64,000 bases of DNA. Origin: a bacterium c-19. GTDB lineage: Bacteria > Bacillota_I > Bacilli_A > Erysipelotrichales > Erysipelotrichaceae. The stretch lies in assembly GCA_009917405.1 (NCBI GenBank), contig QZED01000003.1:1-64000 (forward strand), read 5' to 3'. Position numbers and translations under genes: made by a program. A model generated the notes under the pieces. It did no database searches. It was not told the origin of the DNA and worked only from the letters and a program-made list of their open reading frames with translations. Positions within the stretch are counted from its first letter, which is position 1, and each line of letters starts with the position of its first letter. This document shows positions 1 to 64,000 of this stretch, piece by piece.

Positions 1-105
1 ATACAGGATAACATCCATGTGTTAAGCTTCAACTCATAAATTTATGTGTCCAGGATTCTGGGTACATATCAAAACTGATTACGGGCTTTTACTATGAATA
101 AAAAA

Positions 106-2355
106 TCATTGTTCAGAGTCGATAAGTTTAAGCGCTTTTCGAATCACTTGGTGTACTTCATCGGCTGTTTCATTATAAAAATCAAGATAAATTGAACTGC
201 TCCGTTGAGTACTTTGAAATATTTCATCATCTAATACATGTATGCGGCAATCCTCATCACCGTACAACGGGTAGCGATGATGCTTAATATCTTCCAAAAA
301 ATAATCGTGCTTTTTACATAATCCGCAATGCTTCGGCTTTTGATCTCGATAACAGGAATGAATCACGCAGTATTCATTTAGCATCAGTTCTTCTCGCCCG
401 TAACCGTAGGTAATAAAAGCACCCGGCTGTTGATAACGTTTAAGAAACGCCCGCTTGATCTCTGCAATCTGTTTTTCATCACATTCATTAGATAAGATAA
501 TTCCTTCAACACCAAGCGAAAATAAGAACGCTGCCGCATAGGAATTGGTACAATTCATAAAATGATCAACAATTGCCCCTTTTTTGCATCCGCTGATTTC
601 ACATGCCAAAAGCGCGGTGTTCGGATAGGCTTCTTTCATTACTCGTTTGCCCCAATATCCAAGCTTCGGATATTTCGATTGCTTGTTCTCGTATAAGGAT
701 GAAACTGCGTAAATCTCAGCCTGATATTTTGAAGCAGCTTCCAGTTGTTGTGCTGTCATCACTTTCACAAATAAACCGCTCACTTTTGAGACAGACGGAT
801 TTTGTTCATACGGAAGTACCTTGCGCTTTAAAACCGCAGTGCGTTTTTCATACAGCTTCGCCAAAACATTTCTTCGCATCGCATTGATTTCTTTAATCGG
901 CATCGTTGTGTTATCATCAGCTTCAACCGTTATCTGGGTTACTTGAAAGATTGTATCGTTTGTTTTATTCAGCTGTTGAATAATCCGTTCATTGCTTAAC
1001 GGTGTTTTTAATGCGATTTCCGCAATAGTATTACTATTTTCTTCACACATATTTCCTAAATCATCATGCACAGTTAATTTTGCCGTTTTATTGATACGCA
1101 TTTCCATATTCATCGTAATCGGTACACGGCGTTGTATATTTTCATAGGTTTTATGCAACCTTTGTAACTGCAACTTATCACTAGTTTTTACTACTTGACT
1201 GTGCTTAGGAATAAAACCGTCAACTTCAACTTCGACAATGTCACCGCTATGGGCATGATTTACCAACAGCTGACGATGATACAGCTTATTCACCATACAG
1301 CCGACATCTTCTTTATCGGTAATAAAGCGAATACCGTCATGCTGCGAAAGCGGTCCGCTTAGTCGTATAGTAACACGCTTTTTGTTTCGCCCTAACACTT
1401 CACCGATCAAAATGCCGATGTGATTCGGTCGCTTTTGATTGATCCATGTCTGATCCTGTTCATGAAACAACATTCCTGAGGTAAAGCCGCGGTTAAATAC
1501 TTTGCACATTTCCGTATCGGCTTCACTCGCATTATAAATACGATTTTGTTCATATGCATCAATTGCCTGACGATACAGTGCCGTCATTTGCGCCACATAT
1601 TCGGGACGCTTCATTCTCCCTTCGATTTTAAAGGAAGTGATTCCTGCCTCTATTAATTCGGGTACGTATTGCAATGTATTTAAATCCTTGGGGCTGATCA
1701 AATATTCACCGTTTTGTTTCGCATAATGAAGCTCGCCTTTTTCTTCATAACCTAAACGATATTTCATTCGGCACATTTGCGCACAGGCTCCGCGATTGCC
1801 GCTGCGATTCAGCTTTTTGGCACTCATCAGACACTGTCCGCTGTATGATACACATAATGCTCCTTGTACAAATACTTCTAATTCCACTCCGAGTTTTGCA
1901 TATTGTCGCACTGCTTCAACCGGTGTTTCTCGAGGCAGCACGATGCGAGAAAATCCAAGTTCTGCCATTTTACGAATGCCTGCTTCATTATGAATATGTA
2001 GCTGTGTTGATGCGTGACATTCCATATCGGGAAAGCATTGACGCACTACATCAAACAAACCGAGGTCTTGAATAATCAGCGCATCTACACCGTGTTCATA
2101 TAAAAAACGTGCGTATGCGATCGCATTCTCCATCTCGTTTTCATACAACAGCGTATTCATTGTGACATAGACCTTTACGCCGTAGCTATGCGCATAACGA
2201 ATTGCTTTAATCATTTTTTCATTATCAAAATTATCACTGTATGCACGCGCATTAAACTGATGCCCGCCTAAATACACTGCGTCACATCCGTTTTGTACTG
2301 CGGCAATCAACGCTTCCATAGAACCTGCCGGTGACAATAACTCAACCTTTCGCAT
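106..2355 (-). CDS. Peptidase U32 family protein with DUF3656, RlhA-like
   Basis: A 749-residue U32-family protein. The N-terminus has the family opening (VELLSPAGSMEALIAAVQNG) and the mid-part the characteristic Cys cluster (GACAQMCRMKY, followed by ISPKDL and FKIEGRMKRPEYV). The length and the long C-terminal part fit the two-part U32 plus DUF3656 architecture of RlhA (YdcP), which hydroxylates a cytidine of 23S rRNA in E. coli; other U32 members act on tRNA (TrhP) or are called proteases. The RNA-modification role is inferred from architecture. An AAGAAGGAATG ribosome-binding stretch precedes the ATG. It is monocistronic as far as the window shows. Confidence 0.85.
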   Translation of the reverse strand: MRKVELLSPAGSMEALIAAVQNGCDAVYLGGHQFNARAYSDNFDNEKMIKAIRYAHSYGVKVYVTMNTLLYENEMENAIAYARFLYEHGVDALIIQDLGLFDVVRQCFPDMECHASTQLHIHNEAGIRKMAELGFSRIVLPRETPVEAVRQYAKLGVELEVFVQGALCVSYSGQCLMSAKKLNRSGNRGACAQMCRMKYRLGYEEKGELHYAKQNGEYLISPKDLNTLQYVPELIEAGITSFKIEGRMKRPEYVAQMTALYRQAIDAYEQNRIYNASEADTEMCKVFNRGFTSGMLFHEQDQTWINQKRPNHIGILIGEVLGRNKKRVTIRLSGPLSQHDGIRFITDKEDVGCMVNKLYHRQLLVNHAHSGDIVEVEVDGFIPKHSQVVKTSDKLQLQRLHKTYENIQRRVPITMNMEMRINKTAKLTVHDDLGNMCEENSNTIAEIALKTPLSNERIIQQLNKTNDTIFQVTQITVEADDNTTMPIKEINAMRRNVLAKLYEKRTAVLKRKVLPYEQNPSVSKVSGLFVKVMTAQQLEAASKYQAEIYAVSSLYENKQSKYPKLGYWGKRVMKEAYPNTALLACEISGCKKGAIVDHFMNCTNSYAAAFLFSLGVEGIILSNECDEKQIAEIKRAFLKRYQQPGAFITYGYGREELMLNEYCVIHSCYRDQKPKHCGLCKKHDYFLEDIKHHRYPLYGDEDCRIHVLDDEIFQSTQRSSSIYLDFYNETADEVHQVIRKALKLIDSEQ

Positions 2356-2509
2356 GACATTCCTTCTTTCTTCATCATTGTAGCGGATATGACAAAAAAT
2401 TACAAGCTAAATTCTTTGATACAAATTATCCGATTTTCTCTTCTGGCACTTCGGCAATTACCGCATTTTTACAAAAAAAAGCTTATTCGCTGTATCCTTA
2501 TAAAGACTG

Positions 2510-2518
2510 TGCTATAAT
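2510..2518 (+). promoter_or_regulatory. Extended -10 promoter of the CopZ-like gene
   Basis: TGCTATAAT is an extended -10 element lying 10 bp upstream of the start codon of the metallochaperone gene, with GATGAGGTG as ribosome-binding site directly after it. No clear -35 is seen, which is normal for extended -10 promoters. The very short leader leaves little room for RNA-level control. Confidence 0.5.
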
Positions 2519-2527
2519 AATGATGAG

Positions 2528-2743
2528 GTGATAAAAATGAAGGCAGTATTACAAGTTCAGGGAATGATGTGTGCGCATTGTGAAAATCGTGTCATTCAAG
2601 CATGCAAAGAATTAGACGGCTTAAATGGAATACATGCGAGCGCTGCTGAAAACAAGGTTGAATGTGATTATGATGAAGCTAAGCTCAATGTCGCGCAAAT
2701 CAAGGAAACAATCGAAGCAGTCGGCTATGATGTAGTTGAATAA
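2528..2743 (+). CDS. Heavy-metal-associated domain protein, CopZ-like chaperone
   Basis: A 71-residue single HMA-domain protein. The metal-binding loop GMMCAHCENRV gives the MxCxxC pair near residues 12-15, and the C-terminus ends with the typical TIEAVGYDVVE. Such proteins carry Cu(I) or other soft metals to P-type ATPases or repressors in the cytosol. No copper ATPase is adjacent; the only metal ATPase in the window is the CadA-like gene about 28 kb away, so the partner is unknown. Its own promoter and terminator make it a single-gene unit. Confidence 0.85.
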   Translation: MIKMKAVLQVQGMMCAHCENRVIQACKELDGLNGIHASAAENKVECDYDEAKLNVAQIKETIEAVGYDVVE

Positions 2744-2773
2744 TCAGTCACTTTATTGAATCAATATCATAAG

Positions 2774-2819
2774 AAAAAACAATTCACTTTTATAGACTAT
2801 AAAAAGCGAATTGTTTTTT
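2774..2819 (+). terminator. Intrinsic terminator after the CopZ-like gene
   Basis: A long A/T-rich hairpin (AAAAAACAATTC pairing with GAATTGTTTTTT, with an inner CTTTTTATAG-like stem) ends in a T run. The flanking A run makes it usable from the other strand too. The rest of 2744-3031 shows no gene. Confidence 0.7.
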
Positions 2820-3031
2820 ATATCAGCCTATCATTAAAAATCATTAAACTCTGATTCATCTGAAAAGCTTAAGGATTCCATTCATTCACTGAATTAAGAT
2901 TTAGTAAATCGTAATATTGTAGACTGCACATTAATAGTATTTCAAAAGCTATTTATTTTGAACCCTCTCATATTTTAAAGAAGCAAGCCTCATGAATTCA
3001 TTCTGTAAAAATACGCTGCACAGCGCTTCTT

Positions 3032-3532
3032 TCAAACTAACGGCTTTTGTCGCAGTATTCCTTGATAAGGTCCGTCGTCACACTTGCCGACCGCAATAAA
3101 ACCTTGCGCTTCATAATAATCAGCGAGTGCTTGATTATCAACCGCCGAATCAAGCCTTAAACATCGTTTTCCTCTTTGCCGCGCAATTTCATCTACATAT
3201 TGCAAAAAGATTTCTCCGACCTTTCGCACTCCGATTTGAGATACGAAATTATGAATATACAAAGCATTCTCACAATCCGACCAATAATCATCCTGCTCCT
3301 GTAATACAGCTGCGCATACAATTTTATTGCCGATGGTCTCCGCAAGCACAAACACCTCGCCCATTTGGCGTTTGGCTTCATAATAGGCTTCGGGAAACAC
3401 CTTATCATAATCAGTTACATTCCATTGTCGGATACCCTTTTCATCCATCCATTTTATTCGTTCAAGAATCATGGAAAACATTTGAGGAATTTCCTCCTTC
3501 GCTATTTCTCTGAAAATATAATGATCTAACAT
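3032..3532 (-). CDS. GNAT-family N-acetyltransferase
   Basis: A 166-residue protein with GNAT layout: N-terminal IAKEEIPQMFSMILERIKWMDEKGIRQWN, a central beta strand (ALYIHNFVSQIGVRKVG) leading into the acetyl-CoA-binding helix, and a terminal LADYYEAQGFIAVG where family members place the Tyr of strand 6/7. The phrase WMDEKGIRQWN is common in uncharacterised Firmicute GNATs. Substrate is not predictable. It is transcribed alone, divergently from the glucosaminidase gene. Confidence 0.8.
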   Translation of the reverse strand: MLDHYIFREIAKEEIPQMFSMILERIKWMDEKGIRQWNVTDYDKVFPEAYYEAKRQMGEVFVLAETIGNKIVCAAVLQEQDDYWSDCENALYIHNFVSQIGVRKVGEIFLQYVDEIARQRGKRCLRLDSAVDNQALADYYEAQGFIAVGKCDDGPYQGILRQKPLV

Positions 3533-3667
3533 ATAACCAAGTTTCCTTTCATTAAAATGGGTATCGCTGTTCTACGCTTATCACTGCCGTAATTATAACA
3601 TAGTCAACTGTAAATAAGTACTCATTCGCTTATGCATTTGGTAATTTTATAAAAATAATAAAAAACT

Positions 3668-3697
3668 TTGCCTTTTTCCGAATAATTCCTTTATAAT
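3668..3697 (+). promoter_or_regulatory. Probable sigma-A promoter of the glucosaminidase gene
   Basis: TTGCCT (3668-3673) and TATAAT (3692-3697) are separated by 18 bp and lie 29 bp before the start codon; AAAGAAGGG is the ribosome-binding site. Confidence 0.5.
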
Positions 3698-3726
3698 ATA
3701 TAATACAATAAAAGAAGGGATAACAA

Positions 3727-6585
3727 ATGAGAAAAAGCTTTTATAAAATTACACTGATACTCTGTTTATTTCTGAGCATGCTTATCGGTGTAAACGGAAA
3801 TGACAACAGCTTTTATGTAGAGGAGATCAAAAGCGACGGCAGCACCGAAATACTGGATCAGACAGAATCCTATACAGTTGCGAAGGCAAGCTATGATGCA
3901 CATGTCGCAAATGTGAATAATATCCAAATCAGACAAGGGGAAACGATTTGGAAAATGAAATACGGTGTAGTGCTGTTTCAAACAAGCAAAACTTGTGATT
4001 ATAATGTTACCTACTTAAGTGAAAACGGGAACGGCTATACGAACGGCTGCTACGGAATTGATGCCGCATATGTCGGATCGGCGAATCCCGGCTATTTGGA
4101 TTTTTATATTTCGGGAATTTTCGGCAGCACTACCGGTGATGATGTCACACTGATGCCGATAGAAACGGCAAAGCAGGTTTCGTCCTATCTTGTAGATGAA
4201 GGAAAACTGTATCATCAAATCAAAACCGATATGAATCAACAGACGTATTCCTCACTGATTTATTTGGGAGAAGCACCGGATTATTTAAAAGATGGAGCGG
4301 AATATTACTCCTATGACGGCCATTATTTTTATCCCGTCAATGAGGATTACAGCGGTTTCCATCAAATGATCGACGATCTGGAACAAAAAACACATACTCA
4401 TGCGGTAAATGCAGCAGATCCGTTTTATCAATATTATCAATATTTATCACATCGCTCGGAAACTTCCTACAGTGAAGCGGAACTCGAAAACTATTTCAGT
4501 GATTATCTTCAAATTAAAGGACCGCTGACAAGCTATCGTAGCATTCAAACCTCTTATCATGCGATATTAACACAAAGCTTATTGAAAGGCAGTGCCGCAG
4601 CATTTCTGCAAAATCAAAGTGAATTCGGTACTAATGCGCTGATGATGCTGGCGTTGTCGATGAATGAGAGTGCGATGGGGCGAAGCTATCTGGCTTATAC
4701 CCGCAATAATTTATTCGGACATGCGGCTTTTGATTCCGCTGTAGAAGAAAATGCATCGCGTTATCACAGCATTGAGGCAAGTGTTTATTCACACGCCTAC
4801 CACTATCTTCATGAAGGATATGTCGATCCCGATAATTATGTGTGGCACGGCGGCTACTTCGGCAATAAAGCAAGCGGTATGAATGTGATGTATGCGTCTG
4901 ATCCGTATTGGGGTGAGAAGGCGGCGCAATACTGTTTGAGATTGGATGAAGCATTGGGAAATAAAGACCTTCATCGATATTCATTAGGAATTATCGAAGG
5001 AGATCGTACCGTATCCTTTTACAAAGACGCAAACGAAGATACAAAGCTTTACAGTACACAGGGATTAAAAGATTTTGCCGTTGTCATTTTAGATGAAGTA
5101 CAAGACTATTATCAGATTCAAAGTGAACCGGCAACCGCAACAGAAAACGGCTATGATTATAATCGTGATGTCGCATATGTGAAAAAAAGTGATGTAGATA
5201 TTATCAGTAAACCCATTGAAACAAAAAAAGAAAAGCGTTATTCCGTAAGCTTTGATGCCGCTGACGGCAAATTCAACAATCAAAGCAGTAAACTTCAATA
5301 TAGTTTAAAAGAAGGACAGTTGCCCTCAGTTGTCGCACCGATCAAAGAAGGTTATTTATTTACCGGATGGGATAAGGAAATACAACCGGTAACTCAAGAA
5401 ACAGAATATACAGCGCAATATGTTCAAATCACAAACGCAAAATTAGTTAAACTTCCTAAGCAACAATATGAATTTGAGGAACAGCTCGATGTCAGCGGCG
5501 GCGTCTTAGAACTTAATTTGGCAGAGGGTGAAAACCAACAAATCCCGTTAAACAGCTCAATGGTATCCGGCTTCGATAATGAAAAAAGCGGTAAACAAAT
5601 CATTCATGTCTCTTATCAGGGGGCATCTTTAGATTATGAAGTTGAATTTCAATCAGCGAAAAAAGAACAGACCTCGACACTTACCGAGCAAGTCAATGCA
5701 TTATTAGAAAAAATAAATCCTTCAGAACCGCTCAGTGAAACAGATGAAAGTGAAATCCTCACATTAAAAGAAAAAATGGATCAACAGGGAGTGGCTGACT
5801 TTCATATCGGCAGCTATCGCTCCTTTGATACACTTGTTCAAAAGGCTTACGGCAAATCCTTACTAACTATGGTTCATGATGATGACAGCGGAATCAGTGT
5901 ATCGGGATTAAGTGTTGCCATACCGTTAGAAAAACCGTCCTTTTTCCCACAGTCGCTTCATCTGTACTTTTCAAAAGGAATTGATGAGGAAGCGGAAACA
6001 CTGTTAGAAAAAGTTGCACAAGGAAACGGCTATTCCATGGATTATTGTTTCCATTTAAAAACAGTACATGGCTCTACTCCGGTTTCACCAAAAGAAAAAC
6101 TCATTTATGCATTACCGGTTAAAAATGACAGTAATGTCAATCGACAATATATGGTATTAGCTTATGAGGATCAAGAGGTTGTTCAGATTCCGGTGGAACA
6201 AGCAAGCAATCAAATTCGTTTCTTAACTGACCACGTCGGTGATTTTGCCCTTGTTTATCGAAACAGTTCTTCTGTTTATGATCCCGATGAAGTCAGTGAG
6301 AATAACAGTGTTTTGACAAATCCGCATTCGCTTTGGAACTATCTATTGTGGATCATTATCGGTGTTATCTTTATAATCATCGCTGTGATTGTCACAGTGA
6401 TCCTTCGTAAAAAGCACAATCCGAAAGGAACGAAAAAAGCACCGAAACAAAAAATAATAAAGCCTCGAAGGAAACGACAGAAACAACAAGCAGAAACGGT
6501 GAAACCGCAGTCTGAAGATGCGATCCAGCCGGAAGCTGAAAAGGAACAGGAAGAAGAGGAACTGATCCATTACTTCAGAGATTAA
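3727..6585 (+). CDS. Membrane-anchored N-acetylglucosaminidase-type autolysin with InlB-type repeat
   Basis: A 952-residue exported protein. Residues 1-24 form a signal peptide. Around residues 290-415 lies a LytD/GH73-like glucosaminidase domain: MNESAMG carries the likely catalytic Glu, and NNLFG, YVWHGGYFGNKASGMNVMYASDPYWG are typical of the fold. An SH3-like stretch follows (about 420-480), then an InlB/Listeria-Bacteroides repeat (GYLFTGWDKEIQPVTQETEYTAQY, about 500-560), further extracellular domains, a single transmembrane helix near 870-895 and a Lys/Arg-rich, Glu-ended cytosolic tail of roughly 60 residues. It probably cleaves peptidoglycan glycan strands while staying on the membrane. 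No sortase motif is present. Confidence 0.8.
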   Translation: MRKSFYKITLILCLFLSMLIGVNGNDNSFYVEEIKSDGSTEILDQTESYTVAKASYDAHVANVNNIQIRQGETIWKMKYGVVLFQTSKTCDYNVTYLSENGNGYTNGCYGIDAAYVGSANPGYLDFYISGIFGSTTGDDVTLMPIETAKQVSSYLVDEGKLYHQIKTDMNQQTYSSLIYLGEAPDYLKDGAEYYSYDGHYFYPVNEDYSGFHQMIDDLEQKTHTHAVNAADPFYQYYQYLSHRSETSYSEAELENYFSDYLQIKGPLTSYRSIQTSYHAILTQSLLKGSAAAFLQNQSEFGTNALMMLALSMNESAMGRSYLAYTRNNLFGHAAFDSAVEENASRYHSIEASVYSHAYHYLHEGYVDPDNYVWHGGYFGNKASGMNVMYASDPYWGEKAAQYCLRLDEALGNKDLHRYSLGIIEGDRTVSFYKDANEDTKLYSTQGLKDFAVVILDEVQDYYQIQSEPATATENGYDYNRDVAYVKKSDVDIISKPIETKKEKRYSVSFDAADGKFNNQSSKLQYSLKEGQLPSVVAPIKEGYLFTGWDKEIQPVTQETEYTAQYVQITNAKLVKLPKQQYEFEEQLDVSGGVLELNLAEGENQQIPLNSSMVSGFDNEKSGKQIIHVSYQGASLDYEVEFQSAKKEQTSTLTEQVNALLEKINPSEPLSETDESEILTLKEKMDQQGVADFHIGSYRSFDTLVQKAYGKSLLTMVHDDDSGISVSGLSVAIPLEKPSFFPQSLHLYFSKGIDEEAETLLEKVAQGNGYSMDYCFHLKTVHGSTPVSPKEKLIYALPVKNDSNVNRQYMVLAYEDQEVVQIPVEQASNQIRFLTDHVGDFALVYRNSSSVYDPDEVSENNSVLTNPHSLWNYLLWIIIGVIFIIIAVIVTVILRKKHNPKGTKKAPKQKIIKPRRKRQKQQAETVKPQSEDAIQPEAEKEQEEEELIHYFRD

Positions 6586-6631
6586 CTGAACACAATAGAT
6601 TCAAATACCAATGAAAAAAAGCGTTTATATC

Positions 6632-6667
6632 AGACAGGGATCAATCGGATTACCTGTCTTTTTTTCG
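6632..6667 (+). terminator. Intrinsic terminator after the glucosaminidase gene
   Basis: AGACAGG (6632-6638) pairs with CCTGTCT (6653-6659), with additional inner AATC/GGATT pairing, followed by a run of eight T. Confidence 0.85.
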
Positions 6668-6771
6668 TCAATTTTCAATCAGGAATTTCATACATATTCT
6701 ATGTATTCTCGTTCTCAATAAATCGATCCACACTTTTACTTTCATTTTCTTTCTGAAAATTATGAAAAGCG

Positions 6772-6801
6772 TTGACATAATACACTGAAATATAATATTA
6801 T
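6772..6801 (+). promoter_or_regulatory. Promoter of the histidine operon
   Basis: A consensus TTGACA (6772-6777) is followed after 18 bp by TATTAT (6796-6801). Transcription from here would run straight into the T-box leader. Confidence 0.6.
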
Positions 6802-6814
6802 ATTATATAAGAAA

Positions 6815-7070
6815 AGCAATGAAGGGAATAGTAACTGAATATGATTCGCCTAGAGAGTTTCCGTTTGGTGAAAGGAAATCGGATCTGTTCAGAGAACACG
6901 CCCCTGAGCTGTCAAGGTGAACAACAGTAGCTTTGATCGTCCCCCTGTGCTACGTTACAAGCACCGGAGTATTTTTATACTCGACAAGGTTATTCTTTGT
7001 GAAAAGAATAATAAAATAAGGTGGAACCACGTAAGTATCAGCTTTCGTCCTTAGGATGAAGGCTTTTTTA
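6815..7070 (+). promoter_or_regulatory. Histidine-specific T-box leader of the his operon
   Basis: The leader has the ordered T-box landmarks: stem I with AGAGAG and the distal GGTG loop (6867-6870), a specifier region reading GAACACG in which CAC (6897-6899, a His codon) fits the specifier position, the conserved T-box AAGGTGGAACCACG (7018-7031) and an intrinsic terminator directly after it. Uncharged tRNA-His is expected to stabilise the antiterminator and let transcription enter hisZ. Calling CAC as specifier rests on position and on the downstream genes. Confidence 0.9.
7040..7069 (+). terminator. T-box terminator hairpin
   Basis: AGCTTTCGTCC pairs with GGATGAAGGCT around a TTA loop and is followed by a T run. 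It is the conditional terminator of the His T-box; the T-box sequence just upstream can pair with its 5' arm. Confidence 0.85.
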
Positions 7071-7086
7071 TTAAAGGAGTGATCGT

Positions 7087-8202
7087 ATGGTAGAATTTAC
7101 AACACCGCCGGGAACGAGAGATTTAATTCGTCAGGAATGTGTGGACAAACGCTTTTTAGAACAACATTTTCGCAACGTATTTACCCGCTGGGGATATGAA
7201 GAAGTTATGACACCGATGCTGGAATATTATCAAACTTTTTCCATCGCCAATATGAAAGAAAAAGAGGTTTATAAAATACTCGATGCATCAAATCGCATCG
7301 TAACCTTGCGCGGCGATATGACAATTCCGATTTCACGTGTCGTTGCGACTAAATTCAAAGACAGTCCGCTGCCTTTGCGCTTCCAATACTGTGCCAATGT
7401 ATTTAAGGTAAAGGAGCGCTTAAGCGGTAATCAAAATGAAAGCACCGACTGCGGTGTTGAGCTCTACGGAGTTGATGAGCCGATCGGTGATTTAGAGATT
7501 TTAGTCTGTGCGTTGGATGCATTATCCATATTAGAAGGCTGTCAATATACATTGGAAATCGGCAACCGTAATTTCTTTTATAACGCATGTACCGCATTAT
7601 CATTAGAAAAAAGTGCAGTTGAAAAACTGGCAGATTATATTAACCGTAAAAGCTTAAAGGAGTTGCAGGATTATGTAGATGAATTAGCGATCAGTGAAGA
7701 ACATAAGCATTTCTTTAAGCAGCTGCCTTGGCTGTGCGGTGATCTTTCGACGATTGCGGAAGCACGAAGCATTGCCTTTAATAAATCTTTACATGCCATT
7801 CTTGACGAACTGGAAAGCTTATGTCATCAATTAAAAGAACTCGGCTATGAGCAACAGATCTCAATTGATTTAAGTAAGCTGCCGCGCATGGAATACTATA
7901 CAGGCATTATCTTTGATGCGTATGCAGAAGGAATCGGTGACAGTATTTTAAGCGGCGGTCGTTATGATCAGTTGACCCAACGATTCGGCAAAAACATAAG
8001 TGCGATCGGCTTTGCGATCCGCTTAGATGCACTGGCAACATTACTGCATCATACACCTACTCAAAAAACGGTTACACTCTCCTATCCGACCTCAATGCAG
8101 ACAGAGGCATTGAAACAGGCGCAAAAGCTTCGCGAAACAACCGTCGTAAAGCTTTTGACAGACAATACGATCAAGCAAATACAAATCAAGGAGGAGGCTT
8201 AA
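7087..8202 (+). CDS. hisZ: ATP phosphoribosyltransferase regulatory subunit HisZ
   Basis: A 371-residue histidyl-tRNA synthetase paralogue. It has the class II core (TPPGTRDLIRQE at the start, LRGDMTIPISRVVATKF, EYYTGIIFDAYAEGIGDSILSGGRYDQL) but no C-terminal anticodon-binding domain, which is the mark of HisZ. It pairs with the short HisG encoded next (1 bp gap) to make the first enzyme of histidine synthesis and confers feedback inhibition. First gene after the T-box; AAAGGAGTG is its ribosome-binding site. Confidence 0.93.
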   Translation: MVEFTTPPGTRDLIRQECVDKRFLEQHFRNVFTRWGYEEVMTPMLEYYQTFSIANMKEKEVYKILDASNRIVTLRGDMTIPISRVVATKFKDSPLPLRFQYCANVFKVKERLSGNQNESTDCGVELYGVDEPIGDLEILVCALDALSILEGCQYTLEIGNRNFFYNACTALSLEKSAVEKLADYINRKSLKELQDYVDELAISEEHKHFFKQLPWLCGDLSTIAEARSIAFNKSLHAILDELESLCHQLKELGYEQQISIDLSKLPRMEYYTGIIFDAYAEGIGDSILSGGRYDQLTQRFGKNISAIGFAIRLDALATLLHHTPTQKTVTLSYPTSMQTEALKQAQKLRETTVVKLLTDNTIKQIQIKEEA

Positions 8203-8203
8203 T

Positions 8204-8842
8204 ATGTTATCAGTGGCATTAACCAAAGGCAGACTGGAAAAACAAACCGTAAAGCTACTGGAACAAAGCGGCTATGGAATCGAAGCCTTAAAGGACAAAG
8301 GCAGAGCGCTTGTCTTTCCTGATTCTAAAAAAGATATTTCATATTTTTTAGTGAAAGCCAATGACTGTGTTACCTATGTGGAGCATGGAGTTGCGGATAT
8401 CGGCGTAGTCGGTAAGGATACGCTGTTGGAAAGCAATGACCAATATTATGAAGTGATGGATCTAGGCATCGGCAAGTGCCGCTTCATTCTTGCCTCTTTA
8501 CCGGAAAACAATGTATTAAAAAAGCAAGGACATATCAAAATCGGTACAAAATATCCGACAGTTACAAAACGCTATTTTAAACAAAAAGGCTTAGATGTAG
8601 AAATCATTAAAATAGACGGCTCGGTCGAATTGACGCCGATCTTAGGTCTGTGCGATGCGATCGTTGATATTATGGAAACCGGCACAACACTGAAAGAAAA
8701 CGGACTTATTGTATTCGATACCGTATGTGAAATCAGCGCCCGTGTCATTGTAAATAAGGCGAGTTTTCGCTTAAAGCGTAATGAAATACAGGAATTATTG
8801 AATGACCTGAAAAACGCAATTAAGGAGACTGATTATGATTAA
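8204..8842 (+). CDS. hisG: ATP phosphoribosyltransferase catalytic subunit HisG, short form
   Basis: 212 residues, matching the short HisG form that lacks the C-terminal regulatory domain and needs HisZ. It starts MLSVALTKGRLEKQTVKLLEQSGY and contains the PRPP-binding region LCDAIVDIMETGTTLKENGL. It joins ATP and PRPP to phosphoribosyl-ATP, step 1 of the pathway. It overlaps hisD by 8 bp, so translation is probably coupled. Confidence 0.95.
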   Translation: MLSVALTKGRLEKQTVKLLEQSGYGIEALKDKGRALVFPDSKKDISYFLVKANDCVTYVEHGVADIGVVGKDTLLESNDQYYEVMDLGIGKCRFILASLPENNVLKKQGHIKIGTKYPTVTKRYFKQKGLDVEIIKIDGSVELTPILGLCDAIVDIMETGTTLKENGLIVFDTVCEISARVIVNKASFRLKRNEIQELLNDLKNAIKETDYD

Positions 8843-10121
8843 ACAATTTACTAAAAATGATAAAGCTGCCATCGCCAAATGGATTAATGAGCGAAAAGGC
8901 AATGATGATCCTAAAATCATTGATCAGGTAAAAGAGATTATTGATACCGTGATCGCAAAAGGTGATCAGGCATTATTGGATTATACGAAAGCATTCGATC
9001 ATGTAAACCTTTCTTCGTTGCGTGTCAGTGAGGAAGAATTAAACACTGCATATCAAAGCGTTGATCAAGAATTTATTCAATACATGGAAGAAGCGAAAGC
9101 AAACATCATTTTCTATCATGAAGCACAAAAGAAACAAGGATTTGAACTGACAAAAGAAAACGGCATCTATCTAGGACAGCGCATCACACCGCTTCAGCGC
9201 GTCGGTGTTTATGTTCCCGGAGGTCGTGCTGCTTATCCTTCCAGCGTATTGATGAATGTATTGCCTGCTCGCATTGCCGGCGTCGAGGAAATCATCATGG
9301 TAACCCCGCCTGATAAAGAAGGCGGTATTGATCCGTATATTGCCGCTGCGGCAAAAATCGCCGGTGTTGATCAGATTTATAAAGTCGGCGGAGCACAAGC
9401 AGTCGCTGCTTTGGCTTACGGTACGCAAAGCATACCGCGTGTGGATAAAATTATCGGTCCCGGAAATATCTTTGTCGCAACCGCCAAAAAGCTTGTATAC
9501 GGACAAGTAGATATTGATATGATCGCCGGTCCGAGTGAAATCCTTGTGATCGCCGACGCAGACGCAAATCCTCGCTATGTAGCTGCCGATTTACTGTCAC
9601 AGGCAGAACATGATCCGATGGCATCTGCGATCCTTTTAACTACCGATCACACTTTGGCACAAAGAGTGATTGAACAGTTGCGAATTCAAAGCAAACAGCT
9701 GCTGAAGCAGGATATTGTCAAAGAAAGTTTAGCTAATTACGGTGCGGTTATGGTGTTGGATACCTTGGAAGAATGCTTTGAAATTTCTAATGAACTCGCC
9801 CCTGAGCATTTGGAATTGATGTTAAAGGAGCCGAAGCAATATCTGGATCAAGTTCGCAATGCCGGCAGTATCTTCCTCGGATATATGACATGTGAATCCA
9901 TCGGTGATTATTTCGGCGGCACTAATCACGTATTGCCGACCGGCGGAACAGCGCGCTTCTATTCTGCTTTAAATGTCGATAACTTTGTAAAAAAATCATC
10001 TTACCTGTACTGGAGTGAAGAAGCATTGAAAAAAGACGGCAAAAAAATCATTCATATTGCCGAACATGAGCATTTGGATGCGCACGCAAATGCCGTAAAA
10101 GTGAGGTTAGAACATGAATAG
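8835..10121 (+). CDS. hisD: Histidinol dehydrogenase
   Basis: 428 residues, the usual length. Conserved blocks include [53 protein letters not shown] and the active-site ELAPEHLEL, with a terminal His-rich segment ([15 protein letters not shown]). It performs the last two oxidations, histidinol to histidine, with NAD and a bound zinc. It overlaps hisC by 8 bp. Confidence 0.97.
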
Positions 10122-11136
10122 CACTTATCAAGTTGTTCAGACAGACGGTATTCGTTTAAATGCCAACGAATCTCCGTTTCCGATCTCATCGGAATGTCTC
10201 AATGAAATCCATGACGCTATCGCAAACATTGACTTTCATCGCTATCCGGATGATACACATGAACAGCTAAAAGAAGAATATGCGAAGTATTTAAAGGTAA
10301 ACAGCGATCAGCTGATCATGGGAAACGGCAGTGATGAAATGATCGGTCTGTTAATCGCAACACAAATATCAAAGGGTGATTGTGTCTATACAATGGAACC
10401 TGACTTCTCCATGTATGATTACTATACCCATCTGCATGAAGGGGTTATGAAAAAATACCCTTATCCGTTAGATCAACCCTTCGATGTTCAAGCATTTATC
10501 GAACAAGGGAAAGCAGCCAAGGCAAAGCTGGTGATGTTCTCTAATCCGAATAATCCTTGCGGTCAATGCATTCCGCAAAGTGATCTTATCAAAATTATTG
10601 AGGCCTTTCATGACTGTTATGTCGTGATTGATGAAGCTTATGGTGAATTCAGTGATACAAGCATGTTGCCGTACTTAAATCAATATGATAATTTAATCAT
10701 ATTACGTACGATGTCTAAAGCGTTCGGCATGGCAGCGATTCGTTGCGGCTGCATGGTAGGCACAAAAACAGCTGTCTCAAAATTGCTTCCCTACAAGGTT
10801 CCGTATAATATCAATTCACTTACTCAGGCATGTGCTGTCGTACTGTTACGACATTCACAAGCGATGAAAGAAAATATCCGTACCTTGATTGCGGAACGTG
10901 AACGCATGCTTCGTGAAATTCAAAAAGCAGACTTATCAGATGTAACGATCTATCCTTCAAAAGCAAATTATCTGTACGGCACATCATCAAATAAACATGC
11001 TTTTTTGGATGCTTTAAAATCTCATAATATCATAATTCGTGATTATGCGCAAAATGACAGCTTTCGCATCAGTATCGGTACACCACAGGAGAATGATTTA
11101 GTATTAAATATTATGAAACAGGTTTTTTCTAATTAG
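10114..11136 (+). CDS. hisC: Histidinol-phosphate aminotransferase
   Basis: 340 residues, a fold-type I PLP aminotransferase. The opening IRLNANESPFPIS, the FSNPNNPCGQ block and LRTMSKAFGMAAIRCG, whose Lys binds PLP, identify HisC. It transaminates imidazole-acetol phosphate. An 80-bp gap separates it from hisB, the only sizable gap in the operon; no terminator or T-box is seen there. Confidence 0.95.
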   Translation: MNSTYQVVQTDGIRLNANESPFPISSECLNEIHDAIANIDFHRYPDDTHEQLKEEYAKYLKVNSDQLIMGNGSDEMIGLLIATQISKGDCVYTMEPDFSMYDYYTHLHEGVMKKYPYPLDQPFDVQAFIEQGKAAKAKLVMFSNPNNPCGQCIPQSDLIKIIEAFHDCYVVIDEAYGEFSDTSMLPYLNQYDNLIILRTMSKAFGMAAIRCGCMVGTKTAVSKLLPYKVPYNINSLTQACAVVLLRHSQAMKENIRTLIAERERMLREIQKADLSDVTIYPSKANYLYGTSSNKHAFLDALKSHNIIIRDYAQNDSFRISIGTPQENDLVLNIMKQVFSN

Positions 11137-11216
11137 GCTGCATCGTTAAAATAAATAAGCAATACAATACATTTATAGAAATAAAATTAAATGATGATTG
11201 AATAAGGAGGGGTTTT

Positions 11217-11795
11217 ATGAGAACAGCTGAAAAAAGACGAACAACAAAAGAAAGCGATATTTATATTAAACTTGATTTAGACAATCATGAAGAGGCTAAG
11301 ATTTCTACCGGAATCGGCTTTTTTGATCATATGCTGGAGCTGTTTGCATTTCATGCAGGAATTTCCCTACAAATCGAGGCAAAGGGTGACTTACATGTAT
11401 GTGACCATCACACGGTAGAAGATTGCGGGATTGTATTAGGAGAATGTATCAAAGCCGCCCTCGGTGATAAAAAAGGCATTCAACGCTACGGCAGCTTTTT
11501 ATTACCGATGGATGAAACTTTGGCTCAAGTTGTATTAGATCTATCCAATCGTGCGTATCTTGTTTATCAGGTTGATGTCAAGCGTGATACGATCGGTACA
11601 TTCTCTTGTGAGATGGTAAGCGAATTTTTCCGCGCCATTGTTAATCAGGCAGGAATCACTTTACATATCAATGTACTTTACGGTGAAAATGACCATCACA
11701 AGCTGGAGGCTGTATTCAAAGGCTTTGGACGTGCTCTCAGAGAAGCGATTCGCATTACCTCTGATGACCTGCCTTCCACTAAGGGGATGTTATAA
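11217..11795 (+). CDS. hisB: Imidazoleglycerol-phosphate dehydratase
   Basis: 192 residues, dehydratase only: the N-terminal HAD phosphatase half found in enterobacterial HisB is absent. Metal-binding motifs are present in both halves (GFFDHMLELFAFHAG, CDHHTVEDCGIVLG; ENDHHKLEAVFKGFGRALREA). It has its own strong ribosome-binding site (AAGGAGGGG) and its last base is shared with the hisH start. Confidence 0.95.
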   Translation: MRTAEKRRTTKESDIYIKLDLDNHEEAKISTGIGFFDHMLELFAFHAGISLQIEAKGDLHVCDHHTVEDCGIVLGECIKAALGDKKGIQRYGSFLLPMDETLAQVVLDLSNRAYLVYQVDVKRDTIGTFSCEMVSEFFRAIVNQAGITLHINVLYGENDHHKLEAVFKGFGRALREAIRITSDDLPSTKGML

Positions 11796-12409
11796 TGATC
11801 GGAATTATTGACTACGGGGCCGGTAATTTAAAAAGTGTTCAAAATGCTCTGACACGTCTTCATGCCCCGCATATGCTTTGCGGTGAAAAAGCTGACTTTG
11901 CACATTGCGATCGCCTGATTCTTCCCGGAGTCGGTGCTTTTGCGGATTGTATGAAACAACTGGAACAGCGCGATCTTATCAATGCGATCAAACAGGCGAT
12001 CAATAATAAAGTACCATTTCTCGGCATCTGTTTAGGTATGCAGGTGCTGTTTGAAAGTAGTGATGAAATGGAAGAATGTGAAGGACTAGGCATATTCAAG
12101 GGTCATATACGAAGAATGGAAGATCCAAACGTAAAAATCCCGCATATCGGATGGAATGATCTATGTTTTACCCACTCTGATCCGTTGTTCGCCGGTTTAC
12201 ATCAGCCTTATGTATATTATGTGCATTCATATCGAGCCACAGCCTATGAGGAAAGCGATTTAATTGCCTACAGTACGTACGGAGATTTAAAAGTTCCCGG
12301 TGCCTTTCATAAGGATCATATTTGGGCATGTCAATTTCATCCCGAAAAAAGCGGTGAAGACGGCTTAGCGATGTTGAAAAACTTCTTAGCCTTTGAGGTA
12401 TTGTTATGA
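11795..12409 (+). CDS. hisH: Imidazole glycerol phosphate synthase, glutaminase subunit HisH
   Basis: 204 residues, class I glutamine amidotransferase. The nucleophile elbow LGICLGMQVLFE holds the catalytic Cys, and QFHPEKSGEDG holds the His-Glu pair. It channels ammonia to HisF. The gene is followed by an acetyltransferase gene with an ATGA stop/start overlap rather than directly by hisA. Confidence 0.95.
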   Translation: MIGIIDYGAGNLKSVQNALTRLHAPHMLCGEKADFAHCDRLILPGVGAFADCMKQLEQRDLINAIKQAINNKVPFLGICLGMQVLFESSDEMEECEGLGIFKGHIRRMEDPNVKIPHIGWNDLCFTHSDPLFAGLHQPYVYYVHSYRATAYEESDLIAYSTYGDLKVPGAFHKDHIWACQFHPEKSGEDGLAMLKNFLAFEVLL

Positions 12410-12936
12410 AGCATACGTATTTGATTAGAGAAGCAAGAGAAAGTGATGCGGAAGCGTTTTTAGCTTATACCAAAATTGTCGGCAGTGAATCTAATTATCT
12501 CAGCTTCGGTAAAGACGGTATCCCGATTTCAATTCAAGAGGAAGCCGACTTCATCCGCAACTGTCAAAATGATTCTCACAATGCCATGTGGTGTGCAATC
12601 GATCATGAAGAAATCATCGCTGTTTGTTCCTTTGATGCCGTAAAAAACAAGCGCATGGCACATCGTGCTTCCGTCGGTATCTCGGTAAGAAAATCATATT
12701 GGAATCAGGGAATCGCCACAGCGATGATGCAGAAGCTGATGGAACATGCAAAAGCACTCGGTGATATTACAATGCTTACCTTAGAAGTCATCTGTGAAAA
12801 TGAACATGCGATTCATTTATATGAGCGCTTCGGTTTTCAAATCTGCGGATGCCTGCATCAATTTTTTAGAATAGATGGAAAAGATTATGACGCTTATATA
12901 ATGGAATGCGATTTAAGGAAAGGGGCGTTAAGATGA
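12406..12936 (+). CDS. GNAT acetyltransferase embedded in the his operon
   Basis: 176 residues with RimI/RimJ-like GNAT features: N-terminal YLIREARESDAEAFLAY, the acetyl-CoA loop region VGISVRKSYWNQGIATAMMQ (the R-x-x-G-x-A type segment) and LEVICENEHAIHLYERFGF. It overlaps hisH by 4 bp (ATGA), and hisA starts inside its stop codon, so it is translationally coupled on both sides. It is not a known histidine-pathway enzyme; the substrate is unknown. Confidence 0.85.
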   Translation: MKHTYLIREARESDAEAFLAYTKIVGSESNYLSFGKDGIPISIQEEADFIRNCQNDSHNAMWCAIDHEEIIAVCSFDAVKNKRMAHRASVGISVRKSYWNQGIATAMMQKLMEHAKALGDITMLTLEVICENEHAIHLYERFGFQICGCLHQFFRIDGKDYDAYIMECDLRKGALR

Positions 12937-13652
12937 TTATTTTACCCGCAATAGATATTATAAATAAACAGCCGGTTCGCTTATATCAAGGTGATTATGC
13001 AAAAAAAGAAGTTGTCGGCGAAAGTATATCGGAAATTGCCCGAGCGTTTGAAAAACAAGGTGCTTCGTATCTTCATTTAGTAGATTTAGATGGCGCCAAG
13101 GAAGGTAAGCTTGTGAATCAAAGCATTATTTGTGAAACAGCACAGTCTTTATCAATTCCGGTAGAGGTAGGCGGCGGAATCCGCAATATCGAAACAGCGG
13201 CTTATTATTTGGAACACGGCGTATCACGTATTATTTTAGGAACTGCGGCAATCGAAGACGAAGCCTTTTTAAAGGAAGCTGTAGCCCGCTATCAAGAACG
13301 CGTTGCGGTCGGCTTGGATTGTAAAAATGGTTATGTTTGTACAAGAGGCTGGCTCAATGACAGTCAAGTAGATTATTTAAAGTTTGCCAAACACTTAGAG
13401 TCTTTAGGCGTACAAACGATCATCTTTACCGACATTGCTACCGACGGTACTTTAGAAGGACCGAATCTGGTAATGCTGGAACGATTAAGCAAGCAGGTGT
13501 CATTAAATATTATCGCATCGGGCGGAATCAAGGACCTCTCTCATATAAAAGCGTTGAAGGAGCTCTCGCTTTACGGCGCAATCACCGGCAAAGCGATGTA
13601 TGCGGGAACACTTCAGCTGAAAGATGCACTTCGCTTATGTGAAACAGAATAA
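12933..13652 (+). CDS. hisA: Phosphoribosylformimino-5-aminoimidazole carboxamide ribotide isomerase
   Basis: 239 residues from the ATG at 12933 (MIILPAIDI), chosen over an upstream in-frame ATG because it matches the HisA N-terminus, is preceded by GGAAAGGGG and forms an ATGA overlap with the preceding stop. TIM-barrel motifs are present: Asp of [42 protein letters not shown] and [13 protein letters not shown]. It catalyses the Amadori isomerisation of ProFAR. Confidence 0.95.
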
Positions 13653-13663
13653 AGGAGAACGAT

Positions 13664-14785
13664 ATGCACACAAAACGAATCATTCCCTGTCTTGATGTAA
13701 AAGACGGCAAAGTAGTAAAGGGGGTAAATTTCGTCGGATTGAAGGAAGTCGGTGATCCTGTAGAGCTTGCCTATGAGTATTATCGACAAGGAGCTGATGA
13801 ACTAGTATTTTTAGATATCACTGCTACACATGAGGCACGTGATACGATAAGTGATCTGTGTGAACAGGTCGCTGCTAAAATATTTATTCCCTTCACAGTC
13901 GGCGGCGGTATCAGAACGATCGAAGATATCAAACGCATTTTACGATCAGGTGCTGATAAAGTATCCTTGAATTCTGCGGCGATCAGAAATCCGGAATTGA
14001 TCAGTGAAGGTGCCAAAATCTTTGGATCCCAATGTATCGTAGTTGCGATCGATGCCAAACAGCGTGAGACAAAAGACGGTTGGAACGTTGTAATCAACGG
14101 CGGCCGCATTGATACTGGAATTGATGTGTTGGAATGGGTCAAGAAAATTCAGGTGCTGGGCGCAGGTGAAATTCTGTTGACCAGTATGGATCAAGACGGA
14201 CGAAAGCAAGGTTTTGATCTTCCTTTATTAAGCGCAGTCAATCAGATTGCCGATATTCCCGTCATCGCATCGGGCGGTTGCGGCAGCTTAGCACATTTCT
14301 ATGAGGTATTTAAAGAAAATGCTGCAGACGCCGCACTGGCTGCTTCCCTGTTTCACTATGGTGAATTAAGCGTCGGTGAGGTCAAGGATTATTTAACGTA
14401 TCGAGGCATTCCCGTGCGTAAAAAAACAATGCCGCAGGATTTTTCTGTGCTGTTGTCACAGCTTGATTTTGCGAAACAAAACGGTTTAATTCCTACAATT
14501 GTACAAGATCATGAATCAAAGGAAGTGTTAATGCTTGCATATTCCAACAAGGAGTCCTTACAGATTACTTGGGAAAAAGGACTTGCCTGTTATTACAGTC
14601 GCTCCCGTAATGAATTATGGCTAAAGGGAGAGACAAGCGGACATTATCAAACCATTCATGAAATTCGTCTAGACTGCGACCGTGATACGTTATTATTCTC
14701 GGTAACTCAAACAACGGCAGCCTGTCATACAGACGCATACAGCTGTTTTTATCAGTTGCTATATCAACAAAGCGATAGAAAGTGA
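13664..14785 (+). CDS. hisFI: HisF-HisI fusion: IGP synthase cyclase plus phosphoribosyl-AMP cyclohydrolase
   Basis: 373 residues joining two enzymes. Residues 1-255 are HisF ([16 protein letters not shown] with the first catalytic Asp at 11, VVAIDAKQ with the second at 130, [22 protein letters not shown]). Residues 264-366 are HisI ([51 protein letters not shown]), with the zinc-binding Cys at about 338, 354 and 361 intact. Steps 3 and 5/6 are thus on one chain. The usual bacterial fusion is HisI with HisE; here hisE is the separate next gene. Confidence 0.95.
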
Positions 14786-14794
14786 GGAACTCCT

Positions 14795-15121
14795 ATGTCA
14801 CAAGAAATGAATCATTTATATGAAACAATTCAACAGCGCAAACAAACACCTGAACCTGGAAGCTATACCGCCTACTTATTTGAAAAAGGATTGGAGAAGA
14901 TTTGTAAGAAAGTAGGAGAAGAAACAACCGAGGTCATCATTGCGGCAATGAAGCAGGATCAAGAGGAATTGATCTGTGAAATCAGCGATGAAATTTACCA
15001 TCTGTTTGTCTTAATGGCAGCGAGCGGTGTAACTTTGGAACAGGTTGAAGCAGAACTTGCAAAGCGTTCGCAAAAGCAAGGAAATCTTAAAGCAGAGCGC
15101 AAACCGATTGAGAAGTATTAA
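14795..15121 (+). CDS. hisE: Phosphoribosyl-ATP pyrophosphatase
   Basis: 108 residues, an all-alpha MazG-like pyrophosphatase. Conserved blocks YLFEKGLEKICKKVGEETTEVIIAA and ELICEISDEIYHLFVLM carry the acidic metal ligands. It catalyses step 2, removing PPi from phosphoribosyl-ATP. It is the last gene of the operon, 9 bp after hisFI, with GTGAGGA as ribosome-binding site. Confidence 0.95.
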   Translation: MSQEMNHLYETIQQRKQTPEPGSYTAYLFEKGLEKICKKVGEETTEVIIAAMKQDQEELICEISDEIYHLFVLMAASGVTLEQVEAELAKRSQKQGNLKAERKPIEKY

Positions 15122-15244
15122 AATCACAAAATCCGTTTATCAGCTGAATGAAGTATGAATCACCACACATATTGGCTTTACGCAAAACGATTGAAGCGTG
15201 CGGCAGGCAATTAGAAAAAGAAGCAGACATCATGCGTTTTATCG

Positions 15245-15273
15245 GATCAAGTGTTAGACTTGATCTTTTTTTT
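15245..15273 (+). terminator. Terminator of the his operon
   Basis: GATCAAGT (15245-15252) and ACTTGATC (15258-15265) form an 8-bp perfect stem with a 5-nt loop, followed by eight T. Between hisE and this hairpin there is no convincing gene. Confidence 0.9.
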
Positions 15274-15377
15274 CTGCTTCTTATGTTTAAATTAATCATT
15301 CGATTTCTCAGACTTCTGTTTAAAGATCATTCATTGACATCTCATAATTTATCATATGCTGATTCATTTACGCGCCA

Positions 15378-16388
15378 TTATTTCAAAAGCATCATGGTGT
15401 TAATCGGAAAAATGATACTCACACTTGTACCGATCTCTTCTTGCGAGGATATTTTTAAATCTAAATACAGCTTATCACATAACTGTCTGCATAAGTACAG
15501 TCCCATGCCGGTTGCCTTTTCAAAGTTTCTTCCGTTTGTTCCGGTAAAGCCTTTTTCAAACACCTTCTGCAACTCATTCAGTGCTATACCGATGCCATGA
15601 TCTTCAATAGTTAAAATAACATTCTCTTGTGCTTTTTTTGTATAGATACGAATACTGCTTCCGTCTTCACTGTATTTTAATGCATTGGAAAGTATCTGAT
15701 TGATAATAAATTCCAGCCATTTCCCATCACAATACACCAAGGTTTCCAATCCCTCTGTTTCCAGCTTAATTCTGCGATATATAAACTGTTTGGCATGTTT
15801 ACGAATGACCTTGTTCACAATCGGCTGAAGCGGTATTTCTTTAATCATATAATCTTTTTCAAGAGTCGTTGAGCGTGCATAATAAAGTGCCTGTTCCACA
15901 AAGCTCTCAACCTTTTCCATCTCTTCGGCAATACTGCGCGTCGCATCATTATCATGATTATCACTGATCAGCTTCGCAGCTGCCAATGGTGTTTTAATTT
16001 CATGTACCCACATTTCCACATAGCTGCGGTAATCCTCTTCTCTTTGACGATATTCATTCACATGTTCCAGCATACTCTTATTAATTTCCTGAAGATATTC
16101 ACTCATTAAAATACCGTCAATAAACTGCGGTGCTTCAATTATTTCACTGATCAGATATTTCTGATCCAAATTATTTAACACCTCTTCCAGTTTCTGATAA
16201 AATACTTTCCTGCGAAGGTATTCAACGATCAATATAGCAGCGATCACACCCCAAAACAACATAATGATAACAATCACTACATATGAATTACAGCGCACTG
16301 CTCGAAGAAATAGTACCATAATCAGTGAAGTCAATACAGACGCAAGCAGAATATACAGCTTATCCCTGAGAAAGGTGCTAATCTTCAT
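15378..16388 (-). CDS. Sensor histidine kinase, BceS-like intramembrane-sensing type
   Basis: 336 residues. Two transmembrane helices lie close together at the N-terminus (about 12-32 and 37-58) with almost no extracytoplasmic loop, as in BceS-type kinases. The H-box is MWVHEIKTPLAAAKLI, the N-box NQILSNALKYSEDG, and the G boxes EDHGIGIALNELQKVFEKGFTG and GMGLYLC follow. BceS-type kinases normally sense antimicrobial peptides through an adjacent ABC exporter, but no BceAB genes are next to it here. The gene overlaps the response regulator gene by 11 bp. Confidence 0.9.
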   Translation of the reverse strand: MKISTFLRDKLYILLASVLTSLIMVLFLRAVRCNSYVVIVIIMLFWGVIAAILIVEYLRRKVFYQKLEEVLNNLDQKYLISEIIEAPQFIDGILMSEYLQEINKSMLEHVNEYRQREEDYRSYVEMWVHEIKTPLAAAKLISDNHDNDATRSIAEEMEKVESFVEQALYYARSTTLEKDYMIKEIPLQPIVNKVIRKHAKQFIYRRIKLETEGLETLVYCDGKWLEFIINQILSNALKYSEDGSSIRIYTKKAQENVILTIEDHGIGIALNELQKVFEKGFTGTNGRNFEKATGMGLYLCRQLCDKLYLDLKISSQEEIGTSVSIIFPINTMMLLK

Positions 16389-17055
16389 AAATCATATACC
16401 CCATCCCTCGTTTTGTTTGAATCATATCATCTAATCGCAGATATTCCAGTTTTTTGCGCAATCGATTAATATTTACGGTCAAAGTATTGTCATCGACAAA
16501 TATCTCACAGTCCCACATATGCTTCATTAACTCTTCTCTTGATACTATCTTGTTTTTATTTTGAAACAAACAGTGCATAATACGCAGCTCGTTTTTTGTT
16601 AAGTCAATGCTTTTATTTTGATATGTAACGGTACTTTTTCCGATGTCCAATAAAATATCATTGATAGATAAAGTATTCGATCCGCCGCTTTCATAAGTAC
16701 GATGAAGAATTCGCGCAATCCGTGCAAGCAAAATCTGTAAATTGTACGGTTTGGTAATAAAATCATCTGCCCCTAAGTTCATTGAAATTAGCTCATCCAT
16801 ATCAGAATCCCTGCTTGTTACAACGATGATTGCGACATTCTGGTTGCTTTTGCGTACCTCTCTGCATATATAGTGTCCATCATATACAGGTAAATTCAAA
16901 TCTAATAAAATCAGATCGGGATTATGTTTTTGAATCGCTTCCATCACATGTTCAAAATCATTTACACTGATACATTCATAACCGTTTTTATTTAAAAAAT
17001 CACATAGTTCATTTCTGATTTTTTCATGATCTTCAATTACCATTATTCGATACAT
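16378..17055 (-). CDS. OmpR-family response regulator, BceR-like
   Basis: 225 residues: a receiver domain (acidic pair in VIEDHEK, phospho-acceptor Asp in LILLDLNLPVYDG, VVTSRDSD, DFITKPYN with the conserved Lys) and a C-terminal winged helix (LTKNELRIMHCLFQNKNKIVSREELMKHMW, DDNTLTVNINRLRKKL, GMGYMI). GTGAGGTAA precedes the start. It forms one unit with the downstream kinase; targets are unknown. Confidence 0.92.
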   Translation of the reverse strand: MYRIMVIEDHEKIRNELCDFLNKNGYECISVNDFEHVMEAIQKHNPDLILLDLNLPVYDGHYICREVRKSNQNVAIIVVTSRDSDMDELISMNLGADDFITKPYNLQILLARIARILHRTYESGGSNTLSINDILLDIGKSTVTYQNKSIDLTKNELRIMHCLFQNKNKIVSREELMKHMWDCEIFVDDNTLTVNINRLRKKLEYLRLDDMIQTKRGMGYMIYED

Positions 17056-17218
17056 GAAATTACCTCACTTTCTTTTTGTTCATTATTATAATAATTGTAC
17101 CATATCAGTAATCGCTATGGAAATAGCACTGATACATTCGGAGCGCTATTTGATATAAATGTTCTTTTTGATCTATCGCTTTATAATTAATCCTATAATA
17201 TACGCTGCATGATGTCAA

Positions 17219-17246
17219 ATAAAAAATCCCACATCGCTGTGAGATT
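17219..17246 (-). terminator. Terminator of the DUF1307-type lipoprotein gene
   Basis: On the minus strand AATCTCACA pairs with TGTGGGATT around a 4-nt loop and is followed by a T run. Confidence 0.8.
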
Positions 17247-17252
17247 CTATGG

Positions 17253-17693
17253 TTATTTACAAGTATATCCTTCTTCCTCTAAAGAGCTTACCATTTCCGT
17301 TACGCTGGTCGCATTGAAGGTTTGTTCAAAAATACCAGCTTCTGCGGATATTCTCATCTCAAACCCGTTCTCATCAAGCTTTGAATCCACATCATAGCCT
17401 TCATCTTTACTCATATCTAATTCTTCTAATAGTGTTTCTTCCATTTTATCCAAAAACAGTGATTTATTATCTTCTGTAATACTTGAATAAGTTTCTTCAT
17501 CGATTCCCAATGCATCAAAAGAAACTTTGAATAACAGTGAAGCCTTTGTTAATGTATCGCCTTCACCTTCCATATCAAAAACTGCACTCATGCCTTCTTC
17601 TTCCGTTTTGCATGTTTTCACTACTTTTTCTTTTTCTCCGCCGCATCCTGCAAGCAGCACTGCCGCAAATAATACTAATAACCCTTTTTTCAT
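17253..17693 (-). CDS. YehR/DUF1307-like lipoprotein
   Basis: 146 residues from the ATG at 17693, preferred to an upstream in-frame start because CAGGAGGAAAA precedes it and the signal peptide MKKGLLVLFAAVLLAGCGG then begins correctly. The lipobox LLAGC gives a lipidated Cys at about residue 17. The mature acidic domain has the DUF1307/YehR pattern, with KTCKTEEEG, a central LDMSKDEGYDVDSKLDENGFEM and a final TEMVSSLEEEGYTCK. Function of the family is not established. Confidence 0.75.
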   Translation of the reverse strand: MKKGLLVLFAAVLLAGCGGEKEKVVKTCKTEEEGMSAVFDMEGEGDTLTKASLLFKVSFDALGIDEETYSSITEDNKSLFLDKMEETLLEELDMSKDEGYDVDSKLDENGFEMRISAEAGIFEQTFNATSVTEMVSSLEEEGYTCK

Positions 17694-17875
17694 TGTTTTT
17701 CCTCCTGTTTTAACTATGTATTCTTTTCTCGGCAATATTATATCACAATGATCATTAAATTACGATGATTCGGGAATAAATGATGTTTCATAGTTATTTC
17801 CGATTACTTCTTCACAGATGCTATACGAAAAGCTGTTTTTATGATAAACTACCCTTAAAGGAAGGTAGAGGAATC

Positions 17876-19180
17876 ATGCAGAATCGTTTAGAAAATCTAA
17901 TTATTTATCGTGTCGATAAAGATTCATTAATTATGCAAATCGCTGAAGCAGTGAATTATTCTGAAAATATTGATAAGCAGCGCTCAAAGTGCTATGCCGC
18001 AGTTAAAGAATTACTGGATTTTGCGACTAAATACGGGTGGAATCATAATTTATGGCAGTGCTTATTGACCTATCATTTACTTTATGATGAGAATTCTTAT
18101 ACATTAAGCAAAGAACGGATTACCGATGAATTCAACGGCAGTATTCATCAGTTTCTGCGCCATGATATGCAGCTGTTTTATGAACTGTTTCATTATGATT
18201 TCAGCGAAGTTGAGAAATCACTGAAGGTAGATTGTTTTCGGATTATAACCGATTATCGAGCAATCGAAAAACGTGAAGAAATCGTTGACGATTTAACCGG
18301 TACAAAAATTATTGAAATCAATCAAAAACTGGCAAATGCTGAAAACGGTGATGAAATGCTTAAAATCATCGATGATTTTTACGGACAATACGGCTGCGGT
18401 AAATTTGCTTTTCATAAAGCATTCCGCATCCATGAGGGCAAGCATGGATTGGAAATCATTCCAATCACCAATATGGCAAAGATCACATTCCATGATCTAA
18501 TCGGATATGAATCACAAAAGGAAGAATTGGCTAAAAATACCGAAGCTTTCTTAGCCGGCTATCAGGCGAACAATGTATTGTTATACGGTGAAAGCGGTAC
18601 GGGGAAATCAACCAGTATTAAAGCAATTGCCAATCAGTATTATGAAAAGGGTTTACGTCTGATTGAAATTCACAAGCATCAATTTTATTTATTAAATGAG
18701 TTGATGCAAGTACTGAAATCACGAAATTATGGTTTCATAATCTATATGGACGACTTATCGTTTGAAGAGAATGAGATTGAGTATAAATATCTTAAGGCTG
18801 TGATTGAAGGCGGTTTAGAAATGAAACCGAAACATGTTTTAATTTATGCGACCAGCAATCGTCGTCATTTGATCAGGGAAACTTGGCGAGATCGCAATGA
18901 TGTGAATGAGAATCAGGATATCCATATTTCAGAGACAATGTCGGAGAAGCTGTCTTTGGTTGCTCGCTTCGGTATTTCTATCTATTACGGTAAACCGAGC
19001 AATCAAGAATATCAAATGATCGTTGCCGAACTGGCTAAGGCGGCACATTTGACTGGTTACAGTGAGCAGGAATTATGGCAGGCAGCTACCGCATGGGAAT
19101 TAAGACACGGTGGTGTATCGGGCAGATGTGCAAGACAGTTGATCGATCACTTGAAAGCAACACCGAAAAATAGCCTATGA
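17876..19180 (+). CDS. DUF815-family AAA ATPase
   Basis: 434 residues from the ATG at 17876 (MQNRLENLI), chosen over an upstream in-frame ATG because GGAAGGTAGAGG lies just before it. The AAA module has Walker A (LLYGESGTGKST), Walker B with sensor (GFIIYMDDLSFEENE), the DUF815 hallmark YATSNRRHLIRETW and the C-terminal HGGVSGRCARQLIDHL. DUF815 ATPases are widespread and uncharacterised; some sit with defence or toxin genes. The stop codon overlaps the next start by 4 bp (ATGA), implying a coupled partner. Confidence 0.9.
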   Translation: MQNRLENLIIYRVDKDSLIMQIAEAVNYSENIDKQRSKCYAAVKELLDFATKYGWNHNLWQCLLTYHLLYDENSYTLSKERITDEFNGSIHQFLRHDMQLFYELFHYDFSEVEKSLKVDCFRIITDYRAIEKREEIVDDLTGTKIIEINQKLANAENGDEMLKIIDDFYGQYGCGKFAFHKAFRIHEGKHGLEIIPITNMAKITFHDLIGYESQKEELAKNTEAFLAGYQANNVLLYGESGTGKSTSIKAIANQYYEKGLRLIEIHKHQFYLLNELMQVLKSRNYGFIIYMDDLSFEENEIEYKYLKAVIEGGLEMKPKHVLIYATSNRRHLIRETWRDRNDVNENQDIHISETMSEKLSLVARFGISIYYGKPSNQEYQMIVAELAKAAHLTGYSEQELWQAATAWELRHGGVSGRCARQLIDHLKATPKNSL

Positions 19181-19557
19181 TTACTGACTATCGCATTATT
19201 AAGATTACACATCCGGTTATCGATTCTGTTGTCTTCTGGGATCAACGTATTTGGCTGAATCTGAAGCAACTACAGTTATTGTTTCGGGTAAACAAGGCAA
19301 AGTTGGAACGGATGATTTCTAAACTTGCCCAACAGATGAACTTATATTCTCATTATGAAGCTTTCTCGGCAGTAAGAATAAGAAAGCACGACGGAAAGGA
19401 CTTTGAATATATTTACCAAGTCCGTTATTATGATGAACAGGTGATTCAGGCATTACAAAAGTTGAATAATTGTAGTGAAATCGATGGCTTTTTCCTTATC
19501 ATGAAGCAAATGGAGACAGAAGCTCGCTTTGAAAATTCCTTTCAATCGTCGATTTAG
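19177..19557 (+). CDS. Small RhuM-like N-domain protein coupled to the DUF815 ATPase
   Basis: 126 residues, no confident database-type name. By eye it follows the N-terminal pattern of RhuM proteins encoded nearby: a strand, then VFWDQRIWLNLKQLQLLFRVNKAKLERMI (compare DETVWLTQAQLCELYQTSKSNISEHI), a loop, HDGKDFEYIYQVRYYDEQVIQAL (compare DGKNYNTIHYNLDMIISL). It then stops, lacking the rest of RhuM. The ATGA overlap with the ATPase gene argues that it is expressed and works with it. It may be a DNA-binding winged helix; this is inference. Confidence 0.55.
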   Translation: MITDYRIIKITHPVIDSVVFWDQRIWLNLKQLQLLFRVNKAKLERMISKLAQQMNLYSHYEAFSAVRIRKHDGKDFEYIYQVRYYDEQVIQALQKLNNCSEIDGFFLIMKQMETEARFENSFQSSI

Positions 19558-19737
19558 CACATAACAGTTTGGTAATTTATCTTTAAAATCATCTATCATT
19601 TTCTTTGTTTTATCATCTGACATTGCACAATGTAATCGATGCAATTCTGAATTAGCTTTTTTTCTTAATACCGACTGTTTTTTCGCGTTTAATGTTTTAG
19701 TAGCCAAACTCTTCTCCTTCTCTAACATCGAATCCAC
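19453..19737 (-). CDS. Possible small basic protein, unrecognised
   Basis: An open frame of 94 residues, very Lys-rich at its N-terminus (EKEKSLATKTLNAKKQSVLRKKANSE is one helix-like stretch; the quoted part is split here as EKEKSLATKTLNAKK and QSVLRKKANSE). A TTG codon with AAGGAG 7 bp upstream near 19705 is an alternative start. Its last 105 bp overlap the RhuM-like small gene on the opposite strand, so one of the two ends may be non-functional. No family recognised; it could be a relic of island DNA. Confidence 0.25.
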   Translation of the reverse strand: MDSMLEKEKSLATKTLNAKKQSVLRKKANSELHRLHCAMSDDKTKKMIDDFKDKLPNCYVLNRRLKGIFKASFCLHLLHDKEKAIDFTTIIQLL

Positions 19738-19851
19738 TGCCTAAACCTTACGACCAATTTTGCAGTAGATATATTTTCATATAAAAGAACCGAGCTCCCC
19801 CGAAAGATTGTCACTAACGAAAAAGCCCGGAAATACGCTACTTTTAGCTAT

Positions 19852-19893
19852 TTATTTCTCTTTCCTAGACATTAAACAGACCGTCTCCACGTG
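19852..19893 (-). repeat. RlmD C-terminal tail scar A
   Basis: Reading the minus strand gives HVETVCLMSRKEK followed by a stop, the typical last residues of RlmD-family methyltransferases (compare HVESVVLLSKLK at the end of the intact rlmD). Nothing else of rlmD is present here. It lies about 45 bp beyond the RhuM-Fic pseudogene 3' end. Read as an attachment-site scar from integration at the rlmD 3' end (inference). Confidence 0.6.
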
Positions 19894-20030
19894 TCTTGTA
19901 TATTTTAATTTAAACAACCATCGGCATACTTATCCCTTAAATATTCTCTTTTTGTAAAAAATTCATAACCAACATTATCATGATTTCTTTTTCGTCTGGC
20001 TTAGATTCTGCAATCATCAAAGTTACAGCA
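19889..20030. repeat. Direct repeat copy 1, end of RhuM-Fic gene plus spacer
   Basis: About 140 bp beginning ACGTGTCTTGTATATT and running through the last codons of the RhuM-Fic pseudogene. It recurs with scattered substitutions at 21283-21420, in the same order and orientation, offset about 1394 bp. Confidence 0.8.
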
Positions 20031-20887
20031 ACCAATGTACTGTCACTGATAATTTTTGTATTGCCTACAAATAATGAATTGTTAATATGCAGAAATGCTA
20101 GAAACAAAGCAGCTGCTATTCTTTTGCATCCATCTGCAAACGGATGATCCTTTATCATAAAATAAAGAAGATTGGCTGCCTTTTCTTCTAGCGATGGATA
20201 CACCTCTTATCCAAAAACCTCTTGATATACCGCCGCTAAAATCCCTTCTACCTTACAACATTCTTTCTCTACGCCAAATACAGCCGTATCAAATTCCATT
20301 TGTTCAATCAAATCACGACAGTCCTGATAAGTTAATTTCACCAGACATTTCTTTCCGTTTGGTTTCTGCAATAGTTGATGATCATAGTTGTCCAATAATT
20401 CTAATGCAGCAATATATTGATCAATCACTCGTAAAACAGCATCAGTTTCAATTCCTGAAATGCCTGCGATAATCTTTGATTGTATCTGTACTGTTTTTTG
20501 AAGAACTTTCATACGTTTTTCATTTACCGCATATCCTTGAATCATATATTCCTTCAATATTGTATTTGCCCATTTTCTAAACATAGTTGCACGTTTTGAT
20601 TTCACGCGATAACCAACAGACAAAATCATGTCTAAATTATAATGCTTTAAAGTTCTTTTAACTGTTCTGCTTCCTTCCCTTTGAACAACCGAGAAATCCT
20701 CGGTTGTTGATTGTTTATCTAACTCTTTTTCTTTGTAAATATTTTTTATATGCAGTCCTATATTATCAGTACTAGCTTCAAATAATATACTCATTTGCTT
20801 TTGTGTTAACCAAATTGTATCATCCTCTGTACGAATAGAAACATCTAATTGCATTTCTCCGTCATCAAAAATAACAATTTCATTCAT
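19937..20887 (-). pseudogene. RhuM-Fic/Doc family gene interrupted by an in-frame stop
   Basis: Two open frames in the same phase, 226 and about 88 residues, are separated only by a TAA at 20207-20209. The first part is the RhuM domain (EDDTIWLTQKQMSILFEAS, LKHYNLDMILSVGYRVKSK, FRKWANTILKEYMIQGY) and linker; the second is the Fic/Doc end (YPSLEEKAANLLYF, HPFADGCKRIAAALF). The sequence across the stop reads VFG-stop-EVYPSLEEK, so a single substitution explains it. The Fic motif also has Cys where the conserved Asn of HPFxDGNKR should be. Fic proteins AMPylate targets; this one is probably inactive. A GTG next to the stop could allow re-initiation of the Fic part. Confidence 0.85.
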
Positions 20888-21206
20888 TTCCCATCATCCT
20901 TTCATCATATTTTTATTGATTTTCTGTTTTAAAGTATAACATAAAAACAATAAGAAAACTCCATATTCAAACAGCATATATTTAAAGTTTGCATGATAAA
21001 CATAGAAGCTGATGTTTTTGAAAGTACTTATGATTTTATTTTCTAATGGGCAGTACAACACTTTTCATATGTGTTATTTTCATTAAAAGCGCTATTTTTC
21101 CTATACACTATTTTTCATTGAAATTCCACGTTTTTGCTTGATAAATCAATAAAATGGCTGTTACTGTCAGTTCCTACTCATTTTTGCCCTTTCAAATTCA
21201 GCCAAG

Positions 21207-21254
21207 CAAAAAAGTGCATTTCAGCCTTTTGTTATCGGCTTATTTGCACTTTTA
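21207..21254. terminator. Two-sided intrinsic terminator between RhuM relics
   Basis: AAAAGTGCA (21210-21218) pairs with TGCACTTTT (21245-21253), with inner AGCC/GGCT pairing, and has A/T runs on both sides. It sits in the 20888-21330 gap, which otherwise holds scar B and no gene. Confidence 0.65.
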
Positions 21255-21287
21255 TTTTCTCACTATCAGAACCACACTTTCAACGTG
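21252..21287 (-). repeat. RlmD C-terminal tail scar B
   Basis: The minus strand encodes HVESVVLIVRK then a stop; GTTGAAAGTGT is identical to the rlmD 3' end and HVESVVL matches it exactly at protein level. The sequence just upstream is shared with the region before scar A (ATTAAAATATACAAGACACG). It follows the second RhuM-Fic relic by about 45 bp. Confidence 0.65.
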
Positions 21288-21420
21288 TCTTGTATATTTT
21301 AATTTAAACAATCATAGGCATACTCATCCCTTAAACATTCTCTTTTTGTAGAAAATTCATAATCAATGCAATCATGATCTCTTTTTCTTCCAATTTAGAT
21401 TCCGCAATCAAAATAATTGC
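21283..21420. repeat. Direct repeat copy 2
   Basis: Second copy of the segment at 19889-20030: spacer plus the last codons of a RhuM-Fic gene (MNFLQKENV versus MNFLQKENI). Confidence 0.8.
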
Positions 21421-21541
21421 AAATAACGCATTAACACTGATTATTTTTGCATAAACTATTTTTTTAGTGTCTTCATGCGTTTTACATTTATCGCATATCC
21501 TTGGATCATATATTCCTTTAATATTATTTTTGTCCATTTTC
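21331..21541 (-). pseudogene. Second RhuM-Fic relic, internally deleted and frameshifted
   Basis: Reading across frames on the minus strand gives WTKIILKEYMIQGYAINVKR, then MKTLKKIV (RhuM domain middle), then directly LIAESKLEEKEIMIALIMNF and LQKENV (Fic domain end). Compared with the gene at 19937-20887 roughly two thirds is missing: the N-terminus, the linker and the whole Fic motif. A genuine decay product rather than a gene. Confidence 0.75.
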
Positions 21542-21626
21542 TATATGCTAAAAGATTTCATCTGATATTAGCATTGTAAAAATAGGCAAAAATACTTTTG
21601 ATATTGCTTGTGATTTCTTTTACATT

Positions 21627-21662
21627 TTATACCCTTATTATCAGAATTACACTCTCAACATA
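21627..21662 (-). repeat. RlmD C-terminal tail scar C
   Basis: The minus strand encodes YVESVILIIRV then a stop. It differs from scar B at only a few positions over 30 bp (GTTGAGAGTGTAATTCTGAT versus GTTGAAAGTGTGGTTCTGAT). It lies 58 bp beyond the intact RhuM gene. Confidence 0.55.
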
Positions 21663-21720
21663 ATTATCATTGTCCACCTTCATATTATTACCGATTTCTA
21701 AAAAATCTCTTTTATGAGAA

Positions 21721-22740
21721 TCAATTCTTACCCCTTTTCTTTACTGTACTGTGAATATTTTTAATACTTTCCAAATATTCTTCTTCTACTGGCGATAAGT
21801 TCTGTACCTGATATTTCTTATATTCTTCTGTTGCTTTTTCGATTGCCTGTACATGACTAATCGTTCCGGCTCCTTGTAACACTTTTTCACCTGTAGTTTT
21901 TAAAACATTATCAAGGTGCTCCACATAATCTGCCATATACATAGGATTGTGGCGCATAGCTTGTATCTCCGCAAAATCAAAATATCCCGATACAATATTA
22001 TTTAGGATCTTTAACTCTTCATCATTGAGATAATTTTTTGCGATACTGATATCTTTCAATACAGGAAAATCACCAGAAAAACTTTTTAATCCCATAAAAG
22101 GCTGACTGGCGTCCGCACGCCCGTATATAACTTCTGCTGCTGTATGTCCGTGTGCTGCATAGTGTAATTTATTTTGTACCATTTTGAAAAATGCAATGGA
22201 TTCACTACTCTTGGGATCATAATCAACACTTGTTGCATAAAGGTCAAGTACTTGCCGGTACATAACTTTTTCAGATGAGCGTATATCCCGAATACGGTCT
22301 AATAACTCTTTCCAGTAATTACCGCCACCCAAATTTTTCAGCCGTTCATCATCCATTGTAAAGCCTTTTAACATGTACTCTTTTAATCGTTCAGTAGCCC
22401 ACCGACGAAAATTTGTAGCAATTTTAGACTTTACTCTGTACCCAAGCGAAATAATCATATCAAGATTATAGTGTATTGTATTATAGTTTTTCCCGTCAGC
22501 CGCAGTTGTTCGGAATTTCCGTACAACTGCATTTTCCTCTAGCTCACCCTCTTCAAAGATGTGCTTAATATGCTCACTGATATTAGATTTACTAGTTTGA
22601 TAAAGTTCACATAATTGTGCCTGCGTAAGCCAAACGGTCTCGTCTTCAAATTTAACATCTATTTTTGTCTTTCCATCATCCGTTTGATATATGATGATTT
22701 CGCTTCCTATAATATTAAAATTATCTTTATTGTACACCAT
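21721..22740 (-). CDS. Virulence RhuM family protein (intact)
   Basis: 339 residues, full-length RhuM (named for the Salmonella SPI-3 gene; biochemical role unknown). N-terminal domain: FEDETVWLTQAQLCELYQTS, DGKNYNTIHYNLDMIISLGY, FRRWATERLKEYM. C-terminal domain: YRQVLDLYATSVDYDP, MVQNKLHYAAHGHTAAEVIY, GRADASQPFMGL, YFDFAEIQAMRHNPMYMADY. It lacks the Fic end of its neighbours. It starts 43 bp after the stop of the STAND nuclease gene on the same strand with GAAAGGAGACG as ribosome-binding site, so the two are probably one operon. Confidence 0.9.
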   Translation of the reverse strand: MVYNKDNFNIIGSEIIIYQTDDGKTKIDVKFEDETVWLTQAQLCELYQTSKSNISEHIKHIFEEGELEENAVVRKFRTTAADGKNYNTIHYNLDMIISLGYRVKSKIATNFRRWATERLKEYMLKGFTMDDERLKNLGGGNYWKELLDRIRDIRSSEKVMYRQVLDLYATSVDYDPKSSESIAFFKMVQNKLHYAAHGHTAAEVIYGRADASQPFMGLKSFSGDFPVLKDISIAKNYLNDEELKILNNIVSGYFDFAEIQAMRHNPMYMADYVEHLDNVLKTTGEKVLQGAGTISHVQAIEKATEEYKKYQVQNLSPVEEEYLESIKNIHSTVKKRGKN

Positions 22741-22783
22741 TATTCGTCTCCTTTCTGTCTTTTAATATTTATGTATTTGTAAA

Positions 22784-25700
22784 TTATCCTCTTAAGATTT
22801 CTTCGATTTGTTCAGATTCAATTTGCCTTTTTAAAGAATCAACTTTTGTCTCGATATATTTTTTATGCTTAATCCATTTTAACCCTATTAAACTTGGAAG
22901 TAATGATTCAAGATACTCAATCCAAGCAGAATACATAGGTACTGCACTTCCCGACCAACTCCAAGAAATAGGTGTTAATGGTATTCTTTTAAAATCTTCA
23001 AACAATGGATTATTCTCAAGAAATAGCAAAATATATTCCTTCTTTCTTTCGATTTCCAATTTCGATATAACTGAATATAGGCAATACATTTTTGCTTCAT
23101 CATTAGAGAACAACTGAATGCATTGTCGAATCCACTCGTCTTGTCTTCCCAATAGATTTTGCTCATTTTGGATTGGTAATAATAAAGAATCCAAAAAATA
23201 TAGTACTGATATCTTGGAAAAACGGCAATTCTCCAATAGCTGTTCAAAAATCTTATTATATATTTCTATAAAATCGTCCAAATCGAAAAAGCAACGATTC
23301 CTTTCTTGATGGCCCCTAAAAGAACCCTCATTTTTATTTATTAAATACCCTATATATTTGTCCAGTATAGAAGGTCTAACTAAATATATTTCTTTTAAAA
23401 ACTGTCCATTATAATCAGAGTGATTATAATACGATAACACAGCACAATAAATTTCTTCAAGCAATTCCAAATTCCAATTATATTTTTGGATTACTTCTTG
23501 AGGTGTATTATGACAATTATTAAATAACAAATCAAAATAAATATAAACTATAAAAGGTGAATACTCCATCTTCGCTAAAATAATTTTACTTCCCTTTATT
23601 AATGCTTGCTTATCTATTACATTATATTTCTCAAGAAAATCCACGTCACGCATTGAGGATGAAGTAATATCTCCGTCAGAAGTATCTTTCAAAAAGTTAT
23701 AAAGCCCTTGCAGATGTTTTGGAGTAATTAATTCTGACGGTAATTCATGATAATAGGCATACAGCCAAGCATTTTTCTGGGTGTATTCTTCACTAGCAAT
23801 AATTTGATACACTTCTAAATCAGACAATAAGGAAAAAAGTATGTTGATCAGATGAGATGGGGCCAAATTGTTTGGTGTATCATTTTCTATGTAATACTTA
23901 ATTGCATCAACACAGTAATCTTTTTGAGGAGAAAAGGCATCAAAAGCAATTCCTAAACCCTCTACAACCTCCCAAGATGTATGAGCATCAAATTCAGAAA
24001 TATCATTACAAACATCGATTAACTCCTTGAACATTTCTAAATCACAATTAGAAACGTATTGATTAATCGCTTGCTGTTTTAATTGTTTGCATTTTTCATA
24101 ACCAACTTCTTTTGTGAAATCTGGTCCTTTAAGAAGCAAATATAGTTGGAAATATTTTCCTGCAAAATATTTAGCAAATTCTGTTTCACAAGAAATGTTC
24201 ACACAACTGAAAATGTGTGCTATTTTGTTGACTAACAGGCAATTTCCTAACTCTTCTGGTGGAAAATGCACCTCCAAAATTGATTCGATATATTTTAAGT
24301 CAAATTGCAGAACTGGAACACTTATATCCTCGATAATGTCACCATAAGAACTAAGGACTTCTCTAACTTTTTCTCTATACTTTCCAATTTCACACAAAGA
24401 GGATAAAGATTCCCAAATTAGCTTTCGATAATTTTCAACACCTTCAGATATGGCCAACGGAATTTGATATACCGTTAATGTATTCTTTCGTCCGCCCTCC
24501 GCTGGTGAAAAATGTAATTTTAAGAATTCTTTTGCTATTTGCAAAAAAAGAATAGCAACAAATTTTTGTTTCCAGTCATCTGAATATTCTTTCATCTTCT
24601 CAAAAAAAGTTACTTGTGTGTAAAAACCATAGTGTGCAGAATCTTTATTAACACCAAAATATAGATTAACTGCATGATAAAAATCCATATATAAATCTGG
24701 TCGCTTAAAATAATACTGAAAAAACAAATCACAAGCTGTTGGAAAATCAATCATATCTGCAAAACCACCAAGAATTTTAATGATATCATCTGTTACATTC
24801 TGGTAGCTTTTTCCTTTCTCAGTATCAATATTACACCATTCACAAATCACTCCTTCTTCAGATTCAATTTTATCTTGTAAAATCAGGAGTGTTTCGGTGG
24901 GATTAATGGGAAAAAACACTTTTACAAATTCAAAGAAATCCTGTGATTTTTCTGTTGTTAATTCATCCCATAATAATTTTATTTCTTTCTCAACAAAACT
25001 GAAAAGAGTTTCATTACTAAATATATTAAGTAACGTATTAACAGAAGAGATGGTTCGCTCTCTATAACTTTGAAAACATGCTTTAATCATCTTCGACAAA
25101 CTAAGTAGTTTTTTATCAAAAAAAACATATTTTAACAAATAATTAGATAAGCATTGATCAGAAAAACGAACGGCTTTATCATTGCAAATATCAACAATTT
25201 CCTGCTCGTGAAGCATACGGATATTTTCAATAAAATCATCTCGATTTATGCTTTTTTCATTTAAAATTGGCAAAAATGCATCTAGGTGTTCTAAATGAAT
25301 TGCTTCTAGAAAAGCAACTATACCAGCAGTTATGCACATGTTTTTGTTAACAAGCAATTGATTATCCTCTAAGGTAGAGCCATAATAATCTTCATATAAT
25401 TGTGACACATCATTAATAGAATCCAAACGATTTGAATTACATGCTACTTTCCCTGCAAGTATAGCAATACGAGCATTTCCCTCTGCAATTCTTATGATTC
25501 TTTCTTGATAGTCTAGATTTAGAATACCCAATGAGGTTTCGAGCAATTTCTTAATCTCGTCATCTGAAAATACATTTATGTTTACAATTTCATACGAAGT
25601 AATTTCTCGAACATCTTTTATCACTTTTTGAAGTGCATAATCTCGCACTGTAATCAGTATTTTTACGTTATATCCCTCTGATTTCATACCAGCATAACGA

Positions 25701-26527
25701 ATAATATGCTGTAATCCCGACAATTGATTTGCATCATCAATAAAAAGAAAATAGTTTCCAGGGTTGTCTAAAAATAGCTTCAAATCCTCATATATTGGCA
25801 GCGCATTACTGTGAATGCAATAGACCTTTTCATTGTTAATATCTGGGCGATTTTTCACATAATGCAAAGCTAAACGAGTTTTTCCTGTACCTGCTGAGCC
25901 GTTGAGTATAACAACATCCGCTTTCAAATAGGCGTTACCAATATCTTTAAATTCCTTTTCTCTGAATAAAAATTTAGTATCAATTGGAGCCGCCATTCTA
26001 TTTAAATTATAACTATTAATAAAATCGTCATACGATTGAATTTGCCCCGTACTTATCGGTATTCCCAGAAAATCACGGCAAAGGCTATGATGGAATAGAT
26101 ATATGTCTTCTGCAAGCTTATCAATTCCGATAATTGTAAGCTTGATTCCAATATTTTCACATAAAACTTTTACCTCATTATCTTGAAAGGGCGTAAGATT
26201 TGATGAAGTATGGCAATAAATAATTTCAGAAATTTTATTATGCGGAATACTAGTCTTTGATGTATCAAGGCATTTTTTAAGGTCACCTTTAATTTTTGCA
26301 AATAAACTTGTCTTTTGAGTTGTATATTCTACAAAAATATACTTTCCATTTGATGCAATCAAATAGGTGTCTGGTGTCCCTGGAGTGGTCTTTCGTGTAC
26401 CAGCTTCTCCGCCAAGAGATACTATATTAGGGTAGCCAATTTTATATAAATAGGAATCACAAAGATTTTGAAATGACCCTGCATCCAGTTGGAGTATTTT
26501 TTGTTTGATACTTTCAATATTAGCCAT
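22784..26527 (-). CDS. Nuclease-STAND NTPase with long helical sensor region, candidate defence protein
   Basis: 1247 residues from the ATG at 26527 (MANIESIKQK), preferred over a GTG 9 bp upstream because AGAGGTG lies 6 bp before it. Residues 15-75 look like a restriction-type nuclease: TTPGTPDTYLI (Asp 53) then YIFVEYTTQK (Glu 67), a PD-(D/E)xK-like pattern. A second small domain (100-155) follows. The NTPase has Walker A GSAGTGKT (210-217), Walker B YFLFIDDANQ (259-268) and sensor ILITVRDYA (290-298). From about 420 to the end is alpha-helical, repeat-like sequence with no named domain. The layout is that of Avs-type and other STAND immune sensors. It is visibly more A/T-rich than the flanking core genes. 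Confidence 0.8.
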   Translation of the reverse strand: MANIESIKQKILQLDAGSFQNLCDSYLYKIGYPNIVSLGGEAGTRKTTPGTPDTYLIASNGKYIFVEYTTQKTSLFAKIKGDLKKCLDTSKTSIPHNKISEIIYCHTSSNLTPFQDNEVKVLCENIGIKLTIIGIDKLAEDIYLFHHSLCRDFLGIPISTGQIQSYDDFINSYNLNRMAAPIDTKFLFREKEFKDIGNAYLKADVVILNGSAGTGKTRLALHYVKNRPDINNEKVYCIHSNALPIYEDLKLFLDNPGNYFLFIDDANQLSGLQHIIRYAGMKSEGYNVKILITVRDYALQKVIKDVREITSYEIVNINVFSDDEIKKLLETSLGILNLDYQERIIRIAEGNARIAILAGKVACNSNRLDSINDVSQLYEDYYGSTLEDNQLLVNKNMCITAGIVAFLEAIHLEHLDAFLPILNEKSINRDDFIENIRMLHEQEIVDICNDKAVRFSDQCLSNYLLKYVFFDKKLLSLSKMIKACFQSYRERTISSVNTLLNIFSNETLFSFVEKEIKLLWDELTTEKSQDFFEFVKVFFPINPTETLLILQDKIESEEGVICEWCNIDTEKGKSYQNVTDDIIKILGGFADMIDFPTACDLFFQYYFKRPDLYMDFYHAVNLYFGVNKDSAHYGFYTQVTFFEKMKEYSDDWKQKFVAILFLQIAKEFLKLHFSPAEGGRKNTLTVYQIPLAISEGVENYRKLIWESLSSLCEIGKYREKVREVLSSYGDIIEDISVPVLQFDLKYIESILEVHFPPEELGNCLLVNKIAHIFSCVNISCETEFAKYFAGKYFQLYLLLKGPDFTKEVGYEKCKQLKQQAINQYVSNCDLEMFKELIDVCNDISEFDAHTSWEVVEGLGIAFDAFSPQKDYCVDAIKYYIENDTPNNLAPSHLINILFSLLSDLEVYQIIASEEYTQKNAWLYAYYHELPSELITPKHLQGLYNFLKDTSDGDITSSSMRDVDFLEKYNVIDKQALIKGSKIILAKMEYSPFIVYIYFDLLFNNCHNTPQEVIQKYNWNLELLEEIYCAVLSYYNHSDYNGQFLKEIYLVRPSILDKYIGYLINKNEGSFRGHQERNRCFFDLDDFIEIYNKIFEQLLENCRFSKISVLYFLDSLLLPIQNEQNLLGRQDEWIRQCIQLFSNDEAKMYCLYSVISKLEIERKKEYILLFLENNPLFEDFKRIPLTPISWSWSGSAVPMYSAWIEYLESLLPSLIGLKWIKHKKYIETKVDSLKRQIESEQIEEILRG

Positions 26528-26585
26528 AATCAACACCTCTACTATTTGAAAATCTTTTATTGCGCTAAATCATCTTAAAATATCT

Positions 26586-26838
26586 TTACACATCCTCGAC
26601 TTCTTGTTCCTTTTCTGGCGGCATTTGTGGAACTTTCGACTCCTTTTCTCCTAAATTATAATTGATTTTTCTATCAGTCCATGCTTTCTTTTAACTTGTG
26701 CTATATATAACTGAAATACTTTAAGTCTTGTCTTCTCCAACACATAATCCTTAATTTCCTCATAGGTGGCTTTGCTCTCCGCGGCCGTCAAATCAATTCA
26801 TCCATTTCTAATTCCACATTGACATGCTTCAACTTATT
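26586..26838 (-). pseudogene. Decayed C-terminal extension of an RlmD-type protein
   Basis: Directly after the rlmD stop the minus strand encodes, across three frames, KLKHVNVELEMDEL, then DLTAAESKATYEEIKDYVLE and KTRLKVFQLYIAQVKRKHGL, then NYNLGEKESKVPQMPPEKEQ and a stop at 26586-26588. This matches the extra C-terminal domain seen on many Clostridia RlmD proteins. Two single-base losses explain the frame changes (near GAATTGATTTGACGG and near AAATCAATTATAATTTAG). The intact rlmD does not need it. It fills most of the 26537-26838 gap. Confidence 0.7.
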
Positions 26839-28152
26839 TTATTTAAGTTTGGAAAGCAACACGACACTTTCAACATGCTGTGTCTGAGGAAACATGTCGA
26901 TCGGCTGTATCTCCTTAACCTCGTAACGTTCCTTTAAAATCGCGAGATTCTTACCCAACGTCGCAGGATTACACGAAATATAAATTAATTGCTTAATTTT
27001 ACTTTTCAATATACAATACAACATCGCATCATCAAGTCCGCTACGCGGCGGATCGACAACCAGGGTATCAATCTTGCGCTTTTTAGACAGATAAGATAGC
27101 TTATCCGCAGCGTCAGCACACAAAAAGGAAACATGTTCTGCTCCGTTGATCAAAGCATTTTCATTCGCATTAACCACAGCGTCCTTCACTTCCTCAATAC
27201 CGATGATTTCTTTCGCCTTGTCTTTCAAATACAATGAAATAGCTCCAATACCGCTGTAGGCTTCTACGATCAGATCATTATCATCTCCTACCAAGTCTGC
27301 TACAACATGATAGAGACGCTGTGCCTGTTTGGTATTCAACTGAAAGAAAGAACGGGGTGAAAGCTTCAATTCTAAATGATCAAACTTTATATGTAACTGC
27401 TTCGCACCGCCTAAATGAATCATTTTTTTGCCGAACATATCCGTTGTCTTTTTTACCGTATGATAACTTTGCCAAAGACTGACCAAACCGTCAATCTTCA
27501 TTAAATCGGCGATGCACTCTTTGCTTAAAGGCTCTTCACCACTTACGATACAAGCTTGATATGCATGATCAAAGCCACGGATAATTACTGTGCGAATCCC
27601 GCTTTTATTGTGATAATCATATGCACGTAAATGATGCGCATTCAACACTTCCACTATTTTGTAACGAATTTGCTCTAACCCCTGCTCATGCACAGCACAA
27701 TACTCTACAGCTTCAAAATAATTAGAGTTTGCCATATACATGCCGGTCGCTAAACGACGCTCCACCATTGCACAAGGAAGCTTGCACTGATTTCGGTAAC
27801 CAAGCTGTACCTCACTTCTGATAATCGGACGAATCAGCTTAGGATCAATCTGTGCATATTTAATCAGCGATTGTCGTAACAACGACTGTTTCGCTTCGAG
27901 TTGTGCATCATAATCGGCAATCATCAGCGGACAACCTCCGCACCTTGCCTGAATCTTACACGGCGGAAGCACGCGCTTCGGACTTTTCTTCAAAACCCGC
28001 TTAAGCTTACCATGCATAAACCGTTTCTGCTTATCAACGATTTCAATATCCACAACCTCACCGACAAGCGCCTGCGGGATAAACACCGGAGTATGGTCAA
28101 TATAAGCAATACCCTCTCCGTTAATTCCTGTTTTAATCACTTCAACCTTCAT
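26839..28152 (-). CDS. rlmD: 23S rRNA (uracil-C5)-methyltransferase
   Basis: 437 residues. N-terminal TRAM domain (EVIKTGINGEGIAYIDHTPVFIPQALVGE), an iron-sulfur Cys cluster (CKIQARCGGCPLM), and the SAM methyltransferase core (VEAYSGIGAISLYL, VVDPPRSGLDD, YISCNPATLGKNL with the nucleophilic Cys). It methylates a uridine of 23S rRNA using SAM; whether it is RlmD- or RlmCD-like in target range cannot be told. Its 3' end, coding for HVESVVLLSKLK, borders the accessory island. It is followed by decayed RlmD-extension sequence. Confidence 0.9.
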   Translation of the reverse strand: MKVEVIKTGINGEGIAYIDHTPVFIPQALVGEVVDIEIVDKQKRFMHGKLKRVLKKSPKRVLPPCKIQARCGGCPLMIADYDAQLEAKQSLLRQSLIKYAQIDPKLIRPIIRSEVQLGYRNQCKLPCAMVERRLATGMYMANSNYFEAVEYCAVHEQGLEQIRYKIVEVLNAHHLRAYDYHNKSGIRTVIIRGFDHAYQACIVSGEEPLSKECIADLMKIDGLVSLWQSYHTVKKTTDMFGKKMIHLGGAKQLHIKFDHLELKLSPRSFFQLNTKQAQRLYHVVADLVGDDNDLIVEAYSGIGAISLYLKDKAKEIIGIEEVKDAVVNANENALINGAEHVSFLCADAADKLSYLSKKRKIDTLVVDPPRSGLDDAMLYCILKSKIKQLIYISCNPATLGKNLAILKERYEVKEIQPIDMFPQTQHVESVVLLSKLK

Positions 28153-28191
28153 TTTACAATCCTCTTTTTCTATTAAACAAATATAAATTCT

Positions 28192-29037
28192 TTAATCCTT
28201 TATTACAAAAGGCAATCGGTTATAAACTCTCTCACATAACGCATAATATTTCACATGCTTCATCGGTAAGGTTTCTTCTTTCCCATAGCTTTCCTCAAAA
28301 ACAATGTTCAACAAGAATCCGAGATAAATCACACTGCCGATAATATAGATCACCAGCAATAACGCAACCAAAGAAGCCAAGGAGCCGTAAATACGGTTAT
28401 ATGCGATCATCTGATGAATTAATATAAACGATAAATAAAACAATATAATCATAGCGGTCGTAGTAAATAATCCACCGACCAAACCAAAGGTCAGACTGCG
28501 CTTACGAAACGATAAAGCACGATACATCAAAGAAAACACCGGCACCATAATAAGTGCACCTAATAGCGGCAGCCACGAAGGATCCACCAGATTATACAAA
28601 AATGTCGCCAAAAATACTCCGCCGATTAACAAAGCTACAAAAATAATAAACATAAATATAGATTGAATCCGAATCGAGAATTTCACTACATCTACTTTCT
28701 CATGACTGGCAGAGATCAAAAGAAATGAGTTTACACTGCGGGAAGCCAGCCAAAAGGATAAACACAATGTAGTAATGGCTGGAATAAAACCGTAATCCTT
28801 ATTCATGAATTCCATAAAAATATCTTCCACGATCGCTTGAATATCACCTGATAAATGCAGGCTGCGAAATAAATCGATCACCACATTGATATCTAAAAAA
28901 GTTCCCCATTTAAACATCATCGCAAAAATAATCAATCCCGGCGCAAGCGACAACAACAAGCCAAAGGACAATGAATACACAAACAGATTAGCTTCCGGTG
29001 ATAAAAATTCCATTATCACATCTTTCATCTTATCCAT
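28192..29037 (-). CDS. YihY/BrkB family inner membrane protein
   Basis: 281 residues with six predicted membrane helices and the family segment GFIPAITTLCLSFWLASRSVNSFLL. Once misassigned as RNase BN; real function unknown. Start supported by GAAAGGAGTG. It lies 39 bp upstream of rlmD on the same strand. Confidence 0.85.
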   Translation of the reverse strand: MDKMKDVIMEFLSPEANLFVYSLSFGLLLSLAPGLIIFAMMFKWGTFLDINVVIDLFRSLHLSGDIQAIVEDIFMEFMNKDYGFIPAITTLCLSFWLASRSVNSFLLISASHEKVDVVKFSIRIQSIFMFIIFVALLIGGVFLATFLYNLVDPSWLPLLGALIMVPVFSLMYRALSFRKRSLTFGLVGGLFTTTAMIILFYLSFILIHQMIAYNRIYGSLASLVALLLVIYIIGSVIYLGFLLNIVFEESYGKEETLPMKHVKYYALCERVYNRLPFVIKD

Positions 29038-29152
29038 GCAATCACTCCTTTCTTCGATTTTATATATACAAAACTGTTCTTAAAGTTACAGTTCTGTAAA
29101 TTCATTCAAACTCGCATCAGCTGTTGAAAATGATTATTGATTCAGACATCCG

Positions 29153-29635
29153 TTATGCCGATAAAGAACGCATATATTGTAACACGTTTGTCTGATCTTT
29201 ACTACATACAAAGATGACATAGTTTCCATAGTTTACCGTTATCGCCTGCTGAACCATCGCCTGTTGATTCACCAATCTCGCAAAAGCTGCGGCACGATCC
29301 TGCTGGTATGTTTGAAACTGCTTCATAATATCTTTTTGATGCTGATCCTTCGCATGAACAATGACGATTTCCTCACATGCGGCATCTGACAATGCTCTAC
29401 GAATCAAGACTTCCTCGCAGAATGAATCTTCAATTCCGTAAAGCATTTCAGCTTCTTGAATACTGTAGGATTCCAAAAGAGGATCTATATTCCATTCTTT
29501 TGCGGAAATTTTCTCATCGATTACATCGGACAGTACTGTCATATTTAATGAATCGTCATGAAAGTTTCCGACCGATGCCCTACATCCTGAAGTAATCAAC
29601 ATTAAACAAAAACACAAGCATACCCATAGTTTCAT
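29153..29635 (-). CDS. DUF4358-type lipoprotein
   Basis: 160 residues from the ATG at 29635 (MKLWVCLCFCLMLITSGC), chosen because ACGGAGCGG precedes it and the lipobox ITSGC then ends a normal-length signal peptide. The mature part has the DUF4358 pattern (MLYGIEDSFCEEVLIRRALSD, a helical DQHQKDIMKQFQTYQQDRAA, then VNYGNYVIFVCSKD). Role unknown; such genes often neighbour membrane-bound acyltransferases, none of which is here. Confidence 0.7.
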   Translation of the reverse strand: MKLWVCLCFCLMLITSGCRASVGNFHDDSLNMTVLSDVIDEKISAKEWNIDPLLESYSIQEAEMLYGIEDSFCEEVLIRRALSDAACEEIVIVHAKDQHQKDIMKQFQTYQQDRAAAFARLVNQQAMVQQAITVNYGNYVIFVCSKDQTNVLQYMRSLSA

Positions 29636-29744
29636 ATCATCCGCTCCGTTCATTTTGTTTCTCATGTACTCTGCACACTAATCAGTAAATTCTTTTATTT
29701 TTTTCAGGTTAAAGCCTTGCTCCTGTAACTAACATATGAAAAAG

Positions 29745-29771
29745 AATAAAAAAAATAAGCACTTCTGCTTA
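29745..29771 (-). terminator. Terminator of the pyrophosphatase-like gene
   Basis: TAAGCA (29756-29761) and TGCTTA (29766-29771) form a perfect stem; on the minus strand it is followed by a run of eight T. Confidence 0.75.
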
Positions 29772-29775
29772 CTTT

Positions 29776-30165
29776 TTAATCATTTTGCGCCCATTCAGGA
29801 ACTTCATTACCGCGATGAATCATAATAGCCTTTTGAAATTCAGTTTGATTCAAAAACGCTAAGACTTCATGTTCCTCTTCTTCACTGCATCCGATCAACA
29901 GTTTCACTTCGCAGTCCTTTTTTAAAATATCGGCACTTACAACAATGGCTCCAACTTGATTGGATTTCTGCGATCCTTTAAATACATCGATCGGAGCCTG
30001 ATCACTTCCGGTAGTATCACTTAAATATCCATAGTCTACTGGATAAACTAAATTAGAATATTTATAATGTACAGTATTACGGGGGCGATCAACAACCAAT
30101 TTAGACGAAAAAAACAGTGTATCTAATTTCTGCCAAAAAAAAGCGTTATTTTCTAAACTATTCAT
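29776..30165 (-). CDS. Inorganic pyrophosphatase-like protein
   Basis: 129 residues from the ATG at 30165 (MNSLENNAFFWQKL), chosen for the strong GAGGAGGAAGC just upstream. It carries family I pyrophosphatase features in a shortened frame: VVDRPRNTVHYKYSNLVYPVDYGYL, the acidic segment DQAPIDVF and LKKDCEVKLLIGCSEEE. Shorter than typical PPases (about 170), as in a group of Clostridia/Lactobacillales homologues annotated as pyrophosphatase. Activity is uncertain because some acidic ligands are moved or absent. Confidence 0.7.
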   Translation of the reverse strand: MNSLENNAFFWQKLDTLFFSSKLVVDRPRNTVHYKYSNLVYPVDYGYLSDTTGSDQAPIDVFKGSQKSNQVGAIVVSADILKKDCEVKLLIGCSEEEEHEVLAFLNQTEFQKAIMIHRGNEVPEWAQND

Positions 30166-30375
30166 ATTGCTTCCTCCTCGTTGATCCGCTTCGTATAATT
30201 TCAAATTTAAGCTGTTTGCTACAGTATATGCAAATACCTTGGGTATGGTTCTTTCCCCATAATAATTGAAGCAAACATTCTAATGTGCTATATTATTATA
30301 CTGTTTATGAAAGAAATTATCAATCTTTTTCTTTCACTTTCATTACTTTTTCATTCCATTCTCAATAAAAATGAC

Positions 30376-30410
30376 AGAAAAAGCAGTGACTGAATGAAAA
30401 AGTCACCGCT
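30376..30410 (-). terminator. Terminator of the metal-ATPase operon
   Basis: On the minus strand AGCGGTGACT pairs with AGTCACTGCT around a 9-nt loop and runs into TTTTTCT. Confidence 0.8.
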
Positions 30411-30420
30411 GATACTGCTG

Positions 30421-32685
30421 TTAAGCCTTCAAAGCTCTCATAGAATTCATTACGGCAAGCAATGTAACTCCGACATCGGCAAACACGCCCATCCACATGG
30501 TAGATAAACCGAATACTGTTAATAACAGTACCGCTCCCTTTACTGCAAGTGAGAATATGATATTTTGGCGAAGAATGCGTTTGGTACGTTTAGAAATTTG
30601 AACAGCTTGTGCTAAGGCAATCGGATCATCTTTCATTAAGACGACATCGGCTGCCTCAATTGCCGCATCGGAACCGATTCCGCCCATCGCTACTCCGATA
30701 TCTGCTCGTGCCAAGACCGGCGCATCATTGATTCCGTCACCGACAAAGGCAAGACGACCGTGATGATCGCGCATAAGCTCTTCCACTTTTTCGACCTTTT
30801 GTTCAGGCAAAAGCTGCGCATATACAGCATCCATGCCTAATTCCTTTCCCACTACCTGTGCGACTTCGTTTCGATCGCCGCTTAACATGATACATTGAGA
30901 AACACCCATTTTTTTCAGTTCTTGTATTGCTTGGCGACTGTGTTCCTTTATTTCATCATTAATTACAATGTAGCCGAGATATACCGAATCGGCGGCGATA
31001 TGAATAATCGTTCCGATCGGCGTATTTGTTTCATAGGGAAGCTGTAGCTGTTCCATTAATTTATGATTGCCCAAATATAGCTCTTTTTGATCCATTTTAC
31101 AATGAATTCCGCGTCCGCTGATTTCTTCAAAATCGGAAATGCGTTCTTTTTGAATCGGTTTACCGTATGCCGTACTAATTGATTTCGCTATCGGATGATT
31201 GGAATAAGCTTCGCCATAGGCACCCAATTCCAACAATTCTGCTTCTGTCAACTTTGATGAGTAAATACCGCTTACGGTAAAGCTTCCTTTTGTCAAGGTA
31301 CCGGTTTTATCAAACACAACGGTATCGACCGTATCCAATGCTTCTAAATAATTTCCGCCTTTGACAAGAATACCTTGTCTACCTGCGCCGCCGATACCGG
31401 CAAATAATCCGAGCGGCACGGATACGACAAGCGCACAAGGACATGATACAACAAGGAAGGTCAAGGCGCGATAAAGCCATTGATCAAATAATGCATTGTC
31501 AAGCAGAAGCATCGGAAGCAATAACACAAGCAATGCACTGCCTACGACAAGCGGTGTATAAATACGCGCAAATTTCGTTATGAATTTTTCTACCGGTGCT
31601 TTTTTACTGCCGGCATTTTCCACCAACTCTAAAATTCGTGAGACACTGCTTTGAGCGAATTCACGCGTAACCCGCACCTGTATCAAACCGTTTAGATTCA
31701 CACTTCCTGCCAAGATTTCATCGCCTGCTTCAACCTCTCTCGGTAAGCTTTCCCCGCTCAGTGCCGAGGTATCCAGTGATGTTTCCCCTTGAATCAAAAT
31801 CCCGTCTAATGCCACACGCTCACCGGGTCTGATCACCATAATATCCCCAATCGCTGCTTCTTCCGGAGACAGTCTGATCTCACGACCGTCCTTAAGCACA
31901 TTCGCATATTCTGCACGTATATCCATTAAGGAAGAAATTGATCGACGTGAACGATTTACCGCATAGGACTGGAATAATTCACCGATTTCATAAAACACCA
32001 TAACTGCGCTGCCTTCTGCCCATTCGCCGATCACAAACGCTCCGAACGCCGCTATCGTCATTAAAAAGTTTTCATCAAACCATTCCCTGTGCCATAAGTT
32101 GCGCAATGCCTTTATGACTACCGGAAATCCCGAAACAATAAGCGCTGCCGCAAAAAACAGCTTTTCAGCCATAACGATGCCGAAAACAAACAGTACCAAA
32201 GCAATCGCTAAACGCAAAAGCTCCCTTGTTTGCACATGATGTGTTTCATCGTTTGTCGCTTCTTTATGATCATACGGTGTGATTAACACTCCCGGTTCTG
32301 CTTCGTTCGCAATATTCTGTAATTGTTTTTGCAAATCCTGTAAATCAACAGCATGACGTATCTTTACAAATAACAGTGAGCTTGAAAAGTTCAAAGCGGC
32401 ATCTTCAACACCGTCTGCTTTTTTAATCGCATTTTCTACCTTTTGCGCACAGTTTGCACAGTCAAGATTCGCTACCTTAAACTTAACCGCGCCGCTGATC
32501 GTTCTTTCTGTATGGGGATGTGGATGCTCATGGTCACAAGCACAACTGCCGTGATGACAGTGAGAATCATTATGATCATGATGAGAATGATCTGATTCAT
32601 GCATATACTCATGTTCCGTTTCATGACAGTGACCGCAATCATGATGATGCGAGTGGTTTTTGATATTTTCTTGTTTCTGATTCAT
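30421..32685 (-). CDS. cadA: Cd/Zn/Co-type heavy metal P1B ATPase
   Basis: 754 residues. Residues 1-60 are strikingly His/Cys-rich (repeated HSHHHDCGHCHE-type clusters), followed by an HMA domain (NLDCANCAQKVE). The ATPase core shows the CPC metal site (VVSCPCALVVS), VVFDKTGTLTKG with the phosphorylated Asp, the SNHPIAKSI HP motif, and VGDGINDAPVLARADIGVAMG. CPC plus the C-terminal GVTLLAVMNSMR helix is the P1B-2 (Cd/Zn/Pb) pattern. Acts as a membrane exporter. It is 45 bp downstream of its presumed CadC-like repressor. Confidence 0.9.
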   Translation of the reverse strand: MNQKQENIKNHSHHHDCGHCHETEHEYMHESDHSHHDHNDSHCHHGSCACDHEHPHPHTERTISGAVKFKVANLDCANCAQKVENAIKKADGVEDAALNFSSSLLFVKIRHAVDLQDLQKQLQNIANEAEPGVLITPYDHKEATNDETHHVQTRELLRLAIALVLFVFGIVMAEKLFFAAALIVSGFPVVIKALRNLWHREWFDENFLMTIAAFGAFVIGEWAEGSAVMVFYEIGELFQSYAVNRSRRSISSLMDIRAEYANVLKDGREIRLSPEEAAIGDIMVIRPGERVALDGILIQGETSLDTSALSGESLPREVEAGDEILAGSVNLNGLIQVRVTREFAQSSVSRILELVENAGSKKAPVEKFITKFARIYTPLVVGSALLVLLLPMLLLDNALFDQWLYRALTFLVVSCPCALVVSVPLGLFAGIGGAGRQGILVKGGNYLEALDTVDTVVFDKTGTLTKGSFTVSGIYSSKLTEAELLELGAYGEAYSNHPIAKSISTAYGKPIQKERISDFEEISGRGIHCKMDQKELYLGNHKLMEQLQLPYETNTPIGTIIHIAADSVYLGYIVINDEIKEHSRQAIQELKKMGVSQCIMLSGDRNEVAQVVGKELGMDAVYAQLLPEQKVEKVEELMRDHHGRLAFVGDGINDAPVLARADIGVAMGGIGSDAAIEAADVVLMKDDPIALAQAVQISKRTKRILRQNIIFSLAVKGAVLLLTVFGLSTMWMGVFADVGVTLLAVMNSMRALKA

Positions 32686-32730
32686 AAAATCATCTCCTGT
32701 TCTTCTTGATTATTTCTGATTACTTTCATT

Positions 32731-33102
32731 TTATCGATCTACATGTAATGATTCGATAATATGTTCCATTCCGGCATTATATATCATTTGAATATGCTCA
32801 TCATCTAAAGAATAAAAAATGTTTTTACCTTCTCTGCGATATTTAATAATACGGTTTTGTCTTAAAACACTTAACTGATGAGAAACAGCGGAATGAGTCA
32901 TTGATAAGATCTCTGCAATATCACAAACACATAATTCCCGCTGAAACAACAAACTCAATATTTTTAAACGTGTCGGATCCGCAAACATTTTAAACAACTC
33001 AGACAGCGTTTGATACTGCACATGTGCCGGCATTGTTTCTTTCAGCTTTGTAACGACCTGCGGATGTACCTCTACAACATCACAACATAATGTTTTCTTC
33101 AT
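32731..33102 (-). CDS. ArsR/SmtB-family metal-sensing repressor, CadC-like
   Basis: 123 residues from the ATG at 33102 (MKKTLCCDVVEVHP), chosen over an upstream start for the AAGAGGTGAT ribosome-binding site. The wHTH is AEILSMTHSAVSHQLSVLRQ. Metal sites: N-terminal Cys pair plus ELCVCD in helix 3 (CadC alpha3N type) and DDEHIQMIYNAGMEHIIE in the last helix (alpha5 type), so both classes of site may be present. Expected to release DNA on Cd/Pb/Zn binding and derepress itself and the ATPase. Confidence 0.88.
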   Translation of the reverse strand: MKKTLCCDVVEVHPQVVTKLKETMPAHVQYQTLSELFKMFADPTRLKILSLLFQRELCVCDIAEILSMTHSAVSHQLSVLRQNRIIKYRREGKNIFYSLDDEHIQMIYNAGMEHIIESLHVDR

Positions 33103-33120
33103 ATTATCACCTCTTATTTT

Positions 33121-33149
33121 ATTATATGTTATATATGAACGATTGTTCA
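33121..33149 (-). promoter_or_regulatory. Promoter of the metal-resistance operon
   Basis: On the minus strand TGAACA (-35) and TATAAT (-10, plus positions 33121-33126) are separated by 17 bp. The operator at 33131-33154 covers the -35 and spacer. Confidence 0.6.
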
Positions 33150-33154
33150 TATAT
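33131..33154. promoter_or_regulatory. ArsR/SmtB-type operator
   Basis: A perfect 10-bp inverted repeat, ATATATGAAC-GATT-GTTCATATAT, closely resembling known SmtB/CadC operators. Binding here would block the promoter directly. Confidence 0.85.
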
Positions 33155-33203
33155 AATTATATTCTTTTTTTATAAAATGTAAAGAGTTTTTTATAAAACA
33201 GCA

Positions 33204-33231
33204 TAAAAAAAGCACAAGATCATCTTATGCT
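33204..33231 (-). terminator. Terminator of the glycerate kinase gene
   Basis: On the minus strand AGCATAAGA pairs with TCTTGTGCT around TGA and is followed by seven T. Confidence 0.75.
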
Positions 33232-33239
33232 TTCATGCT

Positions 33240-34379
33240 TCAAAGTCGTCCCTGTATTGAGACAATCGTTTTCATAATGGTATAAACAGCCGCTTCCATT
33301 TTTTCTCCTGCCTGATCCAGCGCCTGTTGAAATGACATTGCGCGATCTGCGATACTGAAAATACCGATAAAGCCTAAATCATATAATTCCTGATAACCGA
33401 GACCCAGTGCACCACTGATACAAAGCGTTGGTTTGCGGTAACGATTCGCAATTTCTAATACCCCTACCGGTACTTTTCCATAAATCGTCTGTCGATCACT
33501 TTGTCCTTCGCCGGTTATGACAAGATCACATGCTTGAATCGCTTGTTCAATATCGCAATATTGAAACAATAACTGAATGCCGGAAACCATCTTGGCATGT
33601 AATATCCCGATTACTACAGAACCGATACCGCCGGCAGCGCCGCCGCCTTCATAAGCGTTAATATCAATATCTAAATAACGCTGTATTTGATCGCGATAAT
33701 TATGCATGGCTTCATCCACCTGTTTGATTTGGTTCGGATAAAAACCCTTTTGTTTACCGAACACATAGGTAGCGCCGTTTTCCCCCAATAAATGATTTTT
33801 CACATCACAAGCAGCGATAATTTCAATCCCATCCAAACGATTCAGACGATTAAAATCAATATATTTTATTTTATCTAAATTCACAGCCTGCGGTGATAAA
33901 TATTTATGCCTGTTGTCATAGAAGCGGCATCCCAATGCCTGTAAAAGTCCCATACCTCCATCATTGGTAGCGCTGCCGCCTAAGGCGAGAATTATTTTTT
34001 TACAGCCACGATTCACCGCATCCAGCATTACCGTACCTACACCGAAGCTGGAACCGAAAAACGGTGTACGTCGTTCTTTAGGTGTCATGCTTAAACCAAT
34101 AATTGATGCAACTTCGATCACTGCCGTTTGACCGTTCTCTATCAATGCATATTCTGTAATGATTTTTTTACCGTAAGCATCCGTTGCGCCGGTTTTTACC
34201 ATAATACCCTGACAGCTTTTCGCAAATGCTTCCGCGCTGCCCTCACCACCGTCTCCGATTGCATAAGAGATGACATCAATCGTGTCGTCAAAGCGGTGAA
34301 TTCCCTGTTCCACATGGTAAGCAACCTCTTCTGATTTTAAACAGCCTTTAAACGAATCGCAGGCAACCACTACTTTCAT
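33240..34379 (-). CDS. Glycerate kinase, GlxK/GarK family
   Basis: 379 residues, family length. Starts KVVVACDSFKGCLKSEEVA, with GDGGEGSAEAF, the nucleotide-site run LALGGSATNDGGMGLLQALG and DLVITGEGQSDRQT. Phosphorylates glycerate to 2-phosphoglycerate, feeding glycolysis. GGAGTGATAAT precedes the start. It is 10 bp after the alanine symporter gene on the same strand, so they may be co-transcribed. Confidence 0.92.
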   Translation of the reverse strand: MKVVVACDSFKGCLKSEEVAYHVEQGIHRFDDTIDVISYAIGDGGEGSAEAFAKSCQGIMVKTGATDAYGKKIITEYALIENGQTAVIEVASIIGLSMTPKERRTPFFGSSFGVGTVMLDAVNRGCKKIILALGGSATNDGGMGLLQALGCRFYDNRHKYLSPQAVNLDKIKYIDFNRLNRLDGIEIIAACDVKNHLLGENGATYVFGKQKGFYPNQIKQVDEAMHNYRDQIQRYLDIDINAYEGGGAAGGIGSVVIGILHAKMVSGIQLLFQYCDIEQAIQACDLVITGEGQSDRQTIYGKVPVGVLEIANRYRKPTLCISGALGLGYQELYDLGFIGIFSIADRAMSFQQALDQAGEKMEAAVYTIMKTIVSIQGRL

Positions 34380-34389
34380 ATTATCACTC

Positions 34390-35730
34390 CTATGAATTCT
34401 TCAGATACTCTTTGGTACATTTTACCACAATCCCATGTAAAATTACCAGTGAAATTAAATTAGGAATTGCCATTAATCCGTTCAAGGTATCGGCAAGTTC
34501 CCATACATAGTGCAGTTCCATCATTGAACCGACAATAATCAAACCTAAAAATATAAGCTGATACAGCGGTAAGATCCACTTTGCAGTGAATAGATAACGG
34601 ATGCATTCCTGTGCATAAAAGTACCAGCCTAAAATGGAAGGTATCGCAAACGCGACAATGGAAACCGCAAATAAAATCCCCCCGAAAGCTCCGAAGCTTT
34701 GTTCAAAGCAAGCGATTGATAATGATACACCATCTAATCCTTGATCTAACAGTCCACTTGTCAAAATCACCATTGCCGTCAATGTACAAACCACAATCGT
34801 ATCAAAGAACACTTCAAAAATCCCCCAAAATCCCTGTTCAACCGCAGAAACCTTTTCTACAGCCGCATGTGAAATCGGTGAGCTTCCCATACCCGCTTCA
34901 TTAGAGAAAACACCGCGGGAAACTCCATAATGAATTGCTTGGGTGATCGCAAACCCGCCGATTCCACCGACTGCCGACGAGAAGCTAAAGGCATCTTGAA
35001 ACACTTCGATCACTGCCGGAAGCAATCGATCCTTTTGTATGACTAACATATAAATACATGCCGCAACATAACAAACAGAAATGATCGGTATCGCAATCTC
35101 ATTCACCTTCATAATACGTTTTGCACTGCCTAAGATCACAGCCCCGACAATTAGCGCTGTGATACAGCCGATTAACCATGACGGGATCGGCAGATAAGCT
35201 TGAACACTTTTGGTAATTGTATTGGCGGGTGTCACATTTCCGATACCAAACGATGCAAATAAGCATAAAAGCGCAAAGATTACTGCCAAAAGGCGCATAT
35301 GACAGCCATATTCCAGTGTCATCATCGGGCCGCCCAAATATTGCCCGTCCTTTTGTCTTTTACGAAAGACGATCGCCAGTACAACCTCACCATATTTGGT
35401 CATCATGCCAAAAAAAGCACTCACCCACATCCAAAAAAGCGCTCCCGCTCCTCCCATCGTAATCGCTGTCGCAACACCGATCACACTGCCCACGCCGAGC
35501 GTACCTGCCAATGCCGTCGCTACTGCCTGAAAAGAAGTTACCCCTTGCGATTTTGTTTCTTTAGAAAACAGAGAGCCGATTGTCTTTTGATAAATCAACC
35601 GCAAATGCGTAAACGGTAAAAAACGACAGCGTACCAAGAGTAAAGCACCGCTGAACAACAGAAAAAAAATCATTCCCTTTCCCCATACAAAGCTGTTGAT
35701 TCGCTCATTAATCATCCATAATTTATCCAT
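34390..35730 (-). CDS. Alanine/glycine:cation symporter (AGCS family)
   Basis: 446 residues from the ATG at 35730 (MDKLWMINERINSFVWG), preferred because AAAAGGACT precedes it; a start 54 bp upstream would have no ribosome-binding site. Around ten membrane helices. Family signatures: FQAVATALAGTLGVGSVIGV, ALFWMWVSAFFGMMTKYGEV, YLGGPMMTLEYG and VFSNEAGMGSSPISHAA. Sodium-coupled uptake of alanine or glycine at the cytoplasmic membrane. Confidence 0.92.
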   Translation of the reverse strand: MDKLWMINERINSFVWGKGMIFFLLFSGALLLVRCRFLPFTHLRLIYQKTIGSLFSKETKSQGVTSFQAVATALAGTLGVGSVIGVATAITMGGAGALFWMWVSAFFGMMTKYGEVVLAIVFRKRQKDGQYLGGPMMTLEYGCHMRLLAVIFALLCLFASFGIGNVTPANTITKSVQAYLPIPSWLIGCITALIVGAVILGSAKRIMKVNEIAIPIISVCYVAACIYMLVIQKDRLLPAVIEVFQDAFSFSSAVGGIGGFAITQAIHYGVSRGVFSNEAGMGSSPISHAAVEKVSAVEQGFWGIFEVFFDTIVVCTLTAMVILTSGLLDQGLDGVSLSIACFEQSFGAFGGILFAVSIVAFAIPSILGWYFYAQECIRYLFTAKWILPLYQLIFLGLIIVGSMMELHYVWELADTLNGLMAIPNLISLVILHGIVVKCTKEYLKNS

Positions 35731-35748
35731 ATAAGTCCTTTTTCCTTT

Positions 35749-36030
35749 CCTATATAATATATATTCGAAATTATCACTGCACATACCTAATCACATGATT
35801 CTATCAAACGATCATTTCCAAATATCAATCTAATAAGGATATAACTAATGCTTTTCTTTCACACTATTTTTTAACTGCATTTTCTGTTTGATCCTACATA
35901 TTTTTATCTCTTCTCTTTCCTATATAATATATAGACATGACAGAAACTACTGTATTTTAAATAAAATAGCGTATCTCAATCGTTTGATAATTGTCGCGCA
36001 TATCTGTTCATTTATCCTATATAATATAAG
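35749..36030. repeat. Three near-palindromic CCTATATAATATA elements in a gene-free gap
   Basis: CCTATATAATATA occurs at 35749, 35919 and 36016; the second continues to ATAG, giving a near-palindrome CCTATATAATATATAG, and the third ends AAGG. All are preceded by a T/C-rich stretch. The 35785-36171 gap between the symporter and the glycosyltransferase holds no gene. They may be -10 elements or operator sites. Confidence 0.4.
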
Positions 36031-36140
36031 GAAAGCACTCGCATCGGTTCTAAAACCGTATCATGAATTAACTACACAATTAAAGTAATTCCATAAAAGA
36101 GCTAATCACATAATATAACCGTTTATTTTTTATGCAGTTT

Positions 36141-36149
36141 TGTTATAAT
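36141..36149 (+). promoter_or_regulatory. Extended -10 promoter of the glycosyltransferase gene
   Basis: TGTTATAAT lies 23 bp before the GTG start; no good -35. Confidence 0.5.
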
Positions 36150-36171
36150 AAATAGGAAGGAGGACGGCAAT

Positions 36172-36870
36172 GTGAAAAAATGGAAACACATCTTAATATC
36201 TATAGCAGTTTTATTCAGTGTAGCCATAGGTAGCATTTTTATCATTGGCTTTATTCGTTATGAAACCTTAATCAATGAAAAACCGCTGAAGCAAGTCATT
36301 GCCGAAATCCAATCAGACCCTAATTACGTTTCCTTAGATGATGTAGATGATGATTTTATTGATGCCTTACTGGCTGTCGAGGATCCTACCTTTTACAGCC
36401 ATAACGGAATTGTTTTTTCCAATATTGTAGAAGCGATTGCCACGAACTTGCGCGAGCAGGATTTTGTGATGGGCGGCAGTACTATTACACAGCAGTTAAG
36501 TAAAAACATTTATCTTGATAGTAAGAAAACCTTTCAGCGTAAAATTGCCGAATTGTTTTTTGTTCACGACATTGAAAATACTTATTCCAAGGATGAAATT
36601 TTAGAGCTATATATTAATGTCATTTATTTTGGTGACGGATACTATGGAATTAAAGAAGCAGCCGACGGTTATTTCGGCTGTCTGCCGAAGAACTTGACGC
36701 CAGCCCAAGCAACACTGTTGGCAGGTTTACCACAAGCGCCTGCGATCTATCAGCTGAGTGACGGAATGATGTATGCGAAAAAGCGGCAACGAATTGTGTT
36801 GGAAGCGATGATCGACCAGCAGATTATTACAAAACAACAGTCTAATGAAATCTACAACCAACCGGTGTAG
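36172..36870 (+). CDS. Monofunctional peptidoglycan glycosyltransferase (GT51)
   Basis: 232 residues starting at GTG 36172, supported by GGAAGGAGGACGG. One N-terminal membrane helix, then a GT51 domain only: EDPTFYSHNG with catalytic Glu, GGSTITQQLSKNIYL, RKIAELFFVHDIENTYSKDE, ILELYINVIYFGDGYYGIKE. No transpeptidase domain, so it resembles SgtB/MtgA, polymerising lipid II on the outer face of the membrane. The 3' end of the gene itself forms half of the terminator. Confidence 0.9.
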   Translation: MKKWKHILISIAVLFSVAIGSIFIIGFIRYETLINEKPLKQVIAEIQSDPNYVSLDDVDDDFIDALLAVEDPTFYSHNGIVFSNIVEAIATNLREQDFVMGGSTITQQLSKNIYLDSKKTFQRKIAELFFVHDIENTYSKDEILELYINVIYFGDGYYGIKEAADGYFGCLPKNLTPAQATLLAGLPQAPAIYQLSDGMMYAKKRQRIVLEAMIDQQIITKQQSNEIYNQPV

Positions 36871-36877
36871 ATTTTTT
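36849..36877 (+). terminator. Terminator overlapping the glycosyltransferase stop codon
   Basis: AATCTACA (36849-36856) pairs with TGTAGATT (36866-36873), then TTTTT; the TAG stop lies inside the 3' arm. The following gap to 37162 shows no gene. Confidence 0.75.
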
Positions 36878-37162
36878 ATTTTGATTGAGATCTATTCTCT
36901 CATAATAAATATGAAGTGCAATTCCCCCCTTTATCATCAATCATTCTATCTTTTAATGGTTTTCAAAGATATAGTTCTAATTTTTATATATTATAAGTTT
37001 ATAATATATATTTTTTATTCGTGATTGTTAAATATTGTAAGCTTAACCTTAAAATTATTGCGATGTCTCATTTCCTTTTCCATCATTTACCGGATTCTTC
37101 AACTATGATAAAATAAACAGCATGAAAGAAATAAAAACGGCAAAAATAAAAATGGTGAGCTT

Positions 37163-38407
37163 ATGCAAAAGAAAAAAAGACAAGTGATTTTAATTGATGC
37201 GGATATTGACTCGAATGAAGAGGAACTTCAAGAAACAGCGGAATTGATTCAGGCATGTGACATGGAACTTTGTGACCTATGGTATCAGCGAATCAAAGAA
37301 ATCAAGCATTTGTCCTATATCGGCAGCGGGAAGGTTGATGAGTTTGCGAAAGGCTTGAAGCATCAGAATGTCGATTGTGTGATTTTTCAGCAGCCGCTTT
37401 CTTCATTGCAGGCGGGTTATTTAAGTGAAGCATGGGGACTTCCGGTCATTGATCGCAGTGAACTGATTATTGAAATTTTTGAGCAGCGTGCTCATACACA
37501 GGAAGCAAAGCTACAAGTTCAAAAAGCAAAAATGGAAAAACAGCGCAGCCGCTTAATCGGCAAAAGCAAATCATTGGGAAGACAGGGCGGCGGACAAAAC
37601 AAGGGCAGCGGTGAAACACAGCTGGAATTAAACCGACGTTTATTGAAACAACGGATCAAAGAATGTGATCGACAAATTCAAGCCTTAAAAAAACAAAACG
37701 CTCTGCACTATACACGACGCTTGAAACAGCAAATCCCGGTAGCTGCACTGGTCGGCTATACCAATGCAGGAAAATCAACAATTCTGAATGCATTGTTAAA
37801 ACAGACAAATGCGGCAGAACACAAACAGGTGTATGCACAAGATCAGCTGTTTGCGACCTTGGATACCGCAATTCGCAGAATTTCAATGCCTTACGCTCCC
37901 GATGTTCTCATTGTCGATACCGTCGGTTTTGTATCAAATCTTCCGCATGAATTAATTGATGCATTTCATGCGACCTTAGATGAAATACGTCATGCGGACT
38001 TATTGTTGCACATCATTGATCATCACAATCCGATACGCTATGCACAACAGGAAGCGACCTTGCATACATTGACAACACTGCAAGCCGATACAATCCCCAT
38101 AATCGATGTGTACAATAAGTGTGATCTTAGCGATTGTCCGTATCCCAAAGCACAAAACAATGCCGTTTATATCAGTGCAGATGATCAGGAAAGCATCGGA
38201 CTGATAAGGGAACAGATTGCAGAAGCGATTTACGGTCCGAAAGAAGCCGTTACCCTTTGTATCCCATATACAAAAAATGATGTGATAAGCACCGTATTGT
38301 CACTGATTCAGCTTCAAACAAAAGAAAATCATACCTCAGAGCTTATTCTGCATGGCTTTCTGCGTAAAAAGCTGATATGCGACTTTATGAATTATGTGAA
38401 ATTTTAA
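37163..38407 (+). CDS. hflX: Ribosome-associated GTPase HflX
   Basis: 414 residues. N-terminal HflX domain (YIGSGKVDEF, VIFQQPLSSLQAGYLSEAWG, VIDRSELIIEIFEQRAHTQE) with the Gly-rich linker SLGRQGGGQNKGSGETQLEL, then a G domain: GYTNAGKSTILNAL (G1), DTVGFVSNLPHELIDAF (G3), NKCD (G4). HflX binds the 50S subunit and splits stalled ribosomes. Monocistronic by appearance. Confidence 0.95.
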   Translation: MQKKKRQVILIDADIDSNEEELQETAELIQACDMELCDLWYQRIKEIKHLSYIGSGKVDEFAKGLKHQNVDCVIFQQPLSSLQAGYLSEAWGLPVIDRSELIIEIFEQRAHTQEAKLQVQKAKMEKQRSRLIGKSKSLGRQGGGQNKGSGETQLELNRRLLKQRIKECDRQIQALKKQNALHYTRRLKQQIPVAALVGYTNAGKSTILNALLKQTNAAEHKQVYAQDQLFATLDTAIRRISMPYAPDVLIVDTVGFVSNLPHELIDAFHATLDEIRHADLLLHIIDHHNPIRYAQQEATLHTLTTLQADTIPIIDVYNKCDLSDCPYPKAQNNAVYISADDQESIGLIREQIAEAIYGPKEAVTLCIPYTKNDVISTVLSLIQLQTKENHTSELILHGFLRKKLICDFMNYVKF

Positions 38408-38524
38408 AAATATTTCTTTGTTTAATTTTTCACAAGGTTTCAATACCCCTTGATTATATAGCGGATTGTGATATTAGCAGTCAAATATACAGTTTGCTAG
38501 ATTGTGTGAAAATATGGGAAACAC

Positions 38525-38554
38525 TTGCAAGCTACCGCTGTTTTGATGTAGAAT
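38525..38554 (+). promoter_or_regulatory. Probable promoter of the NlpC/P60-type gene
   Basis: TTGCAA (38525-38530) and TAGAAT (38549-38554), 18-bp spacer, with the start codon 28 bp downstream. Confidence 0.45.
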
Positions 38555-38582
38555 GTCTGAGGTCAGACAAGGAGGTATCTGT

Positions 38583-39707
38583 ATGACGGGTAAAAACGAT
38601 AATGTAAATTACAAACCAATGTTTCTGTTATCGGCGATGTTTATGGGTATTATCGGTTCCGGTTTCATGAATAAAGAGGAACTCCCGATTCAAGGAACAC
38701 CATCCCTTCTGCAACAAAAAGAAGCAATGAAATTATTTGTGGATGAGCCGGTTAAAATTAAAGCCGGTGATCTTGCATCCGTACATAAAATCGCAAGTGT
38801 AATTTTAGGAGAAAAGCTGTCACCGATGGCTACAGCAGAGTTGATCAGTAAAAAAGGTCTTACATCTGTTTATCAATTAGGCGATTATGAGGTTACCTTA
38901 GAGAATTTCAATATTAAGAAATCCTCTCAACAGGAAATTTTCGTTTCTTTCCGTAAAGCAAATGCAGTTGCGAAAGAAAATGATCTTGTATTAAATGCAG
39001 TAAGTGAAGAGAACGATGCATCACTGGCGAATGACGTTGTTTCCACTTACCGACTGAAGGTAGCTGTTTCTGATACTACCGCACCGGTGATCAAGGTTTC
39101 ACAAAACGAGGACACGATTACTGAGGGCGATGAGTTCAATGCAGAAGATTATTTTGAAAGTGCTGTTGATGATGTTGACGGCAATGTAGAACATACGACT
39201 GTATCAAATGTAGACAGTGAAACACCGGGTGTTTATACTGTTACTTATGAGGCGAAAGACAAGGCCGGTAATAAGACATCAGCTGATATTAAGATCACTG
39301 TAGAAGAAAAACCGGAAGAAGAATTAACGAATGTGGATGAATATTATTACAGCGGTGAATATAACGGTGCGGTCAGCGTAAACGGAAATGCAGTAGTAAA
39401 TGCAGCATTATCGCAATTAGGCAAAAGTCAAGATTGCACGATGTTGGTTACCAATTCGCTAGCGGCTGCGGGAATTAACTTCCATAGTGCGCCTGCCGGA
39501 TATATGCAGTTGGGTACAATTGTATCTGCCGCAGAAGCACAGCCGGGTGATATTATCTATTATGCCGACGGCGGTGTCGGAGTACCGCATGTTGCCGTTT
39601 ATTTGGGCGGTAATGAAGCAGTACACGGCGGTTGGACAGGTCATACGACCGTAGTCAATCGTGTTTACGGCGGATCAGGTCCGGTATTTATACATATCGC
39701 AGAATAA
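38583..39707 (+). CDS. Secreted protein with Ig-like domain and NlpC/P60-type C-terminus
   Basis: 374 residues from the ATG at 38583 (MTGKNDNVNYKPMF), supported by CAAGGAGGT. One N-terminal hydrophobic segment (MFLLSAMFMGIIGSGF) serves as signal or anchor. Residues about 155-240 form a DUF5011/HYR-like beta domain (DTTAPVIKVSQNEDTITEGD, GVYTVTYEAKDKAGNKTSAD). The C-terminal 120 residues are NlpC/P60-like: QDCTMLVTNSLAAAGI with Cys, QPGDIIYYADGG, GVPHVAVYLGGNEAVHGG with His. Probably a peptidoglycan endopeptidase or related amidase. Confidence 0.8.
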   Translation: MTGKNDNVNYKPMFLLSAMFMGIIGSGFMNKEELPIQGTPSLLQQKEAMKLFVDEPVKIKAGDLASVHKIASVILGEKLSPMATAELISKKGLTSVYQLGDYEVTLENFNIKKSSQQEIFVSFRKANAVAKENDLVLNAVSEENDASLANDVVSTYRLKVAVSDTTAPVIKVSQNEDTITEGDEFNAEDYFESAVDDVDGNVEHTTVSNVDSETPGVYTVTYEAKDKAGNKTSADIKITVEEKPEEELTNVDEYYYSGEYNGAVSVNGNAVVNAALSQLGKSQDCTMLVTNSLAAAGINFHSAPAGYMQLGTIVSAAEAQPGDIIYYADGGVGVPHVAVYLGGNEAVHGGWTGHTTVVNRVYGGSGPVFIHIAE

Positions 39708-39716
39708 TTGACACAT

Positions 39717-39742
39717 AAAAACGAGCAAGGCTCGTTTTTTTT
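39717..39742. terminator. Bidirectional terminator between convergent genes
   Basis: AAAAACGAGC and GCTCGTTTTT pair around AAG, with A and T runs on the two sides, serving both the NlpC/P60-type gene and nnr. Confidence 0.85.
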
Positions 39743-39744
39743 AT

Positions 39745-41235
39745 TTATTCAATATCAAAAGACATCAGTTCTTTGGGCAATTGCCGAAGCAGATCTCGCG
39801 GAAGAATTGATCTTGTGGCCATGGTCTTGCTTAATGAATCGGCACATTTCCCATGCAGATAAACTGCACAGGCTGCCGCATCCATTCCGCTACTTCCTTG
39901 ACCCATCAAGCCGAGGATCATACCGCAAAGTATATCTCCGCTGCCGCCGGTCGCTAAACCATGATTTCCGGTCAAATTCAAATAACGAGCTGAACCGTCA
40001 CTGATAAGCGTTCGTGCATTCTTCAGTACAACCACGCCGTTGGAAAACGTCTTCTCGCTTAATTTCAGCGCCTCTGAGGGATTTTTTAACAAATCTTTAG
40101 TATCGACCCCCAACAGATAAGAAAGCTCCTTAGGATGAGGCGTGAGCACATAAGGTGCCGTTCGCGATTTGCGTTTTGGCCATTGTCCTAACAAATATAA
40201 AGCATCGCCATCAAACACTGCCGGAAGATCGCTGTTCCATACCTGCTGTATCAACCACATGGCGCGTTCATCACGCCCCAAGCCGTTGCCGACAGCCACA
40301 CAGTCAAAATGTAATAACTGCTTTTGAAACGCCTCTGAATCAAGTTTCGGATAATTCAGGCACATTGCTTCTTGAAGTGCAAAGGCAGAACCACAATGCA
40401 GTTCTTCTCCCATCATCGTTACTAATCCCGCACCGCAGCGCAACGATGCCTCGCTCGCCATGCACAATGCCCCGTGCATTCCTTTTTTACCGCCGATCAA
40501 CAGCAGATTTCCATAAGTTCGCTTATGAGAATTTATAGTTCGATGCGGCAGTCGTTGTTGAATGATATCATCGTCTAAAATCACAATTGATTCGTATTCA
40601 TTCATAACTTGCGGCGGTATCCCGATGTCCGCAATCGTAATCGTTCCGCTGTGAGTAATACCGTCATTCATATAAAGACCGAGCTTACCGCCGCCGAACG
40701 TCACTGTTTCATGTGCATGAAAGGCGCAGCCTTGAATAAGTCCGTCATCTGCCGATAAACCGCTGGGAATATCACAGGCAATTCGATACGCATCGAATTT
40801 ATTCAGCTGCTCGATCAAACGTGCATTCTCACCGACAATCGCTCTTGATAAGCCGCTTCCGAACAGACAATCCACAAGAATGTCATATCCGTCGGCAGAT
40901 AACTGCTCTGGAGTTATCATCGGGATCCCCAGCCTTACGGCTATCTCCGCATTCGTTTTAGCATCACCGGATAAATTGTCAATTTCATGATTTTTTACGA
41001 TTGTGACCTGTAAAGCATCATTTTGTTTCAATAACCGTGCCAGCGCATATCCATCTCCGCCGTTATTACCGCATCCGCATATGATCGCAATGCGTCTTCC
41101 ATAGCTTTTTGACGCTTCGATAACAACCTTTGCCAGTGCGATTGCCGCATGTTCCATCAATACAATTCCCGCAATTCCAAGTTCCTGCGCCTTTTGATCG
41201 GCAGCTCTTATGTCTTCACATCGCCATATTTTCAT
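39745..41235 (-). CDS. nnr: Bifunctional NAD(P)HX epimerase/dehydratase
   Basis: 496 residues. N-terminal epimerase half (DQKAQELGIAGIVLMEHAA, CGCGNNGGDGYALARLL, DCLFGSGLSRAI, DIPSGLSADDG) and C-terminal ADP-dependent dehydratase half (LLIGGKKGMHGA, LTPHPKELSYLL, NLTGNHGLATGGSGDILCGMILGL). Repairs hydrated NAD(P)H. GCAGGTGATAA precedes the start. Confidence 0.95.
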   Translation of the reverse strand: MKIWRCEDIRAADQKAQELGIAGIVLMEHAAIALAKVVIEASKSYGRRIAIICGCGNNGGDGYALARLLKQNDALQVTIVKNHEIDNLSGDAKTNAEIAVRLGIPMITPEQLSADGYDILVDCLFGSGLSRAIVGENARLIEQLNKFDAYRIACDIPSGLSADDGLIQGCAFHAHETVTFGGGKLGLYMNDGITHSGTITIADIGIPPQVMNEYESIVILDDDIIQQRLPHRTINSHKRTYGNLLLIGGKKGMHGALCMASEASLRCGAGLVTMMGEELHCGSAFALQEAMCLNYPKLDSEAFQKQLLHFDCVAVGNGLGRDERAMWLIQQVWNSDLPAVFDGDALYLLGQWPKRKSRTAPYVLTPHPKELSYLLGVDTKDLLKNPSEALKLSEKTFSNGVVVLKNARTLISDGSARYLNLTGNHGLATGGSGDILCGMILGLMGQGSSGMDAAACAVYLHGKCADSLSKTMATRSILPRDLLRQLPKELMSFDIE

Positions 41236-41387
41236 TTTATCACCTGCTTTATGTTATCTCAATTATAGCATTTTAAAGCAAAGTTGAGAAAGTTTGTTTA
41301 TTATTAATTTAAATTCTTATCTTGTTATGAAAAATCAATTTTGTTTTCCTACTTTAAGATTCACTTGGTAATCAATTCACAAATGGG

Positions 41388-41416
41388 TTGTGTTGTGTTT
41401 CTAAAAGCGTTATAAT
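41388..41416 (+). promoter_or_regulatory. Promoter of coaBC-coaX
   Basis: TTGTGT (41388-41393) and TATAAT (41411-41416) with a 17-bp spacer, 29 bp before the coaBC start. Confidence 0.6.
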
Positions 41417-41445
41417 ACTTGCATAATGATTAAGAGGAAATAACG

Positions 41446-42651
41446 ATGGAAAATAAAAAGTGTGTGGTATTGGGTGTCTGCGGCGGTATTGCCGCATATA
41501 AAGCTGCTCAATTAACCAGTAATTTAATAAAAAAAGGATATGATGTAGAAGTCATCATGACAAAAAATGCGACTGAATTTATCAATCCTTTAACCTTTGA
41601 ATCTTTAACTAAACACAATGTGATGGTAACTACTTTCGATAAAGTGGCAGATCGCAGTGTCAAGCATATTTCTATCGCACAGCGCTGTGATGTTTTCGTT
41701 ATCGTTCCCGCTAGCGCCAATGTGATTGCGAAAGCTGCACACGGGATTGCCGACGACATGCTTACAACAACCTTTTTAGCCGCTTCATGCCCTAAAATCA
41801 TCTGTCCTGCCATGAATACCGGAATGTATGAAAATCCGCTCACACAGCGTAATTTGGCTTTACTGAAGGAATTAGGTATGGAAATCGTGGAACCGCAGTC
41901 AGGAAGATTGGCATGCGGAGACGTTGGAAAAGGACGCTTATGTGAACTTTCACTTATTGAAGACGCGATTGAAATGGCACTGTATCGAGAAAAGCTGCTG
42001 TTCGGCAAGCGTGTTTTGATCAGCGCCGGTCCTACGCAGGAAGCAATCGATCCGGTTCGCTTTATTTCCAATCATTCCACGGGAAAAATGGGAATCGCAA
42101 TGGCATGGGTTGCCAAAGCACTGGGCGCTGAGGTGACACTTGTACACGGACCGATCAATCAGCACATCCCATACGGAATTCACACCATTCCCGTAACCTC
42201 GGCTTTAGAAATGGCTGAAGTCTTTCAAAAGGAATATGAACAAGCTGATATAATTATCAAAGCTGCAGCAGTCAGCGATTATCGAAGTGCATCGATCGCA
42301 GATCATAAAATTAAGAAACAGGAAGATGTGAAATCGCTTGATTTAATCAAAAATCCCGATATTTTACAATGGCTCGGAGAAAATAAAAAAACACATCAAA
42401 TACTGTGCGGCTTCGCAATGGAAACAGAACAGCTTATAGAAAATGCAAAAGCAAAACTATTGAATAAACATTGTGATTTATTAATTGCGAATCATTTAAG
42501 GGAACAGGGAGCCGGTTTTGCGGGCGATACCAATGTGGTAACGATCTTAACCCCAACAGATCAAAAACAGCTTCCCTGCATGAATAAGCGTGATGTCAGC
42601 GCAGAAATTTGGAAACAAATCATTGCGGCGGCAGAAGCGAAAGGAGTTTAG
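41446..42651 (+). CDS. coaBC: Phosphopantothenoylcysteine synthetase/decarboxylase
   Basis: 401 residues. CoaC half: LGVCGGIAAYKAAQL, VIVPASANVIAKAAHGIADD, CPAMNTGMYENP and SGRLACGDVGKGRL. CoaB half: ISAGPTQEAIDPVRFISNHS, TGKMGIAMAWVA and KAAAVSDYR. Performs two steps of coenzyme A synthesis with FMN and CTP. It is followed after one base by coaX, the pathway's first enzyme. Confidence 0.96.
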   Translation: MENKKCVVLGVCGGIAAYKAAQLTSNLIKKGYDVEVIMTKNATEFINPLTFESLTKHNVMVTTFDKVADRSVKHISIAQRCDVFVIVPASANVIAKAAHGIADDMLTTTFLAASCPKIICPAMNTGMYENPLTQRNLALLKELGMEIVEPQSGRLACGDVGKGRLCELSLIEDAIEMALYREKLLFGKRVLISAGPTQEAIDPVRFISNHSTGKMGIAMAWVAKALGAEVTLVHGPINQHIPYGIHTIPVTSALEMAEVFQKEYEQADIIIKAAAVSDYRSASIADHKIKKQEDVKSLDLIKNPDILQWLGENKKTHQILCGFAMETEQLIENAKAKLLNKHCDLLIANHLREQGAGFAGDTNVVTILTPTDQKQLPCMNKRDVSAEIWKQIIAAAEAKGV

Positions 42652-42652
42652 T

Positions 42653-43432
42653 ATGCTGGTAGTTATGGATATCGGAAACACCAATATTACCATCGGAATT
42701 TATCAAAAGGACAAGCTGCTTGCGAGCTATCGTCTTACAACTAAAATGAAGCGAACGAGTGATGAATACGGTTTTATGATTATGAATTTTCTAAATGCGA
42801 CACATATTGATGCCGAGCAAATCAAAGACGTCATCGTATCAAGCGTCGTTCCTAAAGTCATGCATTCTTTTAACAACGGAATACGCAAATATTTAAAAAA
42901 GGAGCCGATCATTGTCGGTCCCGGTATCCGCACCGGTATTTCAGTACGCGCCGAAAATCCAAAGGCAGTGGGAGCCGATCGGATTGTCGATGCGGCAGGT
43001 GCCTATCATGTATACGGCGGTCCGGTACTTGTGATTGATTTCGGCACTGCCACGACCTATGATTATATAGACGCTGACGGCGTGTTTGAATATGGCTTAA
43101 TCACTCTGGGAATTGAAGCAGGTGCACAAGCCTTATGGACGCAAACCGCCAAGCTTCCCGAAATCGAAATTAAAAAGCCCAAGACGATTTTAAATAAAAG
43201 CACGATCACCAGTATGCAGGCAGGTCTTGTCTATGGCTATATCGGACAGAGTGAATATATTATCCAAAAGCTGAAAGAAGAACTGCACACAAACATGAAA
43301 GTAGTCGCTACCGGCGGATTAGGTAAAATCATCTATAACAATACAAAACTGATCGATATTTACGATCCTGATCTTACCTTTAAAGGTTTGAAATTTATCT
43401 ACGAAAAACAACAAGCCGAAAAACAGTCATAA
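42653..43432 (+). CDS. coaX: Type III pantothenate kinase
   Basis: 259 residues from the ATG at 42653 (MLVVMDIGNTNITIG); an earlier in-frame ATG lies inside coaBC and is rejected because AAAGGAGTT sits just before 42653. ASKHA-fold motifs: DIGNTNITIGIY, GADRIVDAAGAYHVYGGP, VIDFGTATTYDYI and VVATGGLGKII. Phosphorylates pantothenate. Confidence 0.95.
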   Translation: MLVVMDIGNTNITIGIYQKDKLLASYRLTTKMKRTSDEYGFMIMNFLNATHIDAEQIKDVIVSSVVPKVMHSFNNGIRKYLKKEPIIVGPGIRTGISVRAENPKAVGADRIVDAAGAYHVYGGPVLVIDFGTATTYDYIDADGVFEYGLITLGIEAGAQALWTQTAKLPEIEIKKPKTILNKSTITSMQAGLVYGYIGQSEYIIQKLKEELHTNMKVVATGGLGKIIYNNTKLIDIYDPDLTFKGLKFIYEKQQAEKQS

Positions 43433-43486
43433 AGTATAGGTACATATAGCGTCACTATATCAAAATAAACAATAAAATTATTGAAA

Positions 43487-43512
43487 AGCAGGGACTTAGC
43501 TCCCTGCTTAGT
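43487..43512. terminator. Bidirectional terminator after coaX
   Basis: AGCAGGGA (43487-43494) and TCCCTGCT (43501-43508), 6-nt loop, T-rich downstream on both strands. The last bases are also the stop region of the convergent HD gene. Confidence 0.75.
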
Positions 43513-44002
43513 TATTTATTTGCGGCACGACATCTTTCTTTTCCAACATTTCCAGTAAATAATACAAACGAACTCGTTCTTTATCACTGATTTCAATTTT
43601 CGGATTATAAAAATAATGTGACATAACATCAGCGTCCTTTAAAATTTCCGCATAGACATTATCATCCTTAGTCTGCTTATCAGAATGAACCGAGATCGCA
43701 TGCATAATAAGCTTAATTTCATCTTCCTGAAACAGCTTACTGTCTGTCAACATTTCTTGAGCAATTTCAGCACTTCTTTTGGCATGATCGGCTTCTGAAA
43801 CATTATAAGCATAGGAAGCTATATCATGAAGCATCGCCGCTGTTGCCGCAACGGTCACATCTGCTCGCCGCTTAATTGCCAGCATTGATGCAAATTGTGA
43901 GGTCCCGTAAAGATGGATATAAGCAAACTTGCGGTCATTTTCATCTGCTAAAGCTTGAATCATTTGATCTACCTTCATCCTAATCATCTCTAAGCGATCC
44001 AT
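43508..44002 (-). CDS. HD-domain phosphohydrolase-like protein
   Basis: 164 residues. Metal-binding HD pattern: an early His (FAYIHLYGTSQFASMLA), AAMLHDIASYAYN, then ISVHSDKQ and ILKDADVMSHY. The spacing fits small HD hydrolases that cleave phosphomonoesters or nucleotides; substrate unknown. GGGAGTGATG precedes the start. Divergent from the leucine-rich repeat gene. Confidence 0.82.
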   Translation of the reverse strand: MDRLEMIRMKVDQMIQALADENDRKFAYIHLYGTSQFASMLAIKRRADVTVAATAAMLHDIASYAYNVSEADHAKRSAEIAQEMLTDSKLFQEDEIKLIMHAISVHSDKQTKDDNVYAEILKDADVMSHYFYNPKIEISDKERVRLYYLLEMLEKKDVVPQINN

Positions 44003-44156
44003 TTCATCACTCCCTTTTCATTATTATAGCATTTTTCTTTATCTTGTGCATAAAAATCTGATACCGTTTTCTTTTATAAGAAAAGTATGCAAATTACCGT
44101 TTCTAAATTTCTGCATTTGCGGTATAATAAGAATATATGAAAAGCGGAGGAATAGT

Positions 44157-45599
44157 ATGCTGATAAAAGATAAAATGCTGGCGGAGACAATCGCTCGCTC
44201 ACTTCATAAAGATAAAGCTGATATTACAGCTGATGACTTAAAATCCATTAAAGAGATTCATGCGCGCGGAATGGATATTCAAACCTTAGACGGTTTAGAA
44301 TACTGTGAGAATTTAAGCTATTTGGATTTATCCGGCAATCGCATTGAGGTACTGAACGCCTTGCATGATTTGCGCAATCTTGAAGTAATCGATCTGAGTA
44401 AAAATTTGCTTCGTGACATTACCGCATTACATGATTTTCGTAATTTAAAGCGTTTGAATTTATCGCGTAATAATTTATATGTGATGGATATTTCGGCAAT
44501 TAATACAATGATCAACCTTGAAGAATTAAACTTGGATCGCTGTAAGGTTGATTCAATTACGTATCTTGAAGGCTGTCATCGCTTACAGCGTCTATGGCTC
44601 GGCATTGAAGGCGCACGCTTCCCATTTGGCATTTTAGGTACATTAAAAGAATTAAAGGAACTGCATCTTAGTAAAATGTGGATGTATGAAATTTCTGATT
44701 TGACCTATTTGACCCAGTTGGAAAAACTGAATTTATCCACGAATTTATTTTCTGATTTATCTCCGCTCGCTTCCATGAAGCATTTACGCAGCCTGAATTT
44801 AGCAAATAACTGTTATTTAAAGGATTATCATATTTTAGAGGATTTACCTGAACTAGAAGAATTGAATATTTCTTATAATGAATTAGCGGATTTCAGCTTT
44901 TTAAAAAAGCTAAAGCATTTAAAGGATCTTCGCTTACTGCAATCCGGTTTTCATGATCTGAGTATTTTGGAGCATCTTTCCAATATGGAAAAACTGGATA
45001 TTTCTGATAATCGCATTGTGAATTGTGATACATTAAAGCATATGAAAAAGCTGCGTTATTTCAGAGCGAGCAGCTGCGGCATTAAACACATTGATTTCTT
45101 AAAAGATGCAAAGCATATTCGAGAGTTGAATTTGTTTAACAATAATATTGAATCGATTGATATATTAAAAAACTGCACGGAAATGACCAATTTAGATGTC
45201 GGTAATAATAATATTAAAGATATATCATGCTTGGCTGAGATGAAAAATTTAGAAGGTCTTGGTTTAGCGAATAACAATATCAAAGATCTATCGCCGTTAT
45301 CGGGATTAACTAATCTCGGTACATTGGATTTATATGCAAATGTGATTACTGATCTAAAGCCGTTGAAAAAGCTGATCAATCTTGTTTCTCTGCGATTGGA
45401 TCATAACGGTATCTATGATTTAAAACCGTTGGAATCACTCAGTTATTTAACTTCACTGACATTGAAAGCAAATTATGTGACAGATGTGAAACCATTATTG
45501 AAATTGAAAAATTTAATTGAGCTGCGTTTAGTGGATAATCCGATTGAAAATATTGAGGTGTTAGAACCACTTGATGTTTATGAAAAGCTAACGGCTTAA
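44157..45599 (+). CDS. Cytosolic leucine-rich repeat protein
   Basis: 480 residues from the ATG at 44157 (MLIKDKMLAET), chosen over an upstream in-frame ATG because GCGGAGGAAT precedes it; TATAAT is at 44123-44128. After a short helical N-terminus there are about 18 internalin/SDS22-type repeats of roughly 22 residues (for example NLSYLDLSGNRIEVLNAL, NLGTLDLYANVITDLKPL). No signal peptide, membrane helix or sortase motif is seen, so it should stay in the cytosol. Function unknown; a protein-binding scaffold is likely. Confidence 0.85.
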   Translation: MLIKDKMLAETIARSLHKDKADITADDLKSIKEIHARGMDIQTLDGLEYCENLSYLDLSGNRIEVLNALHDLRNLEVIDLSKNLLRDITALHDFRNLKRLNLSRNNLYVMDISAINTMINLEELNLDRCKVDSITYLEGCHRLQRLWLGIEGARFPFGILGTLKELKELHLSKMWMYEISDLTYLTQLEKLNLSTNLFSDLSPLASMKHLRSLNLANNCYLKDYHILEDLPELEELNISYNELADFSFLKKLKHLKDLRLLQSGFHDLSILEHLSNMEKLDISDNRIVNCDTLKHMKKLRYFRASSCGIKHIDFLKDAKHIRELNLFNNNIESIDILKNCTEMTNLDVGNNNIKDISCLAEMKNLEGLGLANNNIKDLSPLSGLTNLGTLDLYANVITDLKPLKKLINLVSLRLDHNGIYDLKPLESLSYLTSLTLKANYVTDVKPLLKLKNLIELRLVDNPIENIEVLEPLDVYEKLTA

Positions 45600-45611
45600 C
45601 AAAATAACAAG

Positions 45612-45655
45612 AGCTGTAATTGATAAGAATTATTCTTATGAATTACAGCTTTTTT
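45612..45655 (+). terminator. Terminator after the LRR gene
   Basis: AGCTGTAATT (45612-45621) pairs with AATTACAGCT (45641-45650), extended inside by ATAAGAA/TTCTTAT, with a T run. Confidence 0.85.
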
Positions 45656-45697
45656 CGTATAAGAAGATGATTTATTGAAGCTTTTGCTTATAAAAAA

Positions 45698-46678
45698 TCA
45701 GATACGATATGCAAAAGTCAGACAGGTGCCTTTTGACAAGATTTTTTCATCAGTGATAGTAATCGCTTCACCGCTTTCCGGATTCATTTGAAAGACAATA
45801 ATATTATCGCTGTCTTTATGGATCACAATCATCCATCTTCCTGTTTCATCAATCAGAGCATCATAAGGATTCAAACCGCCGCTTTCAATCATTTCTGCTT
45901 CTTTTAAGTTACCGTGAATAATATCAAAGCGAGCAACAGCGTGAATGCCGTCAATGAATACATACAGAAACTTACCGTTTGGGGACATCAACATTTTGCG
46001 ACTGATGCAGGATTGTTTCCACCCCTTCGGCAATAAGCCGCAGATCTGTTGGCAGCGATAGCTTCCGTGCTTCCCCAGCTTATATACAAATATTTCATTG
46101 GCATCGGAACAAAGCACATATAAGTACTGACCTGCAGGATCAATTAATAATTTCTCGGGTGCACTTCCTTTCGGCAGCACCAACGATTTTTCTAAAGGTT
46201 CACAAGTATCTCGATCATAAAGCAGAACACAGTCATTTCCTCTGCATACTACATAGATAGTTTGTCCATTCGATACGATTTCGCAGCACTCCGCATGTTC
46301 CTTCAGCTTAATGCGTTTTTCCAATTTCAGTTTACCATGTTCTTTTCGATATACGGTGATCACATTCGTTTGATCATTTACTGTATAAATACGTTCTTTA
46401 TCTTGTACAACACCGCAATCGCAATGATCCATTACATGACGCCGATCGACTTCGTAAGGCATCGGTTGATGACAATCTAAGCATGTCAACAGCGGCTCAT
46501 TTTCTTTTTTACAAGACACCAGTAATTGAAAGTGACTGTAATGGAAAGTCGTAATCTCATCGCATTCATAAGCGAGGGCGCCGCCATCTAATGTTCCTTT
46601 CAGCGTATCTAACTGATAACGATAGATACCGGCATTTTTAATTGGATTAGCACCGGCATAAACAGTGACCTTACTCAT
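45698..46678 (-). CDS. Lactonase-family beta-propeller (6-phosphogluconolactonase-like)
   Basis: 326 residues from the ATG at 46678 (MSKVTVYAGANP); a GTG 9 bp upstream is the alternative. It overlaps the end of ogt by 8 bp. Repeated blades are visible (YVVCRGNDCVLLYDRDT, LYVLCSDANEIFVYKLGKHG, FLYVFIDGIHAVARFDIIHG, WMIVIHKDSDNIIVFQMNPE), as in the YkgB/PF10282 family. Some members hydrolyse 6-phosphogluconolactone; activity here is not proven. Confidence 0.75.
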   Translation of the reverse strand: MSKVTVYAGANPIKNAGIYRYQLDTLKGTLDGGALAYECDEITTFHYSHFQLLVSCKKENEPLLTCLDCHQPMPYEVDRRHVMDHCDCGVVQDKERIYTVNDQTNVITVYRKEHGKLKLEKRIKLKEHAECCEIVSNGQTIYVVCRGNDCVLLYDRDTCEPLEKSLVLPKGSAPEKLLIDPAGQYLYVLCSDANEIFVYKLGKHGSYRCQQICGLLPKGWKQSCISRKMLMSPNGKFLYVFIDGIHAVARFDIIHGNLKEAEMIESGGLNPYDALIDETGRWMIVIHKDSDNIIVFQMNPESGEAITITDEKILSKGTCLTFAYRI

Positions 46679-47135
46679 TCTCAGCACCGGCTTCCAATTT
46701 AAGCAAATATTCCTTCCGCTCTAAACCGCCGCCATATCCGCATAATGTACCATTTTTAGCAATCACGCGATGACAGGGAATAATAATACTGATCGGATTA
46801 TGATGGTTCGCACCTCCGACAGCCCTTACTGCCTTAGGCTTATGGATGCTTACTGCCTGATCATAATAGCTGCGTGTTTCTCCGTACGGAATCTTCATCA
46901 AAGCATCCCAACATATACGTTGAAATTCAGTACCTTTTGTCAGATGAAGCGATAAATCAAATACTTTACGCTTTCCCGCAAAATATTCTTCCAACTGATT
47001 CTTCGCTTGTATGATCAAAGGATTTTCATTTTCTGTATGTATTTCTTCATCTGTAAATTCTACCTCACAAATGCCGATAGGATCCGCCCCTATTTTCAAG
47101 GTACCGATCGGTGTTGTTAAATATCCGTATTCCAT
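46671..47135 (-). CDS. ogt: Methylated-DNA--protein-cysteine methyltransferase
   Basis: 154 residues. The acceptor motif is IIPCHRVIAKNGTLCGYGGGLERKEYLL, with IPYGETRSYYDQA and AVRAVGGANHHNPIS before it (quoted in parts of the same region). Removes alkyl groups from O6-guanine by transfer to its Cys. Coupled to the propeller gene by overlap. Confidence 0.93.
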   Translation of the reverse strand: MEYGYLTTPIGTLKIGADPIGICEVEFTDEEIHTENENPLIIQAKNQLEEYFAGKRKVFDLSLHLTKGTEFQRICWDALMKIPYGETRSYYDQAVSIHKPKAVRAVGGANHHNPISIIIPCHRVIAKNGTLCGYGGGLERKEYLLKLEAGAENE

Positions 47136-47221
47136 AAAATAATCACCCTTTTTATTTTACACCAATATGAATTTGAAAGCTAGCGTTACGATAGAATTTT
47201 ACATTATTTGTAAGCTTAACA

Positions 47222-47261
47222 TAAAAAAAGCAGCCGATATAATTTTACGTATATCAGCTGC
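47222..47261 (-). terminator. Terminator of the giant GH31 gene
   Basis: On the minus strand GCAGCTGATATA pairs with TATATCGGCTGC (12 bp, one wobble) and is followed by seven T. Confidence 0.88.
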
Positions 47262-47297
47262 CGATTTATTCAAATGCAGTTAATTAATCAAGAGTGA

Positions 47298-50200
47298 TTA
47301 ATCTTCCAGCACTTTTTCCATCTTCTTGGTTACGAAGATCAATACCGCACCAAGCAAGATGAATGCAGGAATACTGCTCGCTGTTACCGGCTGTGTTGCC
47401 GTATCAACGATCGGAGAATCACTGGATACAATTGCATAATATGAATTATGGTTTGTTGTAAATGTGATATATCCGTCTGCTACTTTAGATGGAATTGTTG
47501 TTGCTTTACCGTCATCGGAAATATATACAATTCCCAGATAGCGTTTTGCTTTCAACTCATCATCTAATTTAATCTTAACCGTAATGTTTCCTTCCGGTGT
47601 ATATGTTACACCATTGCGCAGCATATAAATGTTGAAGATTTTTTCAAATTTATACTTCGCAACTGCATCTTTGTTTGTGATTTTCGCAATGATGTTTGCT
47701 TTTACATCAGCTGCTAAATCCTCAACAATCAACACAACATCAGATGGGAACTTACCAATAACACTTACATTGTTTTTGTTGTTATCAATTTGAGTTACAT
47801 AACCCGGTTTAATTGGCTTATTCGGTTCAACCGGATTTGGAATAACCGGTTTGCCTGGTTTATTCGGTTGATCAGGTTTACCTGGATTATCCGGTGTACC
47901 CGGCTTGTTTGGCTGATCAGGTTTACTTGGATTATCGGGATTAACAGGAGTATTTGGTTTAACCTTTAATCCGACTCTGGCTTTATTCAATACTGCCAAT
48001 GCTTTTTCCACATCACCTTGAGATGCATCTTTATTATTCAATACAGCTTTCGCCGCAGCGATTGCGTCATTCAGTGTTTTCACACTTTCAACAGTATATT
48101 TACTTGTATCTATTGCCTCTGCTTCTTTTACTGCCTGTTCCAATTTGGAGAAGTTTGCTCTCTTTTCAGCACCCTTGATTGCTTTTTGCAATTTAGCAGT
48201 CATTGCATCAACTTCAGCTTGTGTTGCATTTTCATTCTTAAAGATTTTCTCTGCGGATGCTACTAATTCATCTAATCCGGCTACACTTGTTGATATATAG
48301 TTATCGATATTAGCCAAGATTCTGTTTGCCTTAGCAATTTCATCAGCCAATTTATCTTTATCAGCCAGTTTAACCAATCCATTAATTGCTTCACGCAAAG
48401 CTGCGCAAGCTTCATTAACTTCAGCCAGTGTAGCATCTTCATTTGCTGCTACTGCTTTTGCTGCTTTGATTGCTTCTTTTAATGCTGCCATAGATGCTGA
48501 AGTATAATTACCTGTAATTGCTTCTGCGGTTTCAATCAAAGAATTAATTTCAGCTTTATCTACAACTTCCCATAATTCGCTGTGTGCTTTCACAATATTT
48601 TCAATTGCTTCGCGCAGCTTAGCAGAATCATTTGAATCTTCATCAATCAATGCTTGACCGGCAGCCACAGCTTTTTCTAAAGCCTCAACTTTACTTGGGC
48701 GAACATTTTCGATTTCACTGCTTGCTAAAGTTTCATTTGCAATTGCAATAATTTCAGCTAAGTTTGCTTTTAATTCATCAACCGATACACCTTGCAGTGT
48801 GCTTGCCGCTAATACCATAGCTGCATCAGCTGCTACTGCTTCGGCAGTTGAAATATCATTATCGCCCTTAGCGAGAATCGCTTCAGCTGCTTCGATTGCA
48901 GCTTTCAATTCTGCAAACTCAACTTCACTGTAATTTGGTTCCATTGCTTTGTAAGCTGCAACATGTGCTTTTAAGGAATCAAGAACTGTGCTGCTTGCTC
49001 TCAAATCTAAATCATTAATTTTGTTTCTAACAGCAGCGATAGCCAATGACAATTCTTCGTCTGTTGGATTCTTTAATGCTTTCAATGCTTCATAAGATTC
49101 CATAAATGCCGCAAATGTACTTGTTGTATATAATTCTTTATTCGCTATAATTTCTTCAGCTTCTGCAACAATTTCATCATAAGACGGCAGCCCTGAAACA
49201 CCGTAGAAGTTAAGCTCTGCGATCGAAGCATATTTATTCGCACTTGCCTCGTTACTACCTACAGATTCAATAGCGATAAATCTTACATACCTTGCCGGTG
49301 TAGGATCAAATTTCACTTCTTTAGCTATACCAGGATTTACCAAAGTACCGCCTTCAGTTTCGAAATATCCTTCAACAACCGGTGTAAATGTTTTGTCATC
49401 ACCCTCATCAGTACTTACTTCAATGCGATAATGTGTAATCTGACCATTAGTGTTGTTTTGACGAGGCAGCATATCTACTTGTTCTAAGTTATAGATCGAA
49501 CCTAAATCAATTGTTACATACTGAGGCAAGGAATAGCTTGCACTGTAATTTGAATGCCAGATAGTATCCGGATCACCGTCAATTACATAGCCGGCATGCT
49601 CTTGTTCAACTGCCGACATACTCGATTCATCAAATCTGCTCAATTTATTTTGATCGATTAAGTTAGCACTTGAAGGCTTGCTTTCATCAGAACCTTTAAA
49701 TTTAATTTCGTCTAATGCTTTCGCAATGTTAACTGTCAGCGTATCAATTTCTTCTTGAGTAACATCATCTTTTGCCAATGCTTCAATTGCACTGTCTACC
49801 AGATCTTTTACAGCATTATAACTTGCTTCCGTATACAAGTTTTTGTGTAATGCATTGAAACTTTCAATTTGTTTATTAATTTTTGTGCTGTTTACACCAC
49901 TTAGTACTTCAAATTCTAATGTATCTGTGAAAGATCCATCTTCACTTGTCGCTGTTAATATTACTTTTCCTGCTGAAACACCTTTTACTAAGAAGTAATA
50001 GCCTGATTCAGACGGAACTTTAGTAACGGTTGCGATATTGGTATCACTGCTTGTAATATCATAGAACGGATTGCTTACATTATCCGGAGCAACCGTTGCA
50101 GCTACCTGCACTACTTCATTGATTCTTGCCACAGTTTCGCTTGTACTGTCAAATGTGATACCTGTAGCTTTTACAGCATCATCAACAATAAATTCTACTT

Positions 50201-53200
50201 CATATAAAGAAAGCATGCGGTTTTCTACCGAACCTGTAGTAGTACCGGTTGCGTTGCCCACTGAAGTCAGCGGTGTAATTACAACGCGATCGATTGTTCC
50301 GCTTCCTGCCGGTACAGTAAATTCAAATATATCTTGCGCACTATCAATTGTACCTAAATCAATTTCTGTAGTACCGCTGTATGCAACAGCTTGAATACTG
50401 GTTACTCTACCGTTACTTGAAACACGGTTATAAACTTTAACTTTACTTAAAGGTTGATTTTCGGCAAATGTAAATTTCATGTCTGTAGGAAGTTTAACTT
50501 CGGCAGCAATATTATCTTTACCACTAAAATACCATTTAAACTCTGCCATTGCTCCTGAACGATCACCGTCAAACAGTAAGTCTTTCCAGTTTGTTTGTTG
50601 CCACAATTCGCTTCCGTCCATATCCGTTTTCACGTCATTGTCAAATGTGATAGAAGCAATATCATCAACACCTAAAATATTTTCTGTATCCGGAGCAACC
50701 GGTTTTGTTGTTTCATCAATGATTGCATCTACAGTAGATAAATCTTGACCTACTAATATCGCCTGTGTCGGCTTTGTATCCCAAGTAAAGTCAGCAGTAG
50801 CTTTAATTGTTACTGTAGCAATACTTCCGGTACCGCTAATCAGATTCTGCTTTCCTACATTTGTAAAGCATACATAGTTATCAATAGCACCATTGTTGTG
50901 AATACGTGTTTTAGAGAAGTTTCTCATAAAGGCAGATGCCAATGTCGCAGAACCGAAGTTTGCGATTTCAAATAAATCATTGTCTACAGGAATTTCAACG
51001 CTGAATGCATTCACATTTTCCAATCCGATACCGAAAATATCCAAAGTTACTATATCTCCGGCCTTAATATCTGTCTTGGAAGGAATTATTTGAATCTTTC
51101 CGTTTACACCGGAAACAGGATTTGTAATCGGTGTACCCAGCATTCTTGCAACAAATGATATATCATAGGCATCAATAATTTCATCACCGTTGATATTTCC
51201 TAAAGCTGAATAGTCCCAATCATTATCTACCGGTTTTAGTCCTACGTAGTTTTCGTAGAATACTAAGTCGTTTTCGTTAACATCACCTGAGTTATTAACA
51301 TCTCCGACTACCCAAGCATCGGTACCATCTTTTTTGTAAGTGGTCAATTCAGAAGCTGAGAAGAATCCTCCGGTTGATTCCAGTACGCTTAATCTTAGAT
51401 AACGTGCCTTCACACCGTCTAAGTCAACTTCCTTAATATCAGCAACATCCATATTATCCGTATCATATGTCCAAGCTGGATTTGATTCACCATCCCATAC
51501 TTTTTTATAACTTACACCATCTAAAGAGGAATAAACATTCATGCGCTTTACAGTACCATTACCCTTATTGTCCATACGTGGTTGATAAGTAAATTTATCT
51601 AATTGGTAAGCAGCACCCAAGTCTATTGTCATCATCTGATCAGGAGTAACTGCATTGGTGGAATGGAACATTGTACCTGTATCATGGTCAAATGCATTCG
51701 CTAAAGCTCCCCATTGGTCTCCGTATTCCCAAGCAGCAGTAGCGTCCGGAACATTACGATATGGATTATCAGCGGTCTGAATGGTAATTAAATCAGACCA
51801 ATCAGAGAAGTGTCCGTTAGCAGCAACAGTACGTACTCTGTAAGTATGATCGGTTAAGAAACCTAATCCGGAATGATTATATTCAGGATCTATAATATTT
51901 CTGATTACAATTCCGTCAACTTCAATATCATAAGATGCAGCATCAGTAACGGCATCCCAAGCTACATTAATTTCAGAATCTGTCTTAGAAACTTCGGCCA
52001 ATCCTGTCGGAACATCTAAAGTTGTGTCCAATACATCTTCGCCCAGGTCTTGATTATTTTCAAATCCTTCTACTACAACAGTAATACCATGTGCTGTAAT
52101 ATCGTTTTTACCCGCAGATTTTACATATAATTTCGGCTCGGTAGTTTCAGTTGTACTTGCATAACTGCTGTCTGCACTTGCATATTCTTTCACAAAGATT
52201 GAAGGATTCTCATTATAGAAATATACATTGCCGGTAGCCGCATCATAATCTGCTTGACTGGTAACTTTCGTGAATGTTACATCACTACCTGCTACATTAC
52301 CGGTTACAGAAGTAGGCGCTTTAGATACGTTTACAACAAATTCGGTGGATCTTTCTCTCACCATACCGGTATAACTGCCGTTTGTTTTTTCTGCAGTCAA
52401 TGTTACAGTATCTCCATCAACTTTAGATTTAAGCTCTGTATATACACCGCTTCCGCCTAAAGTTTTTCCGTCATCTTCATAAGCTGTAAAGCTTGATTCT
52501 CCGGAAGGGAAGAATTCAACAATTCTTTGACTTCTGTCTAACCCGTCACTATTTGTAGTAGTTTTTGCTTCCGGGTTGTTATTTTCCGGATACATCGGAA
52601 TAATTGATCCGTTCTTAACGAATACCGGAAGTTTCCAAAGCGGTGCATCAAAGTTATTTAATACTTGACCGCCTCGATATTGTTCACCGGTAAAGTAGTC
52701 AACCCAAATATCACTGGTACTTGGTAAATAGATACCGTTTCTGACATCATCACCCTGACCGTTAGCTGCCGTATTTTGATAAATCGGAGCAACTAGGAAA
52801 TTATTTCCCCACATATATTGATACTGAGTATCTGTACCTAAAGTATAGCTATTTTTTTCTTCCAGCATCATCGCTCTGATCATAGGCAATCCACCTTCAG
52901 CAGTTGCTTCATGTGAAATTGTGTTATTATAAGGCATTAATTTTGCTTTTAATTTCAAATAAGCACGGTTAATAGATGTACCATCTTCACCTAAAGCCCA
53001 TGGTGATTTCTGATTACTTCCCCAACCATCCATATCTAACATGAAAGTTGTAAATGCTTTCCATTGGAAATCACGTGTCCATGCAATTAAGTTTGCACCA
53101 CCGAAGATGCCATCCATATCACTACCGATATTCGGCTGTCCTGATAAAGCTGTTCCGATATAAGTCGGAATATGGAAACGAATATATTCCCACTGTCCGC

Positions 53201-54680
53201 CGGACTGATCTCCGGTCCAAATGCCGCCGTAACGCTGTGTACCTGCCCAGCCGTTCAATGTAACAATGTTCGGTTTGAGTCCTGACTTGGTTGCAATAGC
53301 ATCGTAGGCAACAGAAACACCGTTTAACGCCATAGAATATCCGGCACCTACCCAAGCAACGTCAGTTTTTACTGAATGTACACCGGCTTCAACTTCTTTA
53401 TAGATATCGCGTTCACCCTTTTGAGGATTACTTGAATCAGCAGGCCATAAGTTGGACTGTGTCCATAAACCTGTTTGTATACCGTTCGCAATTGCATAAT
53501 CAGAAAAATCTTTTAAGTTATCAATGTCTCCGGCTTGTGAAGTAGTTTGACCGTATCCGCATCCATAACCGTCATTTGGCAAGAACCAACCTAACGGCAT
53601 ATCGTATGCTTTATGATCTTCAATCACTTGCTGTGCTGTCACATTGGACGTACCTAACAGTGTTTCTTTAACACTGCCGTCACTATAACTTTGTGATTCT
53701 TTATACCATTTGTCACCTAATTTGACTGCTCCTGAAGTTCCTTCTGATACTTCAGTCCAGAAGTCACGATTGTAACAGTTTAAGTGTCCCAAGTAAGCAG
53801 CATATTCCGGTAATTCTGCCGGTTTTCCTGTTAATTCATAATAATCACCTAAAATTTCTACAGGTGTATCATCAATGAAGAAATACGCATCGAAACGTTT
53901 CTCATTATGCGTCGTTTTAACCGTATCAGTACCTGAATTGCCGAAATCATATTCTCCCGGCTTCCATGTATTACGAACAACACCATAACCGTCAGTAGAC
54001 CAATAGAATGGATTTGGGCTTGTTACACTTTTATCTACCCAAGTATTTGTTATTGCAATTTTTATTGTATTTCCTTTATGTGAGAAACGTCCGTTCTGTG
54101 TTCCTCCGCCGTAGAAATACTCATTCGCATCTGTTTTCAGCGTCTGATATGTACTTCCGCTCTTATATTTTAAAGGAGCAGCTTCTTCCCAAATCACTGT
54201 CCCATCTGCTTTTTTTACCTTTGTAACAGAGTCAGCTTTATTAATTTCAATAATAATTTTTCCGGTTGAAATAGTAACGGTTGTTGCATTTTCGCTAACT
54301 GTAGGTCTTACACCGTATTCTGTTTCAAACTGACTGTCTGTTTTATTTGTGATTGTTGCAGTATGAGATGAGCTGTTAGGGGTAGGATATTCTTGAAATT
54401 CTTCACCGAGCGGTGCCATATACATTCTAAACATATTGTCTTTTAAGAATGTATAGCGTACTCGTTCACCTGTAGAAATATCCAAAGTAACAATGTTATC
54501 TGAATTAGACACAGATGCAACAGATCCAAGAACATTGTAACCACTCTCATCAACAGCAGCAGTCGCAATACCATCATTTCCTTTAGCAAAAACACTTGCA
54601 GTAGTAGAACCAAGCATTGATGTTGTCATCATGAGAGCTAAAGAAATAATCTCTAATTTTTTTACTGTTTTCTTAATCAT
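47298..54680 (-). CDS. Giant surface GH31 glycosidase with CBM32, dockerin, cohesin and FIVAR domains
   Basis: 2460 residues. Signal peptide 1-33. GH31 catalytic domain about 60-740: likely nucleophile Asp 440 in VHSVKTDVAWVGAGYS and acid/base Asp 491 in GGIWTGDQSGGQWEY. Then fibronectin III (888-968), CBM32 (975-1115), a dockerin (GDVNNSGDVNENDL and GNINGDEIIDAYDI, 1122-1185), a cohesin-like domain (1192-1330), a further beta domain, BIG2-like (about 1515-1600), FIVAR, second CBM32 (about 1680-1830), several FIVAR repeats, Pro/Lys/Asn linker, a final beta domain and a C-terminal membrane helix with KK tail. QPVTA before the helix resembles, but is not, a standard sortase signal. Architecture recalls GH31_18 alpha-N-acetylgalactosaminidases, so mucin O-glycans are a reasonable substrate guess. 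Confidence 0.85.
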   Translation of the reverse strand: MIKKTVKKLEIISLALMMTTSMLGSTTASVFAKGNDGIATAAVDESGYNVLGSVASVSNSDNIVTLDISTGERVRYTFLKDNMFRMYMAPLGEEFQEYPTPNSSSHTATITNKTDSQFETEYGVRPTVSENATTVTISTGKIIIEINKADSVTKVKKADGTVIWEEAAPLKYKSGSTYQTLKTDANEYFYGGGTQNGRFSHKGNTIKIAITNTWVDKSVTSPNPFYWSTDGYGVVRNTWKPGEYDFGNSGTDTVKTTHNEKRFDAYFFIDDTPVEILGDYYELTGKPAELPEYAAYLGHLNCYNRDFWTEVSEGTSGAVKLGDKWYKESQSYSDGSVKETLLGTSNVTAQQVIEDHKAYDMPLGWFLPNDGYGCGYGQTTSQAGDIDNLKDFSDYAIANGIQTGLWTQSNLWPADSSNPQKGERDIYKEVEAGVHSVKTDVAWVGAGYSMALNGVSVAYDAIATKSGLKPNIVTLNGWAGTQRYGGIWTGDQSGGQWEYIRFHIPTYIGTALSGQPNIGSDMDGIFGGANLIAWTRDFQWKAFTTFMLDMDGWGSNQKSPWALGEDGTSINRAYLKLKAKLMPYNNTISHEATAEGGLPMIRAMMLEEKNSYTLGTDTQYQYMWGNNFLVAPIYQNTAANGQGDDVRNGIYLPSTSDIWVDYFTGEQYRGGQVLNNFDAPLWKLPVFVKNGSIIPMYPENNNPEAKTTTNSDGLDRSQRIVEFFPSGESSFTAYEDDGKTLGGSGVYTELKSKVDGDTVTLTAEKTNGSYTGMVRERSTEFVVNVSKAPTSVTGNVAGSDVTFTKVTSQADYDAATGNVYFYNENPSIFVKEYASADSSYASTTETTEPKLYVKSAGKNDITAHGITVVVEGFENNQDLGEDVLDTTLDVPTGLAEVSKTDSEINVAWDAVTDAASYDIEVDGIVIRNIIDPEYNHSGLGFLTDHTYRVRTVAANGHFSDWSDLITIQTADNPYRNVPDATAAWEYGDQWGALANAFDHDTGTMFHSTNAVTPDQMMTIDLGAAYQLDKFTYQPRMDNKGNGTVKRMNVYSSLDGVSYKKVWDGESNPAWTYDTDNMDVADIKEVDLDGVKARYLRLSVLESTGGFFSASELTTYKKDGTDAWVVGDVNNSGDVNENDLVFYENYVGLKPVDNDWDYSALGNINGDEIIDAYDISFVARMLGTPITNPVSGVNGKIQIIPSKTDIKAGDIVTLDIFGIGLENVNAFSVEIPVDNDLFEIANFGSATLASAFMRNFSKTRIHNNGAIDNYVCFTNVGKQNLISGTGSIATVTIKATADFTWDTKPTQAILVGQDLSTVDAIIDETTKPVAPDTENILGVDDIASITFDNDVKTDMDGSELWQQTNWKDLLFDGDRSGAMAEFKWYFSGKDNIAAEVKLPTDMKFTFAENQPLSKVKVYNRVSSNGRVTSIQAVAYSGTTEIDLGTIDSAQDIFEFTVPAGSGTIDRVVITPLTSVGNATGTTTGSVENRMLSLYEVEFIVDDAVKATGITFDSTSETVARINEVVQVAATVAPDNVSNPFYDITSSDTNIATVTKVPSESGYYFLVKGVSAGKVILTATSEDGSFTDTLEFEVLSGVNSTKINKQIESFNALHKNLYTEASYNAVKDLVDSAIEALAKDDVTQEEIDTLTVNIAKALDEIKFKGSDESKPSSANLIDQNKLSRFDESSMSAVEQEHAGYVIDGDPDTIWHSNYSASYSLPQYVTIDLGSIYNLEQVDMLPRQNNTNGQITHYRIEVSTDEGDDKTFTPVVEGYFETEGGTLVNPGIAKEVKFDPTPARYVRFIAIESVGSNEASANKYASIAELNFYGVSGLPSYDEIVAEAEEIIANKELYTTSTFAAFMESYEALKALKNPTDEELSLAIAAVRNKINDLDLRASSTVLDSLKAHVAAYKAMEPNYSEVEFAELKAAIEAAEAILAKGDNDISTAEAVAADAAMVLAASTLQGVSVDELKANLAEIIAIANETLASSEIENVRPSKVEALEKAVAAGQALIDEDSNDSAKLREAIENIVKAHSELWEVVDKAEINSLIETAEAITGNYTSASMAALKEAIKAAKAVAANEDATLAEVNEACAALREAINGLVKLADKDKLADEIAKANRILANIDNYISTSVAGLDELVASAEKIFKNENATQAEVDAMTAKLQKAIKGAEKRANFSKLEQAVKEAEAIDTSKYTVESVKTLNDAIAAAKAVLNNKDASQGDVEKALAVLNKARVGLKVKPNTPVNPDNPSKPDQPNKPGTPDNPGKPDQPNKPGKPVIPNPVEPNKPIKPGYVTQIDNNKNNVSVIGKFPSDVVLIVEDLAADVKANIIAKITNKDAVAKYKFEKIFNIYMLRNGVTYTPEGNITVKIKLDDELKAKRYLGIVYISDDGKATTIPSKVADGYITFTTNHNSYYAIVSSDSPIVDTATQPVTASSIPAFILLGAVLIFVTKKMEKVLED

Positions 54681-54756
54681 GATCTCTTCCCTTTCTATTT
54701 TACAAATAATTTAATTGTAGGTTCAGATTATTTTCCTTTATCACCTTCATTTCACA

Positions 54757-54775
54757 GTGTTTATTCAATAAACAC
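54757..54775. promoter_or_regulatory. 19-bp perfect palindrome upstream of the GH31 gene
   Basis: GTGTTTATT-C-AATAAACAC lies 77 bp upstream of the start codon. Operator-like in size and symmetry. No regulator gene is adjacent. Confidence 0.4.
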
Positions 54776-54912
54776 ATTCATATATCTAAACGATACCTAT
54801 CATATCGCTTTAAGCACCCCAATTTCTTAAGGTCATAACAATCAATGTTACTTTTTTAAAACGTAAATAGATAACATCATAGATTCCAGATCAATAACTT
54901 CTGAACTGTTTC

Positions 54913-57900
54913 TTAATTCGGCTTCTTTCTCGCCTTCATTAAAGCAATGCGCAATGCTGCATTAACATCATCTACATCTTTCTTCGTCGCATTCACATCT
55001 TTGTAAATACTGCGTGCATTTTTAACCAAATCATCAAGACCGGTAATTGTAGAAGCTTTATAATCTGAAGCATTGTCCAAAATATTTTGTGCCATCGATA
55101 AATTCGATCCTAACGCATTCTTATTTACTGCTGCTTTCACTTGTAATCCTTGAAGTGCGCTTATTAACAGTGTATAAGCTTCATCAACTTCATCTTGTGT
55201 TGCGTCTTTATTTTCTATCACCGCTGAAGCATTATCCTTTGCCTGTTCAAGCGCCTCTACACTGGTATTTGTAAATTGAGCTGTATTATAATTCGTACAA
55301 ATTTCTAATAGTTGCTCTAAATGCGTTTTCACAACAACATTCACTTCAACTTTACAATTTTCAATTGCTGCAGTTATTTCATCAATACTATTTTGCATCT
55401 GATTTACATCATTTGATCCATCACTGATTAATTTCTCTGCCTTTGTAACTGCATCATTTAATACCTCTAAATTACTGTTATCAATACCTGCAGTGTCTCC
55501 GTTTAATAAGTTATGTGCATCGCTTATTAAGTTCTCTAATTCTTTTTTTACACTCACAACAGCCAGGTTAGCTTTTTCTGCGCTGAGGGAATCAATCATT
55601 GCAGTTGCATTTGCAGCACTTACTTCACTGATACCGCCGGCAATCAGTGCGTTTGCATCAACAAGCAACTGATTCATTGTCGCAAATTCTGTTGCAGTAA
55701 AATCAGAAGCTAGCTTTTCGCATTCATCAATTAATGCTGACAATGTTTGATAAGAAGCTGCAGACACTCTTTCAACCAGCGCATCCAACATATTTGTTAA
55801 AGAAGTAACCATTTGGTCAACTTGATCTTGAGTAGCATCCTCATCAGTTAATACATCTTGAGCATCGCTGACTACTGTCATTAAAGCTTGATATGAAGTT
55901 GCAGTATAGTCATCAGCATCAAGTGCATTCGCATTAGTGATTAATGCAGATAATGAATCTTTATTAATTTCATAAACATAAACGGTGCATGTAGCTTCAA
56001 GTCCGTTTACTGTCGTTGCCGTGATTGTTGCAGTTCCTGCGCTCTTAGCGGTTATAACGCCGTCTGCTACGGCAGCTACATCCTCATCACTGCTTGTCCA
56101 TGATAACGTCTTTGCTTGTGTTGTATTTTCAGGTAATATCGTTGCTGTTAAGGTCGCATTTTTTCCTGCCTTTATCGTTATAACATTTTGATTTAAAGTA
56201 ACTGATGTAATAGGTATTTCTTTTGCATTAACCGTTACAACGCAATTTGCTTGTTTTCCGTTTACACTGGTAGCTGTAATTGTTGCAGTTCCTGCGCTCT
56301 TAGCGGTCACAACACCATCTGCTACAGTAGCTACATCCTCATTGCTGCTTGTCCAAACCAATGTATGTGAATCTGTTGTATCACTTGGATTAATGGTAGC
56401 AGTCAGTGTCTCTGTTTCATCTTCTACCAATGTAAGTGATGTTTTATTCAATGTTACAGAGGTAATCGGCCTAGTAACTACTGCTTGTGTAACAGTAAGT
56501 TTACACTCTGCCTTGCGACCGTTTACCGTCGTAACTGTAATCGTCGCAGTTCCCGGTGCAACCGCAGTTACCTCACCGCTTTGATTGACAGTCGCAACTG
56601 ATGTATTACTTGAAACCCATGTTAAATCCTTTGCATCTGTTGTATCACTTGGATTAATGGTTGCCCTTAAACTTTGATTACTTCCTTCTTCTAAAGTAAT
56701 GGCGGTTTGATTTAATACTACTGATTTAATTTCACTTCTGATTGTCACGGCACATTCAGCTACAATTCCGTTTGAACTGGTTGCGCTGATCACTACGTTT
56801 CCCGGACGCTTTGCACGCACCAAACCTGTAGTGCTTACAGAAGCAATTTCTTCATTGCTGCTTTTCCAAGTAATCGTTGTGTCCATTGTGGTGTCACTTG
56901 GGTTTACAATTACTCTTAGACCTTGTGAAGTTTCCTTATTCATTGTTAATGCCGTTTCACTTAAAACAAGACTTGTAATCGGCACAACAACGTCATCTAC
57001 ATGAACTGTTGCAGTGGCACTGTGACCGTTGGCATTGCGTACTGTGATTGTTGCACTGCCTACTGCATTAGCTGTAACTGTTCCGTCATCAGAAACACTG
57101 ACAATGTCCGGTGCACTGGATGTCCAAGTTAAATTCGCATTATCTAATACTGTATAAGGTGACAAAATGACATTAAATGTACTTTTATTGCCCACTTTCA
57201 ACATCAAGTTATCTTTATCTAAATTAATCCCTGTTGTTATAAACCGATATGCTACACTATTATTTATCGCATAACGATAAGCCTCTGAATTTTCTCCGAT
57301 TAAAACGACAACTTTCGGTGAATTAGAAAACACACGACTTCCTAAATTATTAACAGTATTAGGGATCGTTACACTCTTTAAATTAGGGCAGTCTGCAAAT
57401 GCGGTTGCTTCAATAGAAGTCATACCGTTTGGAAGTACCACTTGTTCTAAATTAGTACTGTATCTAAATAAGCTGGCACTCAACTGCTTTAAATTTTTCG
57501 GAAGTGTAATTGATTTCAGTGCAGTACAATTAGTAAATGTTTCTGCACCGATATATTTAATAGTGTCAGGCAATACAATATCTTTTAAATTAGAACATCC
57601 GCTGAATACGTTGTTTCCTAAAGAAGTCACCGTATCCGGAATAACTATGCTTTCCAGTGATTGGCATCCGCTGAATGTTGCATCGCCGATTTCTGTAATT
57701 TTGTTTGGGATGTTTACATTTTTCAAAGAAGTACACCCTGTAAATGCTCCGTATCCTAATCCGCTCACATTTTCAGGAATCACAATGCTCTCTAAGCTGA
57801 CACATTCTTGAAATGCATTCTGACCGATTCCGATCAGAGAAGACGGAAGAACAATATCAGATAATGACAAGCACCCTGAGAATACTCCCGAACCCAGTGT

Positions 57901-58545
57901 TGTAAATCCTTCCGGAAGCACAACGCTTTCTAAAGATACACACTCAGTAAATGCGTTTCCTTCGATGCTTAACAGACTGGAAGGGAAAGTCACTTTTTTT
58001 AAAGCACGACAGTTACCGAACGCTGTTCCGCCGATTGTTTGTAATCCATCTGGAAGAATTACTTCTTTTAATGAGATACAATCAAAGAAAGCACCATAGC
58101 TTAAGCTTCTGATTCGACTTGGTATCTTTACTTTTTCCAAGCTGTTGCAGCCGGCAAAGGAATATCTTCCGAATGAAGCCACACTTTCCGGAATATTGAT
58201 TTCACGAAGCTGCGTAGATTGTGAAAAGGAATAATCACCGATACTCACCACTCCGTCGGGAATTGTCAGCGTTTCTATGCTTTTACATTCTGCAAATGCT
58301 CCGTAACCGATACGTGTTACTTTGTATCCGTCAATTTCTGACGGTATGATTAAATTTTTCTCACTACCGCCGTAGTTTATAATAGTAATCGTTGAATCAG
58401 AATTCATTTCATATGTGTAGTCTCCGCTTATGGTAGCCGCAACAACAGTTGTTACATAACCACCAAAGAATGTCCCGGAGTAACTTCCGATTGAAATAAC
58501 CATGAGTAACGACAACATTATTTTTGTAATTTTGCTTATTTTCAT
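54913..58545 (-). CDS. BspA-like LRR/BIG2/FIVAR surface protein
   Basis: 1210 residues from the ATG at 58545 (MKISKITKIMLSLLMV), preferred over an upstream in-frame start because AAAGGAGAAA precedes it. Signal peptide about 1-37. Residues about 45-425 are tandem LRR_5 (BspA/Treponema pallidum) repeats of about 23 residues (SIETLTIPDGVVSIGDYSF and similar). Five BIG2 domains of about 83 residues follow (435-855; TATITVTTVNGRKAECKLTV and similar), then four or five FIVAR domains to the end (KARKKPN). No sortase motif or membrane helix at the C-terminus, so it may be released or held non-covalently. An adhesin role is inferred. Confidence 0.85.
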   Translation of the reverse strand: MKISKITKIMLSLLMVISIGSYSGTFFGGYVTTVVAATISGDYTYEMNSDSTITIINYGGSEKNLIIPSEIDGYKVTRIGYGAFAECKSIETLTIPDGVVSIGDYSFSQSTQLREINIPESVASFGRYSFAGCNSLEKVKIPSRIRSLSYGAFFDCISLKEVILPDGLQTIGGTAFGNCRALKKVTFPSSLLSIEGNAFTECVSLESVVLPEGFTTLGSGVFSGCLSLSDIVLPSSLIGIGQNAFQECVSLESIVIPENVSGLGYGAFTGCTSLKNVNIPNKITEIGDATFSGCQSLESIVIPDTVTSLGNNVFSGCSNLKDIVLPDTIKYIGAETFTNCTALKSITLPKNLKQLSASLFRYSTNLEQVVLPNGMTSIEATAFADCPNLKSVTIPNTVNNLGSRVFSNSPKVVVLIGENSEAYRYAINNSVAYRFITTGINLDKDNLMLKVGNKSTFNVILSPYTVLDNANLTWTSSAPDIVSVSDDGTVTANAVGSATITVRNANGHSATATVHVDDVVVPITSLVLSETALTMNKETSQGLRVIVNPSDTTMDTTITWKSSNEEIASVSTTGLVRAKRPGNVVISATSSNGIVAECAVTIRSEIKSVVLNQTAITLEEGSNQSLRATINPSDTTDAKDLTWVSSNTSVATVNQSGEVTAVAPGTATITVTTVNGRKAECKLTVTQAVVTRPITSVTLNKTSLTLVEDETETLTATINPSDTTDSHTLVWTSSNEDVATVADGVVTAKSAGTATITATSVNGKQANCVVTVNAKEIPITSVTLNQNVITIKAGKNATLTATILPENTTQAKTLSWTSSDEDVAAVADGVITAKSAGTATITATTVNGLEATCTVYVYEINKDSLSALITNANALDADDYTATSYQALMTVVSDAQDVLTDEDATQDQVDQMVTSLTNMLDALVERVSAASYQTLSALIDECEKLASDFTATEFATMNQLLVDANALIAGGISEVSAANATAMIDSLSAEKANLAVVSVKKELENLISDAHNLLNGDTAGIDNSNLEVLNDAVTKAEKLISDGSNDVNQMQNSIDEITAAIENCKVEVNVVVKTHLEQLLEICTNYNTAQFTNTSVEALEQAKDNASAVIENKDATQDEVDEAYTLLISALQGLQVKAAVNKNALGSNLSMAQNILDNASDYKASTITGLDDLVKNARSIYKDVNATKKDVDDVNAALRIALMKARKKPN
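55975..57240 (-). repeat. Five tandem BIG2-encoding repeats
   Basis: About 250-bp units inside the BspA-like gene; the two 3'-most share long near-identical stretches (VADGVVTAKSAGTATITATS versus VADGVITAKSAGTATITATT). Expansion or contraction by recombination is likely. Confidence 0.75.
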
Positions 58546-58674
58546 ATTTTTTCTCCTTTCCTCTTTTTTTAAAATCATATACAAACAAGACTTGCTCAAT
58601 TAACACCCCTTTGCACTTGTCTATAAAGGTACACGATTTTGAATATGAGGAATCATCGATAAAAACGATAAAAA

Positions 58675-58706
58675 ACACAAAAAAAAACAGACAATTACTG
58701 CCTGTT
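58675..58706 (-). terminator. Intrinsic terminator in the leader of the BspA-like gene
   Basis: On the minus strand AACAGGCA pairs with TGTCTGTT around GTAAT, followed by ten or more T. It ends about 130 bp before the start codon and far from the end of the upstream gene, which has its own terminator at 59194-59222. It may be an attenuator or end a small RNA. Confidence 0.65.
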
Positions 58707-58767
58707 TCGATATGTCTAAAAAGGTGTACATTAAGATATGTTATATCCTCATTATGCATGAAAATGC

Positions 58768-58781
58768 TGATAACGCTTTCA
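58768..58781 (-). promoter_or_regulatory. Perfect cre site (CcpA)
   Basis: The minus strand reads TGAAAGCGTTATCA, matching TGWAANCGNTNWCA at all positions. It is embedded in a 9-bp inverted repeat (TGCATGAAA 58755-58763, TTTCATGCA 58777-58785). Position between the possible promoter and the gene suggests roadblock repression by CcpA with HPr-Ser-P; hprK is encoded 4 kb away. Confidence 0.7.
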
Positions 58782-58958
58782 TGCACATTAATTATACAAC
58801 TATATGTATTGGGTTTCTTAGCATTTTTTTGTACTTTTTAGTAAATAGTTTGCATTTATTAGTTATCTCATGATTATAAGAAAAATATAGACAAAGTTCA
58901 GTAAGTTATATACATGCATAGTCAAAATATTCCCGGTTGTTTTCTGTAAAACTATAGA

Positions 58959-58989
58959 AATCTTGCACTCCCTGTTTCAATCTTGCACT
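58959..58989. promoter_or_regulatory. Paired 11-bp direct repeats
   Basis: AATCTTGCACT occurs at 58959-58969 and 58979-58989, a 20-bp period, close to the two-turn spacing used by LytTR-type regulators. On the minus strand a TATAAT (plus 58873-58878) lies about 80 bp downstream. The gap 58600-59203 holds this, the cre and terminator, and no supported gene. Confidence 0.4.
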
Positions 58990-59193
58990 TTTATCAAAAG
59001 AATTTACCGATATGGCTAAAGTGAATGAAAATGACGCATTGTCCTATATCATTGCCGCAAAAGGTTTAAAAATAGCCTGTACACCGCTATACAGCCAATG
59101 TAAGCGTTCTAATCAATATCATCAATGTCATAACCGCCCTTAAATAACCCCCTCTCATATTCGTTCTTTAGACATTTAATAGATACGCTGTTG

Positions 59194-59222
59194 AGAAAGA
59201 AAAGGCTGCTTATAAAACAGCC
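59194..59222 (-). terminator. Terminator of the uvrA-hprK-lgt-trxB operon
   Basis: On the minus strand GGCTGTTT and AAGCAGCC form a stem with one wobble, followed by TTTTCTTT. Confidence 0.75.
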
Positions 59223-59230
59223 CGAATTCA

Positions 59231-59683
59231 TTATTCTTTGTCCAGTTGATGCTCAACAACCCAATCGTCGAGCAGCTTTTCATGAATTCCCTGCGCATCG
59301 GGAACAAGGTGTGACGCTTCTTTTCCGGCTTCAATATAGAATACACCAGGAGTAGTAGTAAAGTTACTGATATGACGATTAATAATCGCTAAATTTTCTT
59401 GCTCCGTTGCATTTTCCTTATCCAAAACAACTTCATAGATTACAAGATGATGATCTTTTAAATATTCATTTAACAATATATGAAATTCTTGACAATAGCC
59501 GCAATAAGTCGTTGTCAGCATCACTGTAAAGGTTTTTCCTTGTGTAATCATCGTATCCATTTGCGACAACGTGATTTCCTTGATCTCACCCGGCTCGCTG
59601 CTTCTTTCATAGCCAGATGATTTACACCCCGCCAACAATGCCGCAAATAAGATAGCGACGCATAAATATTTTTTTATTCGCAT
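59231..59683 (-). CDS. Thioredoxin-like lipoprotein
   Basis: 150 residues from the ATG at 59683 (MRIKKYLCVAILFAALLAGC), chosen because AAGAGGTG lies before it; a GTG 9 bp upstream is the alternative. Lipobox LLAGC. The thioredoxin fold has TTTYCGYCQEF (CxxC) and FTTTPGVFYIEAG with the cis-Pro. Extracytoplasmic, membrane-tethered disulfide or reductase role likely. It follows trxB by 12 bp at the end of the operon. Confidence 0.85.
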   Translation of the reverse strand: MRIKKYLCVAILFAALLAGCKSSGYERSSEPGEIKEITLSQMDTMITQGKTFTVMLTTTYCGYCQEFHILLNEYLKDHHLVIYEVVLDKENATEQENLAIINRHISNFTTTPGVFYIEAGKEASHLVPDAQGIHEKLLDDWVVEHQLDKE

Positions 59684-59695
59684 ATGCTTCACCTC

Positions 59696-60619
59696 TTAAA
59701 CACCTTTAATCTGATGAAACGCATGTTGAGCCGCAATAGCACCGTCGCTTGTTGCCGTTACGACTTGACGCAGCTTTTTATGAATGACATCACCGGCACC
59801 GTAGATTCCCTTGCAGGATGTCTCACAGTTTTCATCGACAATCATATAACCGTTTTCATCAAGAATATGAAGTCCTTCTAAAAATGATGTAGCAGGATCT
59901 TGTCCGATATACGGAAATATTCCCCTGCACATGATTGTCATTTCTTCCTTTGTTTCAACATCACTCAAAACAATACCGCTAACCCGCTGACCGTCATCTA
60001 ATATACGCACCGGGCGATGCTTTCGGATCACATGAATTTTTTCATTTTTCAATACACTGTCCTGAATGATCTGATCGGCACGAAAAACATCACGGCGAAT
60101 CACCACATGGACCTTTGATGCGAACTGTGTTAAATAATTCGCTTCTTCTAAAGCTGAATTACCGCCGCCGATCACAACGACCTCTTGATCTTTAAAGAAT
60201 GCGCCGTCACATACCGCACAATAAGATACCCCTCTGCCGATATTTTCCGCTTCTCCTTCAATATTCAACATTCGCTCCTGTGTCCCGGTTGCCACGATGA
60301 CTGCCTTTGCCTGATAGCTGCTGCCATCATCACAAATCACACTTTTCCATTCGCCGTTATTTTCCACACGGATCACATTGCCGTATAAGTATTCACTGCC
60401 GAATGCCGTTGAATGCTCAAACATATCGGATGCCAGCTGTGCGCCGTGTGTTCCTTTAATTCCCGGCCAGTTTGATATTTCTGCCGTTTTGATGAGTTTA
60501 CCACCCGGGGCGCCCATTTCCAGCATCGCCGTTTTCAACCCGGCACGGCTGCCATAAATCGATGCACTCATTCCAGCAGGTCCGGCACCGATAATAATTA
60601 AATCGTATTGTCGCTCCAT
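59696..60619 (-). CDS. trxB: Thioredoxin reductase
   Basis: 307 residues. FAD-binding GAGPAGMSASIYGSRAGL, redox motif CAVCDGAFF, NADPH-binding VVIGGGNSALEEANYLT, and GIYGAGDVIHKKLRQVVTA near the C-terminus. Reduces thioredoxin with NADPH in the cytosol. It overlaps the upstream lgt-HAD gene by 22 bp; AAAGGAGGATC precedes the start. Confidence 0.95.
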   Translation of the reverse strand: MERQYDLIIIGAGPAGMSASIYGSRAGLKTAMLEMGAPGGKLIKTAEISNWPGIKGTHGAQLASDMFEHSTAFGSEYLYGNVIRVENNGEWKSVICDDGSSYQAKAVIVATGTQERMLNIEGEAENIGRGVSYCAVCDGAFFKDQEVVVIGGGNSALEEANYLTQFASKVHVVIRRDVFRADQIIQDSVLKNEKIHVIRKHRPVRILDDGQRVSGIVLSDVETKEEMTIMCRGIFPYIGQDPATSFLEGLHILDENGYMIVDENCETSCKGIYGAGDVIHKKLRQVVTATSDGAIAAQHAFHQIKGV

Positions 60620-62067
60620 TCACGATCCTCCTTTACTATATCGATTATTTCAGCTAAATCATGAATGATCACACAAGGCTTCGACGCTTTCAGCTGAATT
60701 TCTCGCTGCGGATCAAATGCCGCTCCGACAGAGAATGCCGCCATGTTTTTACATGCCAGTACATCGCTTGGGCTGTCGCCGACATAAATCACATCATCAT
60801 GATTATGATACAGTTTCTGACAAGCAAGAAGCAATCCCTGCGGATTAGGCTTCGGCGCTTCAATATCCTCTGCACCGACAATGACATCGACATACGGCTC
60901 TAAGCCGAAAGCTGCTAATCCCATGCGAATCGTCGCACTTACTTTATTGGATACCACACCGACACTGTAATCATGTTCCTTTAAATATTGCAGCGTTTTT
61001 TGCGCATGCGGAAATCCCTTAATATAACGATCATGGTTTTCATGATTAAAAGCTCGATAATAAGCAATAATTTCATCAATCTGTTCTTCTTTAAAATAGC
61101 GTAAGAAGCTGTCCTTCAAAGTCGGTCCTAAAAACGAAGAAAGCTCTTCTTCACTGAGCTGATGCTCAGGCAAATATTTTTGAAAAGTATGTTCAAAGCT
61201 GGCGTAAATCAAATCCTTAGTATCGACCAAGGTACCGTCTAAATCAAACAACACTGCCGGTTTCTGACGTTGAAACGGCCAAATATTTTTAAACATACGA
61301 TCGAATACGCCCATGATTCCAAGTACCCCAATTAAGATGCCGATCAAGGAAATTACCTGTGCCATTTTTAATGAGCCGATCATTAATGCGTCGGTACGCA
61401 TGGACTCAATCCATATACGCACCACACCGTACCAAGCCAAATACGCAAATGCCAAATCACCGCGTTTTCTTCTGCCGTAGCGCTTATAAACAAAGCGGAT
61501 CAATACCCACCCCAGCAAATTCAATATACTTTCATATAAGAAAGTCGGTTCGCGATAAGCATTGGATATCAACATCTGATCTTTGATAAATCCGGGGAAA
61601 TGATCGAAATAAGCTTCTGATACCACACGACCGTAAGCTTCTTGATTGATAAAGTTGCCCCATCTTCCGATTGCCTGTGCAATTAAAATATTAGGAAAAA
61701 TCGCATCCATCACTCTTAGACCGTCAATAGCTTTTTTGCGGAAATACCATAAGCCAAACAAGATCGCCGCAATCAAACCGCCGTGTATCGCCAAGCCGCC
61801 TTCCCAAATATAAAGAATGCGGATCGGATCGGATGCATACAGTTCCCATTCAAACAGCACATAATACAGTCTCGCACCGATAATGCCAATCGGCAACATC
61901 CAAATAAAGAAATCTTCAAACATAGCAGTTTCATAACCCCATTTTTTTAGGGTGCGAATACTGAGATAATACGCAAGCAAGGCGCCTGTTAAAATAAACA
62001 GCGCATACCAAGTGATCGTAACGGATCCCAGTGAAACCACTGTTTTTATATCCGGAAAAAATTCCAT
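60598..62067 (-). CDS. Lgt-HAD fusion: prolipoprotein diacylglyceryl transferase plus PpaX/Gph-like phosphatase
   Basis: 489 residues. Residues 1-265 are Lgt with about seven membrane helices (IGARLYYVLFEW, GGLAIHGGLIAAI, the signature GRWGNFINQEAYG, PTFLYESILNLLGW). Residues about 268-480 are a HAD hydrolase (AVLFDLDGTLVDTKDLI, GVVSNKVSATI, GAEDIEAPKPNPQGLL, IYVGDSPSDVLACKNM). In Bacillus the order is hprK-lgt-ppaX, so the HAD half probably descends from ppaX, which hydrolyses the PPi released by HPr-Ser-P dephosphorylation. The frame is open throughout; an intact fusion. Confidence 0.92.
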   Translation of the reverse strand: MEFFPDIKTVVSLGSVTITWYALFILTGALLAYYLSIRTLKKWGYETAMFEDFFIWMLPIGIIGARLYYVLFEWELYASDPIRILYIWEGGLAIHGGLIAAILFGLWYFRKKAIDGLRVMDAIFPNILIAQAIGRWGNFINQEAYGRVVSEAYFDHFPGFIKDQMLISNAYREPTFLYESILNLLGWVLIRFVYKRYGRRKRGDLAFAYLAWYGVVRIWIESMRTDALMIGSLKMAQVISLIGILIGVLGIMGVFDRMFKNIWPFQRQKPAVLFDLDGTLVDTKDLIYASFEHTFQKYLPEHQLSEEELSSFLGPTLKDSFLRYFKEEQIDEIIAYYRAFNHENHDRYIKGFPHAQKTLQYLKEHDYSVGVVSNKVSATIRMGLAAFGLEPYVDVIVGAEDIEAPKPNPQGLLLACQKLYHNHDDVIYVGDSPSDVLACKNMAAFSVGAAFDPQREIQLKASKPCVIIHDLAEIIDIVKEDREWSDNTI

Positions 62068-62082
62068 GATTCTGCCTCCCTT

Positions 62083-63024
62083 TTACTGTTCTTTATTCTG
62101 TTCAATATAATCCAGTACTCTTTGTTCAAATTCTTTCGCACTGTCCATACCCATTTCACCTAAAATATAGTTTGTAACTGCCGATTCGATAATGACCGCC
62201 ATGGAACGACCTTCTCTTACCGGTATTACTATTTTAGGAATATCAACGCCCAAAATACTGTCGTATTTTTTCTCTTCGATGCCGACTCGATCATAATCGG
62301 CATGCGCTTGAAATTTTTCTAAACAGATTTCCAAGGAAACCTCCGCTTTCGGAATGACCGAGGTAATTCCGAACATTCGTTGAACATTAATGATACCGAT
62401 ACCTCTCAGTTCCAACATTCCGCGCAAAAGATCCGGTGCCTTACCGACAATTTTATTATGAATACGGAAACAATCTACACGATCATCTGCCACCAATAAA
62501 TGTCCTCGTTTGATCAGCTCTAAAGCAATTTCCGATTTTCCCATACCGCTGTCACCGCGAATCAGCACACCCTTGCCGTAAATACTGATCAATCCGCCGT
62601 GAAGGCAGTCACCGGTCGCTAACTCTTCATCCAAAAATGCCACAATATCGACAATCAATCGTGATGTCGGTGAGTTTGCAACTAAGATCGGAAAGTGTTT
62701 GCGTTTAGCGATGCGCTTTAAAAGCAACGGACATTCATGATTTTTTGAAATAATGATCGCTGGCGTTTTATCATCGGTTATAAAGTTAAACGACTTGCGC
62801 TGTTTCTTTTCACTCATCGTTTGAATATATGCAATTTCCTTATCACCAAGAATTACCAAACGGCGTGCTTGAGAATGATCAAAATAGCCTGCCAACTCTA
62901 AGCCGGGACGATTGGTATCGGCGATCTGAATCATACGATTTAAGCTTTCTTCATTTCCGCAGATTTGTTCAAAGCCAAAATAGTTTTTTAAACGGCGTAC
63001 CGTTATCGCTTTTTGTTCTTCCAT
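62083..63024 (-). CDS. hprK: HPr kinase/phosphorylase
   Basis: 313 residues. P-loop RGDSGMGKSEIALELIKRGH, signature LELRGIGIINVQRMFG and the late IVIPVREGRSMAVIIESAV. Phosphorylates and dephosphorylates HPr at Ser46, setting carbon catabolite control through CcpA. GAGGATAAGG precedes the start. It begins 3 bp after uvrA and is followed 15 bp on by the lgt fusion. Confidence 0.96.
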   Translation of the reverse strand: MEEQKAITVRRLKNYFGFEQICGNEESLNRMIQIADTNRPGLELAGYFDHSQARRLVILGDKEIAYIQTMSEKKQRKSFNFITDDKTPAIIISKNHECPLLLKRIAKRKHFPILVANSPTSRLIVDIVAFLDEELATGDCLHGGLISIYGKGVLIRGDSGMGKSEIALELIKRGHLLVADDRVDCFRIHNKIVGKAPDLLRGMLELRGIGIINVQRMFGITSVIPKAEVSLEICLEKFQAHADYDRVGIEEKKYDSILGVDIPKIVIPVREGRSMAVIIESAVTNYILGEMGMDSAKEFEQRVLDYIEQNKEQ

Positions 63025-63027
63025 ACC

Positions 63028-64000
63028 TTATCCTCTTTCTATCAGCTTTTTCAAGTATTGTCCCGTATAGCTTTCGCTTACCTCACAGATTTGCTCAGGC
63101 GTTCCGACTGCCATGATATTACCGCCTTCATCGCCGCCTTCCGGTCCTAAATCAATAATATAATCGGCGCATTTGATGATATCCAAGTTGTGCTCGATAA
63201 CAAGTACCGTATCACCATTGTCAACGATACACTGCAATACTTCCAGCAATTTTTTAACATCATGCGTATGTAAACCGGTTGTCGGCTCATCTAAGACAAA
63301 CAGCGTTTTGCCGGTTGCCTTGCGCTGGAGCTCACTTGCCAGCTTAACTCGTTGTGCCTCTCCGCCGGAAAGCGTGGTTGCGCTTTGTCCCAGCTTGATA
63401 TAGCCTAAGCCGACATCTTTTAAGGTTTCCAGCTTATGACGGATTTTTGCGACATTCGCAAAGAAATCAATTGCCTCTTCTACGCTCATATCCAGTATGT
63501 CAAAGATATTTTTACCTTTATAAGTAACCTGTAGCGTTTCTTCATTATAACGCTTGCCGCCGCATTCTTCACACGGCACATAAACATCCGGTAAGAAGTG
63601 CATGGAAATTTTAAGAATACCGTCACCTTGGCACGCTTCACAGCGACCGCCCTTGACATTAAATGAAAAACGTCCTTTTTCATAACCGCGCATTTTCGCT
63701 TCAGGTGTTTGGGCAAATAAATCACGAATATCATCGAATACACCGGTATAGGTTGCCGGATTGGACCGCGGAGTGCGCCCGATCGGATCCTGTGAAATAT
63801 CAATAATCTTATCAATATGATCCAAACCTTTGATTTTCTTATGCTTACCAGCTTTGATTTTGGTACGTCCCAGTTCGTGCATAATGCCCTTTGATAATAC
63901 TTCATTCACAAGTGTTGATTTTCCGCTTCCCGAGACTCCGGTAACAACAATCAGCTTGCCTAACGGAAACTTCACATTAATATGTTTTAAATTATTTTCA
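63028..64000 (-). CDS. uvrA: UvrA excinuclease subunit, C-terminal part (cut by window edge)
   Basis: The frame runs off the right edge ([18 protein letters not shown] is still UvrA), so about the last 323 residues are seen. Second ABC module: [17 protein letters not shown] (Walker A), zinc finger [16 protein letters not shown]...[26 protein letters not shown] signature and [15 protein letters not shown] (Walker B). DNA damage recognition in nucleotide excision repair. First visible gene of the operon. Confidence 0.95.

Follow-up and report, generated by a model that had tools for sequence, protein, structure and literature searches.

The window analyzed herein is a 64,000-nucleotide stretch (positions 1-64000 of contig C119 of genome G000) from a 2.24-Mb assembly that comprises 184 contigs and is 98.4% complete; close relatives carry Erysipelotrichales/Erysipelotrichaceae labels. 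The window contains a minus-strand, ATG-initiated open reading frame (ORF), with purine-rich sequence (GAAAGGGAAGAG) located 5' of the start codon. The original prediction described a 2460-residue GH31 ORF at this position, bearing the motifs VKTDVAWVGAGYS and WTGDQSGG along with CBM32 and FIVAR domains. The ORF is present at that length, both motifs occur in its product and hold Asp440 and Asp491, respectively, and Pfam matches were obtained to F5/8 type C (CBM32) and to FIVAR, the latter in four stretches over the whole protein. By the usual GH31 roles, Asp440 would be the nucleophile and Asp491 the acid/base. The modules are listed below.

Features of the GH31 gene and its immediate 3' flank (window coordinates)
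Feature	Position	Strand	Basis
Whole gene, GH31_18-type multimodular surface enzyme, 2460 aa	47298..54680	-	ORF and Pfam
Predicted signal peptide region, aa 1-33	54582..54680	-	by eye
GH31 catalytic region and FN3, aa 49-975	51756..54536	-	collinear with E. faecalis 6m76/7f7q/7f7r
Asp440, catalytic nucleophile by alignment	53361..53363	-	aligns with the Asp mutated in 7f7r (Asn) and 7f7q (Ala)
Asp491 in WTGDQSGG, presumed acid/base	53208..53210	-	alignment
CBM32-1, to aa 1116	51333..51755	-	matches 4LPL (CpGH31 CBM32-1) over aa 952-1116
Dockerin, aa 1118-1184, both EF-hand loops intact	51129..51329	-	Pfam and alignment
Cohesin, aa 1193-1321	50718..51104	-	PF00963 match and predicted fold
CBM32-2-like domain, aa 1355-1474	50259..50618	-	matches 4UAP
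Big_2 Ig-like domain, aa 1505-1588	49917..50168	-	21.7 bits, under the 22.8 cut-off
CBM32-3, aa 1671-1827	49200..49670	-	matches 4LKS
Helical FIVAR repeat region, about aa 1838-2250	47931..49169	-	Pfam; bounds by eye
C-terminal membrane segment and charged tail, aa 2435-2460	47301..47378	-	read directly
Terminator-like hairpin, 13-bp stem then T run, just past the stop	47229..47262	-	consensus match only

Between the FIVAR repeats and the membrane segment lie a proline-rich stretch and then a C-terminal domain. Direct reading of the last 26 residues revealed no LPXTG-like motif; an LPXTG/TPNTGD-type anchor motif is common in relatives, and the genome itself has two sortase matches. Proteins from three other genomes (G050, G111, and G132) closely resemble this C-terminal end. 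The neighboring gene on the same strand (54913-58599), which lies some 230 bases upstream, encodes a 1228-residue surface protein that combines leucine-rich repeats of the BspA type with Big_2 and FIVAR stretches and in which an anchor is not evident. Elsewhere in the window, positions 20001-28000 have a low G+C content (0.32-0.35) and hold two genes that we take to be RhuM-like (20207-20887 and 21721-22740), followed by what is presumably a gene for a 1250-residue P-loop protein (22784-26536); by eye, this could be a defense or mobile region. A megablast search of the window against a plasmid collection gave no match.

The catalytic assignment has strong sequence support. Each of the four Pfam GH31 modules (PF13802, PF01055, PF21365, and PF17137) scored above its cut-off, and the GH31-FN3 region aligned end to end with the Enterococcus faecalis alpha-N-acetylgalactosaminidase 6m76 at 925.8 bits, while the next GH31 structure reached 109.4 bits. 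This region is wholly collinear with the E. faecalis enzyme (6m76, 6m77, 7f7q, and 7f7r), whose solved chain covers the GH31-FN3 part only, and Asp440 aligns with the Asp that was mutated to Asn in 7f7r and to Ala in 7f7q. With the membership of the E. faecalis enzyme in GH31_18 taken from PMC11790493 rather than from a CAZy subfamily tree, the predicted GH31_18 identity and alpha-N-acetylgalactosaminidase function are thus well supported by these alignments. The original prediction had named an alpha-glucosidase or xylosidase placement, together with a lack of GalNAc activity, as the outcome that would speak against it. The NCBIfam alpha-xylosidase and MalA models do match the family fold, but they score far under their cut-offs (121.8 against 606 bits and 100.2 against 800 bits, respectively), and with 926 bits to a solved alpha-N-acetylgalactosaminidase, we regard such an activity as extremely improbable.

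The natural substrate would be the core GalNAc of mucin. The GH31_18 enzymes that have been characterized, among them the E. faecalis and Clostridium perfringens ones, cut alpha-GalNAc off peptide (PMC11790493). The GalNAc-Ser/Thr (Tn) assay suggested with the original prediction could mislead, given that Akkermansia muciniphila Amuc_1008, likewise a GH31_18 enzyme, was unable to cleave the Tn antigen and acted instead on mucin core GalNAc (PMC11790493), and that a GH31_18 enzyme from Hoskinsella was active on pNP-alpha-GalNAc and inactive on the native substrates tried (PMC13096917). Among the carbohydrate-binding modules, CBM32-3 matches 4LKS (E 5.2e-28), and a third CBM32-like domain, between the cohesin and Big_2, matches 4UAP (E 1.2e-7), the structure of the second CBM32 of CpGH31 from C. 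perfringens. GalNAc binding has been described for each of the three CBM32s of CpGH31, and their contact residues have been named (PMC5291390). In alignments made by eye and using CpGH31 numbering, all four residues of the GalNAc/galactose site of CBM32-3 (His1671, Tyr1674, Arg1702, and Tyr1774) are kept in the window protein, in favor of the mucin reading; in the CBM32-2-like domain Trp1359 and Arg1393 are kept, Asn1401 is changed, and Asp1351 falls in a gap.

The claim that a dockerin and a cohesin share this chain also holds, with the dockerin above its Pfam cut-off and the cohesin recognized by predicted fold. Dockerin_1 scored 22.8 bits by hmmscan (cut-off 22.9) and 28.3 bits, above the cut-off, in a genome-wide profile search. 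Each of its two EF-hand loops has five of five calcium-ligand positions, so that with two calcium loops, their helices, and a score above the cut-off, it qualifies as a type I-like dockerin. The cohesin gave no hmmscan match at E<=0.05 in the window protein, and Pfam hmmscan by itself would miss it. It is the genome's top PF00963 match, yet at 19.5 bits (E 0.0014) it lies under the cut-off of 24.1. An AlphaFold2 model of the module, built from 10 sequences, had a pLDDT of about 90 across much of the core and superposed on the cohesin from a GH33 enzyme of C. perfringens (2vo8), giving Z 13.8 and an rmsd of 1.9 over 119 residues. Of the 50 structure matches listed, 49 were cohesins or cohesin-like modules, the exception, 8um6, ranking last, and Foldseek also retrieved cohesins. 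The predicted model therefore confirms a cohesin jelly-roll fold for this module. The first half of the dockerin is poorly modeled (pLDDT <50), and the model is consequently silent on dockerin-cohesin contact. Weak PF00963 matches elsewhere in the genome, on contigs C108, C141, and C98, were judged to be chance; by sequence reading, they fall in a surface protein, a protein with a beta-galactosidase-like (GH2-type) domain, and a DNA polymerase I-like protein, respectively.

The combination of GH31 with an adjacent dockerin and cohesin is not new: the gut bacteria C. perfringens and A. muciniphila have been described as each encoding a GH31 protein that carries a single copy of both modules (PMC12997984). 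We found this layout in every relative examined. The closest described architecture is that of CpGH31 (CPF_1301), which is drawn with a putative cohesin and also has GH31, FN3, three CBM32s, and Big_2 (PMC5291390); its dockerin is given by PMC12997984, and PMC5291390 mentions none. CBM32-1, -2, and -3 of CpGH31 each have a counterpart in the window protein, which carries the whole CpGH31-type set, GH31-FN3-CBM32-(Doc)-Coh-CBM32-Big_2-CBM32, with Big_2 just below its cut-off. Relative to CpGH31, as known from its description and its solved CBM32s, the window protein is extended by FIVAR repeats and by a membrane segment at its C terminus. The A. muciniphila protein with this layout is presumably Amuc_1008, which is predicted to be periplasmic (PMC11790493), in contrast to the surface location proposed for the window protein. 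Finally, Hoskinsella mucinilytica UGRO018_00696, the pNP-alpha-GalNAc-active enzyme mentioned above, is an Erysipelotrichaceae GH31_18 with two CBM32 domains; the domain labels in the figure describing it include FIVAR and LPXTG, and the text mentions neither dockerin nor cohesin (PMC13096917).

Beyond the layout itself, our results revealed that the tandem is a fixed feature of the Bacillota members of this enzyme group that were examined. The cohesin directly follows the dockerin in all 34 of the GH31_18 genes examined, including those of Clostridium celatum, Thomasclavelia saccharogumia, and two Cytobacillus oceanisediminis genomes; recurrence at the same place in 34/34 relatives argues that these modules are not chance matches. 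These genes came from 244 family genomes (26 genes in 23 genomes, from 27 search rows), a contig scan (seven), and a class sample (one). Selection was by resemblance to the query sequence, with E<=1e-100 as the threshold in the genome samples and a short-peptide pattern in the contig scan, and the scope is the Bacillota, with the GH31_18 members of Bacteroidota, Akkermansia, and insects left out. Thirty-five ORF records were reduced to 32 genes (L036/L046 being duplicated once and L037/L045 twice), and two more genes make 34. In the class sample (296 genomes), GH31_18 was found in 8 genomes, and all 10 full-length tandem matches were within those 8; in the phylum sample (392 genomes), the corresponding numbers were 12 genomes and 15 of 15 matches, the class, phylum, and family samples overlapping. 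The remaining rows of the tandem search (3 class and 4 phylum) covered the dockerin part or little more.

A strict rule that the full tandem always travels with GH31 was rejected, with genome G060 as the exception. Its locus L117 (1-5997, minus strand) encodes a signal peptide-CBM32-Doc-Coh protein that lacks a GH31 domain and whose first dockerin repeat has decayed strongly, and tblastn found no GH31 upstream. In G014, a tandem ORF starts at a contig end (L124); neither L117 nor L124 is counted among the 34. In G050, two consecutive GH31_18-Doc-Coh genes (L045:775-15916) have GH31 modules 96% and 49% identical to that of the window, and the C-terminal 60 residues of these two paralogues are near-identical, as if a surface-anchor end had been exchanged.

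Two further properties of the tandem emerged from an alignment of 27 of the 34 genes, close relatives being left out. First, all 27 have a linker of 11-14 residues between dockerin helix 3 and cohesin strand 1. Second, the dockerin has decayed on one side: calcium loop 2 is intact in 27/27, with Tyr at loop-2 position 11 in 23/27, whereas loop 1 is intact in 12/27. On the cohesin side, Met1252, between strands 4 and 5, is present in 25 of the 27. Free dockerins from the same genomes kept both loops in 17 of 19 cases (Fisher p 0.002 for the comparison with 12/27, with related sequences treated as independent). These 19 controls are a subset of the free dockerins, made up of 14 terminal dockerins on ORFs of 490-739 residues and five from M60-class proteins; the counterpart of the 14 in the window's genome is a glucosaminidase that is not itself in the set. 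Identity between the two dockerin repeats averaged 4.4 of 20 positions in the GH31 dockerins, against 16.1 in the 14 free dockerins and 5.8 in the five of the M60 class. Given that two similar cohesin-binding faces are general in cellulosomal dockerins (PMC5429695), the decay of repeat 1 suggests that at most one such face has been kept. The architecture being known, the fixed tandem, the fixed linker, and the one-sided decay appear to be new, as no prior description of them as a conserved cassette was found in the accessible part of the open-licence PMC literature.

The distribution of possible partners bears on what the tandem does. In 4 of 24 GH31_18 genomes (G037, G080, G101, and G268), the GH31 dockerin is the sole dockerin match at E<=0.1; in G149, which is 58% complete, the single dockerin match lies outside the GH31 gene. 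The cohesin of the GH31 ORF passes the PF00963 cut-off in 11 of the 24, and an above-cut-off cohesin outside that ORF occurs in 3 (G014, where it is the contig-edge tandem, G181, and G187). The genome studied here has three dockerin proteins in total: the GH31 enzyme, a glucosaminidase, and an M60 peptidase. At the glucosaminidase locus (L067:4258-7759, contig C86, outside the window), the enzyme has a near-symmetric dockerin, and the next gene encodes an N-terminal domain that appears cohesin-like by eye (weak, E 0.87), a Cadherin-like domain, and a membrane segment. At six of six other loci inspected (L097, L099, L100, L102, L103, and L105), the next gene is of a similar kind. These two genes probably form a separate dockerin-cohesin pair that would anchor a wall hydrolase.

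Taken together, we tentatively favor, at somewhat below an even chance, a surface GH31_18 alpha-N-acetylgalactosaminidase with a mainly self-directed dockerin-cohesin cassette. In this model, a secreted, surface-held exo-acting enzyme would cut core alpha-GalNAc from mucin O-glycopeptides once other enzymes have trimmed the glycans. The CBM32 domains would keep it on GalNAc/galactose-rich mucin, and the FIVAR repeats and C-terminal membrane segment would leave it attached to the cell, yet at a distance. The dockerin and cohesin would act as a single conserved cassette with a short fixed linker, in which the dockerin's main partner would be a cohesin of the same kind, either its own or that of a neighboring enzyme copy, so that self-pairing would stiffen the chain or pair chains instead of providing a general enzyme-capturing scaffold. 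A self-directed role is favored because the cassette is conserved, its linker is fixed, and it is kept in the four genomes that have no other dockerin match. For C. perfringens, AlphaFold3 predicts pairing of the GH31 cohesin with the GH31 dockerin and also with a GH2 dockerin (PMC12997984). Several observations count against this reading, including an earlier ELISA study reported to have found no dockerin-containing partner for the GH31 cohesin of C. perfringens (PMC12997984), the occurrence of the tandem apart from a GH31 domain in G060, the two intact calcium loops read from the window sequence, and the two other dockerin proteins in the genome, of which the M60 one co-occurs with GH31_18 in the genus.

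That M60 peptidase underlies a close rival, namely capture in trans, whereby the cohesin would hold the dockerin of the secreted peptidase, bringing protease and alpha-N-acetylgalactosaminidase together on the surface and leaving the enzyme's own dockerin free or vestigial. The peptidase (L068:3214-8430, contig C110, outside the window) has the HEIGH motif, FN3, CBM32, and an asymmetric dockerin, with no C-terminal anchor evident. Each of the five genomes of the genus that carry GH31_18 also has an M60-type dockerin protein, as recognized by Pfam M60 for the window genome's copy and by the HEIGH motif for the other four. In the family, the M60-dockerin region was found in 8 of 244 genomes, of which 6 have GH31_18, and the 2 without a detected copy are incomplete assemblies (83% and 66%). 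Further, these five dockerins resemble the GH31 dockerin in their asymmetry, and when free dockerins are scored with the GH31 dockerin profile, four of these five come out on top. However, five of the six co-occurrences are from one genus, loop positions 10/11 are unlike (QT and IA in the genome's own M60 protein, EN and AY in the GH31 dockerin), and no M60-dockerin was found in 17 of the 23 GH31_18 genomes among the 244, such that M60 cannot explain the conservation of the cassette. The peptidase is, on sequence grounds, the best candidate partner in trans in this genus, and capture by the cohesin is a possible but doubtful account of the tandem.

Ranking third is a purely structural role, in which the dockerin and cohesin would no longer bind and would simply keep the CBM32 modules apart as rigid beads. 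The loss of an intact loop 1 in 15 of 27 genes, the fixed linker, and the negative ELISA would all fit, but the conservation of loop 2, its Tyr, and Met1252 suggests that a function has been kept, although a structural role would conserve calcium sites too; we consider a pure spacer improbable. General scaffolding, either as endless head-to-tail chains or as a cellulosome-like gathering of many dockerin enzymes, is permitted in principle by one dockerin and one cohesin per chain, but it is very unlikely, as the genome has just three dockerin proteins, one with its own candidate cohesin-like partner gene downstream, and as tandem cohesin repeats are absent. The Limousia mucinolysome and cellulosomes are akin to the window protein in having cohesins and dockerins on enzymes that act on mucin. 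They are built, however, on scaffoldins without catalytic activity, some of which bear cohesins in tandem, and on a large number of dockerin enzymes (PMC12997984), whereas the window protein is a catalytic chain with a single cohesin.

Returning to the self-directed cassette, a broader proposal would be that the Bacillota GH31_18 tandem is a captive pair, in which a dockerin short-linked to its own or a sister cohesin has lost its second symmetric face and become a self-contained clasp or pairing element, even without a catalytic domain; this generalization is plausible but more speculative than the explanation offered for the window protein. If true, a receptor-ligand pair that builds cellulosomes would have been turned into a self-contained clasp or pairing element. 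The tandem is fixed across Bacillota members and, in many, is missed at standard domain cut-offs. Its enzymatic setting would be the removal of core GalNAc, which is the final step of mucin O-glycan stripping, and the co-occurrence with M60 provides one specific candidate partner. The tandem raises the question of whether dockerins and cohesins always form complexes in trans or may sometimes be parts of one chain.
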